A DNA stretch of 46,352 nucleotides from Gammaproteobacteria bacterium. Lineage in GTDB: Bacteria; Pseudomonadota; Gammaproteobacteria; Poriferisulfidales; Poriferisulfidaceae. The notes beneath the pieces are model-generated. The model had not been told where the DNA came from and did not search any database. It saw nothing but the letters and a program-made list of their open reading frames with translations. The DNA lies in the NCBI GenBank assembly GCA_026713705.1, contig JAPONY010000026.1, forward strand, positions 1-46,352, given 5' to 3'. How positions within the stretch are numbered: position 1 is the stretch's first letter; every line of letters begins with the position of its first letter. This document shows positions 1 to 46,352 of the stretch, one piece after another. The position numbers were made by a program, and so were the translations under genes.

Positions 1-128
1 CACTTTGCTACAGATTTTTTCGGTCACGTTGTTTGAAAAGATCGTTTTGAATCAAGACTTTCTGAAACCCGAATACACTTGTCACCGGAACCGCCACGCT
101 AACCAATTGAATCTATTTGATTATTTGA

Positions 129-659
129 CCGGACACTAGTGTTTTAATTTATGGGTTAGCAGGGTTTGGCTATATCATTACCGCCACTTACCTTCCCTTG
201 ATAATCAAGGATGACTTGGGCATTGGAATCGGTATTCACATATGGGCAGTGTTTGGATTAGGAGCGATGTTCTCATGTTTTTTTTGGCATGGGGTTCAAG
301 CCAAACTGGGCTCAAGAAATTCGTTATTTGTTAATTTAATTATCCAATCGATCGGTGTAGCACTTCCAGTATTCAGTCAAACATTATCCAGTTATTTGTG
401 TAGTGCGCTCTTGGTTGGTGGCACATTTATGGGGTTTGTGACTATTGCTAAATCAATAGCACTGCAAATATCTCATGAAGCACGAGGTAACTTCATGGCA
501 ATCATGACTACTTCATTTGGAATAGGCCAGATTGCGGGTCCGCTGGTTGCCAACGAGACCTATGATGTGAGCAAATCGTTTTCTTTGTCTTTTCTCATGG
601 CAAGTATGGCGCTAATTATTGCAGCCGTCATCTCTGTAAAAGCTAACAGGAAAATTTGA
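129..659 (+). pseudogene. MFS transporter, C-terminal half only (truncated remnant)
   Basis: The open frame begins after an in-frame stop at 126-128 and reads into a hydrophobic protein that resembles the second half of YbfB/YjiJ-type MFS transporters: a GLAGFGYI segment followed by TYLPLII, then about five more membrane-spanning stretches and a short polar end (KANRKI). A full transporter has twelve helices and about 400 residues, so the first half is missing; no related protein is visible in positions 1-128. A TTG at 198 could serve as a start but lies inside what should be a helix, so I read this as a broken gene. The base composition is far more AT-rich than the genes to its right, which points to foreign origin. 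It ends five bases from the 3' end of tRNA-Leu. Substrate unknown. Confidence 0.6.
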
Positions 660-664
660 TTAAG

Positions 665-750
665 TGGTGCCGATGGCCGGACTCGAACCGGCACGGCTTT
701 CGCCACTGCCCCCTCAAGACAGCGTGTCTACCAAGTTCCACCACATCGGC
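665..750 (-). tRNA. tRNA-Leu (anticodon GAG)
   Basis: Read on the minus strand the 86-nt sequence starts GCCGATG and ends CATCGGC followed by A and an encoded CCA, giving a perfect 7-bp acceptor stem. The T arm holds GGTTCGAGTCC. The anticodon arm is CTGTC-TTGAGGG-GGCAG, which places GAG at positions 34-36. The long variable arm expected of a type II tRNA (Leu/Ser) is present. The position just downstream of secG matches the gammaproteobacterial order secG-tRNA-Leu(GAG), as with leuU in E. coli. Confidence 0.95.
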
Positions 751-784
751 ATTCGTCCCGCTATTCTCACAGAAGGCGCCGGAT

Positions 785-1153
785 CTACTCAGGAATTTCC
801 TCGGTAGGATCCGCTTCCAGTCCCGGCTCCGTGACGGCAGGCTGTTCCAGGGCCTCCTGCTCGGGAAGACGGCGCTCGATCGCCGGCTCGGCGATCTGTC
901 CCATGATGCTTTCCTCGGGTGGCGTGGACTTGACGACCCATGCCAGCGCCAGGCAGTTGAGGAAGAACAGGGCGACCACGATAGCGGTGACCCGGCTGAG
1001 GAAAGTGGCACTTCCGCGCGCACCGAACAGGGAGCCGGAGGCTCCTCCGCCAAATGCGGCGCCCGTGTCGGCGCCCCGGCCGTGCTGCAGCAGCACCAGG
1101 CCGATGATGCTCAGCGACAGCAGCAGTGCGGTAACGACAAGGATGGTGTACAT
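785..1153 (-). CDS. secG: Protein translocase subunit SecG
   Basis: SecG is a small inner-membrane partner of SecY and SecE in the Sec translocon. The 122-residue product has the family layout: a first membrane helix (about residues 2-20), the conserved loop LLQHGRGADTGAAFGGG with the GSLFG segment, and a second helix (about 52-73), followed by an acidic, Glu/Pro-rich cytoplasmic tail. It lies 4 bp after tpiA and just before tRNA-Leu, the usual neighbourhood. The tail, rich in EQEALEQP-type sequence, is longer than the minimal family core but such tails vary widely. Probably co-transcribed with tpiA. Confidence 0.93.
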   Translation of the reverse strand: MYTILVVTALLLSLSIIGLVLLQHGRGADTGAAFGGGASGSLFGARGSATFLSRVTAIVVALFFLNCLALAWVVKSTPPEESIMGQIAEPAIERRLPEQEALEQPAVTEPGLEADPTEEIPE

Positions 1154-1157
1154 CGAT

Positions 1158-1931
1158 CTATTTTCGCACGGCCTGGCAGATGGCCAGGAATTCGTCGGCC
1201 TTCAAAGATGCGCCGCCGATCAGGCCGCCGTCGATGTCCTGCATGGTGAATAACTCCGAGGCATTGCCCGCCTTGACGCTGCCGCCGTAGAGCACGACCG
1301 TGTCTTGCGCAGCAGCACCGAGCTCCTGCTCCAGGTGCGCGCGGATGGCGGCGTGCACTTCCTGTGCCATGTCCGGGGTGGCGGCCACGCCGGTGCCGAT
1401 GGCCCAGACCGGCTCGTATGCGATCAGTGCGCGGGGGAACGCGTCCGGGAAACTCCGGACCGGTTGCAGCTGCCGGTGAATCACGTCCAGGGTCCGGCCC
1501 GCCTCGCGTTCCTCCAGGGTTTCCCCGACGCACAGGATGGCTCGGGGAGCATTCGGGAGGCCCTGCTGTGCCGATTGGTGCAGGAGTGCGAATTTCTGTT
1601 CGATCAGTTCATCGGGTTCGCCGTACACATGGCGGCGCTCGGAATGCCCGATGATGACATGCGAACAGCCGAGTTCGGCCAGCATGGAGACGGACACCTC
1701 GCCGGTGTAGGCGCCTTCGGGCTGGTCGCAGACATTCTGTGCGCCGACCTGGATCGTACTTTGTGAGGTTTCCTCCAGGACGTCGAGCAGGTGGACGAAC
1801 GGAGGGCAAAGCAGTACTTCCCGGCTGGTGGAGTCCTCGACGCCTTGCACGACGGCGCGGGCCAGCGCCCGGGCAGAGTCCCGGGAACCGTGCATTTTCC
1901 AGTTGCCGGCGACAACGGTCGGTCGAGTCAT
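1158..1931 (-). CDS. tpiA: Triose-phosphate isomerase
   Basis: Interconverts dihydroxyacetone phosphate and glyceraldehyde 3-phosphate in glycolysis and gluconeogenesis (cytosolic dimer). At 257 residues the length is normal. Visible family landmarks: the N-terminal GNWKMHG with substrate-binding Lys12, the catalytic His96 in IIGHSERR, the catalytic Glu173 in AYEPVWAIGTG including the mobile loop 6, and the phosphate-binding YGGSVK and GGLIGGASL segments near the C-terminus. It is followed 4 bp later by secG; the tpiA-secG pair is common in gammaproteobacteria. A TATAAT box on the minus strand at 1978-1973, between glmM and tpiA, may give the pair its own promoter. Confidence 0.96.
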   Translation of the reverse strand: MTRPTVVAGNWKMHGSRDSARALARAVVQGVEDSTSREVLLCPPFVHLLDVLEETSQSTIQVGAQNVCDQPEGAYTGEVSVSMLAELGCSHVIIGHSERRHVYGEPDELIEQKFALLHQSAQQGLPNAPRAILCVGETLEEREAGRTLDVIHRQLQPVRSFPDAFPRALIAYEPVWAIGTGVAATPDMAQEVHAAIRAHLEQELGAAAQDTVVLYGGSVKAGNASELFTMQDIDGGLIGGASLKADEFLAICQAVRK

Positions 1932-1972
1932 GAGAGGGAATTCAGCGGTTGCTTTGCAATGGCGCGGTGCGC

Positions 1973-1978
1973 ATTATA
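1973..1978 (-). promoter_or_regulatory. Candidate -10 box for tpiA-secG
   Basis: A perfect TATAAT is read on the minus strand in the 59-bp gap between glmM and tpiA, 42 bp upstream of the tpiA start. No good -35 sequence lies at the right distance, so this is a weak call resting on the -10 match and its position only. Confidence 0.3.
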
Positions 1979-1990
1979 AAGGGGAAAGTT

Positions 1991-3322
1991 CTAGACGTTC
2001 GCGGCGATCGAGTCAGCGATGGATTGCGCCAGGGCTTCGACCCTTCCGTGATCCTCTCCCTCTACCATGACGCGCAGCACCGGTTCCGTTCCGGAGGGGC
2101 GCAGGAGCACCCGGCCGCGCTCGCCCAGTTCGTCGCACGCGTCCTTCACGGCTGCGTCCGTGGCGGGACCCGGCGCATGGTCGCGCGGGCAGTGCACGTT
2201 GATCATGGTTTGCGGATATTTCCGAAGATCCGCGCGTGCCTGGCATAGAGACAGGTCGAGAATGTGCAGCGCTTCCAGCGTCTGCAGCGCCGCGACCATC
2301 GCATCGCCGGTGCAGGCCCGGTCGCGGCAGATGATGTGGCCGGAGGTCTCCCCGCCGAGCTGCCAGTCCCGGGCGAGCAGTTGTTCCTGGACGTAGCGAT
2401 CCCCGACCGCGGCCCGCTCGAACGGGATGCCCAGGGATGCGAGCGCCTGTTCCAGCCCCAGGTTGCTCATTTGGGTGCCGATCACGCCGCCGCGCAAGGA
2501 GTCCTGGGCCTGCCTGGCGCGGGCAATGACGTACAGAAGGTCGTCTCCATCCACGATTTCTCCTTCCTCGTCGACCATGATCAGGCGATCGGCGTCGCCG
2601 TCCACGGCCAACCCGAGAGTGGCATGGTGCTGGCGGACTTGGGCACGGACATATTCCGGGCAGGTTGCGCCGCACCCGTCGTTGATGTTCGTCCCGTCGG
2701 GTTCGACGCCGACGGCCACCACGTCGGCTCCCAGTTCCTCGAACAGTTTCGGCGCAAGCTGGTAGGCGGCACCGTGTGCGCAGTCGACCAGAAGGCGCAG
2801 GCCGTCGAGGCGGAATCCCTCGGGCACGGTGCCCTTGCAGAAATCAAGGTAGCGGCGCCCAGCGTCATTGATCCGGCGAGCCTTGCCAGGCAGCGACTGG
2901 GGGTCGATGTCCATCGGCTCCTCGAGCTCCGCCTCGATGCGCTGCTCGATCTCGTCGGGCAGTTTGGCGCCGTCCGTGTCGAACAGCTTGATGCCGTTGT
3001 CGTAGTGCGGGTTGTGCGAGGCGCTGATGACGATGCCAGCACAGGCATCAAGTTCGCGGGTCAGTTGGGCGATGGCGGGGGTCGGCTGCGGGCCCAGCAG
3101 CAGGACATTGACGCCGGCCGCGGACAGGCCGGCTTCCAACGCCGATTCGAACATATAGCCGGAGCGGCGGGTGTCCTTGCCGATCAGGATCCGGGGAGTT
3201 CCGAACTCGCGCCCGAGCACGCGCCCGATGGCCCAGCCCAGGCGCAGCACGAAATCCGGGGTCATCGGGCTGATTCCAACCCGGCCCCGAATTCCATCAG
3301 TTCCGAAATAAGTGCGGGACAT
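1991..3322 (-). CDS. glmM: Phosphoglucosamine mutase
   Basis: Converts glucosamine 6-phosphate to glucosamine 1-phosphate, feeding UDP-GlcNAc for peptidoglycan and lipopolysaccharide. The 443-residue length fits GlmM. Landmarks: N-terminal YFGTDGIRGRVG; the active-site serine loop ISASHNP with phospho-Ser102; the Mg-binding loop VDGDADR; the sugar-binding GGETSGHI; and the phosphate-binding RPSGTEPVLRVM near the C-terminus. It lies only 22 bp after ftsH on the same strand and is probably read from the ftsH promoter. In many gammaproteobacteria folP sits between these two genes; here nothing does. Confidence 0.96.
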   Translation of the reverse strand: MSRTYFGTDGIRGRVGISPMTPDFVLRLGWAIGRVLGREFGTPRILIGKDTRRSGYMFESALEAGLSAAGVNVLLLGPQPTPAIAQLTRELDACAGIVISASHNPHYDNGIKLFDTDGAKLPDEIEQRIEAELEEPMDIDPQSLPGKARRINDAGRRYLDFCKGTVPEGFRLDGLRLLVDCAHGAAYQLAPKLFEELGADVVAVGVEPDGTNINDGCGATCPEYVRAQVRQHHATLGLAVDGDADRLIMVDEEGEIVDGDDLLYVIARARQAQDSLRGGVIGTQMSNLGLEQALASLGIPFERAAVGDRYVQEQLLARDWQLGGETSGHIICRDRACTGDAMVAALQTLEALHILDLSLCQARADLRKYPQTMINVHCPRDHAPGPATDAAVKDACDELGERGRVLLRPSGTEPVLRVMVEGEDHGRVEALAQSIADSIAANV

Positions 3323-3344
3323 GCGCGGTCGGCCGCGACCGGAA

Positions 3345-5276
3345 TCAGTGCTGTTCGGCGGCTCCGCCGATCGGGGAATCCGTACTTTTCGCCTTTTTGG
3401 AATGCTGGCCCGCGTCTGCGCTCGAGTCGCCGTCCGGCGTGTTGTCTTCCCAGTCCTGGGGCGGACGAACCGGCTGGTCGGCCATGATGTCGTTGATCTG
3501 CTCGCCGTCGATCGTCTCGTACTTGATCAGGGCCTCGGCCATGCTGTGCAGCCTTTCGAGGTTGCTGGTCAGGATCTCGCGTGCACGCTCGTAGTTGCGG
3601 TCGATGATGCAGCGCACTTCCTCGTCGATTGCCCGGGCCGTCCGGTCGGACAGGGTCTTGTGCTGGGTCACGGAGTGGCCGAGGAACACCTCGCCGGCCT
3701 CTTCGCTGTAGGCCAGCGGGCCCATCTTGTCGGACAATCCCCACTTGGTGACCATGTTGCGGGCCAGTTCGGTGGCGCGTTCGATGTCGTTCTGCGCTCC
3801 GGTGGTGACCTTCTCTCCGCCGAAAATGATTTCCTCGGCCAGCCGGCCCCCGTACAGGGTGCAGATCATGCTCTCCAGCCGCTGCCGGGTGTTGCTGTAG
3901 CGGTCGTCCTCCGGCAGGAACATGGTCAAGCCGAGCGCCCGTCCGCGCGGGATGATGGTGACCTTGTGCACCGGATCGTGCTCGGGGACGAGGCGGCCGA
4001 TGATCGCATGGCCGGACTCGTGGTAGGCGGTGAGACGCTTCTCCTCTTCGCTCATCACCATGGAACGGCGTTCCGATCCCATCATGATCTTGTCCTTGGC
4101 GTACTCGAAGTCCTGCATGTCCACCTGCTTCTTGTTGGTACGCGCCGCATACAGGGCTGCTTCGTTGACCAGGTTCGCGAGGTCGGCGCCGGAGAATCCC
4201 GGGGTTCCCCGGGCGATCACCTTGACCTTGACCTTCGAATGGGTCGGCACCTTGGCCATGTGCACCTTGAGAATCTGCTCCCGCCCGCGGATGTCCGGCA
4301 GCGGCACCACCACCTGGCGGTCGAAACGGCCGGGGCGCAGCAGGGCCGGGTCCAGCACGTCGGGGCGGTTGGTGGCAGCGATGACGATGGTGCCCTCGTT
4401 GCCCTCGAAGCCGTCCATTTCCACCAGCAACTGGTTGAGCGTCTGCTCCCGTTCGTCGTGGCCGCCGCCCAGCCCGGCGCCGCGATGGCGGCCCACCGCG
4501 TCGATCTCGTCGATGAAGATGATGCTCGGGCCGTGCTTCTTGGCCTGGTTGAACATGTCGCGCACTCGCGAAGCGCCCACGCCGACGAACATCTCGACGA
4601 AGTCGGAGCCGGAGATGCTGAAGAACGGCACCTTGGCCTCGCCGGCGATCGCCCGGGCCAGCAGGGTCTTGCCGGTTCCCGGCGAGCCGACCATCAGCAC
4701 GCCGCGCGGGATCTTCCCGCCGAGTTTCTGGAATTTTTCCGGGTCCCGCAGGAAGTCGACCAGTTCCTTGACCTCTTCCTTGGCCTCCTCAATGCCGGCG
4801 ACGTCCTTGAAGGTGACCTTGTTTTCGTCCTCGGACATCAGCCGCGCGCGGCTCTTGCCGAACGACAGCGCGCCGCGTCCCTGGCCGCCACCTTGCATCT
4901 GGCGCATGAAGAAGATCCACACCCCGATCAGCAGCAGCAGCGGGAACCAGTGGATCAGGAGTTCAAGAAACAGCGAGGGCTTTTCGCGCGGGGTGCCGGT
5001 GACCGCGATGTTGTTCGCCAGCAGGTCGTCCATCAGCTTGGGGTCTTGCAGGGCGGTGGTGGTGAACTCGCGGCCGTCGATCAGCGTCCCGGTGATGGTG
5101 CGCTGGTCCGGGTCGATGTTGACGGCACGGATCTGGCCGGATTTGATGTTGCTGATGAATTCGGAATAGGCCAGCGAGGTCGGCTGCTGCGTGACCGGGG
5201 CGAAGTTGTTGAACACGGACATCAGGACCGCGGCGATCGCGATCCACAGAATCAGGTTCTTCATCATGTTGCTCAT
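3345..5276 (-). CDS. ftsH: ATP-dependent zinc metalloprotease FtsH
   Basis: Membrane-anchored AAA+ protease that degrades misfolded membrane proteins and regulators such as LpxC and the heat-shock sigma factor in E. coli. The 643 residues show two N-terminal membrane helices (about 4-22 and 102-124) around a periplasmic domain, the AAA module with Walker A GSPGTGKT (197-204), Walker B IIFIDEID (252-259), the second region of homology (about 301-320), and the zinc-protease motif HESGH (419-423). The C-terminal tail is polar. A heat-shock-like promoter lies upstream. glmM follows closely, without folP between them. Confidence 0.97.
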
Positions 5277-5365
5277 TCGGACTTTTCCCGTAAACTCCGG
5301 TCCATCTGCATACTAGGATAACAGATGGCATGGTGGTTTGGGGGGGTGCTCCGTCCTTTCACTAG

Positions 5366-5394
5366 ATATGGGGGAGAGGGCAGGGGTTTGCAAG
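5366..5394 (-). promoter_or_regulatory. Candidate heat-shock (sigma-32-type) promoter for ftsH
   Basis: On the minus strand CTTGCAA (5394-5388) and CCCCATAT (5373-5366) are separated by 14 bp. This closely fits the sigma-32 consensus of CTTGAAA, 13-17 bp, CCCCATnT. It lies about 90 bp before the ftsH start, leaving a plausible leader. ftsH is a known member of the heat-shock regulon in E. coli. The match is by eye only. Confidence 0.5.
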
Positions 5395-5454
5395 CGGAAA
5401 CCGGCCAATACTACTAGGACAAGCCGGTCAGCCACGGGGCGACCGCCTTCTTTC

Positions 5455-5460
5455 TATAAT
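5455..5460 (+). promoter_or_regulatory. Candidate -10 box for lpxH
   Basis: A perfect TATAAT lies 20 bp upstream of the lpxH ATG, in the 204-bp gap between divergent ftsH and lpxH. A GGAG ribosome-binding site at 5467-5470 lies between it and the ATG. No clear -35 sequence is seen at 16-18 bp. Confidence 0.4.
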
Positions 5461-5480
5461 CCTTACCGGAGAATGTCCCG

Positions 5481-6206
5481 ATGAAGCCGTTCACCCTGTT
5501 TGTCTCCGACCTTCATCTGGATGCCAGCCGTCCAGCCCAGATGCAGGAGTTCGTGCATTTCCTGAAGAACGAGGCACATCAGGCGCAGGCTTTGTACATC
5601 CTGGGCGACCTGTTCGAATTCTGGATTGGCGACGACGATCCCGCCGAGGGGCTGGATGAGGTGATCGACGCGTTGCGGGAGCGAACCGCGCGGGGCACGG
5701 CAGTGAAGTTCCTTCACGGCAACCGGGATTTTCTGGTGGGAGCGGATTTTGCCCGGCGGACCGGGATCGAAATCCTGCCGGCCCGCCAGGTGGTCGACCT
5801 GCACGGCATCCCGACCCTGATCGAACACGGTGACCTGCTGTGTACGGACGATGTGCCCTACCAGCGCTATCGGCGGCGCATCCGCCATCCGGTCACGATG
5901 GCGCTGCTCGGGAGCCTGCCTCGCTCGTGGAGACTGAGAATGGGTCAGCGTCTGCGCCAGATTAGTGCCCAGGCGATTGCGGGGAAATCCCCGGACATCA
6001 TGGACGTGAACGAGGAGACGGTCCGACAGGTGATGCGCTCGGAAGGGGTGTACACGATGGTTCACGGGCATACGCACCGCCCGGCCGTGCACAGGTTCAA
6101 GGTGGACGAGATGGATGCCGTGCGGGCCGTGCTGGGGGACTGGTACGGACAGGGCAGTTGGCTGGTGGCCGACGCCGACGGCCTGCATCCGCAACCGGCA
6201 GCGTGA
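5481..6206 (+). CDS. lpxH: UDP-2,3-diacylglucosamine diphosphatase
   Basis: Hydrolyses UDP-2,3-diacylglucosamine to lipid X and UMP in lipid A synthesis; a peripheral inner-membrane enzyme. The 241 residues carry the calcineurin-like phosphoesterase motifs in order: DLHLD (Asp10, His12), GDLFE (Asp43), GNRDF (Asn81, Arg82), EHGD (His116) and HGHTH (His195, His197), which together bind the two manganese ions. The length matches LpxH. The gene stands alone on the plus strand, between ftsH (divergent) and the RloB-like gene (convergent). Its presence indicates a lipid A-making gram-negative cell. Confidence 0.95.
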   Translation: MKPFTLFVSDLHLDASRPAQMQEFVHFLKNEAHQAQALYILGDLFEFWIGDDDPAEGLDEVIDALRERTARGTAVKFLHGNRDFLVGADFARRTGIEILPARQVVDLHGIPTLIEHGDLLCTDDVPYQRYRRRIRHPVTMALLGSLPRSWRLRMGQRLRQISAQAIAGKSPDIMDVNEETVRQVMRSEGVYTMVHGHTHRPAVHRFKVDEMDAVRAVLGDWYGQGSWLVADADGLHPQPAA

Positions 6207-6220
6207 CGCAGGGCGGGAAG

Positions 6221-6245
6221 TGATTGCCACGATTGTCGGCAATCA
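6221..6245. terminator. Inverted repeat between convergent lpxH and RloB-like gene
   Basis: TGATTGCC (6221-6228) and GGCAATCA (6238-6245) form perfect 8-bp arms around a 9-nt loop. The right arm covers the stop codon of the RloB-like gene. There is no strong T-run, so a factor-independent terminator is possible but not certain. Confidence 0.35.
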
Positions 6246-6875
6246 GGAATCGGGTGGTTTCAGCGACTGCAAATAGCTGACTAGTTCATGGATTTCGGTG
6301 GACGGATTGGGCTCTTCGGTTTCTTGTGCCTCATCCATGGCGCGAAGGGCTCTGGCCTTGGCGGCCTCAAGCCGGCTTTCAAGCGCCGGATAGATTCCTT
6401 CCGTGGCTTTGGCGTATTCCGGCAGATATTTGCACAGGTCGCCGAGGCAGTTCTCCGCCGGGCTCCGGTTGCCGGCCTTCACATAAGGCTTGCGTGAATA
6501 GCGGAAATGAAGCAACAGCCAATACTCGAAACAAGGCCACGACCGGGCAAGAGTCAGGCCGCTTGCCTCGGCTTCGTTGCCGGCTCGGGCAAAAGTAGAA
6601 TGCTCGTCCCGGTCGAATACGCAGAACACCCGGTCGTATTCACTCCCTTTGCGGCGTTCCCTTGCGCGGATTCTTTTTGCGTGCCGAACCACCGTGAGCG
6701 GGTCGGACCCGAGCCCGGCCACCGTGACGCTGGCGTCCCCGAGCTCGTTGCAGACCTTGAGTTCTTTCAGATAGGACGGTTCGGTTTCCTTGCCTTCGCA
6801 GACGATAAGCACGCGATCATGGAATTCATGTTTGGGTTGGATTGCCCGTGTGTAATGTCGCGGGCGACGGGCCAT
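6243..6875 (-). CDS. RloB-like protein with TOPRIM-type acidic motifs (defence pair, subunit 2)
   Basis: The 210-residue product has the RloB-family N-terminus: a basic lead, then VLIVCEGKETEPSYL (Glu27, Gly28) and, about 60 residues on, VFCVFDRDE (Asp88, Asp90). An EG followed by a DxD is the metal-binding pattern of TOPRIM nucleases, so a nuclease effector role is likely but not proven. It starts 3 bp after the stop of the ATPase gene on the same strand, so the two are almost certainly made together. Such ATPase plus RloB pairs occur in restriction-linked loci (rloA/rloB of Campylobacter) and in the AbiL phage-exclusion system; the same logic is seen in OLD and PARIS. Which of these is closest cannot be told by eye. 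Confidence 0.75.
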   Translation of the reverse strand: MARRPRHYTRAIQPKHEFHDRVLIVCEGKETEPSYLKELKVCNELGDASVTVAGLGSDPLTVVRHAKRIRARERRKGSEYDRVFCVFDRDEHSTFARAGNEAEASGLTLARSWPCFEYWLLLHFRYSRKPYVKAGNRSPAENCLGDLCKYLPEYAKATEGIYPALESRLEAAKARALRAMDEAQETEEPNPSTEIHELVSYLQSLKPPDS

Positions 6876-6878
6876 GGG

Positions 6879-8132
6879 TCAGATTCCCGATGCGACCCCA
6901 AGCGGCTGGACGCGGGGCAGTGCGCCGTAGCGGCCGGTGAGATAGGCCCGTTCCAGGTTGTCCACTCCCTTGCGGGGACGAAAGTCGGTCAGCGGGAACA
7001 GACGGGTCTCTTGGCGCTGGCCGCATTCGCAGAGCCAGATCTGGTCGCGCCGGAGGATATCCTGGTCCAGGATGGACGTGTCGTGGGTCGAGAACACGAG
7101 TTGCGCTCCATGTGCATTGATCCGAGGGTCGTGAAACAGGTCGACCAGGAACTTGACCAGCTTGGGGTGCAGGTGCTCATGCAGTTCGTCCACCACAAGC
7201 ACATGGCCGTTCTTCAATGCATTGAGCCATGGTGCCGCCAGCGCGAAGATTTTCCGCGTCCCGTCGGATTCTTCCCGGAGTTCGAGTTCGGTGGATTCGC
7301 CTCGCCCGGCATCGTGTTTCAACCAGACTCTTGAAATTTTTTCGCGCTCGAATTCCCTTGCGACCTGCTCCCTGATGGTCGGGGGCATGTCGGCGGGGAG
7401 CATGTCCTGAACCAGATTTTCCTCGGTGACCCGGAGGTCGGAAATCCGCAGGCCGGCAGCCGTCAGGAAATGGAGGAGGCCGGCGGTTCCGTTCTTTCGG
7501 CAGAAAGCGAGAGAGGACGCGCAGTTTGAGGCGTCCGCCCCGAGAACCTGGAGCGTGGCGGCGAACCAGTCGTGAACCGACTTCAACTGTTCGCTGTTGA
7601 GCATGGTTGCCGTGGACAGGAACAATGCGTCCGGGCGGGTGGCGCGACGCCAGACATCCTTGTCGCCCTGCAATTTGCCGCCCAGTTTCCAGGTGTCGCC
7701 CTCGCGCAGGAACCAGGTCTGGACCCGTCCGTTTGGCCAGGCATAGAGCCATTCATCGACGACGGTGCTCTGGCGCAGAGAAAATCCGTACTGATAGCGC
7801 ACGCCGTCGATGATGCAGGCGACCTCGAGCACGGTGGGCCGGGTTTTGCTGTCGGGGGCGAACAGGAACGGGGTCGTATGGGCGGCACCCGGCTCGGTGC
7901 CCGAGCGCAGGACGAATGTCCGCATGAGTTTCAGCGCTTCAATGAAGTTGGTCTTGCCGGCCGCGTTGGCACCGTAAATCGCAGCGGAATGAAGAAGCGG
8001 GCAGAGCTGTCCAGTCAGCGGAGGCTCCGAGAGATGTGTTCCCCGGTGCTCCTTCGCAGGGGTGGCCCTGAGACTGAGCAGGGCTTCGCCCTTGATGGAC
8101 TTGAAATTTTCTACGGAAAAACCTATCAACAT
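6879..8132 (-). CDS. AAA family (SMC/OLD-like) ATPase, RloA-like (defence pair, subunit 1)
   Basis: The 417 residues begin with the typical strand MLIGFSVENFKSIK and carry Walker A GANAAGKTN (about residues 54-62), an ABC-type signature ESDGTRK (about 294-300) and Walker B HVLVVDELHEHLHP, followed by a switch histidine in FSTHDTSILD. This is the layout of AAA_15/AAA_21 ATPases paired with TOPRIM or other nucleases in phage defence. It probably senses infection and controls the RloB-like partner 3 bp downstream; that is inferred from the family. Upstream lie about 240 bp of non-coding DNA, strongly AT-rich near the gene, with a palindrome right before the start. Confidence 0.75.
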   Translation of the reverse strand: MLIGFSVENFKSIKGEALLSLRATPAKEHRGTHLSEPPLTGQLCPLLHSAAIYGANAAGKTNFIEALKLMRTFVLRSGTEPGAAHTTPFLFAPDSKTRPTVLEVACIIDGVRYQYGFSLRQSTVVDEWLYAWPNGRVQTWFLREGDTWKLGGKLQGDKDVWRRATRPDALFLSTATMLNSEQLKSVHDWFAATLQVLGADASNCASSLAFCRKNGTAGLLHFLTAAGLRISDLRVTEENLVQDMLPADMPPTIREQVAREFEREKISRVWLKHDAGRGESTELELREESDGTRKIFALAAPWLNALKNGHVLVVDELHEHLHPKLVKFLVDLFHDPRINAHGAQLVFSTHDTSILDQDILRRDQIWLCECGQRQETRLFPLTDFRPRKGVDNLERAYLTGRYGALPRVQPLGVASGI

Positions 8133-8140
8133 GGATAATT

Positions 8141-8159
8141 ATCTTATTTAGAATAAGAT
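8141..8159 (-). promoter_or_regulatory. Palindromic operator candidate upstream of the ATPase/RloB pair
   Basis: ATCTTATT (8141-8148) and AATAAGAT (8152-8159) are perfect 8-bp inverted arms with a 3-bp spacer, 8 bp before the ATPase start. The surrounding gap 8133-8372 holds no gene: its left half is very AT-rich (to about 8240), its right half resembles the GC-rich core. The AT-rich part probably carries the promoter; no exact -35/-10 pair is certain. Confidence 0.4.
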
Positions 8160-8372
8160 TATAGCGAAAAAAGAATAATAACTAAAATAAAATACTTTTT
8201 TATCCCATTTATATGGGTTTTTCACATCATAGCATAACCGGGCTGCAACAGAGGCGGGGCACGGGGGGATTCCGACCCTATGCACACGGAATTCACTCCA
8301 AGGCGCGGGACGAGAGAGATCCCTTTCGCCCTGTGGGGTGTGGGGTCAAGGCCCGGGATTCAGGCAACCGGG

Positions 8373-9608
8373 TCAGGTCATGGCGCCCTTGAGCGCCAGC
8401 ACGACATCCATGACGTTGGTGCCGGTCGGCCCGGTGGTGACCAGCGCACCCACGGCGTCCAGATAGCTTCCGGCATCGGCGCGCGCCAGCGCCTGCTCGG
8501 CATCCAGGCCCAAGTCCCGGCCGTGCAGCACCGTCCCGCCGTCGACTTCTCCGCCGGCATCTTCGGTCGGGCCGTCCGTGCCGTCCGTGCCGCAGGCGAG
8601 CAGCCGGATGCCCTTGACGCCTTCCAAGGCCGTGGCCGCAGCGAGCGCAAGGTGCTGGTTTCGCCCGCCCCGTCCCGGATTCTCGGGCAGACGGACGGTG
8701 GTTTCACCGCCCCAGATGTGCACGCCGGGAGGCGTCTCCATCTGTTTCAAGTACTCGGCTAGCGCCACACCCGTCTTTCCCGCTTCGTCTTCCAGGAATT
8801 CCGGGTGCCGATGCACCGGAAACCCGAGTTCCTCCGCCCGTTGCGCCGCCGCTTCCTTGGCATCTTCCAGCGTGGCGATGATATGGGTCTGCAGGTGCTG
8901 GAACGCTTCCGGGGGCGGCACCGGCATACGTTCGGCCTTCTCGATCAGCCGGCGGGTCCCTTCGGACAGGGTCTCGGGCAGGGTCTCGCCTCGGACTGCG
9001 GTCAGCGGACCGGATCCGATCACCGCCGGGTCGTCCCCGGGAACATCCGAGATCATCAGTGCGCAGGTGGGGCGCCCATCAAGATAATGCGCGAGGCGCC
9101 CGCCCTTGATGCAGGAGATGGAGCGGCGTACCGCGTTCATCTCGGTAATGGCGAGTCCTTCGGCCAACAGTCGCTCGGTCAGTTCGCTCAGCCCCTGAAG
9201 GTCCAGGTTCGGCGCCAGCACCTCGATCAGGCTGGAGGCGCCCCCCGAGATCAACGCGAGAAAGCGGGCATCGGCGGGGGCCTCGCCCAGGAATCCCACC
9301 AGTCGCTGGCCGGCCTGAAGGCTGGCTTCTCCCGGCACCGGGTGGTCGGACTCGACGCATTCGATCTGCGGAAAATCTCCGAGCTCGTCATCCAGATGCC
9401 CGTGCTTGGTGATCACCAGCCCGCGCCGGGGCGCCGGTCGTGTGCGCAGCGCACCGAGGGTCATCGCCGAGGCCGCCTTTCCGAATGCGATCACATGGTC
9501 GTGCTCGACCTCCGGATGGCCATCCAGCCACTGGGCCACGGCTTCCGTGCCGCGCACCCGGGTCAGGGAGGCTTCCAGAATCTCTTGAAGCAGCGAATCG
9601 GCGCTCAT
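8373..9608 (-). CDS. Glycerate 2-kinase (DUF4147/MOFRL family)
   Basis: Likely phosphorylates D-glycerate to 2-phosphoglycerate with ATP. The 411 residues show the family's two parts: an N-terminal DUF4147 domain with VIAFGKAASAM, SDHPVPGEAS and LISGGASSL, and a C-terminal MOFRL domain with GGETTVRL, GRGGRNQHLAL, CGTDGTDGPT and TTGPTGTNVMD. These glycine-rich motifs are diagnostic. The gene overlaps the L,D-transpeptidase stop region by 4 nt (the transpeptidase stop lies upstream, ATGA type), which suggests coupled translation, although the functions appear unrelated. The symbol could be gck/ttuD-like; I leave it open. Confidence 0.88.
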   Translation of the reverse strand: MSADSLLQEILEASLTRVRGTEAVAQWLDGHPEVEHDHVIAFGKAASAMTLGALRTRPAPRRGLVITKHGHLDDELGDFPQIECVESDHPVPGEASLQAGQRLVGFLGEAPADARFLALISGGASSLIEVLAPNLDLQGLSELTERLLAEGLAITEMNAVRRSISCIKGGRLAHYLDGRPTCALMISDVPGDDPAVIGSGPLTAVRGETLPETLSEGTRRLIEKAERMPVPPPEAFQHLQTHIIATLEDAKEAAAQRAEELGFPVHRHPEFLEDEAGKTGVALAEYLKQMETPPGVHIWGGETTVRLPENPGRGGRNQHLALAAATALEGVKGIRLLACGTDGTDGPTEDAGGEVDGGTVLHGRDLGLDAEQALARADAGSYLDAVGALVTTGPTGTNVMDVVLALKGAMT

Positions 9609-10177
9609 GGCAGGATCAGCACCAGCGTGTCGACGGACACCCGGTCGAACAATTCAATCACATCCGCCCCGCGCATGCGAATGCAGCCGATCGAGGCGGC
9701 CTGGCCGATCAGCCCTTCCTCGTGGGTCCCGTGGATGTAGATGTAGCGCTGGTAGGAGTCCATGTCCCCGTCCTTGTTGATCCGGGGCTCGAGCCCGTCC
9801 AGCCACAGGATCCGCGTCGTAATGCACTCGAGGCCGGTTGCGCGTGGCTCCGCTTCGACCTCGGCCGTCTGCGCCTGGGCGACCCGGCCCTTGAAGACCG
9901 TATGCAGGGTGGCGCCGTCGCCGATGCATTCCGCGATCCGATGCGCCCCGGGCGGGGTCTTCATGCTGTCGTTCTGCCCGCCGATGCCGTAGCGGGACGT
10001 CGAGACGGGCCAGGACTGGAGCACCCGGTCTTCTTCGAGCAGGTGCAGGGTTTGTTCCGGGATGCTGACCAGGCACATCGGCTGGCATTGGCACTGCGGG
10101 AAGCGTTCGCGTGCAGAGGCCGCCCGCGCCAGGTCTTCGGCCGTGGGACGGGCCAGGGGAGGCAGGGGCGGGCACAC
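9605..10177 (-). CDS. L,D-transpeptidase (YkuD domain), no visible signal peptide
   Basis: The 190 residues contain a YkuD catalytic domain with the signature IHGTHEEGLIG...SIGCIRM: His149, Ser162, the nucleophile Cys165 and Arg167. Such enzymes make 3-3 crosslinks in peptidoglycan or anchor lipoproteins. The upstream part (VSIPEQTLHLL, STSRYGIG, TPPGAHRI) also fits the family. The N-terminus (MCPPLPPLARPTAED) lacks a hydrophobic signal sequence, which is unusual for a periplasmic enzyme; a start at Met34 would not provide one either. It begins 4 bp after the purF stop and overlaps the glycerate kinase start. Confidence 0.85.
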   Translation of the reverse strand: MCPPLPPLARPTAEDLARAASARERFPQCQCQPMCLVSIPEQTLHLLEEDRVLQSWPVSTSRYGIGGQNDSMKTPPGAHRIAECIGDGATLHTVFKGRVAQAQTAEVEAEPRATGLECITTRILWLDGLEPRINKDGDMDSYQRYIYIHGTHEEGLIGQAASIGCIRMRGADVIELFDRVSVDTLVLILP

Positions 10178-10181
10178 GGCC

Positions 10182-11678
10182 TCAGGCGGCCTGGTTTTGG
10201 GGGCTGTGGCTGTGGGGGTCGGCTCCGGAGCGCCGGCGCAGGGCCAGTTCGTTCAGGTAGCCGTCGGGCACGCCGGTCACGTAGTCGCCGGTAAATACGG
10301 AGCAGTCGAAATGCTGGAGTTCGGGGTTCCCTTCCCGGACCGCGGCGATCAGGTCCGGCAGGTCCTGGTAGACCATGCGGTCGGCTCCGATGGCGTCGCA
10401 GACTTCGGAGATGTCGCGCCCGTGCGCGATCAGTTCCTCGGCGCTCGGCATGTCGATTCCGTAGACGTTGGGGAAGCGGATCGGCGGAGAGGCGGAGGAG
10501 AAATACACCTTGTTGGCGCCGGCGTCCCGGGCCATCTGGACGATTTCGCGCGAGGTGGTGCCGCGTACGATCGAATCGTCGACCAGCAGGACATTGGTGC
10601 CTTCGTATTCGTTGCGGATCGGGTTGAGCTTGCGCCGCACGGACTGGCGCCGGACCTGCGCCTCCGGCATGATGAAGGTGCGCCCGATGTAGCGGTTCTT
10701 GATGAAGCCCTCGCGGTAGGGCCGGTTCAGCCGGTAGGCCATCTCCAGCGCCGCGGTGCGGCTGGTGTCGGGGATCGGGATGACCACGTCGATGTCGTGA
10801 TCGGGCCACTCCCGCAGGATCTTGTTCGCCAGGAGCTTGCCCATGCGCATCCGCGAACGCTGCACGGACACCCCGTTCATCACCGAATCCGGCCGGGCAA
10901 AGTAGACGTACTCGAAGATGCAGGGCGCGAACACCTCCCGGCTTCCGCAGATTTCGCTGTGCACCGTGCCGTCCAGGGCGATGAACAGCGCCTCGCCCGG
11001 CGCGAGGTCGCGCACCAGGGTGAAGCCCAGCATGTCCAGGGCCACGCTCTCGGAGGCGACGATGTGTTCGGGCCCGTCGTCGGTGTCCCGGGTGCCGTAT
11101 ACCAGCGGGCGGATGCCGTACGGGTCGCGAAAGGCCAGGACCCCCCAGTCGGCGATCAGGCTCACCGCCGCGTACGCGCCGATGCAGCGGCGGTTGACCC
11201 CGCGGACGGCCTGGAACAGTTCCCGGGGGTCGCGCGTGCCCGACTCGGGCTGGGCCAACAGTTCGTGAGCGAGAACGTTGAGCAGGATCTCGGAGTCGGA
11301 TTCCGTGTTGATGTGACGCCGGTCCTCTCGGAACAGCTCCTGGCGCAGCGCGTTGGTGTTCACCAGGTTGCCGTTGTGCCCGAGCGCGATGCCGTAGGGG
11401 GAGTTGACGTAAAGCGGCTGGGCCTCCTCGGACTTCTCCGTCCCGGCGGTGGGGTAGCGCAGGTGGCCGATGCCGGCCTCGCCGCGCAGGCGCGCCAGCT
11501 TCTTGCCGTGGAACACGTCGCGCACCAGGCCGTTGCCCCGCTGCTGATGCAGCCGTCCCTGGCGGTCGTAGGTGGTCAGCCCCGCAGCGTCCTGCCCCCG
11601 GTGCTGCAGTACGTTCAGCCCCTCGTGCAGGTCCTGCACGACGGAATGATGCCCCACGATGCCGATTAACCCACACAT
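10182..11678 (-). CDS. purF: Amidophosphoribosyltransferase
   Basis: First committed step of purine synthesis: PRPP plus glutamine to 5-phosphoribosylamine. The 498 residues begin MCGLIGIVGH, with Cys2 as the glutaminase nucleophile and no propeptide, as in the E. coli type. Other landmarks: GHLRYPTAG, ALGHNGNLVN, SDSEILLN, and in the second half the PRPP-binding VLLVDDSIVRGTTS. It starts 6 bp after cvpA on the same strand, the usual cvpA-purF order. Confidence 0.97.
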   Translation of the reverse strand: MCGLIGIVGHHSVVQDLHEGLNVLQHRGQDAAGLTTYDRQGRLHQQRGNGLVRDVFHGKKLARLRGEAGIGHLRYPTAGTEKSEEAQPLYVNSPYGIALGHNGNLVNTNALRQELFREDRRHINTESDSEILLNVLAHELLAQPESGTRDPRELFQAVRGVNRRCIGAYAAVSLIADWGVLAFRDPYGIRPLVYGTRDTDDGPEHIVASESVALDMLGFTLVRDLAPGEALFIALDGTVHSEICGSREVFAPCIFEYVYFARPDSVMNGVSVQRSRMRMGKLLANKILREWPDHDIDVVIPIPDTSRTAALEMAYRLNRPYREGFIKNRYIGRTFIMPEAQVRRQSVRRKLNPIRNEYEGTNVLLVDDSIVRGTTSREIVQMARDAGANKVYFSSASPPIRFPNVYGIDMPSAEELIAHGRDISEVCDAIGADRMVYQDLPDLIAAVREGNPELQHFDCSVFTGDYVTGVPDGYLNELALRRRSGADPHSHSPQNQAA

Positions 11679-11684
11679 GGCCGA

Positions 11685-12305
11685 CTACTCGGGAAGCGTC
11701 TCGGGAAGTGTCTCGGGAATGGTTTCGGAAACGGTCTCGGCAAGCGCTTCGACAGATTCCGGGTAATGGAAATGCTGCTGCCAGTCCTCGGGCATCCACT
11801 CGATGACCCGTTGGGCGACTTCGACGAAGTAGGGAACCAGTTCCGATTCATGCCAGAACCCGGCATCGTTGATCGCGGGGATGGTCCCGGCGATCAGCAC
11901 CAGCACCAGCACCAGCAGGCCGCCGCGCAACAGTCCGAACAGGAATCCCATGATCCGGTCGCTGCGGCGCAGGACGCCGCTGTCCTTGTCCTTGGCCATC
12001 TGGGCGAAGATCCGGTTCAATTGCGACACCAGCACGAACGTGAGAAGGAACAGCACGACCCCGGCGACCGGCGCGTGGAACTGGGTGAGGCCGTAGGTGC
12101 GTTCGCCCAGGGTGATCTCGTTGAACATCTCGGGCACGAACTGTGCGCCGAAGCTGGCGAACTGGAAGGCCACCACGAGTCCCACCACCCAGGCCAGGAT
12201 GGTGACCAGTTCCTCGGCGAAGCCGCGCAACCAGCTCAGGATGCCGGAGATCAGGATGATCAGCGCGATCACCACGTCCAGCAGGGTGGCGCCGAGAATG
12301 GTCAT
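11685..12305 (-). CDS. cvpA: CvpA family membrane protein
   Basis: Inner-membrane protein of the CvpA (colicin V production) family, conserved next to purF; its exact role is unclear, with links to envelope stress. I set the start at the ATG 12305-12303 (MTILGATLLDVVIAL), which overlaps the stop of the SPOR gene by 4 nt (ATGA). The 206 residues hold about four membrane helices (5-23, 30-50, 65-85, 103-125) with the family's GxxRG segment (WLRGFAEE). The C-terminus is longer than usual and ends in ETLP-type repeats encoded by a 12-bp tandem repeat. Confidence 0.9.
   Translation of the reverse strand: MTILGATLLDVVIALIILISGILSWLRGFAEELVTILAWVVGLVVAFQFASFGAQFVPEMFNEITLGERTYGLTQFHAPVAGVVLFLLTFVLVSQLNRIFAQMAKDKDSGVLRRSDRIMGFLFGLLRGGLLVLVLVLIAGTIPAINDAGFWHESELVPYFVEVAQRVIEWMPEDWQQHFHYPESVEALAETVSETIPETLPETLPE
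11688..11747. repeat. 12-bp tandem repeat, five units, at the 3' end of cvpA
   Basis: Five imperfect copies of a 12-bp unit (CTCGGGAAGCGT on the plus strand) lie head to tail. They encode four-residue units ending the CvpA protein: ETVS, ETIP, ETLP, ETLP. The unit length is a multiple of three, so copy changes would keep the frame. Confidence 0.7.
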
Positions 12306-12826
12306 GGCTGTCGGACGACCCAGCCCTGGCGCACGTCCGTGAGGTTTTTCTTGGCCTTGATGCCTTCCAGCACGTGCTCGGCATCCTGCTGGGTGTAGTA
12401 GGGGCCGACCCAGATGCGCTGGTGGGTCTTGCCGTCGGCCGCTTCCTGGGCGAACAGGTTCGTGGGGTAGCCCGCCTCGCGCATGGTGTCGCGGATCTCG
12501 GCGGCCTTGGTAGCGTTGCGGAACCGGCCGACCTGGACGTACCACTTCTCCCGCGGCTCCAGGGCGATGGGCTCCCCGGCGTCCGGGCCGGGCATGGCCT
12601 GGGCCTCCGACGCGTTCAGGTCGGCGGGGAAGGTCTGGTGAGTGAACACCAGCTCTCTCGGCTCGGAGACTTCCTGCATCGGGCGGACCAGGTCCGGACG
12701 CTGCGTGTCCAGCAGCATCGGGATTACCAGAACCCCAAGGAGAATGAGCAAAACGGCGCCGAGGAGCCGTTGTTTGAGTGCGAGTTCCAACGCCAGATAG
12801 TGAGAGGCGGCCGCAGGAGGTGCCAT
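12302..12826 (-). CDS. SPOR domain protein (DedD-like)
   Basis: A 174-residue bitopic membrane protein: one helix near the N-terminus (RLLGAVLLILLGVLVIPMLLD, about residues 20-40), a variable linker, and a C-terminal SPOR domain (about 96-174; WYVQVGRFRNATKAAE and IWVGPYYTQQDAE) that binds denuded glycan strands at the septum. The position before cvpA-purF is that of dedD. I chose ATG 12826; an open frame continues to 12976, but this extra part is basic, atypical and lies in the island junction. A TTG at 12790 would give the usual short DedD N-terminus (LELALKQRLLGA) and is a fair alternative, especially since a TATAAT overlaps the ATG. Confidence 0.85.
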   Translation of the reverse strand: MAPPAAASHYLALELALKQRLLGAVLLILLGVLVIPMLLDTQRPDLVRPMQEVSEPRELVFTHQTFPADLNASEAQAMPGPDAGEPIALEPREKWYVQVGRFRNATKAAEIRDTMREAGYPTNLFAQEAADGKTHQRIWVGPYYTQQDAEHVLEGIKAKKNLTDVRQGWVVRQP

Positions 12827-12931
12827 TATAGCGTTTTGTGCAGGGCGATTCCGTTTTTGTGGCTGGCGAAAGTGATGACGCGGAATGCCTGCATTGCGCT
12901 GGTTTCTCCCCTTTACTGAATCATGTCTGTA

Positions 12932-12952
12932 AATCCGCTTATAATTCGGATT
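12932..12952 (+). promoter_or_regulatory. Candidate promoter and operator of the left AbiE module
   Basis: AATCCG (12932-12937) and CGGATT (12947-12952) form an inverted repeat around a perfect TATAAT at 12940-12945. It lies 66 bp upstream of the AbiEi start. AbiEi-type antitoxins are known to repress their own promoter by binding inverted repeats, so this is a sensible operator. No strong -35 is seen. Confidence 0.45.
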
Positions 12953-13017
12953 CTCGTACATTAAAGTATGATTCAACTGATTGACTGGTTTCCATGGAAG
13001 GCGACGGGAATGATGTC

Positions 13018-13842
13018 ATGATCGCAAATCGCCGTACCTCGCTCTCTGCCTGGGTGGCGGACCGCCTCTCGGCAAACCGCCTCACTTTTTCGCGGGAAGA
13101 GGCAATGCGGGAATCCGGGATAGGCCATGGGGCCTTTCTCGATGCCGCGGAACGGCTCCAGAGGCGGCAGCACCTGGTCTGCCCGCGGCGCGGCTTTTAC
13201 GTGATCGTTCCGCCGCAGTTCGTCTCGTGGGGCGCGCCACCGCCGTCTTGGTACATCGACGACCTGATGCGGTTCGAGCGTTGTGCCTACTACGTCGGCC
13301 TGTTCAAGGCGGGGGAATTCCATGGGGCGACGCACCAGGCGGTCATGGAGTTTCAGGTCGTCGCCGGCAAGCGGCTGCCGAGATTGCGCGTGGGGCGGTC
13401 TCTGGTCGCGTTCCACTACCGCAAGGACATCGCCCCGGTTCTCCAAGGCGTGACAAGACGCAATACCCAAACCGGCACCATGAACGTCTCGTCGCCGGAA
13501 CTGACCGCCTTGGACCTCCTGCGCCGCCGCTACCTGGCGGTCGGGGCCGATAGCGTGGCAACAGCCCTGGCCGACATGGGAGGGAAAATCGACGGAGACG
13601 AACTGGCGGTGTTGTCAGGATCGTTCGAGAAGCCGGTGGCGCAGCGCCTGGGCTACCTGCTTGAGCGGCTCGGATTTGCGGATCAGGCGGCCCCCCTGAA
13701 TGCCGCGCTTTCCAGGCGGGATCCCGGTTGGGTCGAGCTTTCTCCGTTCAAGGCGATCTTCACGGATATCATGCCGGCCCCGCTGGAGCGGAACCGGAAA
13801 TGGCATGTGGTCACGCGCCACGCACTGGAACCGGATTGGTGA
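13018..13842 (+). CDS. AbiEi-family antitoxin (type IV toxin-antitoxin), left module
   Basis: A 274-residue protein with an N-terminal helix-turn-helix region (TFSREEAMRESGIGHGAFLDAAERL) followed by RRQHLVCPRRGFYVIVPP, and a mid-region (YYVGLFKAGEFHGATHQ, VSSPELTALDLL) typical of AbiEi antitoxins that also act as repressors. The AbiEii-type toxin gene follows with a 1-nt overlap (TGATG). I chose ATG 13018, which has a weak GGGA 8 bp upstream; ATG 12994 would add eight residues but has no ribosome-binding site. The gene is fairly GC-rich, close to the core composition. Confidence 0.8.
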   Translation: MIANRRTSLSAWVADRLSANRLTFSREEAMRESGIGHGAFLDAAERLQRRQHLVCPRRGFYVIVPPQFVSWGAPPPSWYIDDLMRFERCAYYVGLFKAGEFHGATHQAVMEFQVVAGKRLPRLRVGRSLVAFHYRKDIAPVLQGVTRRNTQTGTMNVSSPELTALDLLRRRYLAVGADSVATALADMGGKIDGDELAVLSGSFEKPVAQRLGYLLERLGFADQAAPLNAALSRRDPGWVELSPFKAIFTDIMPAPLERNRKWHVVTRHALEPDW

Positions 13843-14660
13843 TGGTTCCCCTCTCGAACGTGATCGCCTGGGCCGAGACGACCCCGTGGTCGGATCTGAA
13901 CAAGATCGAACAGGATCTGATCCTGTCCCGCGCAATCGTCGCGTTGTTCGAAGACCCTTCTTTGCGCCGGCAGTTGCGCTTCCGGGGCGGCACCGCGCTG
14001 GGCAAGCTTCATTTTCCGGCGATATACCGGCTTTCCGAAGACATCGATCTCGCTCGAACCGTCGAAGGCCCGGTCGGCCCGATTCTGGATCATATCCGTT
14101 CGGTCCTCGAACCCTGGCTCGGGAAAGCCCGGCGCGACCTGAAGCGGACTTCGGCCAGGCTGAAGTTCCAGGTTCCGGCAGAAGACGACCCGGAATTGCA
14201 GATCGGGGTGAAGGTCGAGGTCAATACGGTCGAGACCGACGCGTATGATCCACCGGCGCAGGTTCCTTTCAGGGTCGAGAACCCGTGGTTTTCCGGAGCC
14301 GCAGAGGTTGCGACCTTTTCCCGCGAGGAAATGCTGGCCACCAAATTGCGTGCCCTGCTCCAGCGGGACAAGGGGCGGGACCTTTTCGATCTGGCCCACG
14401 GCCTGGAGGTGTTCGAGGATCTTGATGCCGACCGGATTGTCCGGTGCTTGGGTTTTTATCTCGACCGGGCGGGCTTGAGCATCAGCCGCGCCGAAGCCGA
14501 ACGCCGCATGTTCGACAAGCTTGCGCGTTCCACGCTTGCGCACGATATCCGGCATCTGCTGCCGGCGGTCGAGGCGGCCCGCATCGACGGCGGGGCGGTC
14601 AGGACCGCGTTTACAATGGTTTTCACGGGCCTGATTTCCAGACTCCCGGGAAAGCCTTAG
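13842..14660 (+). CDS. AbiEii-family nucleotidyltransferase toxin, left module
   Basis: The 272-residue product (from the ATG that overlaps the antitoxin stop) has the nucleotidyltransferase core of AbiEii toxins: FRGGTALGKLH (Gly49-Thr51) and RLSEDIDL (Asp67, Asp69), then an acidic strand VKVEVNTVE and the downstream block EMLATKLRALLQRDKGRDLFDL. These toxins block growth; relatives transfer nucleotides to tRNA. It is made together with the antitoxin and lies 50 bp before zorA on the same strand, so read-through into Zorya is possible. Confidence 0.82.
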   Translation: MVPLSNVIAWAETTPWSDLNKIEQDLILSRAIVALFEDPSLRRQLRFRGGTALGKLHFPAIYRLSEDIDLARTVEGPVGPILDHIRSVLEPWLGKARRDLKRTSARLKFQVPAEDDPELQIGVKVEVNTVETDAYDPPAQVPFRVENPWFSGAAEVATFSREEMLATKLRALLQRDKGRDLFDLAHGLEVFEDLDADRIVRCLGFYLDRAGLSISRAEAERRMFDKLARSTLAHDIRHLLPAVEAARIDGGAVRTAFTMVFTGLISRLPGKP

Positions 14661-14710
14661 GCCCGGACTGCCGAGCTCGCCGATCATTTCGGGATAGAGG
14701 TACCCCAGCC

Positions 14711-16582
14711 ATGAACAATTCGTTCGAGCCGATACTTTCTTTCGGCGGAGAGATAGTCGATTTCATTCTCAAAATAGCCTTTGTGATTACGGGCAAAGGT
14801 GCGCCTGGCCTAGTGTCGCTGGCATTGGTCTTGGTTCTGGTATTGTTGGTTATCTGGTACGAAAGATCCACAAGACAGTTTCATCGCGCGGTCACTACTG
14901 CTCGACCGATTATCCGGAGCAAGGAGAGGAGGCATATCACCAACGAAGATTTGATTGCTATTGATAAGGAATTTACCGGGCGCAAGCAAAGTAGCCCGAG
15001 TTGGAGAGCCTTAGCTACCGCATGGGACGAATTCAGGGAGACAACGGTCTCTCCGGAACACGAAGCGGACTCTCTGCGCAACACCGTGCGTCCCGGGGTT
15101 TTTTTCAATCGGGAAGAGCTTGGGCTGGAGAGTGGAATCTGGCGACAGGTTCCGGCGTTGTTTATTTCCATCGGGCTCTTCCTGACGTTCTTGGGTCTTG
15201 TTGCCGCCCTTGCCCAGACAGGCGCAATTATTGACACTGGATCAGGTGTCGGCAACGCCGCCACGGCAGAAGCCCTGAAAAAACTGCTGGGTGTGGCCAG
15301 CGCAAAATTTATTATGTCCCTGACAGGGCTGATGTGTTCAATCGCGTTCACGTTGGAGTTGCGATACGCAACGATACGAACAGATCAGGCGCTGCATGAC
15401 TTGTGCGCGGATATCGAGCGTGGGTGCGACTTCATGAGCGAGCAGGATTTGTTGCGGCAAATGTTAGACAAGCTTAGGGAACAGGCAGATCACCTGAAAT
15501 TATTCGGCACGGAACTGGTGGCTCAGGTCGCAAAGCCGCTCAGAGAAGAGTTGCCGGAGGCCATTCGCGCGTCGTTCCACGAATCACTCGAACAGGTGAT
15601 GGGGCCCGCGATGGAGAAAATCTCGCAGGGCACGAGCCAAAGCATGGATTCTTTGGCCGGAAAAGTGGGTAGCCAGATTACGGATGGTGTCCATGACTCG
15701 GTGCGGGAGATGAACGAGGCTATGGGTAGTGCGGTACAGAGTTTCAATGCTACAGCGGGTCGTTTGGATCAAACAGTTGGTTCGATAGGCGGACGCATTG
15801 ACGAGGCGGTGCAATCGATCCATAGCATATCTTCAGAGGGTGCCCAGAAGATTGGGGACGCCAGTCGTGCCATGGCCGAAACAGCAGAAGCGCTGATGCA
15901 GACGGTTCAATCAGGCATGAAGGCTTCGGCAGAGGAGAGTGCGCGGGAAATCGAGTCCGCCGGGAAAGAAATGGCATCAGGGGTCGGTAGCGTTACGTCT
16001 GCAATACGTGAGGGCATCCTTGAACCCATGAATGAATTGATCCTGCAGACCCGGAATCTTGCATCTCAAATTGAGGTGGCAACAGGTCATGTCGGGCAAT
16101 ATGCAGATTCGGTCGAGGGTAGTGCGGCTACCGTCAAGTCAGCAAACAGCGAATTGACCAAGTCTGCCGAGGTGCTGGCAAACGTGGCCATTCCCGTCAG
16201 GGACACCGTCCAGGCCATGGGAAACCAGGTGGAAGAGGTTTCCACAGTCATGCTGTCCAGTGCCAAGCAGACGACGGAACACATGGCGGCGACCTTGAGA
16301 GGGGCCCGTGAATCGATAGAAGCGTCTCAGATTGCGGTGCGGGAAGGGCTCGATGCCCTCAAGGGCGCTGTGGCTGGATTCCGGGAAGTCTTGGGTCGCT
16401 ATCACGAAATCGACCGCAGTCTGGGCGGCGCATTCGAAAAAATCGAAACTACCGTTGCATCCAACATTGCGGAATTTTCCACGTTCCAACGCAAGCTAAA
16501 TGAGGAATTGGGGGAGGCACTCAATCGATTGCAGACCATCCTCGATCAGGCTGAGCCTTTCACGCCGCGCCGGAACGAGTGA
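14711..16582 (+). CDS. zorA: Zorya system membrane protein ZorA (MotA/ExbB-like motor with long tail)
   Basis: ZorA pentamers with ZorB form a proton-driven inner-membrane motor that senses phage attack. I start at ATG 14711 (MNNSFEPIL), giving 623 residues. Helices: about 31-50, 148-168 (ALFISIGLFLTFLGLVAAL) and 200-219 (FIMSLTGLMCSIAFTLEL), matching the MotA/ExbB domain. From about residue 240 the protein is a long, regular, helix-rich tail of some 380 residues (repeated Ala/Ser/Glu heptad-like sequence), the cytoplasmic tail characteristic of ZorA. zorB follows 6 bp later. The tail would be shorter than that of the best-studied E. coli ZorA. Confidence 0.88.
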   Translation: MNNSFEPILSFGGEIVDFILKIAFVITGKGAPGLVSLALVLVLVLLVIWYERSTRQFHRAVTTARPIIRSKERRHITNEDLIAIDKEFTGRKQSSPSWRALATAWDEFRETTVSPEHEADSLRNTVRPGVFFNREELGLESGIWRQVPALFISIGLFLTFLGLVAALAQTGAIIDTGSGVGNAATAEALKKLLGVASAKFIMSLTGLMCSIAFTLELRYATIRTDQALHDLCADIERGCDFMSEQDLLRQMLDKLREQADHLKLFGTELVAQVAKPLREELPEAIRASFHESLEQVMGPAMEKISQGTSQSMDSLAGKVGSQITDGVHDSVREMNEAMGSAVQSFNATAGRLDQTVGSIGGRIDEAVQSIHSISSEGAQKIGDASRAMAETAEALMQTVQSGMKASAEESAREIESAGKEMASGVGSVTSAIREGILEPMNELILQTRNLASQIEVATGHVGQYADSVEGSAATVKSANSELTKSAEVLANVAIPVRDTVQAMGNQVEEVSTVMLSSAKQTTEHMAATLRGARESIEASQIAVREGLDALKGAVAGFREVLGRYHEIDRSLGGAFEKIETTVASNIAEFSTFQRKLNEELGEALNRLQTILDQAEPFTPRRNE

Positions 16583-16588
16583 CGGACG

Positions 16589-17422
16589 GTGGCTACCGCA
16601 ACCGAAGGCAAGCGCCGCCGTCACGAGGAAGGAGAATCCGTCTTTGTCTCAATGACGGATTTGACGGTCTCATTCCTGTTCATCATCCTCATTCTTCTGG
16701 CATTTTTCGCGACCCAGTTCAAACCGGAAGACAATGTGACAGATCCGCTTGCTTCCTATCTGGAGGCGGCGTCTTCCATGCGTGCCGACCTTCTGGAAGG
16801 TTTGGCGGAGCGGATTCGCCAAAGGATTCCGGGAATTCGCGTGACGGTCGTCGCAGCTGATGGAGTAATCCGTTTTCGCGGCGATGACCTGTTCCAGTCT
16901 GGAGAGTGGCGTATCCGATCAGGCAGTACGGCAGAACGGGTGGCGCATGCGGTCGGCGATGCTTTGGCTGACACCCTGCCTTGTTACACGGTGGGGGATC
17001 AGGCAGATTTCGATGTAAGTTGCAACGAGGCTTTCGCGGTGATCGAGACAATCCAAATCGAGGGACATACTGACAATGTTCCTATCAGCGCGTTGCGCCG
17101 AAGTATGGAAAAGATGCTCGACAACCGCGACCTGTCTGCTCGCCGAGGTGCCGAGACCCTGCGCGCCACAACCGACCGTTACCGGCCTGACTTGATGGGA
17201 TTCCTCAACCTTCATGGACAATCTGTTCTGTCTTTTGCCGGCTACGGTGCCATGCGGCCTATAGAACCCGGGTCGACGCCAGAGGCTCGTGCTGCCAATC
17301 GCAGAATCGACGTCCGTTTTATCCTGCAAACGCCCCAGAATCTTCACCAGGTCAAAGAAATCAAGGAGCGGTTGACTCGGAACCGCCCATCCCTTCCAAC
17401 CGTCCAGGAACAAACACGATGA
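16589..17422 (+). CDS. zorB: Zorya system protein ZorB (MotB/OmpA-like stator)
   Basis: 277 residues, GTG start 6 bp after zorA. One N-terminal helix carries the proton-binding aspartate: SMTDLTVSFLFIILILLAFF, with Asp24. The C-terminal half is an OmpA-like peptidoglycan-binding domain: IEGHTDNVPI, then NRDLSARRGAETLRAT, SFAGYGAMRPI and AANRRIDVRFI. ZorB dimers anchor the motor to the cell wall and conduct protons. The stop overlaps the zorC start (ATGA), so translation of zorB and zorC is coupled. Confidence 0.9.
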   Translation: MATATEGKRRRHEEGESVFVSMTDLTVSFLFIILILLAFFATQFKPEDNVTDPLASYLEAASSMRADLLEGLAERIRQRIPGIRVTVVAADGVIRFRGDDLFQSGEWRIRSGSTAERVAHAVGDALADTLPCYTVGDQADFDVSCNEAFAVIETIQIEGHTDNVPISALRRSMEKMLDNRDLSARRGAETLRATTDRYRPDLMGFLNLHGQSVLSFAGYGAMRPIEPGSTPEARAANRRIDVRFILQTPQNLHQVKEIKERLTRNRPSLPTVQEQTR

Positions 17423-18762
17423 CCTTGCCGTTGTCAGAGAAGATAAGACGACCACATCCGCTTCGGCTGCCAGTGCTGCGCGAGCCGGACCGGGTCATCC
17501 GGGAGGCGGAGCGGATTCGCCGCCGCTGGCCGGATGCAGGAGCCGAGGATCCTGATGCCGACCCAGAAGCACTGGCCATCGAAATGGATCGTAGGCGCAG
17601 GAGTAACGAGTGGCAGGGGTTTTACTGGATGGATGCGACGCGCACCGCGGTTGCATTCTTGGGAAGCCGTTTATGGGGAGAGATTCGTTTCTCGGAATTG
17701 TTTGAGTTTTTGCTACACCAGGTTGGTGCGGACGGCAACCTTGTCTATACGCATGCGGTTTTCCGCAAATACCTTGAGACTTTCGATTCCAGGTCCGACC
17801 GGAGCCGGAAATTGGCAAGTGTGCTGAAAAGGAACTGGAAGAAAGGAGAATTATCGGTTGGGCAGTGGGTTGAGGATTTGTGCATTTTCGAGCCGCACCA
17901 TGCTCCGGGAGAGGTTGCAAAATATATGGCCAGTCAGGGCGAGCCTTTTCAGGCTTTACGCCAATCCGGCGTGGAATCTCCTCATGGGGAGGGCCTTATG
18001 CAGGAGGCGCACCTACGTTTCGTTGAAGCACTGGAGCCGTGCCTCCACAGAGGCGAATCCGAATCTGTTGAAAAAATGCTTGGCTGGCTCAAGCCTATGG
18101 ACGCCAAACATCCATTGCAGGGAGTCGGGGCTGGCAAGGCGATGGATGCCCTGTTGTCGGCTTGGGTGCAGCACGACCCTCCTCCCTCGATAAAGGAGAT
18201 CATTAAATCTCGCCTTGTCGATGCCTATGGCGACCCGCGCATCAATCCCGCGGGGGCGTGGTCATCGTGCTCGGAGGAGGCTAGGCGTGTGATGATGAAA
18301 TGGATGATTGGGGCTACGATCAAGATGTTTTTCGATATTGTCACGGAAGCGGAAAGATCGCATATGTGGCGCAACCGAAAGGGTCTCTGGATAGACCTTT
18401 ACGAGGAAGACCGTATTACGGAAGCGTGGTTTGCCCTGAGTGCATCCGGCATGGCTATTGCACAGCGTTTGGCCCGTGAATCGGAAAGTGCTACCTTACA
18501 GTGCGCGACGAACCAGTCCCGGGACGGTCAAGATCGCCGCAAATGTTTGTTGATTATGAAGGTGGATGGCCGATGGGTTGTCGAAGGGTCTCATAGTTTC
18601 AAGACACACATCTTTCCTCGCGGCGACAATTCCCCGGTTACTCCGTATGAGGATTCCTACACTTGTGAGCAATTCAGGAGTTACAGGGGGCCTCACGAAC
18701 CTCTCCGTTTCGTCCATCACAGCAACTGGAGGAATAAGGTGTTGGGCGAACTCTCGCGATGA
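17419..18762 (+). CDS. zorC: Zorya system cytoplasmic protein ZorC (EH-signature type)
   Basis: 447 residues between zorB and zorD, overlapping each by 4 nt. In the type I Zorya system this slot holds ZorC, a DNA-binding protein with an EH-signature domain. The C-terminal half contains candidate family residues: EAERSHMWRNRKGLWIDLY, VVEGSHSFK with an E and an H close together, and CEQFRSYRGPHEPLRFVHH. No enzyme motif is seen. The identification rests on position, size and these residues; sequence conservation in ZorC is modest. Confidence 0.8.
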   Translation: MTLPLSEKIRRPHPLRLPVLREPDRVIREAERIRRRWPDAGAEDPDADPEALAIEMDRRRRSNEWQGFYWMDATRTAVAFLGSRLWGEIRFSELFEFLLHQVGADGNLVYTHAVFRKYLETFDSRSDRSRKLASVLKRNWKKGELSVGQWVEDLCIFEPHHAPGEVAKYMASQGEPFQALRQSGVESPHGEGLMQEAHLRFVEALEPCLHRGESESVEKMLGWLKPMDAKHPLQGVGAGKAMDALLSAWVQHDPPPSIKEIIKSRLVDAYGDPRINPAGAWSSCSEEARRVMMKWMIGATIKMFFDIVTEAERSHMWRNRKGLWIDLYEEDRITEAWFALSASGMAIAQRLARESESATLQCATNQSRDGQDRRKCLLIMKVDGRWVVEGSHSFKTHIFPRGDNSPVTPYEDSYTCEQFRSYRGPHEPLRFVHHSNWRNKVLGELSR

Positions 18763-21700
18763 CGAGCATCAAACACACCCGCACTGAAGAGGCTGTCGTT
18801 TTTACTGCAGAAGCGGCAGATCCGGGTTTTTTGCATCGCTTATTCGGCGGCACGAAACAGATTGAGAATATCGACGATTGGGTGGCTGGCGACGTGGCTC
18901 GCTGCGATGCGCTTGGCACGTTGCGCATGTACGGTGAAGCCAACCCCGGCGAAGTACGGTTTGAAGACGAACGGCTTGTTGCAAGTCATGCAGCTATCGC
19001 AGCCCTTCGTACCAGCCAGGCACGTTCTCTGGGTCTTCCTGCTCGTCCGCCTTTTGCGTTTTCCGCTGACGCCAGCGGAGTCATTGGTTCGCCTAACTTC
19101 AAGTTGGTCACACGCTGGCTGGACGCAGGGCGACCGGTTCCCGCGCATCGAAGCGGTACCTTCTTGGAGACCTCGCAAGGAGAATTCCTAATCCCGGAAC
19201 CGCTCTACTCCGCCGTTGAGTTGTCTGAACGCTTTGACGCAGGCAAGGTGGATTTGCCGGAGCATTGGGCGGTCCTTTCCCACTTCCGCAATCTGCTGGA
19301 ACCAAGTATCGACAGTGACAGCAGCCCGATTGAATTGAGTCGGTTTTTGCAGGGCTTGCGAATCTACACGGGCGTGGCCTTGTCGCTTGCCCTTGATGAG
19401 GTTGATGGAGAAATTGGCTTCGAGCCGATACTGTTCGATTCGGAAGCATCCAGAAAAGCGTTGGACGAAGGTTTGCCGCTCACCGAACGCGATGGAATGC
19501 TTCCGGAAGATCTTCTCCACGCGTTCCAGAAAGATCCAGCAACAGGCTTCCGGGCCTTTGATGCGGCGAAGCGCAGTTATTTACTTGGGCAAAACACTTA
19601 TCTGGTTGTCGACGATGATATCGAAGTGGCTCTTCGAGTGGTCCGCGAGAAGCAAAGGGCGGGTCCAGAAGAGCGCCGGGCCTTTGCCGCTAACCCACGT
19701 GCGGCGATTACTGACCGCCTGATTCAGGAAGCATCGGAAGATATGGGTGCGCAGAATCAGGAATCTGCTGCCGTTCGCGAAGAGGAGATCGAAGCCCGCG
19801 TGGCATCTTTGTTTGTCGAGACGCCGGAATATGCTGACCGGGCCATAGGGATAGGCGTATGGGAAAAGCCGGAGCTGGATTTTCTGCCGTATGCTCCTAG
19901 CGTGTGGTTGCCGGAGACTTTTGCGCTGAACCTTGACGGCATCTGGGTTGAATTGGATCAGGATTCGGTACAGGTATTGAGGGAGGAAGTCACTCAGGCA
20001 ATTGATGCGTCGCAGCCTGAAGTTAAGTATCGGGGGCAATGCATCTCGGCAACGGAAGAAGTGCGCCAAACATTGGCAGGCGTTATTGGGAAGGAAGATC
20101 CGAAGGCCACAGTGGAAGAGGAAGGCGAGTCAGATACATCCGACGATGATAATAAGGACATACTTGAAAAGCCAGATAAGACCGTGGTGGTGGTCCATCA
20201 GAATTATGTCGAAGAAAACTGGCGCCCCGAAATACCCTCGAGGGAAGTACGCATTCATCTCGAACCGCCATCCAAAATCAGCACAGAACTGTTAGGCCAC
20301 CAGAAGAAAGCCCTCAAGTGGCAGGTTGAGGCGTGGCGAGCAGGTCTTCCTGGCGTACTCAACGCGGATGATCAGGGTCTCGGTAAAACGCTTCAAACGC
20401 TCGCTTTCCTTGCTTGGCTGCAAACCAATATGGCCGAAAGTTCGCACGACCGTCGCAAACCGGTTCTTGTCGTCGCGCCGAAGGGATTGCTTCGCACTTG
20501 GGAGAGTGAGGAAGAGGCCCATTTGAAAGGAACTCGATTGGGTGCACAAATCAAGGCGTATGGACATGATCTGAAAAACTTGCGCAAACCCGGTCTCACT
20601 GGTAAGGATACGGACGATGGCGTGCCGCGGCTCGACTTTGGAAATCTGCGGTTATCCATCTTGAAAGGAAAAGGACACCAGAACTGGGTGCTGACTACGT
20701 ATGAGACGCTGGCGAACTACCAGCACAGTTTCAGGCAGATTGACTTTTCTGTCGTCGTGTTTGACGAAATACAGAAGATCAAGAATGTTGCGACTCTGGC
20801 ATCGCTTGCGGCACGCGGGATCAAGGCTGATTTTAGGGTCGGCCTCACTGGGACGCCCATCGAGAATCATGTTGCCGACCTCTGGGCCATCATGGATGCA
20901 GTGGCTCCAGGCCGTCTTCGCTCAATGAAGGAGTTTGTCGAACGGTACAGGATTGTTACCGAGGAAGGGATGGATGAGTTGCATGGACGCCTCTTCAAGG
21001 AGGTGGAAAGCAACGGGGAGCGCTATCCGCCGATTGCGCAACGGAGGTTCAAGGAAGTCGAGATTGAATGCCTGCCCAGAAAAGACTATCGCGTACATCC
21101 GCTGACGATGCCAGATAGTCAGGCATCGGCCTATGAGGCCGCGCGGCAGCATCTGGTTGATGGAGGACGGGGGTCCGGACTCAGGTTGCTGCACCACATC
21201 CGTTCGGTTTCGCTCCATCCCGAGCCGCCGGAAACAGCGACAAGCGTGGATGACTACTTTGTGCACTCGGCACGCTTCCTGTCTATGCGAAATATTCTGA
21301 GGCGCATTCATGCAAACAGGGAACGGGCATTGATTTTTACGGAAGATCGGCGGGTGCAGGCATTTATAGCGCAATGGGCCAGATCCAAGTTCGGTCTCGC
21401 TGATGTTCCGATCATCAACGGTGCTACTTCGATTGTTAGACGTCAGCAGTACGTGAACCGCTTCCAGGAACACGTTGAAAACGACCGAGGCTTCGATATC
21501 ATGATTCTGTCGCCGCGAGCAGCAGGCGTGGGCTTGACGCTGACGGCGGCGACTCATGTGATTCATTTAAGTCGTTGGTGGAACCCCGCGGTTGAGGAGC
21601 AGTGCAATGATCGGATATACCGCATCGGCCAAAAAAGCGATGTGACTGTGCATCTGCCGCTCGCGATCCATCCGACCTATCAGGAAATCTCGTTCGATTG

Positions 21701-22211
21701 CGTACTGAATAATCTGATGCGGAGGAAAACTTCGTTAGCCCGTGCGGCTCTTTGGCCTCCGACCAACAGCGATTTTGATGTCGGTATGCTAATAGCTGGA
21801 ATTAATGGTGCGGAACCGATTAACCTGCCGGATGTCGATGGGCTTGACTGGGCAGGTTTTGAAGACTGGATCATGGAACGGGCTCGCGAAAGCGGGGATT
21901 GGATGGTTTCGGAGACGCCGCGTTCTGGAGATGGAGGTGCTGATGCCGTGCTGAGGCATTGCCGCCGACGCAACACGGCTGCATTGATTCAGGCAAAGCA
22001 CACTTCCGATCGTTCCCGCCTGATTAATGATGCGGCGGTTCGAGAAGTGGTTCACGCGGCGAAACGGTACGATGTAGAAAATCCGCAACTGGTCGTCATC
22101 ACCAATGCACGTGGTTTTACTCGTAAGGCTCAGGATGCGGCGCTGGAGCATTTCGTCACGCTCCTTGACCGCGACCGGCTTGCACTTTGGCCAAACCATG
22201 TGCTTGGCTGA
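18759..22211 (+). CDS. zorD: Zorya system helicase-nuclease ZorD (SNF2 plus Mrr-like domain)
   Basis: 1150 residues. After a long N-terminal region comes an SNF2 helicase: motif I DQGLGKTLQT (about residue 537), motif II VFDEIQKIKN (about 668; DEIQ rather than DEAH), motif III LTGTPIENH, and motifs V-VI SPRAAGVGLTLTAATHV and QCNDRIYRIGQK (about 947). The last 120 residues form an Mrr-type nuclease domain: SGDGGADAVLRH (about 1055) and IQAKHT (about 1076), followed by VREVVHAAKRY and LVVITNARGFT. ZorD degrades phage DNA once the motor fires. The start overlaps the zorC stop (ATGA). All motifs look intact. Confidence 0.9.
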   Translation: MTSIKHTRTEEAVVFTAEAADPGFLHRLFGGTKQIENIDDWVAGDVARCDALGTLRMYGEANPGEVRFEDERLVASHAAIAALRTSQARSLGLPARPPFAFSADASGVIGSPNFKLVTRWLDAGRPVPAHRSGTFLETSQGEFLIPEPLYSAVELSERFDAGKVDLPEHWAVLSHFRNLLEPSIDSDSSPIELSRFLQGLRIYTGVALSLALDEVDGEIGFEPILFDSEASRKALDEGLPLTERDGMLPEDLLHAFQKDPATGFRAFDAAKRSYLLGQNTYLVVDDDIEVALRVVREKQRAGPEERRAFAANPRAAITDRLIQEASEDMGAQNQESAAVREEEIEARVASLFVETPEYADRAIGIGVWEKPELDFLPYAPSVWLPETFALNLDGIWVELDQDSVQVLREEVTQAIDASQPEVKYRGQCISATEEVRQTLAGVIGKEDPKATVEEEGESDTSDDDNKDILEKPDKTVVVVHQNYVEENWRPEIPSREVRIHLEPPSKISTELLGHQKKALKWQVEAWRAGLPGVLNADDQGLGKTLQTLAFLAWLQTNMAESSHDRRKPVLVVAPKGLLRTWESEEEAHLKGTRLGAQIKAYGHDLKNLRKPGLTGKDTDDGVPRLDFGNLRLSILKGKGHQNWVLTTYETLANYQHSFRQIDFSVVVFDEIQKIKNVATLASLAARGIKADFRVGLTGTPIENHVADLWAIMDAVAPGRLRSMKEFVERYRIVTEEGMDELHGRLFKEVESNGERYPPIAQRRFKEVEIECLPRKDYRVHPLTMPDSQASAYEAARQHLVDGGRGSGLRLLHHIRSVSLHPEPPETATSVDDYFVHSARFLSMRNILRRIHANRERALIFTEDRRVQAFIAQWARSKFGLADVPIINGATSIVRRQQYVNRFQEHVENDRGFDIMILSPRAAGVGLTLTAATHVIHLSRWWNPAVEEQCNDRIYRIGQKSDVTVHLPLAIHPTYQEISFDCVLNNLMRRKTSLARAALWPPTNSDFDVGMLIAGINGAEPINLPDVDGLDWAGFEDWIMERARESGDWMVSETPRSGDGGADAVLRHCRRRNTAALIQAKHTSDRSRLINDAAVREVVHAAKRYDVENPQLVVITNARGFTRKAQDAALEHFVTLLDRDRLALWPNHVLG

Positions 22212-22257
22212 AGTTGGCCATTAATGCCCGAAAAACACAGCGCACGAGATTAACACT

Positions 22258-22548
22258 ATGAAGAGACGAACTCCCGGCAAACAGACCAAACGGCAAGAAG
22301 CGGAGATTGCCGCACTCTCGGTCCTTGCCGATGAAGAAATTGATACGAGTGATATTCCCGAGATTCTGGATTGGTCTGGTGCCAAGCGCGGTTTGTTGTA
22401 CCGGTCGGTGAAGCAGGAGACCACGCTGAGGCTGGATGCCGACGTCGTTGCGTGGTTCAAGGCAAATGCCCCTGGTGGACGGGGCTACCAAACCCAGATT
22501 AATCGCGTGCTTCGCGAGTATGTCAAGCGGGCCCTGAGTCAGAAATAA
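22258..22548 (+). CDS. BrnA-family antitoxin-like protein, without BrnT partner
   Basis: 96 residues with the BrnA-type pattern: a basic N-terminus, then DTSDIPEILDWSGAKRGLLYR, VKQETTLRLDADVVAWFKA and a ribbon-helix-helix-like end GYQTQINRVLREYVKRAL. BrnA proteins are DNA-binding antitoxins normally preceded by the BrnT toxin gene; here the gene upstream is zorD and no BrnT-like frame is visible. It starts 46 bp after zorD on the same strand and may be co-transcribed with it. It could be a leftover antitoxin or a regulator serving the island. Confidence 0.7.
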   Translation: MKRRTPGKQTKRQEAEIAALSVLADEEIDTSDIPEILDWSGAKRGLLYRSVKQETTLRLDADVVAWFKANAPGGRGYQTQINRVLREYVKRALSQK

Positions 22549-22622
22549 TACCGGAATCCGGCTGGCGCTTCACAAATTCTCGATGCGTGCAGCAAGATCC
22601 ATCCCTTTCATCCAAAAGGTCG

Positions 22623-22641
22623 TTTCAACGCACCGTTGAAA
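22623..22641. terminator. Inverted repeat between convergent BrnA-like gene and right AbiEii
   Basis: TTTCAACG (22623-22630) and CGTTGAAA (22634-22641) are perfect 8-bp arms with a 3-nt loop, in the 147-bp gap where transcription from both sides meets. No long T-run follows, so a terminator is only suggested by position and shape. Confidence 0.35.
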
Positions 22642-22695
22642 ACGCCATTAACAGTGAAATCCATCCGAATCAGGAAAGGCTCCTGCTTGATGGCT

Positions 22696-23619
22696 TCACA
22701 TCTGGAATTCTTCCCCGGGCCGAACTTCGTAGAGCCGCTTTTGCTTCAACTCCTTGAATAGCCCGACCACGGTCTGGGTCAGGAACCCTTCGAATTTTTT
22801 CTTGCCGAGCGTCCGGTCGTAGATGTCCGATGGCAGGAAGCGTTTCATTTCATTTTTGAATTCCACCCCCGCGACAATGCCGGGCAGCCTTTCCATCATG
22901 TCGTCCAGTGCGTCCGAGTTGCCGGACAACCGATAGTCTTCCATTTTCCGTTGCGCCAGGCCTGGCCGCACGGTCGCGCCCTGCTGCTTGAGCCACCCCA
23001 GGTCCCACACATCCCGGTGCCGGACATACTTATGCGTCGCCGGGAGCGAGATCAACTTGTCCGCCATGATTTCATCAAGCGTTTCGGTAAAGATGAGCGT
23101 GTCGTCATAGCCGTCCGGGAGGAACGCGTAGTTCGCCAGCAACGGGACAGCTTCCTTCGTATAGGCGGGGACATTGGCCACCTCGATCTTGATGCGTTGC
23201 CGGGGCATGCCCCTGCGTCGTGGCGCGGTAATGACGGCGACCTGCCATTTGCGGACGCTCAGCCCGGTGTATTCCGGCTCCTTTTCCAGTTCGGAGGGCT
23301 CCTTGACCCTGACCTCTAGACCATATCTCGAACCGATGTACCCTTCGATACAGTCTTTCATTCTGGCAAGCACAGCCGACGAGAAATCCCGGCCTCCGGC
23401 GAAGTCGAGATCCTCGCTGAAGCGGTTTCCACCGCGGCACAGCCGCAACGATGTGCCGCCCTGAAAAACGAGATTGTCCAGCAGGTTTTCTCGTTCCAGG
23501 CAAAACAGAATGTCGTAGTGAAGCAGTTCCTTTTCGATCACTGGGCGCATGTTCGCGACGCTCGCGTCCTGCATGACGCGGCCGACCAGTTGGGAGAAGT
23601 CTTCCCTAGTGATCTTCAT
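22696..23619 (-). CDS. AbiEii-family nucleotidyltransferase toxin, right module
   Basis: 307 residues with the AbiEii nucleotidyltransferase core: LVFQGGTSLRLC (Gly54-Thr56), NRFSEDLDFAGG (Asp70, Asp72), then IKIEVANVP and the block ETLDEIMADKLISL with RDVWDLGWL. It overlaps the end of the AbiEi-type antitoxin gene by 14 nt. It is only distantly similar to the left toxin (different length and flanking sequence), so the two modules are not a recent duplication. It lies convergent to the Zorya operon. Confidence 0.85.
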   Translation of the reverse strand: MKITREDFSQLVGRVMQDASVANMRPVIEKELLHYDILFCLERENLLDNLVFQGGTSLRLCRGGNRFSEDLDFAGGRDFSSAVLARMKDCIEGYIGSRYGLEVRVKEPSELEKEPEYTGLSVRKWQVAVITAPRRRGMPRQRIKIEVANVPAYTKEAVPLLANYAFLPDGYDDTLIFTETLDEIMADKLISLPATHKYVRHRDVWDLGWLKQQGATVRPGLAQRKMEDYRLSGNSDALDDMMERLPGIVAGVEFKNEMKRFLPSDIYDRTLGKKKFEGFLTQTVVGLFKELKQKRLYEVRPGEEFQM

Positions 23620-24145
23620 CGATCATTTCTTCTTGAATCAGGTGCGTATTGCGGCCGACCCGCCTCAGGTCCCTGCAGGCGGCGGGCGGGCTGGCCATTC
23701 TCAGTGGCCTGCCTACGGTTCGGATGTTGTCGAGGATGCTGCCGACGGCGCGTGCCGTGTGGGTGAACTCGATGACGCCAAAAGGTGTCTTGTACTCGCC
23801 TTTGCGGCCGGTGGTCATGACGGTCAGCCGGTCCATCGGGACCTGCGAGATGACTCCGTACTCGGAAAGCGCCGATTCCAGGCTGATGTAGTTGTACTCG
23901 CCCCGTCGAATGGTTCTGGCGATCTGCTCCAACGTGTCGCCGCCGATGTTTCTCGACAGTGCGTAGACATAGATGCGTTTGGCGACGCGCAGCAGGATAT
24001 CCTTCGATACAAGGCGGTCGAGGCCGGCCTGAAGGGTGCGCCGACTGTCCTCATGAAACACTTTGGCCAGGTCGGCGTGGGCATAGACATAGTGTCCGCG
24101 CGCATCAAACGCCGACAGACGTTGAATCGCAATAGTCTGGTTCAT
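23606..24145 (-). CDS. AbiEi-family antitoxin, right module
   Basis: 179 residues from ATG 24145 (MNQTIAIQRLSAFD), which has AGGG six bases upstream; the frame is open to ATG 24166, which would leave almost no leader after the promoter. An N-terminal winged-helix region (ADLAKVFHEDSRRTLQAGLDRLVSKDILLRVAKRIYVY) is followed by the AbiEi-type block YNYISLESALSEYGVISQ and FGVIEFTHTAR. It is shorter than the left AbiEi, resembling the compact class of this family. It likely represses its own promoter, which contains a perfect palindrome. Confidence 0.82.
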   Translation of the reverse strand: MNQTIAIQRLSAFDARGHYVYAHADLAKVFHEDSRRTLQAGLDRLVSKDILLRVAKRIYVYALSRNIGGDTLEQIARTIRRGEYNYISLESALSEYGVISQVPMDRLTVMTTGRKGEYKTPFGVIEFTHTARAVGSILDNIRTVGRPLRMASPPAACRDLRRVGRNTHLIQEEMIDEDH

Positions 24146-24168
24146 CAGAAACCCTATAAGTAACATAT

Positions 24169-24198
24169 AAAACTATTTTTATATAGTTTTAGTGTCAA
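24169..24198 (-). promoter_or_regulatory. Promoter with palindromic operator, right AbiE module
   Basis: On the minus strand a perfect -35 TTGACA (24198-24193) is followed after 17 bp by TAGTTT (24175-24170). The spacer and -10 are covered by an inverted repeat, AAAACTAT (24169-24176) and ATAGTTTT (24183-24190), with a 6-bp centre. This places a dimeric repressor site exactly over the promoter. The region is extremely AT-rich. Confidence 0.6.
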
Positions 24199-24278
24199 TA
24201 TAATAGCACAGGCATCCGAATATTCTAGTGCCGCCAAAAACGCGCCCTGACTTTTGGTTGCTCAGGATGCGATCTCTT

Positions 24279-25574
24279 CTATACGGGCGAAGTCTTTTCC
24301 TGATGCGGCTCCAGCCTTTCCGGCCGGTACAGCAGGAATTCCCCGACCGTGAAGACCGAACCGAACACCACCACGGTTCCCTCCTGCCCGGCCCTCGAAG
24401 CCGCCTCGCGGTAGGCTTCCGTGATAGTCGGGTGGACATGCACCTTGGACAGCTTGCAGGATTCCGCCAGTATGCGCAGGGTCTGAAGCGGCATGGCGCG
24501 GGGAGACTCCACCTTGCTCAGGTGCCAGCTTTCGACCAGCGGCCCCAACGGCCCCAACATGTTCGCCACGTCCTTTTCCTGCAGCGCAGAGAAGACCGCA
24601 TGCAGCGGGCGTCCGGGCCGGTAGCGGCGGAGATTCCGGGCCAGGTTGACGGCACCCTCCGGGTTGTGCGCAATGTCCAGCACGGTATCCACCGGCTCCT
24701 CAAGGATCTGGAATCGCCCGATCAGGCTGACATTCTCAAGGGCGTGGCGGATGGCCTCCGGGTCGATCATTCCGAGATGCTTCAACACGGTCAGGGCACC
24801 GGCCGCGTTGTTCAACTGCACTTTTCCGGGCAGCTGGTGCGGGGTCGGCAGTTCCAGTTTCATCCCGTCACGGTGGTGGTAGCGCCAGCGGTCGGGGTCG
24901 AGAGGCTGCGCGGAGAAGTCCCGGCCGATGCGCTGCATCGGTGCGCCCAAGCGGCGCGCCTGGTCCGGCAGGCTGACGGGCGGGTCGGGGTCCACGCAGA
25001 CGACCGGCCGCCCCGGGCGCATGATTCCGGCCTTCTCGCGCCCGATCGATTCCCGGGTCCGACCCAGCCATTCCGTGTGGTCGATGCTGATGCTGGTAAT
25101 CAGGGCGACATCGGCGTCCCACAGGTTGACCGCGTCCATCCGTCCTCCGAGCCCGACCTCAAGGATCGCATAGTCGATTTCCTCTTCCCGGAAAATCGAC
25201 AGGGTGGCCAGGGTGCCGTATTCGAAAAACGACAGGCTGGTCTCGCCGCGTGCTTGTTCGACCCGCTCGAAGGCGGCGCATAATCGCTCGTCGTCCACCT
25301 CCACCCCGTCAATGCGGACGCGTTCGTTGTAGCGGAGGAAATGCGGCGAAGTGTAGGCGCCCACCCGCCCGTGCGGGCGCAGCATGGCTTCCAGCAGGGC
25401 GACGCTGGAGCCCTTTCCGTTGGTTCCGGCGACGGTGATGATCTTGAAATCCGGCGATGCCAGCAGGTTCATGCGCCGGGCCACCACCCGGATCCGCTCC
25501 AGCCCCAGGTCGATGCTGGTGGTGTGCAGGCGCTGCTGCCATTCGACCCACTCGGACAGGGAGGAAAATCGCAT
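24279..25574 (-). CDS. folC: Folylpolyglutamate synthase / dihydrofolate synthase
   Basis: Adds glutamate to dihydropteroate and to folates. The 431 residues show the Mur-ligase fold: the ATP-binding loop VAGTNGKGSSVALLEA near residue 48, the TSPHFLRYNERVRIDG segment, SIDHTEWLG, and in the second half LDIAHNPEGA. It follows accD by 31 bp. The next genes in the usual operon (SPOR gene, cvpA, purF) lie 11.4 kb away beyond the defence island. The folate gene folP is absent from its usual place in this window. Confidence 0.95.
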   Translation of the reverse strand: MRFSSLSEWVEWQQRLHTTSIDLGLERIRVVARRMNLLASPDFKIITVAGTNGKGSSVALLEAMLRPHGRVGAYTSPHFLRYNERVRIDGVEVDDERLCAAFERVEQARGETSLSFFEYGTLATLSIFREEEIDYAILEVGLGGRMDAVNLWDADVALITSISIDHTEWLGRTRESIGREKAGIMRPGRPVVCVDPDPPVSLPDQARRLGAPMQRIGRDFSAQPLDPDRWRYHHRDGMKLELPTPHQLPGKVQLNNAAGALTVLKHLGMIDPEAIRHALENVSLIGRFQILEEPVDTVLDIAHNPEGAVNLARNLRRYRPGRPLHAVFSALQEKDVANMLGPLGPLVESWHLSKVESPRAMPLQTLRILAESCKLSKVHVHPTITEAYREAASRAGQEGTVVVFGSVFTVGEFLLYRPERLEPHQEKTSPV

Positions 25575-25605
25575 CGCGGCGTGCCGGGAAAAGCTGGGCG
25601 CAGGG

Positions 25606-26478
25606 CTACCCGGTCGGGGTCCGGCCCGGGCGGTTCATCATCAGGCGGAGCAAATCGGAAATGGTGTCGCGCATCTCGCCGCGGTGCACCAGCATGTCGA
25701 TGGCCCCGTGCTCCAGCAGGAATTCGCTGCGCTGGAAGCCTTCCGGCAGGGTTTCGCGCACGGTCTGCTCGATCACGCGCGGACCGGCGAAGCCGATCAG
25801 CGCGCCGGGTTCCGCGATCTGGACGTCGCCCAGCATGCCGAGCGAGGCCGAGACCCCGCCCATGGTCGGGTCGGTCAGCACCGAGATGTAGGGGAGGCGC
25901 CGCTTGCGCATGCGGGCCAGCGCGGCGGCGGTCTTGGACATCTGGAACAGCGACACCAGCGCTTCCTGCATGCGCGCGCCTCCGCTCGTGGAGAAGCAGA
26001 CCAGCGGCAGGCGTTCCTTCAGGCAGACCGCAGACGCCTGTGCGAACTTCTCGCCCACGACCGAGCCCATGGAGCCGCCCATGAATCCGAATTCGAATGC
26101 CGTGCAGACCAGCGGCAGGCCGTGCAACTGCCCCTGCATAACCACCAGGGCGTCCTTCTCCTTGGTTGCTTTCTGCGCCTGGCCGATGCGGTCCCGGTAG
26201 CGCTTGCTGTCGCGGAACTTCAGGAAGTCCTTGGGCGCGAGGTCGGCCAGCAGTTCCTCGCGGGGATGTGCGTCCAGGAACATCTCCAGCCGCTCCCGGG
26301 CCGAGATGCGCATGTGATGCTGGCATTTCGGGCAGACGTTGAGGTTGCGTTCCAGTTCGGACCGGTACAGTGGCGTGTCGCAGTTCGGGCACTTGATCCA
26401 CAGGCCCTGGGGGACCTTCCGGGTGTTGCTGCTTTCGATCCGGATCTGGGGCGGCACCAGGCGCTTGTACCAGCTCAC
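25606..26478 (-). CDS. accD: Acetyl-CoA carboxylase carboxyltransferase subunit beta
   Basis: Beta subunit of the carboxyltransferase that makes malonyl-CoA. From a GTG at 26478 (overlapping the trpA stop as GTGA) the product has 290 residues starting [14 protein letters not shown] four-cysteine zinc ribbon ([10 protein letters not shown] and VCPKCQHH) is followed by the crotonase-fold core with [25 protein letters not shown] and [16 protein letters not shown] longer open frame upstream lies within trpA and is not coding. Confidence 0.95.
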
Positions 26479-27286
26479 GGGGCACCTCCCGTTCGGCCTG
26501 CGGCGTCGATGCCGGCACGCAGGTCCTGCAGCAGTTCGGTCGCGGCGGCGTGCGGGTCCGCGGCGGCCTGGATCCGGTCCACCAGCGCGCTGCCGACGAC
26601 GACCGCGTCGGCCAGTTCCGCGGCCTGTGCCGCGGAGTCCGCGTCCTTGATGCCGAACCCGATGCCGACGGGCAGGGTGGCATGCGTCCGGATGCATTTC
26701 ATACGTTCCGCCACATCCTCCATGTCCAGGCGACCCGCGCCGGTCGTCCCGCGCAGGGACACATAATAAAGAAATCCTGTCGCCTGTCCGCAGATCTGCC
26801 GGATCCGTTCCTCGGTGGTGGTGGGGGCGAGCAGGAAGATTTCGTCCAGCCCGTAGTCGATCAGGGCCTGGCGGATCGCGGGCGCTTCTTCCGGGGGCAG
26901 GTCGACCACCAGCACGCCGTCGACCCCGGCGCGGGCGGCCTGCTCCGCGAAGATGTCCACGCCCATGGCGATGATCGGGTTGGCGTAGCCCATCAGGACC
27001 AGCGGCGTCTCCGCATCCTTGCTCCGGAATTCTGCGGCCATGTCCAGGACGTCGCGCAGGCGGACCCGGTGCGCCAGCGCTCGCTCGCAGGCGGCCTGGA
27101 TCACCGGTCCGTCGGCCATCGGGTCCGAGAACGGGACCCCGAGTTCGATCAGGTCGGCTCCGGCCCGGACCAGCGTATGCAGCAGCGGCACGGTGGCGTC
27201 GGGTTTCGGGTCGCCCGCGGTCAGGTAGGGGACCAGGGCCGTGCGCCCGGCCTCCTTCAGCTGTGCGAAGCGCCCGGCGATGCGGC

Positions 27287-27290
<4 letters not shown>
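26475..27290 (-). CDS. trpA: Tryptophan synthase alpha chain
   Basis: Splits indole-3-glycerol phosphate to indole and glyceraldehyde 3-phosphate. 271 residues with the catalytic Glu49 and Asp60 in [15 protein letters not shown], the phosphate-binding VGIGFGIKD and VVVGSALVD segments. It overlaps trpB by 4 nt (ATGA) and accD by 4 nt (GTGA), so it is translationally linked to both. Confidence 0.97.
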
Positions 27291-28490
<1,200 letters not shown>

Positions 28491-28504
<14 letters not shown>

Positions 28505-29114
28505 GGTTCACCTCCCGCATGAATGCTTCGATCTTCTCCGGGTCCTTTCGGCCGGGCTCGGCCTCCACGCCGCTGCTGACGTCCACGCCCCAGGGCCGGA
28601 CCGCCCGGATCGCCTCGCCCACGTTGCCCGGTTCCAGGCCGCCCGCCAGGATCAGCGGGCGCGGATCCTCGGAGCGGATCTCCGTCCAGTCGAAGGTCTT
28701 GCCCTGTCCGCCGGCCTCTCCCGAGGCATGGCTGTCCAGCAGGAAGCCGTGTGCGTCCCGGTAAAGCTCCTGGTGGTCGGCCAGGGCGCCGGGTTCGGCC
28801 ATCGGCACGGCCTTGATCCAGTGGCCTTCGAACCGGGCGCAAAGCTCCGGCGCTTCGCGACCGTGATACTGCAGGCCGTCGAACGGGATGGTTTCGATCA
28901 ATTCGTCGAGGAAGTGCGGGTCCGGATCGAGCACGACCGCGTAGGCGTCCATGAAAGGCGGCAGGAGATCAATGATGGCACAGGCCACGGCAGGTTCAAC
29001 GTTTCGCGGGCTGGGCTCATGGAATACCAGCCCGATGGCGTCGGCCCCCGCATCGGCGGCGAGAAGCGCGTCGGCCGGGTTCGTGATGCCGCAGATCTTG
29101 ACACGGGTGCGCAT
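28491..29114 (-). CDS. trpF: Phosphoribosylanthranilate isomerase
   Basis: Third step of tryptophan synthesis after anthranilate. I start at ATG 29114 ([17 protein letters not shown]), 2 bp after truA, giving 207 residues; the frame is open to 29171 but that part lies in truA. Landmarks: catalytic Cys8 in KICGIT, the catalytic aspartate region [29 protein letters not shown] and the phosphate site GVDVSSGVE. Confidence 0.95.
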
Positions 29115-29116
29115 GT

Positions 29117-29914
29117 TCAGGAGGCAGGCTGGCTGTAATCCGGAGTCCACAGGGGCGGCGGGATGCCGCATTCAGGAGGATAGTTTACGCGCATCAGGTA
29201 CAGCCCGTCCGGCGGTGCGGTGACGCCGCCCGCCGTGCGGTCGCGCATCTCGAGCAGTTCGGCCAGCCATTCCGGAGGGCGTTCGCCGTGGCCGACCTCC
29301 ATCAGGGCGCCTGCCAGGATCCTCACCATGTGGTACAGGAAGCCGTCGGCCTCGACGTCCAGGTGGACGAACGACCCATGGGCGGTGACGTCCAGCCGGT
29401 GCAGGGTGCGCCGGGGATGGCGGGCCTGGCATTCCGCCGCGCGGAAGCTGGTGAAGTCGTGCTCGCCCAACAGGGCCTGGGCGGCCTCGTGCATTCGTTC
29501 GGCGTCCAGGGTCTTGGGCATCCGGGTGACCTTGCCGGCGAGCAGGCCCGCGGCGGCGGCGTCACGCTGCAGGATGATGTAGCGGTAATGGCGGCGGGTC
29601 GCCGAGTAGCGGGCGTGGAAGTCGTCCGCGACCTCTTTAACCCAGGAGGCGCTGACGGATGGGGGCAGGTGAGCGCCGGCGCCCCGCTGCCAGGCATGCA
29701 GGGGACGGTCCGCGTCGGTGTCGAAGTGGATGACCTGGCCGGCCGCGTGCACTCCGGCGTCGGTGCGCCCGGCGACGGCGGTGCGGATCGGGTGGTCTGC
29801 GATCGTGGAGAGGGCGTTTTCGACTGCGTCCTGGACGCTCGGGGCGTGGTGCTGGCGCTGCCAGCCGCTGAAGCAGGCGCCGTCGTACTCGAGACCGCAG
29901 GCCAGGCGAGGCAT
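29117..29914 (-). CDS. truA: tRNA pseudouridine(38-40) synthase
   Basis: Makes pseudouridine at positions 38-40 of the tRNA anticodon arm. 265 residues with the catalytic Asp52 in VAGRTDAGVHA, the N-terminal LEYDGACFSGWQRQ and the C-terminal FLYHMVRILAGAL. Situated between the FimV-like gene (3-bp gap) and trpF (2-bp gap), the usual order in this group. Confidence 0.96.
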   Translation of the reverse strand: MPRLACGLEYDGACFSGWQRQHHAPSVQDAVENALSTIADHPIRTAVAGRTDAGVHAAGQVIHFDTDADRPLHAWQRGAGAHLPPSVSASWVKEVADDFHARYSATRRHYRYIILQRDAAAAGLLAGKVTRMPKTLDAERMHEAAQALLGEHDFTSFRAAECQARHPRRTLHRLDVTAHGSFVHLDVEADGFLYHMVRILAGALMEVGHGERPPEWLAELLEMRDRTAGGVTAPPDGLYLMRVNYPPECGIPPPLWTPDYSQPAS

Positions 29915-29917
29915 GGG

Positions 29918-31156
29918 TCAGGACGAGGCCATCCGGCTTTTCAGCTTCTCCGCCTCCTCGCGTTCTTGCTCCGTCCCCTCGGCCAGCACCAGCCGGATCA
30001 GGGGACGCGCCTGGTCGTACTCGTTCGCTTCAACGTGCGCGTGCGCCAGGTCCAGCGCGGAGGTGGCGCGCCGGGCGGGGTCCTCGATGTCGCCCACGCT
30101 CTGCCGGATGATCCGGGCCTGACGGGCGCGGGTCAGGGCCAGGGCGAACAGATAGGTCAGGAGCAGGATCCCCGCGGCGGCGAGAATCCCGGGCCACGGG
30201 AAGCCGCCGGTCCTCTTCGCCAGGTTCGTCTCGTCGGGCGCCTTGTCCGCCAGTTGCGCCAGTTCTTCGCTTTCGACCTCGACCGCGGCGGAAGGGGTCT
30301 CGGTCTTTTTGGCCTCGGGCTCCGCCGGCTCTGCCGCAGGGGCCTCGGCCGGTTCCGGCACGGCCGGCTGGGTGCCGGCGGCCTGGGGTTCGCCCGGTTC
30401 GGCTCTCGCCGGCTCGACCGCACCCGGATCGGCCTGCATCTCAAGCGGCACGAGCTTCAGCCGCTGTTCCTGCAGGGTCGGGCTTTCGCGCGGGTCCGTT
30501 CCCTTCCGGCGCCACTGCTGCCACTGCTCGTTCTGGAAGCGGACCTCGTCGATCAGCCACTGGCGGGACAGGTTCAGGCGCGCGATCTCGGCCTCGCTCG
30601 GAATGTACAACCGGGCGCCGGCCCGCACCAGGTTGATGTTGTCGTGGATGAAGGCGTCGCGGTTGTACAGCTGGATCGCCAGCATCAGGGTGTAGGCGTC
30701 GACCTCCAGGGAGCGGGCGCGTTCCAGCGCGATTTCAAGCAGCGTGTCTCCCCATTCCACTTCGCGCGTCGTGCCGGCCGGGGCGCATGGCGGTAGGTTC
30801 AGGGTGTGGAACATGGGCGGTTCGTGTCCTTCGCCGAGAACCAGCACCAGGTCGCTGGAATGAGAGGGAAGCGGTTCCGTGCTGCGCACCTGGACCTGGC
30901 TCTCGCCGTTGTGCCGGATTCGTTCCAGTTGCGCCGACCCGACCCAGGAGGGATAGGCTTTCTGGAGTCTCCGGTAGGTCGGGGGGGACGCGATTTCCAC
31001 GCGAATCCGCCCCGGATCAGTCTCGGCTTCCGCTATCAATTGCAGCGTCAGCAGGGCGGTGCAGTCCGGCTCAAAGTGGATTTCCGGCTGGCCCGGTTGC
31101 ACTGCCTGGGCCGGAGCGGCCAAGGCGGCCGCCAGGAGCAGGAGTCGCGCGTTCAC
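29918..31156 (-). CDS. FimV/HubP-like membrane protein (short form)
   Basis: The position between asd and truA is that of fimV in pseudomonads and relatives, a polar landmark and type IV pilus assembly protein. From GTG 31156 (GTGA overlap with asd) the 412 residues begin with a signal peptide ([17 protein letters not shown]), then a FimV N-terminal-like domain (PPTYRRLQKAYPSWVG), a LysM-like segment (VEWGDTLLEIALERARSLEVD, LVRAGARLYIP), a Pro/Ala/Glu-rich linker, one helix (about 321-341) and a short C-terminal FimV-type motif (ALDLAHAHVEANEYDQARPL). It is about half the usual length, mainly because the acidic repeat region is missing. Confidence 0.8.
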   Translation of the reverse strand: MNARLLLLAAALAAPAQAVQPGQPEIHFEPDCTALLTLQLIAEAETDPGRIRVEIASPPTYRRLQKAYPSWVGSAQLERIRHNGESQVQVRSTEPLPSHSSDLVLVLGEGHEPPMFHTLNLPPCAPAGTTREVEWGDTLLEIALERARSLEVDAYTLMLAIQLYNRDAFIHDNINLVRAGARLYIPSEAEIARLNLSRQWLIDEVRFQNEQWQQWRRKGTDPRESPTLQEQRLKLVPLEMQADPGAVEPARAEPGEPQAAGTQPAVPEPAEAPAAEPAEPEAKKTETPSAAVEVESEELAQLADKAPDETNLAKRTGGFPWPGILAAAGILLLTYLFALALTRARQARIIRQSVGDIEDPARRATSALDLAHAHVEANEYDQARPLIRLVLAEGTEQEREEAEKLKSRMASS

Positions 31157-32175
31157 TGCCCGAACCGTTCCAGCCACTGTTCGGCGATCTGGATGCTGTT
31201 GGTCGCGGCACCCTTGCGCAGGTTGTCGCTGACGACCCAAAGGTCCAGACCTCGCGGATGGGACAGGTCCTGGCGGATGCGCCCGACGAACACTTCGTCC
31301 CGGCCGGCCGCCTCCGTCGCCGCCGTGGGATAGCCGCCGTCCGCCGCCTCGTCGATGACGACCACGCCGGGGGCCTCTTCCAGCAGCGCACGGGCGTCCT
31401 GTGCGCTGAGCGGGTTGCGGGTTTCCAGGTGGACGGCCTCGGAATGGCCGTAGTACACCGGCACGCGAACCGTGGTGGGGTTGACGCCGATGTTCTCGTC
31501 TTCCAGGATCTTCCGGGTCTCCCAGACCATCTTCATCTCTTCGCGGGTGTAGCCGTTGTCCTGGAAACTGTCGATGTGCGGCAGGACGTTGAACGCGATC
31601 GGACGGGGGTAGACCTCGCAGCGGCCTTCGCGGCCGGCGAGCACGTCCTCGGTCTGCCGGCGGAGTTCCTCGATCGCCGCCTGGCCCGTGCCGGAGACCG
31701 CCTGGTAGGTGGCGACATTGATGCGCTCGATTCCCGCCGCGTCGTACAGGGGCTTCAGCGCCACCACCATCTGCATGGTCGAGCAGTTGGGATTGGCGAT
31801 GATGCCGCGGTTGCGGTAGTCGGCGATGCGCTCCGGGTTGCACTCGGGCACCACCAGCGGGATGTCCGGTTCGTAGCGGAAGTAGGACGTGTTGTCGATT
31901 ACGAGACAACCTGCTTCGGCGGCGCGCGGCGCGAATTGGCGCGACGGTTCGCTGCCGGCGGAAAACAGGGCGATCTGTACCTGGCTGAAATCGAACTCCT
32001 CCAGGGCCTGGACCTCGATATCCTGTCCACGGAACGATAGGCTCCGGCCCTTCGAGCGCTCGCTGGCCACCAGATGCAGGACATCGAGCGGGAAGCCGCG
32101 TTCTTCGAGGACCTGGCGCATGACGCCGCCCACGGCGCCGGTGGCACCGACGATAGCCACGTGCAGGCCGCTCAC
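31153..32175 (-). CDS. asd: Aspartate-semialdehyde dehydrogenase
   Basis: Reduces aspartyl phosphate to the semialdehyde for Lys, Met and Thr synthesis and diaminopimelate. 340 residues with the NADP-binding [10 protein letters not shown], the nucleophile Cys131 in [11 protein letters not shown], and the catalytic histidine region [12 protein letters not shown]. It overlaps leuB by 4 nt and the FimV-like gene by 4 nt. This short form matches the Pseudomonas-type ASADH-II. Confidence 0.96.
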
Positions 32176-33254
32176 GAGCCGAGGCGCCCCTCAAGCGCAG
32201 CGGTCACCGCATCCCCCATTTGCGCCGTGCCGACGGCCTCGCCGTCGCCGGCCAGGTCGGTGGTCCGCATTCCCTGTTCCAGTACGTCCCGCACGGCGCC
32301 TTCCACCGCATCGGCGGCATCGGTCCGCTGCAGGGAATAGCGCAGCATCATGCCGACTGACAGGATCATGGCCAGGGGATTGGCCTGCCCGGTGCCGGCG
32401 ATGTCGGGGGCCGAGCCGTGCACCGGCTCGTACAGGCCTTGGCGCTTCTCGTTGAGGGAGGCCGAGGGCAGCAGGCCGATCGAGCCGGTCAATTGCGCGG
32501 CGATGTCGGACAGGATGTCGCCGAACAGGTTGCCGGTGACCATCACGTCGAACTGGGTGGGTTGGGCGACCAGCTGCATGGCGGCATTGTCCACGTACAG
32601 GTGCGACAGCTCGACGTCCGGGTATTCCTGCGCGACCTCGCCGATCACGGTGCGCCACAACTCCGAGACTTCGAGGACATTCGCCTTGTCCACGGAGCAG
32701 ACCCTCCGGCTCCGCAACTGGGCGGCCTGAAAGGCACTGCGGGCGATGCGCGAGATTTCGTCCTCATCGTAGACCATGGTGTTGACGCCGCGGCGACGGC
32801 CGTCGTGTTCGTCCAGCGCGCGGGGTTCGCCGAAGTAAAGCCCGCCGGTGAGTTCGCGCACGATCAGCAGGTCCAGCCCCTCGATTTTTTCGGGCTTGAG
32901 GCTCGAGGCGTGCGCCATGCCGGGCATCAGCGTCGCGGGGCGCAGGTTGGCGTACAGGCCCAGCCCCTTGCGCAGCCTGAGCAGGCCGGTCTCGGGGCGC
33001 AGCGCGCGGTCGGGCGTGTCGTATCGGGGTGCGCCGACTGCTGCCAGCAGCACGGCGTCCGCGTCGTGGGCGGCCTGCAGGGTGTCGGGCGGCAGGGGGT
33101 CGCCTTCGGCGTCGACGGCCGCGCCCCCGACGAGCGCCTCGCCCAGTTCCAGCTCAAGGCCGCCGTGGCGGGCCAGGCAGTCGAGCACCTTGCGGGCCTC
33201 GGCCGTGATCTCCGGGCCGATGCCGTCGCCGGACAGGATCAGGATGCGTGCCAT
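32172..33254 (-). CDS. leuB: 3-Isopropylmalate dehydrogenase
   Basis: Oxidative decarboxylation of 3-isopropylmalate in leucine synthesis. 360 residues with GDGIGPEI at the N-terminus, the substrate loop [23 protein letters not shown], the metal-binding aspartates in [13 protein letters not shown], and [10 protein letters not shown]...NPLAMI. The start overlaps the leuD stop by 1 nt (TAATG). Confidence 0.97.
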
Positions 33255-33907
33255 TACGGGCTGCCGAAACGGTCGAACAGCCAGGGAGCCTGCGCCCGCC
33301 GTGCCGCCTCGAATTCCTTGATCTGATCCGCGTGGCGCAGGGTCAGCGCGATGTCGTCGAGCCCTTCGACCAGGCAGCGCTTGCGCTGCGGGTCGATGTC
33401 GAACGACCAGCAGGTGCCGGAATCCGCCGTCACCGTCTGTTCCGGCAGGTCGACGTCCAGTTGGCAGCCTTCGGCCTGTTCGATCTCTTCGAGGAGCGTC
33501 TGCACGTCGGTTTCCGGCAACTGGACGGTCAGCAGGCCGTTCTTGGCGGCGTTGGTGTCGAAGATGTCGGCGAAGCTTGGCGCGATGACGGCCCGGAAGC
33601 CGGCGTCCAGAAACGCCCAGACCGCGTGCTCGCGCGAGGAGCCGCAGCCGAAGTTGGCCCCGGTGATCAGGATGGAGGCCTCGCGGTAGCGGGCCTGGTT
33701 CAGCACGAAATCCGGGTTGCGCGGGCGTCGCGAGTGGTCGCTCTCCAGGTCTCCGGGCGCCAGGTAGCGCCAGCTGTCGAACAGGTTCGGGCCGAACCCG
33801 GTGCGCTTGACCGACTTCAAATACTGCTTGGGGATGATCACGTCGGTGTCGATGTTGCTGCGGTCGAGTGGCGCGGCGATCCCGCGGTGGCGGACGAAAG
33901 GATTCAC
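33254..33907 (-). CDS. leuD: 3-Isopropylmalate dehydratase small subunit
   Basis: Small subunit of the aconitase-like isomerase. From GTG 33907 (GTGA overlap with leuC) the product has 217 residues starting VNPFVRHRG; a longer frame upstream lies within leuC. Landmarks: [13 protein letters not shown], the GSSREHA active-site loop in [13 protein letters not shown], and [15 protein letters not shown]. Confidence 0.96.
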
Positions 33908-35313
33908 GTCAGGTACTCCCGCACGTCGACAAAGTGTCCGGCGCAGGCGGCCGCGGCGGCCATTGCCGGGCTGACCAGGTGGGTGCGCCCGCCCTCGCCC
34001 TGGCGTCCCTCGAAGTTTCGGTTGGAAGTAGCGGCGCAGCGCTCCTCGGGCTCCAGCCGGTCGGCGTTCATGGCCAGGCACATCGAGCAACCCGGCTCCC
34101 GCCACTCGAACCCGGCCTCGGTGAAGATCCGATCCAACCCTTCCGATTCGGCCTGTGCCTTGACCCGCCCCGAGCCGGGCACGACCAGGGCCTGACGGAT
34201 GTTGTCCGCGCAGCGGCGCCCGCGAACCACGGCGGCGGCCTCGCGCAGGTCCTCGATGCGTGCGTTGGTGCAGGATCCGATGAAGATCCGGTCCAGCTCA
34301 AGGTCGGTGATCGTTTCACCGCCTTTCAGGCCCATGTAATCCAGCGCTGCCTTCATGCCGCCGGCGCGGGCAGGGTCCTCTGCCTCGTCGGGGTGGGGGA
34401 CGGCTTCATCGACCGACACCACCATCTCCGGGGACGTGCCCCAGGTGACCTGGGGCGCAAGCCCGCTCGCCTGAAGCACCACGGCGCGTTCGAACACGGC
34501 GTCGTCGTCCGAGTGCAGTTCGCGCCACCGCCGCTCGGCCTCCTCCCAGGCGGAGCCTTCGGGCGCGTAGGTCCGCCCGCGCACGTAGTCGAGGGTGATG
34601 TCGTCTACCGCGATTAGGCCGGAACGCGCGCCGGCCTCGATCGCCATGTTGCACAGGGTCATGCGGGCTTCCATGCTCATTTCTTCCACCGCTTGCCCGG
34701 TGAATTCGATCGCGCAGCCGGTGCCGCCTGCCGTGCCGATGCTTCCGATCAGGGCGAGGGCCAGGTCCTTGGAGCCGACGCCGGGCGCGGCGCGGCCCTC
34801 GAGTCGCACCAGCATATTGGCCGGCTTGCGCACCGGCAGGCACTGGGTGGCCAGCACATGCTCGACCTGCGAGGTGCCGATGCCGAACGCCAGCGTCGCC
34901 AGCGCGCCGTGCGTGGAGGTGTGCGAGTCGCCGCAGACCACGGTCATGCCGGGCAGGGTGATGCCCTGCTCCGGGCCGATCACGTGCACGATGCCTTGTC
35001 GCGGGTCCCCCATCGGGAACTCCAGCAGGCCGTATTCGGCGCAGTTGGCGTCCAGGGTCTCGACCTGGTGGCGCGAGACCGCGTCGGGAATTTCCTCGAG
35101 ATCCGGTTCGGTCGGGACGTTGTGGTCGGCCACCGCGACGATGCTGTCGGGCCGCCAGGGCGCACGGCCGGCCAGGCGCAGGCCCTCGAAGGCCTGCGGC
35201 GAGGTGACTTCGTGGACCAGCTGGCAGTCGATGTACAGCAGGGTGGTGCCGTCTTCAGCCGTCTGCACTGCGTGCTCGTCCCAAAGTTTGTCGTACAGGG
35301 TACGCCCGGACAT
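33904..35313 (-). CDS. leuC: 3-Isopropylmalate dehydratase large subunit
   Basis: Large subunit carrying the 4Fe-4S cluster. 469 residues; cluster cysteines are visible in [13 protein letters not shown] and in CSMCLAMN, with [12 protein letters not shown] earlier. It is the first gene of the eleven-gene run down to folC and lies behind a TATAAT box and a small hairpin. No leucine attenuator peptide was recognised in the leader. Confidence 0.97.
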
Positions 35314-35328
35314 GGTAATTTTTTCGTT

Positions 35329-35353
35329 CCGTGCCTAATGCACGGCGATTATA
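35329..35353 (-). promoter_or_regulatory. Candidate leuC operon promoter with start-site hairpin
   Basis: On the minus strand a perfect TATAAT (35353-35348) is followed within 3 bp by CCGTGC-ATTAG-GCACGG (35345-35329), an inverted repeat with 6-bp arms that would sit at the transcription start. It is about 35 bp before the leuC ATG. The -35 is poor, which suggests an activator or that this promoter is weak. The rest of 35354-35470 shows nothing else. Confidence 0.45.
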
Positions 35354-35470
35354 GAACGGGGAGTCATGCCGATGCGGCGGTTCATCGCGACACTTCTCTC
35401 GGCATGCCTCTTTGGCAGGATGGGCAGGGCAGTCTCCCGGTTTATGCCGGGGGACTTTCGAAAAGGGACT

Positions 35471-35746
35471 TCAATTTCGAATCCGGTAAATGTCGCGTCG
35501 GTTGCCCACCCGAACTACCAGCATGCGCAAAGCACCGTCCTGAATGTCGCAAATCACTCGGTAATCGCCCACCCGGTAACGCCAGAAATCACCCAGTGGG
35601 CCAGTCAACGCCTTGCCTGTGCTACGCGGATCTTCCAGTCCGGCGATGCGCTTGTCCATGAAATCGACGATGCGCCGTGCCATCTGCTTGTCAAGCTTGC
35701 GGAGCTGCCCCTTGGCCGTGTCGGCGTAATCAATCGTCCAAGCCAA
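35471..35746 (-). CDS. RelE/ParE-family toxin
   Basis: 91 residues with the RelE-type fold pattern: MAWTIDYADTAKGQLRKLDKQ, then GKALTGPLGDFWRYRVGDYRVICDI and a C-terminal VVRVGNRRDIYR. RelE members cut mRNA in the ribosome. The gene overlaps the antitoxin gene by 17 nt. It sits between leuC and murU on the minus strand. Confidence 0.88.
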   Translation of the reverse strand: MAWTIDYADTAKGQLRKLDKQMARRIVDFMDKRIAGLEDPRSTGKALTGPLGDFWRYRVGDYRVICDIQDGALRMLVVRVGNRRDIYRIRN

Positions 35747-35957
35747 GGTCTTTCCTTACGTTCGCCGCCGAATGCACCGGTTCCTGTCCCTTGCGAATGC
35801 GCTCCAACACGTCAGCGGCAAGGTAGTAGTCCTCCATCTCCTCAATGCCATGCTCGATGATTTCCCGCAAGTAGTAAGCCTTGGTGCGTCCGGTTTGCGA
35901 GGCGAGATGGTCAAGCCTCTGCTCTGTTTCCGGGGCTAAGCGAATAGAAGTCGCCAT
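35730..35957 (-). CDS. RelB-family antitoxin
   Basis: 75 residues from ATG 35957, which has AGGAGAGG about 9 bases upstream. The N-terminus (TSIRLAPETEQRLDHLASQTGRT) is a ribbon-helix-helix DNA-binding domain and the C-terminal half (RIRKGQEPVHSAANVRKDLGLD) the toxin-binding tail. It precedes and overlaps the toxin gene. A start at 35984 is possible but lies inside the operator. Confidence 0.85.
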   Translation of the reverse strand: MATSIRLAPETEQRLDHLASQTGRTKAYYLREIIEHGIEEMEDYYLAADVLERIRKGQEPVHSAANVRKDLGLDD

Positions 35958-35982
35958 GTCACGACACCTCTCCTCGTAATTC

Positions 35983-36001
35983 AATACATGTATTCACTAT
36001 A
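35983..36001 (-). promoter_or_regulatory. RelBE promoter/operator candidate
   Basis: AATACATGTATT (35983-35994) is a perfect 12-bp palindrome, directly next to a minus-strand TATAGT (36001-35996) that can act as -10. It is 26-44 bp before the antitoxin start. The palindrome is a likely site for the ribbon-helix-helix antitoxin. The remaining gap to 36094 is AT-rich without other features. Confidence 0.45.
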
Positions 36002-36094
36002 TCACAAAATCTCTATGAAGAGCTCCGAGCGCGCATCCTGACGAATTGGCGTTGGAGAGTAAAGTGAATTTGAATCATATATTTATGGGTGGTT

Positions 36095-36766
36095 TTATCT
36101 GGTTTCGCGTAGGGTAGCCTGAGCCTCGGCCAAGCGTTCGACGGTTCCGATATCCGACCACAGTCCATGGTAATACTCGCCACTCACCCGGCCGTCGCGG
36201 ATGGCGGCCCGAAGCAGGGGTGCCAGCGGGAAACGCCCGGGTGCGCACGCCTCGAACAGGCGCGCGCGGTAGAAGCCGATCCCGGAGAACGTCAGGCGCA
36301 CCCCGGATTGCTCGCGGACACGGCCGCCCTCGTAATGGAAATCTCCTTCCGGGTGATGCGCAGGGTTGTCGACCAGGATCAGGTGCGCGTCGTCGCCGTC
36401 GGTCAGCGAAGGGGTAGCGAACTGATAATCGGTGCAGACGTCCGCATTGACCACCCAGAACGGGTCCGGTCCCAGCAGCGGGAGTGCTTGATGGATGCCG
36501 CCGCCAGTCTCCAGCGGAGGGATGGGCTCGGGCGAGTAGAGGAGGCGCACGCCGAATTCCTTTCCTTCTCCCAGGGCATCGCGGATCTGCTCCCCGAGGT
36601 GCGACAGGTTGACGACCACGTCCTCGACCCCGGCCTCCCGGAGGGCCCGGAGGTGACGCACGATCAGGGGTTCGCCGGCGACTTCCAGGAGGGCTTTCGG
36701 CAGGGTGTCGGTCAGCGGGCGCAGGCGCTCTCCGCGCCCGGCCGACAGGATCATGGCCGAAGGCAT
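36095..36766 (-). CDS. murU: N-acetylmuramate 1-phosphate uridylyltransferase
   Basis: Makes UDP-MurNAc from MurNAc 1-phosphate in the peptidoglycan-recycling path that bypasses de novo synthesis. 223 residues with the nucleotidyltransferase signature [20 protein letters not shown], a metal-binding VVNADVC and [12 protein letters not shown] near the C-terminus. It lies 1 bp after amgK, the usual pairing. It could also be called a sugar-1-phosphate nucleotidyltransferase, but the amgK neighbour supports MurU. Confidence 0.92.
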
Positions 36767-36767
36767 G

Positions 36768-37742
36768 TCAGGGCTCCGGCAGCCGCGCCACCAATTCCGC
36801 CAGAGGCTGCAGGGACGGGTAGCGGGCGCAGACGTCCCGGACGTAGCCCAGGACTCGGGGCACGTCCAGCATGAAGTAGGACTTGCCGTCCCGATGGCAT
36901 AGCCGGGCGAAGATCCCGACCGCCTTCAGGTGGCGTTGCACCCCCATCCAGTCGAACCATTCCAGGAAAAGTCCGGAATCTACATTTTCGTCGAGGATGC
37001 CTTGCTTCCGGGCACGCTGCCGATACTGTTCCACCCAGCCCTGGACTCGGTCGTCGGGCCAGGCGATGTAGCAGTCCCGCAGCAGGGAGACCAGGTCGTA
37101 GGTCACCGGCCCCCACATCGCGTCCTGATGGTCGATGATGCCGGGGTTGGGCTCGGTCACCATCAAGTTCCGGGAGTGGTAGTCGCGGTGGACTACGACA
37201 CATGGCTGCTCCAGGGCGCGGTTGACCAGCAACTGCCAGACGGTCTCGATCATGAGTCGGTCCTCATGGCTCGACTCCCATCCGAGATGCCGGCCGAGGT
37301 ACCAGTCAGTGAACCGGTCAAGCTCCAGGCGCAATTGCTTCGCGTCGTACGGCGGAAGCGGTCCGCGTGGCAGCATCTGGATGCGCAGCAGGGCATCGAG
37401 GGCGTCGCCGTATAGGGAGTCCGCAGACTCTTCGCTCAGGTTCGGAAGATACTGTTCGTCTCCGAGGTCTTCGAGCAGGAGGAAGCCGTCTGCATGGTTT
37501 TCCGCCTGGACTTCCGGGGCATGCACGCCGGCTTTGCGCAGGTGCGTATTGGCAGTCAGGAAAGGCTCCAGCGGTTCGTGTTCCGGAGGGGCGTCCATGG
37601 CGATCCGGGTGGGGTCCGTGCCGTGCACGCGGAAATAGCGGCGAAAACTGGCATCGCCCGCCACCGGGCGCAATTCCAGTTTTGGGATTTGCAGGGCCTG
37701 GCATACCCAGTCCCGTAGCTGTTCCTGTCGTGAATCTTCCAT
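36768..37742 (-). CDS. amgK: Anomeric MurNAc/GlcNAc kinase
   Basis: Phosphorylates MurNAc or GlcNAc at C1, first of the AmgK-MurU recycling pair. From ATG 37742 (MEDSRQEQL) it has 324 residues; upstream frame to 37820 is not typical. It is an aminoglycoside-phosphotransferase fold: [11 protein letters not shown], the catalytic [13 protein letters not shown] and the metal-binding [11 protein letters not shown]. The upstream 94 bp run into the left end of the restriction-modification element. Confidence 0.93.
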
Positions 37743-37827
37743 AGCGGAGACGGAGAAGATCGGGCGCGTATGTGCGGTGCTAGGGTTAGAGCCTTGTCGT
37801 TGCTGGCTGTTCGACACCACGTAATAA

Positions 37828-37836
37828 AAACGAAAG
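37828..37836. repeat. Left copy of 9-bp direct repeat (candidate target duplication)
   Basis: AAACGAAAG directly outside the left GGGA end; the identical nine bases lie at 40215-40223 directly outside the right end. Confidence 0.6.
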
Positions 37837-37842
37837 GGGATT

Positions 37843-37869
37843 AGCGATTAGTTGACAAACCGGATTTCA
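37843..37869 (+). repeat. Left terminal inverted repeat, 27 bp
   Basis: Begins AGCGATTAGTTGACAAACCG and ends GATTTCA; its exact reverse complement is found at 40179-40205. A short outer part (GGGATT here, GGGAATTAT on the right) is partly shared. The repeat holds a TTGACA, a perfect -35 box pointing inward. It also supplies the stop codon of the small gene at 37867. Confidence 0.9.
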
Positions 37870-38031
37870 GACTGTCCTCAATCCGGCCTTTCCCTTACGG
37901 TCAACCCGCAGTCGGAACTTTCTTTTCAGATCGGCTTTGGTGAACTTCGGATCCTTGTCGGGAGCCGGGCCCATGCCGAGCAGGGCACGGGTCGCCTTGT
38001 CGAGTTTCGCCTGTGTTCTATCTCGCTTCAT
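37867..38031 (-). CDS. Small basic protein coupled to the restriction gene
   Basis: A 54-codon frame starting MKRDRTQAKLDKATRALLG; its ATG overlaps the stop of the restriction gene (ATGA), the tight coupling typical of real genes in operons. The product is strongly basic (many Lys/Arg) without recognised motifs. Its stop codon falls in the left inverted repeat. I do not recognise it. It may help regulate or bind DNA or RNA, or be a chance frame; the coupling favours the former. Confidence 0.45.
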   Translation of the reverse strand: MKRDRTQAKLDKATRALLGMGPAPDKDPKFTKADLKRKFRLRVDRKGKAGLRTV

Positions 38032-39125
38032 TGTTCGTTCGCAACTTGGTCCCAAGCCATTTTTGTCTCGTAGCCTATGTCATCATCCTTCTCCAGCATA
38101 GAGACAAAGTTTTCGATGAAATCATCTGTGTTGGATACAAGCCTCAAATAATATTTCAAGGTGGCAGCAACGCCATTTACTATGATCTCGCATCCGTGAT
38201 TGATTCTGGCATCTGTGGTTAGTTTGGTGATTTCTTCTATGTCATTCAGAATTTCATTCGTACTCAAGATGTAATACCGCTTCACGGAAGTCCTTTTGAC
38301 CTTTTCAATGGTGGATGAAACGAGATCAGGGTTGATTTGGATGCCGTGCTTGATTTCAACCGCCTCGACAATCTTGGAATCATGCTGAAGGTCAATGTCT
38401 CCGTGTCGCCCCGTTTTCTGGTCTGCAGCATTATGCGGAAGGAGGGGTAGCAGGTGATGATCTCTGTACCTTCCGACTTCCTTTACAAGACTCGTATATG
38501 CGGCAAATACAGCAATAACCGGAACTCTGGATAGCCCGGATGACTTCTGGCTCCAAAGTTTCTCGATCAATGATACAACTGAACCGATTGATTTATTCTT
38601 TGGCCTCGACAGGGCGATGTTTTGAGACCTTTCACGGAGCGAGACCAGTTGGCTGAATGTTTCTTTTAAGCACTCTCTGGCAAGTTCTGATTTCTGCTCA
38701 ACCTGATCTATCAGGCGAAGGAAATCATCTTTGATGATTGCTGGTTTGATTTTTCCCGGATAGTCCAAAGTGTAGGGTGATGCTTGCTCAAGGCTTCTGG
38801 TCAGCCATCCAGACCCACTGGCCATATGAGGAAAATCGTTATCCCGAAGAAATGGGGTTACATGTCTGCTATCAAGGCCACGTCCAGAAAACCCACCCGG
38901 CATGTTGGCCTGATGGAATCTTACATCCTGATCTGGCTTCATTACTTTCTTCACTAGCAAAGTTATCAACACAGAAAGAACGCCGATGTTTTCCCCGGCT
39001 TCGACTCTGGCCATAATGCGGTCAATCCTGTCCAAGTCCTCTTGTTGCAAAAGAGACCCTTCCCTGTTATCAGTTTGCAAATGACTCAACGTGTCTTGTA
39101 AGACTCGTGTGGCATCATGCGGCAT
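38028..39125 (-). CDS. Type II restriction endonuclease (PD-(D/E)xK)
   Basis: 365 residues, overlapping the methyltransferase gene by 11 nt. A conserved N-terminal block (PGGFSGRGLDSRHVTPFLRD, then SGSGWLTRSLEQ and YTLDYPGKI) is shared among several type II enzymes and recalls the SacI-family domain, though I cannot confirm the subfamily. The likely catalytic site is HGDIDLQH (Asp243, Asp245) followed by VEAVEIKHG (Glu257, Lys259), a PD-(D/E)xK arrangement. The recognition sequence is unknown. GC content is low compared with the core. Confidence 0.8.
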   Translation of the reverse strand: MPHDATRVLQDTLSHLQTDNREGSLLQQEDLDRIDRIMARVEAGENIGVLSVLITLLVKKVMKPDQDVRFHQANMPGGFSGRGLDSRHVTPFLRDNDFPHMASGSGWLTRSLEQASPYTLDYPGKIKPAIIKDDFLRLIDQVEQKSELARECLKETFSQLVSLRERSQNIALSRPKNKSIGSVVSLIEKLWSQKSSGLSRVPVIAVFAAYTSLVKEVGRYRDHHLLPLLPHNAADQKTGRHGDIDLQHDSKIVEAVEIKHGIQINPDLVSSTIEKVKRTSVKRYYILSTNEILNDIEEITKLTTDARINHGCEIIVNGVAATLKYYLRLVSNTDDFIENFVSMLEKDDDIGYETKMAWDQVANEQ

Positions 39126-40125
39126 GTTTGCACTCCTTTTTTACTTCGCTAATGCGTTCCATAGCAGAGACACAATAATCCGGGTCTATGTCAATTCCCA
39201 GATAATGTCGGTTCTCAATGATGGCGGCAACGGCAGTAGTTCCACTCCCGATGTAGGGGTCAATTACTAGCCCTTTATTCGGTGATAGAAGGCGGATCAT
39301 CTCCTCGATGATCTCTAGCGGGAATATGGCTGTATGCACATTTCCCGGCAGGGATTCTACTTTAGATTCGATCACGTCCCGCTTCATTTTCTCTCCCTTG
39401 AGCCGGATGATTGTGAATCCCTTTTTGTCCATTTGACCCTTCCTTCCTCCTTCTTGCCCGCCAAAAGCCTCCGCATGAATGCCTTTTATCTTCATCCTGA
39501 AACTATGGATTTTTCGGTCATGCACTTCTGCTATTACTTCATCCAATTCACGATGAGCTAACTGCTTCTGAATTTCTGAAAGGATGCCAGAGCCATTAAT
39601 TAGTTCTCGGTATTTCTGGCCCAACTTTGGTGTTGGAGTTGCTTGCTCCGACTCTTGTTCGACCTGGCAGAAATTCTTGCGGTCGTAGTAGTAATCATTC
39701 GTCACCGCGAAATGGAAGAATGGTTCTGTACTTGACACAAGCCTTCGGTCAAACTGGCGCGGGGTTGGGTTCCTCTTCACCCAAGTAATTTCATTCACTA
39801 ACTTCACAGGGAACCTGTCACAAGCCATCGTTGCGAATCGGAATGGAAGTAACAGCAAAGACCCATTCAAGTATTTGTCGCCGATGTTATATACGATGTT
39901 GCCTGTTGGCTTTATAACCCGGACACATTCCGTAAAGGTTTCAAGCAGAGCCTCAAGGTAGTATTCAGGCGTTCGTTCCTGCCCGACACCCAAACCGCTA
40001 TCGTTGTATGTCCTCTGTAAATAATATGGGGGTGAAGTGATTATCAGATCCGCACATTGGTCCGGTAGTTGTTTTAGCAACGTGGTAGCGTCGCCACACT
40101 GGATCGAATCCAGCACGTTTTTCAT
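39115..40125 (-). CDS. Type II DNA methyltransferase (beta class, N4-cytosine or N6-adenine)
   Basis: 336 residues. The catalytic motif IITSPPYY (residues 28-35) comes before the SAM-binding motif VIDPYIGSGTTAVAA (about 287-301), the order of the beta class; SPPY is more usual for N4-cytosine enzymes. A middle region (about 170-260) is the target-recognition part. The gene has a good AAGGAA ribosome-binding site at 40138-40133 and is the first in the cassette, so methylation precedes restriction. A TAAAAT at 40155-40150 may be its -10 box. Confidence 0.9.
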   Translation of the reverse strand: MKNVLDSIQCGDATTLLKQLPDQCADLIITSPPYYLQRTYNDSGLGVGQERTPEYYLEALLETFTECVRVIKPTGNIVYNIGDKYLNGSLLLLPFRFATMACDRFPVKLVNEITWVKRNPTPRQFDRRLVSSTEPFFHFAVTNDYYYDRKNFCQVEQESEQATPTPKLGQKYRELINGSGILSEIQKQLAHRELDEVIAEVHDRKIHSFRMKIKGIHAEAFGGQEGGRKGQMDKKGFTIIRLKGEKMKRDVIESKVESLPGNVHTAIFPLEIIEEMIRLLSPNKGLVIDPYIGSGTTAVAAIIENRHYLGIDIDPDYCVSAMERISEVKKECKHAA

Positions 40126-40178
40126 GCCGTGAGTTCCTTGTAGGTGATGATTTTACCCGTCATGCTACTAGTTTTGGA

Positions 40179-40205
40179 TGAAATCCGGTTTGTCAACTAA
40201 TCGCT
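40179..40205 (-). repeat. Right terminal inverted repeat, 27 bp
   Basis: Exact reverse complement of 37843-37869. Outside it the sequence continues ATAATTCCC to the right-hand AAACGAAAG. It carries an inward TTGACA upstream of the methyltransferase gene. Confidence 0.9.
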
Positions 40206-40214
40206 ATAATTCCC

Positions 40215-40223
40215 AAACGAAAG
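40215..40223. repeat. Right copy of 9-bp direct repeat (candidate target duplication)
   Basis: AAACGAAAG directly outside the right end of the element, identical to 37828-37836. From here to 40423 no gene is seen; that stretch is non-coding DNA between the element and the next promoter. Confidence 0.6.
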
Positions 40224-40423
40224 CAGTCGAGTGGAGAACCTGCCTCCAGCGAACCGTAAAAAACACAGCCCTCTCGACCGCCAGGTGTTGCTCATGATAC
40301 GGTCAGGCCCGGTTTTCCGCAAGTGCCCTGTGTCCTGTTTTTCGTCCAAGTAGCCAATCGGCCCTAATCAATGCGGGAACTCCGCACAGCATTCACTTTC
40401 ACTAACACAAGTTGCCCAAATAA

Positions 40424-40448
40424 GGTACAATCGTACCCATTATGGGTA
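40424..40448 (+). promoter_or_regulatory. Overlapping palindromes at promoter and start codon of the nucleotidyltransferase gene
   Basis: GGTAC-AATC-GTACC (40424-40437) and TACCCA-TTA-TGGGTA (40434-40448) are perfect inverted repeats that overlap. TACAAT (40426-40431) can act as -10, which would put the RNA start within a few bases of the ATG at 40442. There is no ribosome-binding site, so the message may be leaderless and its start codon lies inside an operator. Confidence 0.5.
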
Positions 40449-41107
40449 TATCTTCGCCGGCAGACCTGTCGCCACCGCCTCGCAGCAAGGCTGCTGCGGA
40501 ATGCCTTGGCACACCCACTAGTCTTGCCGATGCGCTGTTCACCACAACCCAACAGAGAGTTTTGGCTCTGCTTTTCGGTCAGCCTGATCGCAGCTTTTAC
40601 ACCCAAGAACTGATCGGGCTGACCGGCTCCGGCTCCGGAGCGGTGCAGCGCGAACTTCAGCGCTTGACTTCCAGCGGCCTGGTCAAGATGACCCCGATCG
40701 GGGCGCAGAAACACTACCAATCCAACTCCGATTGCCCAGTATTTCAAGAGCTTGTAGGCATTACACGAAAAACGGTTGCGATGGCGGAACCGATTCGGCA
40801 GGCGCTGAACCCACTCGCCGACCGCATTAGGCTGGCCATGATTTACGGGTCTGTCGCGAGGAGAACGGATACAGCGGCGAGCGACATCGACCTGCTTGTC
40901 GTCGCTGACGACCTGTTGTTGGAAGACCTCTTTACCGCGCTCGCGCCGGTAGAGGCACGCTTGGATCGTCAGATCAATCCCATGCTTTATACAGCAGAAG
41001 AGTTCGACTCCCGCCGGTCGGCCCAAAGCCCGTTTTTGTCCCGCGTGTTTGCCAGCGAATACCTGGTTCTTATTGGAGATGAAAATGACGCACCCGAAGC
41101 TCGATAA
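40442..41107 (+). CDS. Regulator fused to MNT-type nucleotidyltransferase (antitoxin of HEPN/MNT module)
   Basis: 221 residues. The N-terminal part (TTTQQRVLALLFGQPDRSFYTQELIGLTG...VQRELQRLTSSGLV) is a winged helix-turn-helix; the C-terminal part is a minimal nucleotidyltransferase with IYGSVARRTDTAASDIDLLVV, the GSxxxxxxSDIDL catalytic pattern. MNT antitoxins AMPylate their HEPN partner to silence it. The HEPN gene overlaps its 3' end by 23 nt. The HTH makes it a likely self-regulator acting on the palindromes at its start. Confidence 0.8.
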   Translation: MGISSPADLSPPPRSKAAAECLGTPTSLADALFTTTQQRVLALLFGQPDRSFYTQELIGLTGSGSGAVQRELQRLTSSGLVKMTPIGAQKHYQSNSDCPVFQELVGITRKTVAMAEPIRQALNPLADRIRLAMIYGSVARRTDTAASDIDLLVVADDLLLEDLFTALAPVEARLDRQINPMLYTAEEFDSRRSAQSPFLSRVFASEYLVLIGDENDAPEAR

Positions 41108-41507
41108 CCGGGTACGCATCGGGCAACTCAAGGCAGAGCCGGCTGCAGATGCCGAAATTAAGGGATTGCTGTGCTTGGGCCAGCGTCGCCTCGACGACGC
41201 CCAGCGACAGGAGTTGAGTTTGGAGAGTCGCTTTGATCTCAGTTACAACGCGGCCCATGCGCTTGCGCTCTTGGCTTTGCGGATTCATGGCTACCGTTCC
41301 GATTCGCGCTACCTGGTGTTCCAATGCCTTCAGCATACTGTCGATTTGCCTACAGAACAGTGGCGAGTGCTGGATTATGCTCACCGCAGACGAAATTCTG
41401 CCGAGTATGAAGGGGAATTGAATGTGGACAAGCAGTTCCTTGCCACATTGATAAAAGTGGCGCAAGAAGTCGCGACGCGCGTGGGTCGCCTGATCGCGCA
41501 ACGATGA
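41085..41507 (+). CDS. HEPN-domain protein (putative toxin)
   Basis: 140 residues from ATG 41085, which has GGAG six bases upstream; ATG 41079 is an alternative. The helical pattern ([36 protein letters not shown] and [15 protein letters not shown]) fits HEPN proteins that pair with nucleotidyltransferases. The usual RxxxxH ribonuclease motif is not obvious; the RRRNSAEY segment is where it would be expected. So the toxin role is inferred from the family and the pairing. Confidence 0.7.
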
Positions 41508-41529
41508 TGAGGAACCATGGCAAATCAGT

Positions 41530-41535
41530 TACAAT
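41530..41535 (+). promoter_or_regulatory. Candidate -10 box for rpmF-plsX-fabH
   Basis: TACAAT lies 52 bp before the rpmF start in the 80-bp gap after the HEPN gene. No convincing -35 sequence. A GAGGA ribosome-binding site at 41575-41579 serves rpmF. Confidence 0.3.
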
Positions 41536-41587
41536 ACGCCGCCCAAACAACGCCCATGGCGTCGCCGCACTTTTTGAGGAAGCCCGG

Positions 41588-41794
41588 ATGGCCGTCCAGA
41601 AAAGCAAAAAAAGCCGCTCCAAGCGCGACATGCGTCGCTCGCACCATGCGCTGAAAGGGGCCACGGTGTCGGAAGATCCGACCACGGGCACGCGGCACCG
41701 CCGCCACCATATTGCCGCCGACGGCTATTACCGGGGCCGCAAGGTTCTCGAGATCAAGCAGCCGAAACAGGATCCGGCCGAAACGGAAGCCTGA
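41588..41794 (+). CDS. rpmF: 50S ribosomal protein L32
   Basis: 68 residues from ATG 41588: [21 protein letters not shown], then [19 protein letters not shown]. This is the cysteine-free form common in gammaproteobacteria. It leads plsX and fabH, the usual order. The DUF177 gene (yceD) that normally precedes it is missing; the HEPN/MNT module stands there instead. Confidence 0.97.
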
Positions 41795-41829
41795 CCGGGA
41801 TTCCGCCTCCGCCGCTGCGCGGACCATCC

Positions 41830-42870
41830 ATGACTGATTCCGTCACCATCGCGCTGGATGTGATGGGTGGCGACCACGGTGCGGACAGTGTCCTGCCTGC
41901 TGCCGTCTCCCAACTCAAGGCCGATCCGTCGCTGCGCCTGATCCTGGTGGGCGACGAATCCCTGATCCGCGAACGACTGAAAGCGCTGGGGCCGGCCCCG
42001 GAGGACCGTATGGTCGTGCACCATGCCTCGGAGCAGATCGAGATGGGCGAGCCCCCGATGCAGGCCCTGCGCGGGAAGCCGGACTCGTCGATGCGGGTCG
42101 GGCTCAACCTGCTGCGCGACGGCGAAGCGCAGGCATTCGTGAGCGCCGGCAACACCGGGGCCTTGGTGGCGTTATCGCATTTCGTGGTGCGGATGCTGCC
42201 GGGAATCGACCGACCGGCCATCCAGTCGACCGTGCCGGCCCTGAACGGCCACACCCACGTGCTGGACCTGGGCGGCAACGTGGACTCCCGTGCCGAACAC
42301 CTCCTGCAGTTCGCCGTGATGGGCTCCGTTCTTGCCCAGGAACTCGACGACAATCCCAGCCCGCGGGTCGGCCTGCTCAATGTCGGCGAGGAGAACATCA
42401 AGGGCAACCGGCAGGTGCAGGCGGCGGACATCCTGCTGCGCGAGAGCAAGCTCAACTACATCGGCTATATCGAGGGCGACGACATCTACTGCGGGGAGGT
42501 CGACGTGGTGGTGTGCGACGGTTTCGTCGGCAATATCTCGCTCAAGACGACCGAAGGCGTGGCGCGGATGCTGACCACTTCCCTCAAGGAGGAATTCAAG
42601 CGCAACCTCTACAGCCGCCTGGCGATGATCCTGGCCGCTCCGATCCTCAAGGGATTCCGCCGCCTGTTCGACCCCCGCCGCTATAATGGAGCCAGTCTGC
42701 TTGGCCTCCGCCACGTGGTCATCAAGAGCCACGGCAGTGCCGACGCGTTTGCTTTCGAACAGGCCATCGTCCGGGCACAGCAGGAGGCGCGCCGAGACCT
42801 GCCGATGCAGATAGACCAGAACATCGATACCCTGCTGGCCGATCGCGTCGAGGCGAGCGTCGAGTCATGA
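41830..42870 (+). CDS. plsX: Phosphate acyltransferase PlsX
   Basis: Makes acyl phosphate from acyl-ACP for phospholipid synthesis. 346 residues with IALDVMGGDHGADSVLP, SAGNTGALVALS, DLGGNVDSRAEHLLQFA and CDGFVGNISLKTTEG. The stop overlaps the fabH start by 4 nt (ATGA). Confidence 0.96.
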   Translation: MTDSVTIALDVMGGDHGADSVLPAAVSQLKADPSLRLILVGDESLIRERLKALGPAPEDRMVVHHASEQIEMGEPPMQALRGKPDSSMRVGLNLLRDGEAQAFVSAGNTGALVALSHFVVRMLPGIDRPAIQSTVPALNGHTHVLDLGGNVDSRAEHLLQFAVMGSVLAQELDDNPSPRVGLLNVGEENIKGNRQVQAADILLRESKLNYIGYIEGDDIYCGEVDVVVCDGFVGNISLKTTEGVARMLTTSLKEEFKRNLYSRLAMILAAPILKGFRRLFDPRRYNGASLLGLRHVVIKSHGSADAFAFEQAIVRAQQEARRDLPMQIDQNIDTLLADRVEASVES

Positions 42871-43808
42871 TTCACGCGGCCATCACCGGGACCGGCGCCT
42901 GCCTCCCCGAGCGGGTGGTGACGAACCAGGAACTGGAGAAGACGGTCGATACCACGGATCAATGGATCCGTGAACGCACCGGGATCCTCCAGCGCCACAT
43001 CGTGAGCGAGGCGGAGACCACGGCCTCGATGGGCACGCAGGCGGCCCGCGAGGCTCTGGCGGCGGCGGGGCTGACGCCGGGCGATATTGACATGATCGTG
43101 CTGGCGACGACCACCCCTGACCGGATCTTTCCCAGCACGGCCTGCCAGATCCAGCGGCAGTTGGAGGCGCCGGAGTGTCCGGCGTTCGACGTGCAGGCGG
43201 TCTGCAGCGGATTCATCTACGGGCTGGACATCGCCCGGCGGTACATCGCGACCGGGGGCGGCCGCGCCGTCCTGGTCATCGGCTCCGAGGTGATGTCCCG
43301 CATCGTCGACTGGAGCGACCGGAGCACTTGCGTGTTGTTTGGCGACGGGGCGGGTGCCGTGGTGCTTGAGGCGCGCGACGAGCCGGGCATCCTGTCGACC
43401 CACTTGCATGCGGACGGACGCTACGACCACCTGTTGCAGGTGTCGCCGGAAATGGATGGCTCCTTCATCGAAATGAAGGGCAACGAGGTGTTCCGCATGG
43501 CGGTGAACACCCTGGAGCGGATCGTGGACGAGACCCTCGAGGCCAACCAAATGGACCGGCACGAGGTCGACTGGCTGGTCCCGCACCAGGCCAATCACCG
43601 GATCATCGCGGCCACCGCGCGCAAGCTGGACCTGCCCATGGAGCGAGTGGTCGTCACGGTCGATCGGCACGGCAACACCTCGGCCGCCTCGGTGCCGCTG
43701 GCGCTGAACCAGGCCGTGAGCGACGGGCGCATCCAGCCGGGCGACGTACTCATGCTGGAGGCGTTCGGCGGCGGGTTTACCTGGGGTTCCGCACTGATCC
43801 GATACTAG
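42867..43808 (+). CDS. fabH: 3-Oxoacyl-ACP synthase III
   Basis: Starts fatty-acid synthesis by condensing acetyl-CoA with malonyl-ACP. 313 residues; the catalytic Cys113 is in DVQAVCSGFIYGL, and VPHQANHRI and DRHGNTSAASVPLAL hold the histidine and asparagine. The usual following genes fabD, fabG, acpP are not here: uvrC follows after 9 bp. Confidence 0.96.
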   Translation: MIHAAITGTGACLPERVVTNQELEKTVDTTDQWIRERTGILQRHIVSEAETTASMGTQAAREALAAAGLTPGDIDMIVLATTTPDRIFPSTACQIQRQLEAPECPAFDVQAVCSGFIYGLDIARRYIATGGGRAVLVIGSEVMSRIVDWSDRSTCVLFGDGAGAVVLEARDEPGILSTHLHADGRYDHLLQVSPEMDGSFIEMKGNEVFRMAVNTLERIVDETLEANQMDRHEVDWLVPHQANHRIIAATARKLDLPMERVVVTVDRHGNTSAASVPLALNQAVSDGRIQPGDVLMLEAFGGGFTWGSALIRY

Positions 43809-43817
43809 GTTCCTCCC

Positions 43818-45656
43818 ATGGCTTCACGCACCGATCAGGCTTTTGACGCCGGGGGGTTCGTGCAAACCCTGACCCACGCCCCGGGCGTGTACCGCATGCT
43901 GGATTCGTCCGGCAATCTCCTGTACGTCGGCAAGGCGCGCGACCTGAAGAAGCGCGTGTCCAGCTATTTCCGGAAGACCTCTCTGGGCCCGCGCATCCGC
44001 CGGATGATTGCCCAGACCGAGCGGATGGAAGTGACGGTCACGGCCACCGAGGCGGAGGCCTTGCTGCTGGAGAACACCCTCATCAAGCAGCACCATCCGC
44101 GCTACAACATCCTGCTGCGCGACGACAAGAGCTATCCCTACATCTACGCCTCGACCCACCAGACCTACCCCGGACTGTCGTTCTACCGCGGCCGCAAGCG
44201 GCGCAAGGGCCGGACCTTCGGCCCCTACGCCAGCGTCGGCGCCTTGCGGGACACGCTGAACATCCTGCAGAAACTGTTCCGGACCCGGCAATGCTCGGAC
44301 AGTTTCTTCCGCAACCGCAGCCGACCGTGCCTGCAATACCAGATCAAGCGATGCACCGCGCCGTGCGTGGGCTACATCACGCCGGAAGACTACCAGGCGG
44401 ACATCGGCCTCACGCTGCGTTTCCTGGAAGGGCGGAACGAGGAGGTCATGCATGACCTGACGGCACGGATGGACCAGGCGTCGGAGCGCCTGGACTACGA
44501 GGAGGCTGCGGAGTGGCGGAACCGCATCCAGTCGCTCCAGGAAATCTGCCGGCATTACCGGACCGGGGTGGCATCCGGGCATTTCGACGTGATCGCCGCC
44601 GTTTGCGAGGGTGGGCTGCACTGCGTGCAGGTCAGTGCCTTCCGCGGTGGCGCCAGCCACGGCAATCGCAGCTACTTCCCGGTCGTGAACGATGCGCAGA
44701 TCAAGGCCCCGGAACTGCTGCGGGGGTTCCTGGGGCAGTACTACCTGGAGCGCGTGGCGCCGCCGGAGGTTCTGCTGAACCACCCGGTGCCGGACCAGGA
44801 GGCGCTTGAGGAGTGGCTGAGCGGAAAGTCTCCGGGGCGGATCCGCCTGTGCGCCCGCGTGCGGGGGCGCCGCCGCACCCAGGTGGAACTGGTGGAGCGC
44901 AATGCCCGGCAGTCGATCGCCACGCGGGCGCAGTCCCGCAGCGGGATACGGGAGCGTCTGGACGCACTGTCGGAAGCCCTGCTTCTGGACGACATGCCGG
45001 CCCGGCTGGAGTGCTTCGACGTCAGCCACACGCGCGGCGAGGCGACGGTGGCGTCGTGCGTGGTCTACACCACGGAAGGGCCGAGCCGCTCGGAATCTCG
45101 TCGCTTCAACATTTCCGGCATCACGCCGGGCGACGACTACGGCGCGCTCAGGGAGGCGTTGACCCGCCGCTACACGCGGGTCTGCACGGGCGAATACCCG
45201 GCCCCGGACGTATTGCTCATCGATGGCGGCAAGGGACAGTTGCACGTCGCGCGCGAGGTGCTGGCCACGCTCGACGTCACCAATGTCGTGGTGGCCAGCG
45301 TGGCCAAGGGGGAGGGCCGCAAGCCCGGCACGGAAACCGTGTATGCCGACACCGTGGAGGGACCGTTGCACCTGCCGCAGCGCTCGGTGGCGTTTCACCT
45401 GATCCAGCAGATCCGCGACGAGGCGCACCGGTTCGCCATCACGGGGCACCGCCGCCGGCGCGCAAAGCGCAGACTCGAGTCGCCGCTGGAGGAAATTCCC
45501 GGCGTGGGACCGCAACGCCGGCAGAACCTGTTACGCTACTTCGGGGGTTGGCAGGGCGTCCGCGACGCGACGGCCGCCGACTTGGCCCGGGTGCCCGGCA
45601 TCGGGGCCGGCCTCGCACAGGAGATCTACAACTACCTGCACGAAGAAAACCCATGA
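43818..45656 (+). CDS. uvrC: UvrABC system protein C
   Basis: Makes both cuts in nucleotide excision repair. 612 residues with the GIY-YIG domain (PGVYRMLDSSGNLLYVGKA), a UVR coiled segment (RLDYEEAAEWRNRIQSL), the RNase H-like second nuclease (FDVSHTRGEATVAS, LLIDGGKGQL) and helix-hairpin-helix motifs (IPGVGPQRRQNLL, VPGIGAGLAQEI) at the end. The stop overlaps pgsA (ATGA), the usual pair. Confidence 0.97.
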   Translation: MASRTDQAFDAGGFVQTLTHAPGVYRMLDSSGNLLYVGKARDLKKRVSSYFRKTSLGPRIRRMIAQTERMEVTVTATEAEALLLENTLIKQHHPRYNILLRDDKSYPYIYASTHQTYPGLSFYRGRKRRKGRTFGPYASVGALRDTLNILQKLFRTRQCSDSFFRNRSRPCLQYQIKRCTAPCVGYITPEDYQADIGLTLRFLEGRNEEVMHDLTARMDQASERLDYEEAAEWRNRIQSLQEICRHYRTGVASGHFDVIAAVCEGGLHCVQVSAFRGGASHGNRSYFPVVNDAQIKAPELLRGFLGQYYLERVAPPEVLLNHPVPDQEALEEWLSGKSPGRIRLCARVRGRRRTQVELVERNARQSIATRAQSRSGIRERLDALSEALLLDDMPARLECFDVSHTRGEATVASCVVYTTEGPSRSESRRFNISGITPGDDYGALREALTRRYTRVCTGEYPAPDVLLIDGGKGQLHVAREVLATLDVTNVVVASVAKGEGRKPGTETVYADTVEGPLHLPQRSVAFHLIQQIRDEAHRFAITGHRRRRAKRRLESPLEEIPGVGPQRRQNLLRYFGGWQGVRDATAADLARVPGIGAGLAQEIYNYLHEENP

Positions 45657-46225
45657 TCGAGCTGACCATCCCGAACCTGCTGACGGCACTGCGGATCGCC
45701 CTGATTCCGGTGTTTTCCGGGGTGTTCTTCATTCCCGGGTGGGGCCCCCAGGCTTCGGCCGTGCTGTTCGCGCTCGCCAGCCTGACGGACTGGGCGGATG
45801 GCTACCTGGCCCGAAAACTGGGCCAGTATTCTGCATTCGGGGCCTTTCTGGACCCGGTGGCGGACAAACTGATCGTGTGCGTGGCCTTGGTGCTGCTGGT
45901 GTCGCGCGACAACAGCTTGTGGCTGGTCGCCCCGGCCTGCGTGATCATCGGGCGGGAGATCGCGATTTCGGCGTTGCGCGAATGGCTGGCCGGCACCCGT
46001 GCCCGCTCGCGGATTTCAGTGTCGTGGCTCGGCAAGTTCAAGACCCTGCTGCAACTGGCCTCGCTGGTGCTGCTGCTGTGGGCGGCGCCCGACCCTTCCG
46101 ATCCGCTTTACGTGTACGGTTTGGTCCTGCTGGGGGTCGCGGCCGCGATGACGCTGGTGTCGATGGCCTACTACCTGTGGCTGGCGTTGCGAAGCGAAGA
46201 CCCGGAGGCCTCCCAATGGCATTAA
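45653..46225 (+). CDS. pgsA: CDP-diacylglycerol--glycerol-3-phosphate 3-phosphatidyltransferase
   Basis: Makes phosphatidylglycerol phosphate, the precursor of anionic phospholipids. 190 residues from ATG 45653 (MIELTIPNLLTALRI). The CDP-alcohol phosphotransferase motif is intact: DWADGYLARKLGQYSAFGAFLDPVADK, with the D-DG-AR-G-D-D residues. Several membrane helices. It follows uvrC with a 4-nt overlap. Confidence 0.95.
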   Translation: MIELTIPNLLTALRIALIPVFSGVFFIPGWGPQASAVLFALASLTDWADGYLARKLGQYSAFGAFLDPVADKLIVCVALVLLVSRDNSLWLVAPACVIIGREIAISALREWLAGTRARSRISVSWLGKFKTLLQLASLVLLLWAAPDPSDPLYVYGLVLLGVAAAMTLVSMAYYLWLALRSEDPEASQWH

Positions 46226-46352
46226 GTTAAGGATCAGCGCTGTTCAGTTAAGGAAAAACCATTATTTTTCCGAGGTTTACGAAATTCATTTCCCGGCTCC
46301 GCTCTCAGGCGGAGCTGAAGGCTTTCGCCGCCTTTTCCGGCTTCCACTTGCC
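46226..46352 (+). other. Repeat-bearing edge with an open frame running off the window
   Basis: AGTTAAGGA occurs at 46225-46233 and 46246-46254, just after the pgsA stop. A frame from 46252 stays open to the window end (reading PRFTKFISRLRSQAELKAF) without an ATG. It could be the left end of an insertion sequence, but I recognise neither the repeat nor the peptide. Confidence 0.25.

Follow-up and report, generated by a model that had tools for sequence, protein, structure and literature searches.

Positions 14,711 to 22,211 of the window, the whole 46,352-nucleotide stretch of DNA that was analysed, constitute a complete, apparently intact and divergent type I Zorya operon of the known family. 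By ancestry and layout the operon is very probably a type I Zorya that works as the studied systems do, and it is likely still to protect the host that now carries it. For the four genes, comparisons of profiles, motifs and structures agree, in line with the sequence-only reading, which had called the system complete. The four zor ORFs are uninterrupted:

14711 to 16582, plus strand: zorA, ATG start, 623 aa; MotA/ExbB/TolQ-like motor subunit with a long helical cytoplasmic tail
16589 to 17422, plus strand: zorB, GTG start, 277 aa; MotB-like subunit
17419 to 18762, plus strand: zorC, ATG start, 447 aa; EH_Signature protein
18759 to 22211, plus strand: zorD, ATG start, 1150 aa; SNF2 ATPase with a C-terminal Mrr nuclease domain

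The profile searches for each subunit that had been proposed as a check on the system were run, and the type I Zorya models of PADLOC were top-scoring for all four proteins (E 1e-79 to 0): ZorA1 PDLC00600 for ZorA (E 1.2e-124), ZorB1 PDLC00612 for ZorB (E 1.2e-79), ZorC1 PDLC00619 for ZorC (E 2.4e-106) and ZorD1 PDLC00629 for ZorD (E=0). The adjacent zorA and zorB are MotA-like and MotB-like, their best models are type I, and these score far above the type II or III models. Zorya type II or III, with ZorE or with ZorF and ZorG, was thus rejected, since genes 3 and 4 are ZorC and ZorD and ZorA and ZorB are type I by score. ZorA and ZorD score under the NCBIfam cut-offs, which marks the lineage as divergent. 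For ZorD, the 275.8 bits obtained with the equivalog NF041790 lie below its 1500-bit cut-off; the model is narrow, and the shortfall is a matter of divergence, not of exclusion from type I.

The arrangement of the genes is equally characteristic. A spacer of 6 nt separates zorA from zorB, and zorB/zorC and zorC/zorD each overlap by 4 nt (ATGA). The same overlap occurs at zorB/zorC in 80 of 96 related operons and at zorC/zorD in 31 of 92, counts that are somewhat biased because starts in the relatives were picked close to the upstream stop. About 90 related operons have, as a rule, the order zorA-zorB-zorC-zorD with short overlaps, and this recurrence shows that the arrangement is not due to chance. 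The spacing suggests that the zor genes are translationally coupled. Coupling throughout had been claimed; the spacings and the two 4-nt overlaps were described correctly, whereas zorA and zorB do not overlap.

The subunit that the sequence-only reading had doubted, encoded at 17419-18762, is ZorC, on the concordant evidence of profile, EH_Signature domain (Pfam PF15611, E 1e-41) and fold. An AlphaFold2 model (pLDDT 90, 30 sequences) superposed on E. coli ZorC (8r68) across 352 residues at Z 19.9, against Z 6.9 for the runner-up; the predicted fold thus clearly matches E. coli ZorC alone. A sequence search of the PDB with ZorC gave no match, and the SNF2 part of ZorD also matches the DpdE and DrmD models, so that one might suspect a misassignment in which ZorC is an unrelated helical protein or zorD the SNF2 gene of a Dpd or DISARM system. 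This suspicion is hardly credible in view of the ZorC scores just given, of the same neighbours in about 90 operons and of the PADLOC scores of ZorD, which amount to 1080 bits for ZorD1 as opposed to 230 bits for DpdE and 53 bits for DrmD. The assignments to DpdE (Dpd) and DrmD (DISARM) were rejected on these scores.

ZorD has the following domains:

20298 to 21629, plus strand: SNF2 and Helicase_C domains of ZorD (PF00176, 3.6e-39; PF00271, 6.5e-12)
21837 to 22184, plus strand: Mrr nuclease domain of ZorD, with GDGGAD at 1057-1062 and QAK at 1078-1080, from motif alignment

The SNF2 motifs are kept (GKT 542-544, DEIQ 669-672, GTPIEN 698-703, R952/R955), the Mrr domain (Mrr_cat, PF04471) scores E 4.2e-15 and 56 bits against a cut-off of 21, and its D...QxK residues are intact. 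PADLOC and earlier work describe ZorD as a helicase plus an Mrr-like nuclease. Going by predicted domains, this description is true of the ZorD in the window and not of type I as a whole, in which the Mrr domain is optional; the SNF2-plus-Mrr architecture proposed earlier therefore stands for this protein, with the qualification that Mrr is not standard and occurs only in some type I systems. In two other operons (L039:3541-7194 and L041:3880-7566, both on the minus strand), ZorD continues at its C-terminus for about 240 further residues, which the profile used does not recognise as Mrr-like. A genome contig search with ZorD alone, a viral contig search with ZorB and a DNA-level search of E. 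coli genomes yielded nothing.

The motor proteins retain the residues expected to matter. In ZorA, T159, K199, F200, S203 and G206 do not vary among 30 sequences. Its sequence retrieved nothing from the PDB, and its predicted monomer (pLDDT 75, membrane part mostly >85, helical nearly throughout) had as best structure matches four E. coli ZorA entries (including 8qyk/8qyd), followed by Shewanella 8vvn. ZorA also contains E107 and E110 (15029-15040) in a W-x-E-F-x-E-T stretch, spaced like the calcium site E86/E89 named in the title of PDB 8qyh, and thus a candidate equivalent of it. ZorB matches PDB 8vvn_B (E 1.8e-12), and two of its features bear on function:

16658 to 16660, plus strand: Asp24 codon of ZorB, the ion-carrying residue, invariant in 13 correctly delimited homologues
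17042 to 17302, plus strand: OmpA-like peptidoglycan-binding domain of ZorB, with EGHTD at 158-162 and NRRID at 237-241

The OmpA-like domain is detected weakly by PF00691 (E 1.5e-4, below the cut-off), and its EGHTD and NRRID motifs are conserved in the homologue alignment. The Asp24 proton site and the OmpA domain read from the sequence at first are thus both borne out. D24 is named in earlier work, according to which defence in tested systems needs the ZorA tail, D24 and peptidoglycan binding (PMC11890865). No inactivating change was found in the four zor genes, in agreement with the earlier view that all subunits look intact.

The remaining requirement, the ZorA tail, deserves closer attention:

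15329 to 16579, plus strand: ZorA tail, the 417 residues that follow the motif KFxxSxxG in the last TM helix

The tail is long and helical, by model and by hydrophobic period, and shorter than in E. coli, as had been noticed (623 versus 729 aa in total, the latter figure taken from the residue numbers in the PDB 8qyy title, 'ZorA delta_435-729, tail tip deletion'). Its hydrophobic period is 3.59 with a power of 25 (maximum 10.7 in 500 shuffles), and that of relatives' tails is about 3.55; in the model, folded as a monomer, the tail is of low confidence (pLDDT about 40-72). In the ZorA of about 90 operons, tail residues were counted from the motif K-F-x-x-S-x-x-G in the last TM helix up to the stop. 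The natural lengths are 284-289, 417 (the window), 453-461, 482-484 and 544-571 residues. The shortest belong to a mainly rhizobial group (L111, L112, L115, L117, L119, L120, L123, L124, L135) whose operons are otherwise mostly complete, and the longest to the group with an Mrr-bearing ZorD. This range qualifies the statement that component sizes are well conserved within a Zorya type (PMC11890865). In the clade nearest the window, comprising 60 operons once duplicates and frameshifts were taken out, 49 tails measure 482-484 residues; the window's tail is 66 residues below the mode, a shortfall whose split along the tail varies with the alignment.

Such a shortfall could mean that the operon, although truly type I Zorya by origin, is no longer functional, the short tail breaking signalling and the operon decaying, all the more as tail removal by engineered deletion abolishes defence in tested systems (PMC11890865). 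We consider this improbable. The genes contain no stop or frameshift and every motif is kept, on which grounds decay by stops or lost motifs was rejected; both ends of the tail are conserved, including the C-terminal QAEPF motif; its helical periodicity far exceeds that of the shuffles; and relatives with tails of 284-289 residues have complete operons. The short tail instead looks like an ordinary natural variant of accepted length and not like a defect.

The comparisons suggest that within the lineage tail length hardly varies and that most of its changes amount to whole turns of the helix. Gaps between the tails of close relatives are mostly 4, 7, 11, 18, 22 and 29 residues, which is near whole turns at 3.6 residues per turn. 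A strict 11-residue unit, suggested by 66 = 6 x 11, was rejected given the period of 3.59 and gaps of 4, 7, 18 and 29; whole turns fit better. Near-fixed length with whole-turn changes would fit a rigid shaft that keeps its helical phase. On a bolder proposal, tail length is a selected ruler, departing from 483 by no more than one residue in most of the clade's operons, changed mostly by whole turns and settled at a few discrete lengths including 417; length and phase would govern how ZorC and ZorD receive the signal, with Mrr as an interchangeable effector module of ZorD. We put this forward tentatively, with the chances somewhat against it.

Shared descent accounts for part of the constancy, and the proposition that it accounts for all of it, with no selection on length or helical phase, comes close to an even prospect. 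The main group consists of related operons, and pairwise counts repeat the same events, so that the whole-turn effect leans on a few common gap lengths and related pairs: the mean phase error is 0.145 turn over all pairs with at least 38% identity and 0.241 turn, about chance, over unique indel lengths. Descent alone sits less easily with the 49 of 60 tails held at 482-484 residues despite a median tail identity of 40% (range 28-100%) inside that group, when the standard deviation of ZorB length across the same operons is 39 residues, or with the closeness of the common indels to whole turns, reflected in the lower of the two phase errors.

The genomic setting of the operon is that of a defence insertion. 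The window is one entire contig from a draft genome of 1.94 Mb and 95.6% completeness. The insertion and the elements beside the operon within it are:

12838 to 24321, unstranded: defence insertion of about 11.5 kb between dedD/cvpA and folC, with breakpoints from the empty sites of congeners G401 and G399
12994 to 14660, plus strand: abiEi/abiEii pair (PDLC02282, PDLC02294), 50 nt upstream of zorA
22258 to 22548, plus strand: BrnA-like antitoxin gene (PF14384, 7.1e-16), 46 nt after zorD
22696 to 24166, minus strand: second abiEi/abiEii pair (PDLC02296, PDLC02232)

In G401 and G399 the dedD/cvpA side adjoins the folC side, giving an empty site. The site of G398 holds the second AbiE pair, and that of G400 holds other genes together with a 78% identical copy of the BrnA-like gene, at the same hotspot and without Zorya. 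The interval between dedD/cvpA and folC (with loci L151-L154) is thus a variable defence hotspot in the genus. The insertion is poorer in GC, the zor genes having 54-56% compared with 62-68% in the adjacent core genes, and no ZorC-like gene was found in the 19 other genomes of the order searched. Together with the contents of the congeners' sites, these observations support horizontal acquisition of the zor operon into the hotspot. No integrase was seen, nor a clear repeat at the borders, nor a BrnT partner of the BrnA-like gene. Transcripts might be common to Zorya and the first abiEi/abiEii pair, a toxin-antitoxin pair on the same strand; in related zor operons this neighbour is absent. Elsewhere in the window, an RloB-like gene lies beside an AAA_21 ATPase gene (6243-8132, minus strand), an RloA/RloB-like pair near ftsH that is likely a second defence locus, and an N6_N4 DNA methylase gene followed by an unassigned 365-aa ORF (38028-40125, minus strand) is a possible restriction-modification pair.

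With gene content and order, domains, key residues, the folds of ZorA and ZorC and the helical tail established here, the operon can be placed among known systems. The E. coli type I Zorya (8qyd/8qyk/8qyy, 8r68, 8qy7) shares all four proteins and matches in the folds of ZorA and ZorC, at low sequence identity. ZorC in the window is shorter, matching 8r68 residues 58-468 only. The match between the two ZorD proteins (E 7.5e-68) spans the SNF2 part; it extends to residue 1063 of the 1080 aa of 8qy7, leaving no room for an Mrr domain, unlike in the window. Shewanella sp. ANA-3 ZorAB (8vvn) has ZorB Asp24 and the ZorA core fold in common with the window, but its ZorA (696 aa) has a longer tail and the ZorB proteins match with only about 50 bits. 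Closer is the PDLC00600/00612/00619/00629 group (L033, L034, L059-L138; Methylobacterium, Bradyrhizobium, Rhodobacterales, Tatumella, Pantoea and others), which shares gene order, a ZorC of about 440 aa and high motif identity, and differs in a ZorD without Mrr, tails mostly of 482-484 residues and ZorB linkers mostly longer than the window's. The Mrr-bearing type I operons (L035-L038, L042) have a ZorD ending in the same kind of Mrr and, in some, a similarly short ZorB linker, yet their tails measure 544-571 residues and their ZorD, about 34-37% identical to the window's, forms a separate clade.

A ZorD tree of 71 rows, built by a quick method with the Mrr part left out, places the window as sister, with full support (100), to 59 operons from the PDLC00629 group, which is mainly alphaproteobacterial; by ZorD the window is the deepest branch of that group, in a tree where long branches meet among the outer rows. 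The Mrr domain is present in the window and in five other rows and in none of the 59 sampled group members; its label needs at least 3 changes on the tree, on which gain is not separable from loss.

A mechanism may be proposed by analogy with the systems of E. coli, Shewanella, Serratia and Sulfuricurvum, from which motor stoichiometry, peptidoglycan sensing, ion flow, tail signalling, recruitment and cleavage are carried over. ZorA and ZorB would assemble at 5:2 into an ion-driven motor of the inner membrane, which the OmpA-like domain of ZorB would anchor to peptidoglycan. Envelope disturbance at phage DNA entry would let ions flow past ZorB Asp24, ZorA would turn or change shape, and its helical tail would carry the signal into the cytoplasm, where the DNA-binding ZorC and ZorD, an SNF2 motor with a C-terminal Mrr nuclease, would be recruited to cut DNA.

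The system is a known one, and its analysis brings two refinements, namely that a tail of this length is nothing unusual in the family at large and that Mrr on ZorD is optional. The survey adds a lead worth following, in tails whose length is nearly constant and shifts mostly by whole turns of the helix. These findings bear on how a membrane motor relays the signal of a phage along its tail to proteins that cut DNA. Together with its relatives, the operon offers a natural series in which tails range from 284 to 571 residues and ZorD either has or lacks the nuclease domain; the roles of tail length, helical phase and the nuclease are therefore testable with versions that evolution has already accepted.

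Follow-up and report, generated by a model that had tools for sequence, protein, structure and literature searches.

Results

An insertion between amgK and an MNT/HEPN-like pair

The DNA analysed here, a stretch of 46,352 nucleotides referred to as the window, lies on contig C26; the draft genome to which it belongs (the host genome in what follows) is 1.94 Mb in size. At 37836-40214 it holds a bounded 2.38-kb insertion with near-perfect terminal inverted repeats (TIRs) and a short target duplication. The insertion sits between amgK and an MNT/HEPN-like pair of genes, and its GC content is 46.8%, compared to 64-65% in the flanks. Three reading frames lie between the ends, and they are those that the sequence-only reading of this DNA had named, namely a methyltransferase (MTase), a restriction enzyme (REase), which is putative, and a small gene (Table 1).

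Table 1. Features of the element and its surroundings. Coordinates are those of the window unless another locus is named.
Feature	Coordinates	Strand	Remarks
amgK	36768-37820	-	
Left target-site duplication	37828-37835		AAACGAAA; the 9-mer AAACGAAAG, to 37836, fits too; single in the G004 empty site
Left TIR	37836-37869	+	GGGGATTAGCGATTAGTTGACAAACCGGATTTCA; IS1595-type; 2-nt gap relative to the right end
Small basic protein gene, 54 aa, last in operon	37867-38031	-	Stop codon inside the left TIR
Putative Type II restriction endonuclease, 365 aa	38028-39125	-	Motif GD-(I/V)-(E/D)...E-A-V-E-I-K
DNA methyltransferase, 336 aa, N6_N4_Mtase, beta-type	39115-40125	-	PF01555, E=4.6e-41; PADLOC MTase_II, 4.7e-52
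IS1595 transposase C-terminus remnant, about 13-16 codons	40122-40169	-	...MTGKIITYKELTA, then stop; similarity score 24.4
Right TIR	40179-40214	-	GGGAATTATAGCGATTAGTTGACAAACCGGATTTCA; matrix score 23.6, top of 92,652 positions
Right target-site duplication	40215-40222		AAACGAAA; the 9-mer reaches 40223
MNT/HEPN-like pair	40442-41507	+	PADLOC PDC-M05A/B
Small-gene copies	37867-38031; L094, 1843-1995; L128, 738-888; L129, about 4408-4580; L130, about 2979-3047		

The inverted arms, at 37842-37869 and 40179-40206, are 100% complementary. The sequence-only reading had described the ends as 27-bp perfect inverted repeats; the perfect complementarity of the arms stands, but their length is 28 nt and the tips are not identical. 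The left tip reads GGG(G)ATT-AGCG and the right tip GGGAATTATAGCG, a 2-3 nt indel making the left TIR tip the shorter of the two. Immediately flanking both ends of the element is the 9-mer AAACGAAAG (37828-37836 and 40215-40223), which has exactly two copies in the window compared to 0.2 expected, a count of two being reached in 4 of 100 shuffles. All nine bases had been taken for the target duplication. A duplication does flank both ends; however, the true one is likely the 8-bp AAACGAAA, with the ninth G a coincidental match to the left tip GGGG, because all seven IS1595 transposons of the genus that were dissected (see below) fit 8 bp.

As a check on the insertion, the sequence-only reading had named a relative whose empty site holds one copy of the target, and such a site is present. 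In G004, another species of the same genus whose genome is one contig (most of the genomes compared are drafts), the flanks meet at one AAACGAAAG and nothing is inserted (L020, about 1743-1766). The junction reads ...CAATAAAAACGAAAGCAGCCGAG..., and identity over the joined stretch is 88%. The corresponding intergenic region of G001-G003 has diverged too far for the site to be read. One explanation of the locus is that a restriction-modification (R-M) islet arrived otherwise, for example by recombination between conserved flanks, and is surrounded by inverted repeats through chance; other insertion routes are indeed frequent for R-M genes, according to PMC3031569. This explanation is refuted by the empty site with its single target copy, and it is extremely improbable given that perfect 28-nt arms, a target duplication and an exact empty site are combined with IS1595-type ends and a transposase remnant.

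The MNT/HEPN-like pair adjoins the insertion. Sequence matching it is found at the same place in G001-G003, and G004 has a mechanosensitive-channel-like ORF there instead of the pair.

The putative restriction-modification pair

The MTase carries catalytic and AdoMet motifs in the order TSPPY then DPYIGSGTT, which is that of the beta type, and is similar to M.PvuII-type structures. From this resemblance, its product is possibly m4C. Its 365-aa partner matched no Pfam or PADLOC family, and the AlphaFold model of the protein is of low confidence (mean pLDDT 41.6). The partner has a conserved D...E-x-K motif, and the close relatives examined adjoin, or are fused with, an MTase. L005 lies beside an N6/N4 methyltransferase, L006 lies beside an m5C methyltransferase, and L122, on the Staphylococcus epidermidis plasmid NZ_CP093209.1, is fused to an m5C methyltransferase. 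Because of the conserved motif and the MTase-linked relatives, the predicted identity of the partner as a restriction enzyme is likely. Weak relatives carry the SacI family annotation. We infer that the R-M pair is active. L122 itself is positioned between two IS257 copies, a layout like that of a composite transposon.

Ends of IS1595 type and a transposase remnant

Transposases of the IS1595 family (PF12762, NF033547) were found in five of the six genomes of the genus. Sixteen ends taken from autonomous IS1595 transposons of the genus served to build a position matrix. The right end of the element, GGGAATTATA...TTGACA, matches such ends in exact register; with the matrix it scores 23.6, which is the best of all window positions (runner-up 8.8) and falls inside the range of 16-36 obtained for true IS1595 ends that were left out. 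Its TTGACA falls at positions 19-24, where L092 (at its right end), L093, L094 and L099 have it too. The left end fits the register of the matrix after a 2-nt gap. The 10-mer GGGRATTATR has 70 sites in the six genomes, compared to 7 for the reversed control.

Between the right end and the MTase a peptide is encoded that reads ...SSMTGKIITYKELTA up to its stop codon and aligns with the C-terminal residues of IS1595 transposases (...AMVGKTITYRELTS in L092 and ...AMVGKTITYEELVS in L094, each followed by the stop). When 1119 stop-terminated peptides of the window were scored, the next best after this remnant reached 3.2. Seven of nine transposases of the genus, left out in turn, score 21.5-28.9, and the other two have divergent tails. 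The TGA of the remnant overlaps the ATG of the MTase by 4 nt (ATGA), as in intact elements; the transposase stop overlaps the start of the following reading frame in L086, L094 and L095, as annotated by ORF search. A C-terminal remnant with this ATGA overlap shows descent from a transposon with the order transposase-MTase-REase-small gene. The absence of a transposase claimed earlier is thus true of a working enzyme, but a C-terminal remnant persists.

Since the element has no DDE transposase gene (PF12762/NF033547), just the C-terminal remnant, we describe it as a derivative of the IS1595 family and not as a full autonomous member; what it has of the family are the terminal inverted repeats and the 8-bp target duplication. 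Its sequence places the element in an IS1595-family transposon lineage, as a member whose transposase has been deleted. A rival reading is that the element was built by a different IS family that has GGG ends and duplicates 8-9 bp, either ISKra4 or IS256. A 9-bp duplication and GGGA tips would suit these families, and the host does have an ISKra4 transposase. The ends of the host ISKra4, GGGTGTACGTCAGATTTTTGAGATT, are however unrelated to those of the element, IS256-type transposases (PF00872) were found in none of the six genomes of the genus, and the remnant matches IS1595. Both families were rejected as the source, and such an origin is very unlikely.

The host ISKra4 with these ends (L053, on C28) looks complete, and two more fragments lie on other contigs. 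Among the six genomes of the genus, ISKra4 was seen in the host only.

A small terminal gene conserved in the genus

The ATG of the small gene overlaps the REase stop. The small gene shares 53% identity with the terminal gene of L094 (G005:C81), a bounded transposon consisting of a transposase, a Type II MTase, a Type II REase and a small terminal gene, and the score was reached by none of 2000 shuffles. The element is also like L094 in the distance of 34 bp between the stop codon of the small gene and the left end, in the order MTase-REase-small gene and in the 8-bp duplication. Unlike the element, L094 retains its transposase, and the families of its MTase and REase differ from those of the element.

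With a profile built from these two small-gene sequences we searched 185 genomes and found five copies, all within the genus. All five run into an IS1595-type end, with the stop codon 34-37 bp from the tip, and the cargo upstream of the small gene varies among loci. In L086 and L089 the equivalent position (37 and 31 bp) is taken by a small gene from a different sequence group; its similarity to the window gene is not significant on its own, and only the position is alike. The window gene and its homologues may encode a factor of its own kind that acts in transposition or expression.

IS1595 transposons and TnpB cassettes of the genus

Seven IS1595 elements were bounded by end similarity and duplication (L086, L087, L088, L089, L091, L092 and L094). 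All of them fit a duplication of 8 bp, and their ends read, for example, GGGAATTATGTA, GGGGATTATATA or GGGAACTATATA. Four of the seven carry MTase or R-M cargo. In addition to L094 these are L086, with an MTase-HNH inside both ends, and L089 and L091, with an MTase whose long C-terminal domain is perhaps a nuclease. Two further loci are not bounded: at L090 an IIG-like protein is encoded near an IS1595 transposase, and at L095 (host genome C27, 1-5677) an MTase lies beside a frame-interrupted transposase. Outside the genus, a motif search of the loci examined found no MTase-like ORF adjoining an IS1595 transposase. The L095 block comprises an MTase, a possible REase, the interrupted transposase, a ResIII-type helicase and an MTase fragment; it closes with the end GGGAATTATAGTAAACG, and the opposite end is off the contig.

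TnpB units of about 1.3-1.4 kb with IS1595-type ends and no IS1595 transposase are scattered over several sites and several species of the genus. The duplication is perfect over 8 bp in L098 (G002:C2) and decayed in L099 and L100, and L100 has 24 of 24 end bases in common with the autonomous L086 of the same genome. Further TnpB copies at IS1595-type ends are L101, L106 (host genome C89), L112, L115 and L117. These transposase-less cassettes make movement in trans plausible for the R-M cassette. The TnpB they carry has a Cas12f1-like TNB domain, and its placement between IS1595 ends looks unusual.

Search for a helper element

The exact 28-nt arm was found neither a second time in the host genome nor in any other genome sampled, and a specific helper transposase was therefore not found. 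Searches for the arm gave no match in 185 relatives (18-mer, up to 1 mismatch) and just two single-sided matches, the control level, in 398 genomes of the phylum (22-mer, up to 3 mismatches). Among viral contigs with TAGTTGACAAACCGG there were 29 matches, none of them with a convincing partner end, and a plasmid search gave no relevant DNA match. The ends nearest to the arm are in G005, for example GGGAATTATCTAGATTAGTTGACAA, which adjoins the small gene on C151. The sequence-only reading had proposed, as a check, a search of the genome and its relatives for the 27-bp end and for an IS that has these ends and an intact transposase. At the level of the family this succeeded, as matching ends of IS1595 type occur in the genus together with intact transposases, but the exact arm was found nowhere else in the genomes sampled. 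The host assembly contains no intact IS1595 transposase, only one frame-interrupted copy and one fragment, so that current mobility of the element is doubtful.

Discussion

The element is very probably a non-autonomous IS1595-family transposon, derived by internal deletion from an autonomous ancestor; this interpretation is based on sequence comparison, and points against it are the single known copy of the element, the shorter left tip and the failure to find the exact arm in other sampled genomes. The sequence-only reading had proposed a defence cassette mobilised in trans, and this is partly supported: the IS ends, the target duplication, the lack of a working transposase and the empty site agree with it, and movement in trans is possible for this copy. 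The ancestor would have consisted of a transposase, an MTase, a REase and the small terminal gene between two TIRs, with short overlaps coupling the genes. A deletion extending from the right TIR to the last codons of the transposase would have removed the transposase and kept the ends and the R-M operon. The unit would have entered the gap that separates amgK from the following operon, most likely once the G004 lineage had branched off, duplicating 8 bp of target DNA. An IS1595 transposase from another copy could still mobilise the cassette. The R-M pair would restrict foreign DNA and may also help to retain the element, through the death of cells that lose it.

The chances that the transposase was lost before or after insertion are roughly even. 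In the first case, to which we assign close to an even chance, the element inserted as a mobile insertion cassette whose transposase was already gone, an IS1595 transposase acting in trans. This order of events agrees with the transposase-less TnpB cassettes of several sites and species, whose ends are of the same type, with the perfect duplication of L098 and with the end bases shared by L100 and the autonomous element of its genome. The identical 28-nt TIRs and the intact duplication of the window element also fit, and from them the insertion looks fairly recent. On the other hand, the element has one copy, no helper with the same ends was found, and bacterial transposases frequently prefer to act in cis. 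In the second case, somewhat short of an even chance, an autonomous transposase-MTase-REase-small gene transposon landed at the site and an internal deletion then removed the transposase. The C-terminal remnant with its ATGA overlap agrees with decay in place, and the other IS1595 copy of the host, on C27, also has a frame-interrupted transposase; the other transposase-less cassettes of the genus, however, suggest that units lacking a resident transposase do move.

IS1595-family transposons with passenger genes are known, such as tISCpe8 and MTnSag1 (PMC5704250), and the target duplication of ISApl4 is 8 bp (PMC12561309). Our element resembles them in its IS1595-type lineage, GGG tips, 8-bp duplication and passenger genes. 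It is unlike them in that its transposase is deleted to the last codons, its cargo is an R-M pair and its last gene is a small protein gene with the stop in the TIR. Mobile insertion cassettes, exemplified by mic-qnrS2 (PMC4444841), likewise have IS ends around passenger genes that replace the transposase, and the window element has this structure, with IS ends, passenger genes and no functional transposase. It differs from them in its IS1595-type ends and transposase remnant; judging from the TnpB cassettes of the genus, it may move in trans. Movement of R-M systems by IS elements is known for PaeR7I, with IS1/IS5 (PMC3031569), and for composite transposons. In these, too, an R-M pair is tied to transposition machinery, but the window element is one unit with its own short TIRs and involves no flanking IS pair or IS-mediated co-integration. 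The literature searched, which did not extend to the key review of the family, contained no description of IS1595 transposons with R-M passengers.

Although R-M genes are known to move, they were rare in plasmids and prophages in one survey (PMC4176335), and the vehicle of mobile R-M genes is therefore often unclear. In the present case a vehicle is legible base by base, from the ends, duplication, empty site and remnant to intact relatives with other R-M cargo, and it would represent one concrete route by which bacterial defence genes move between chromosomes. A broader proposal, which we put forward tentatively and consider rather less likely than not, is that one IS1595 lineage of the genus is a dedicated carrier of interchangeable R-M systems, with passengers slotted between the transposase and the conserved terminal small gene and with transposase-less versions moved in trans. 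If this is true, defence systems would spread as minimal cassettes. The genus offers a testable system in which defence genes would be swapped and spread by a small transposon, together with a conserved terminal gene.
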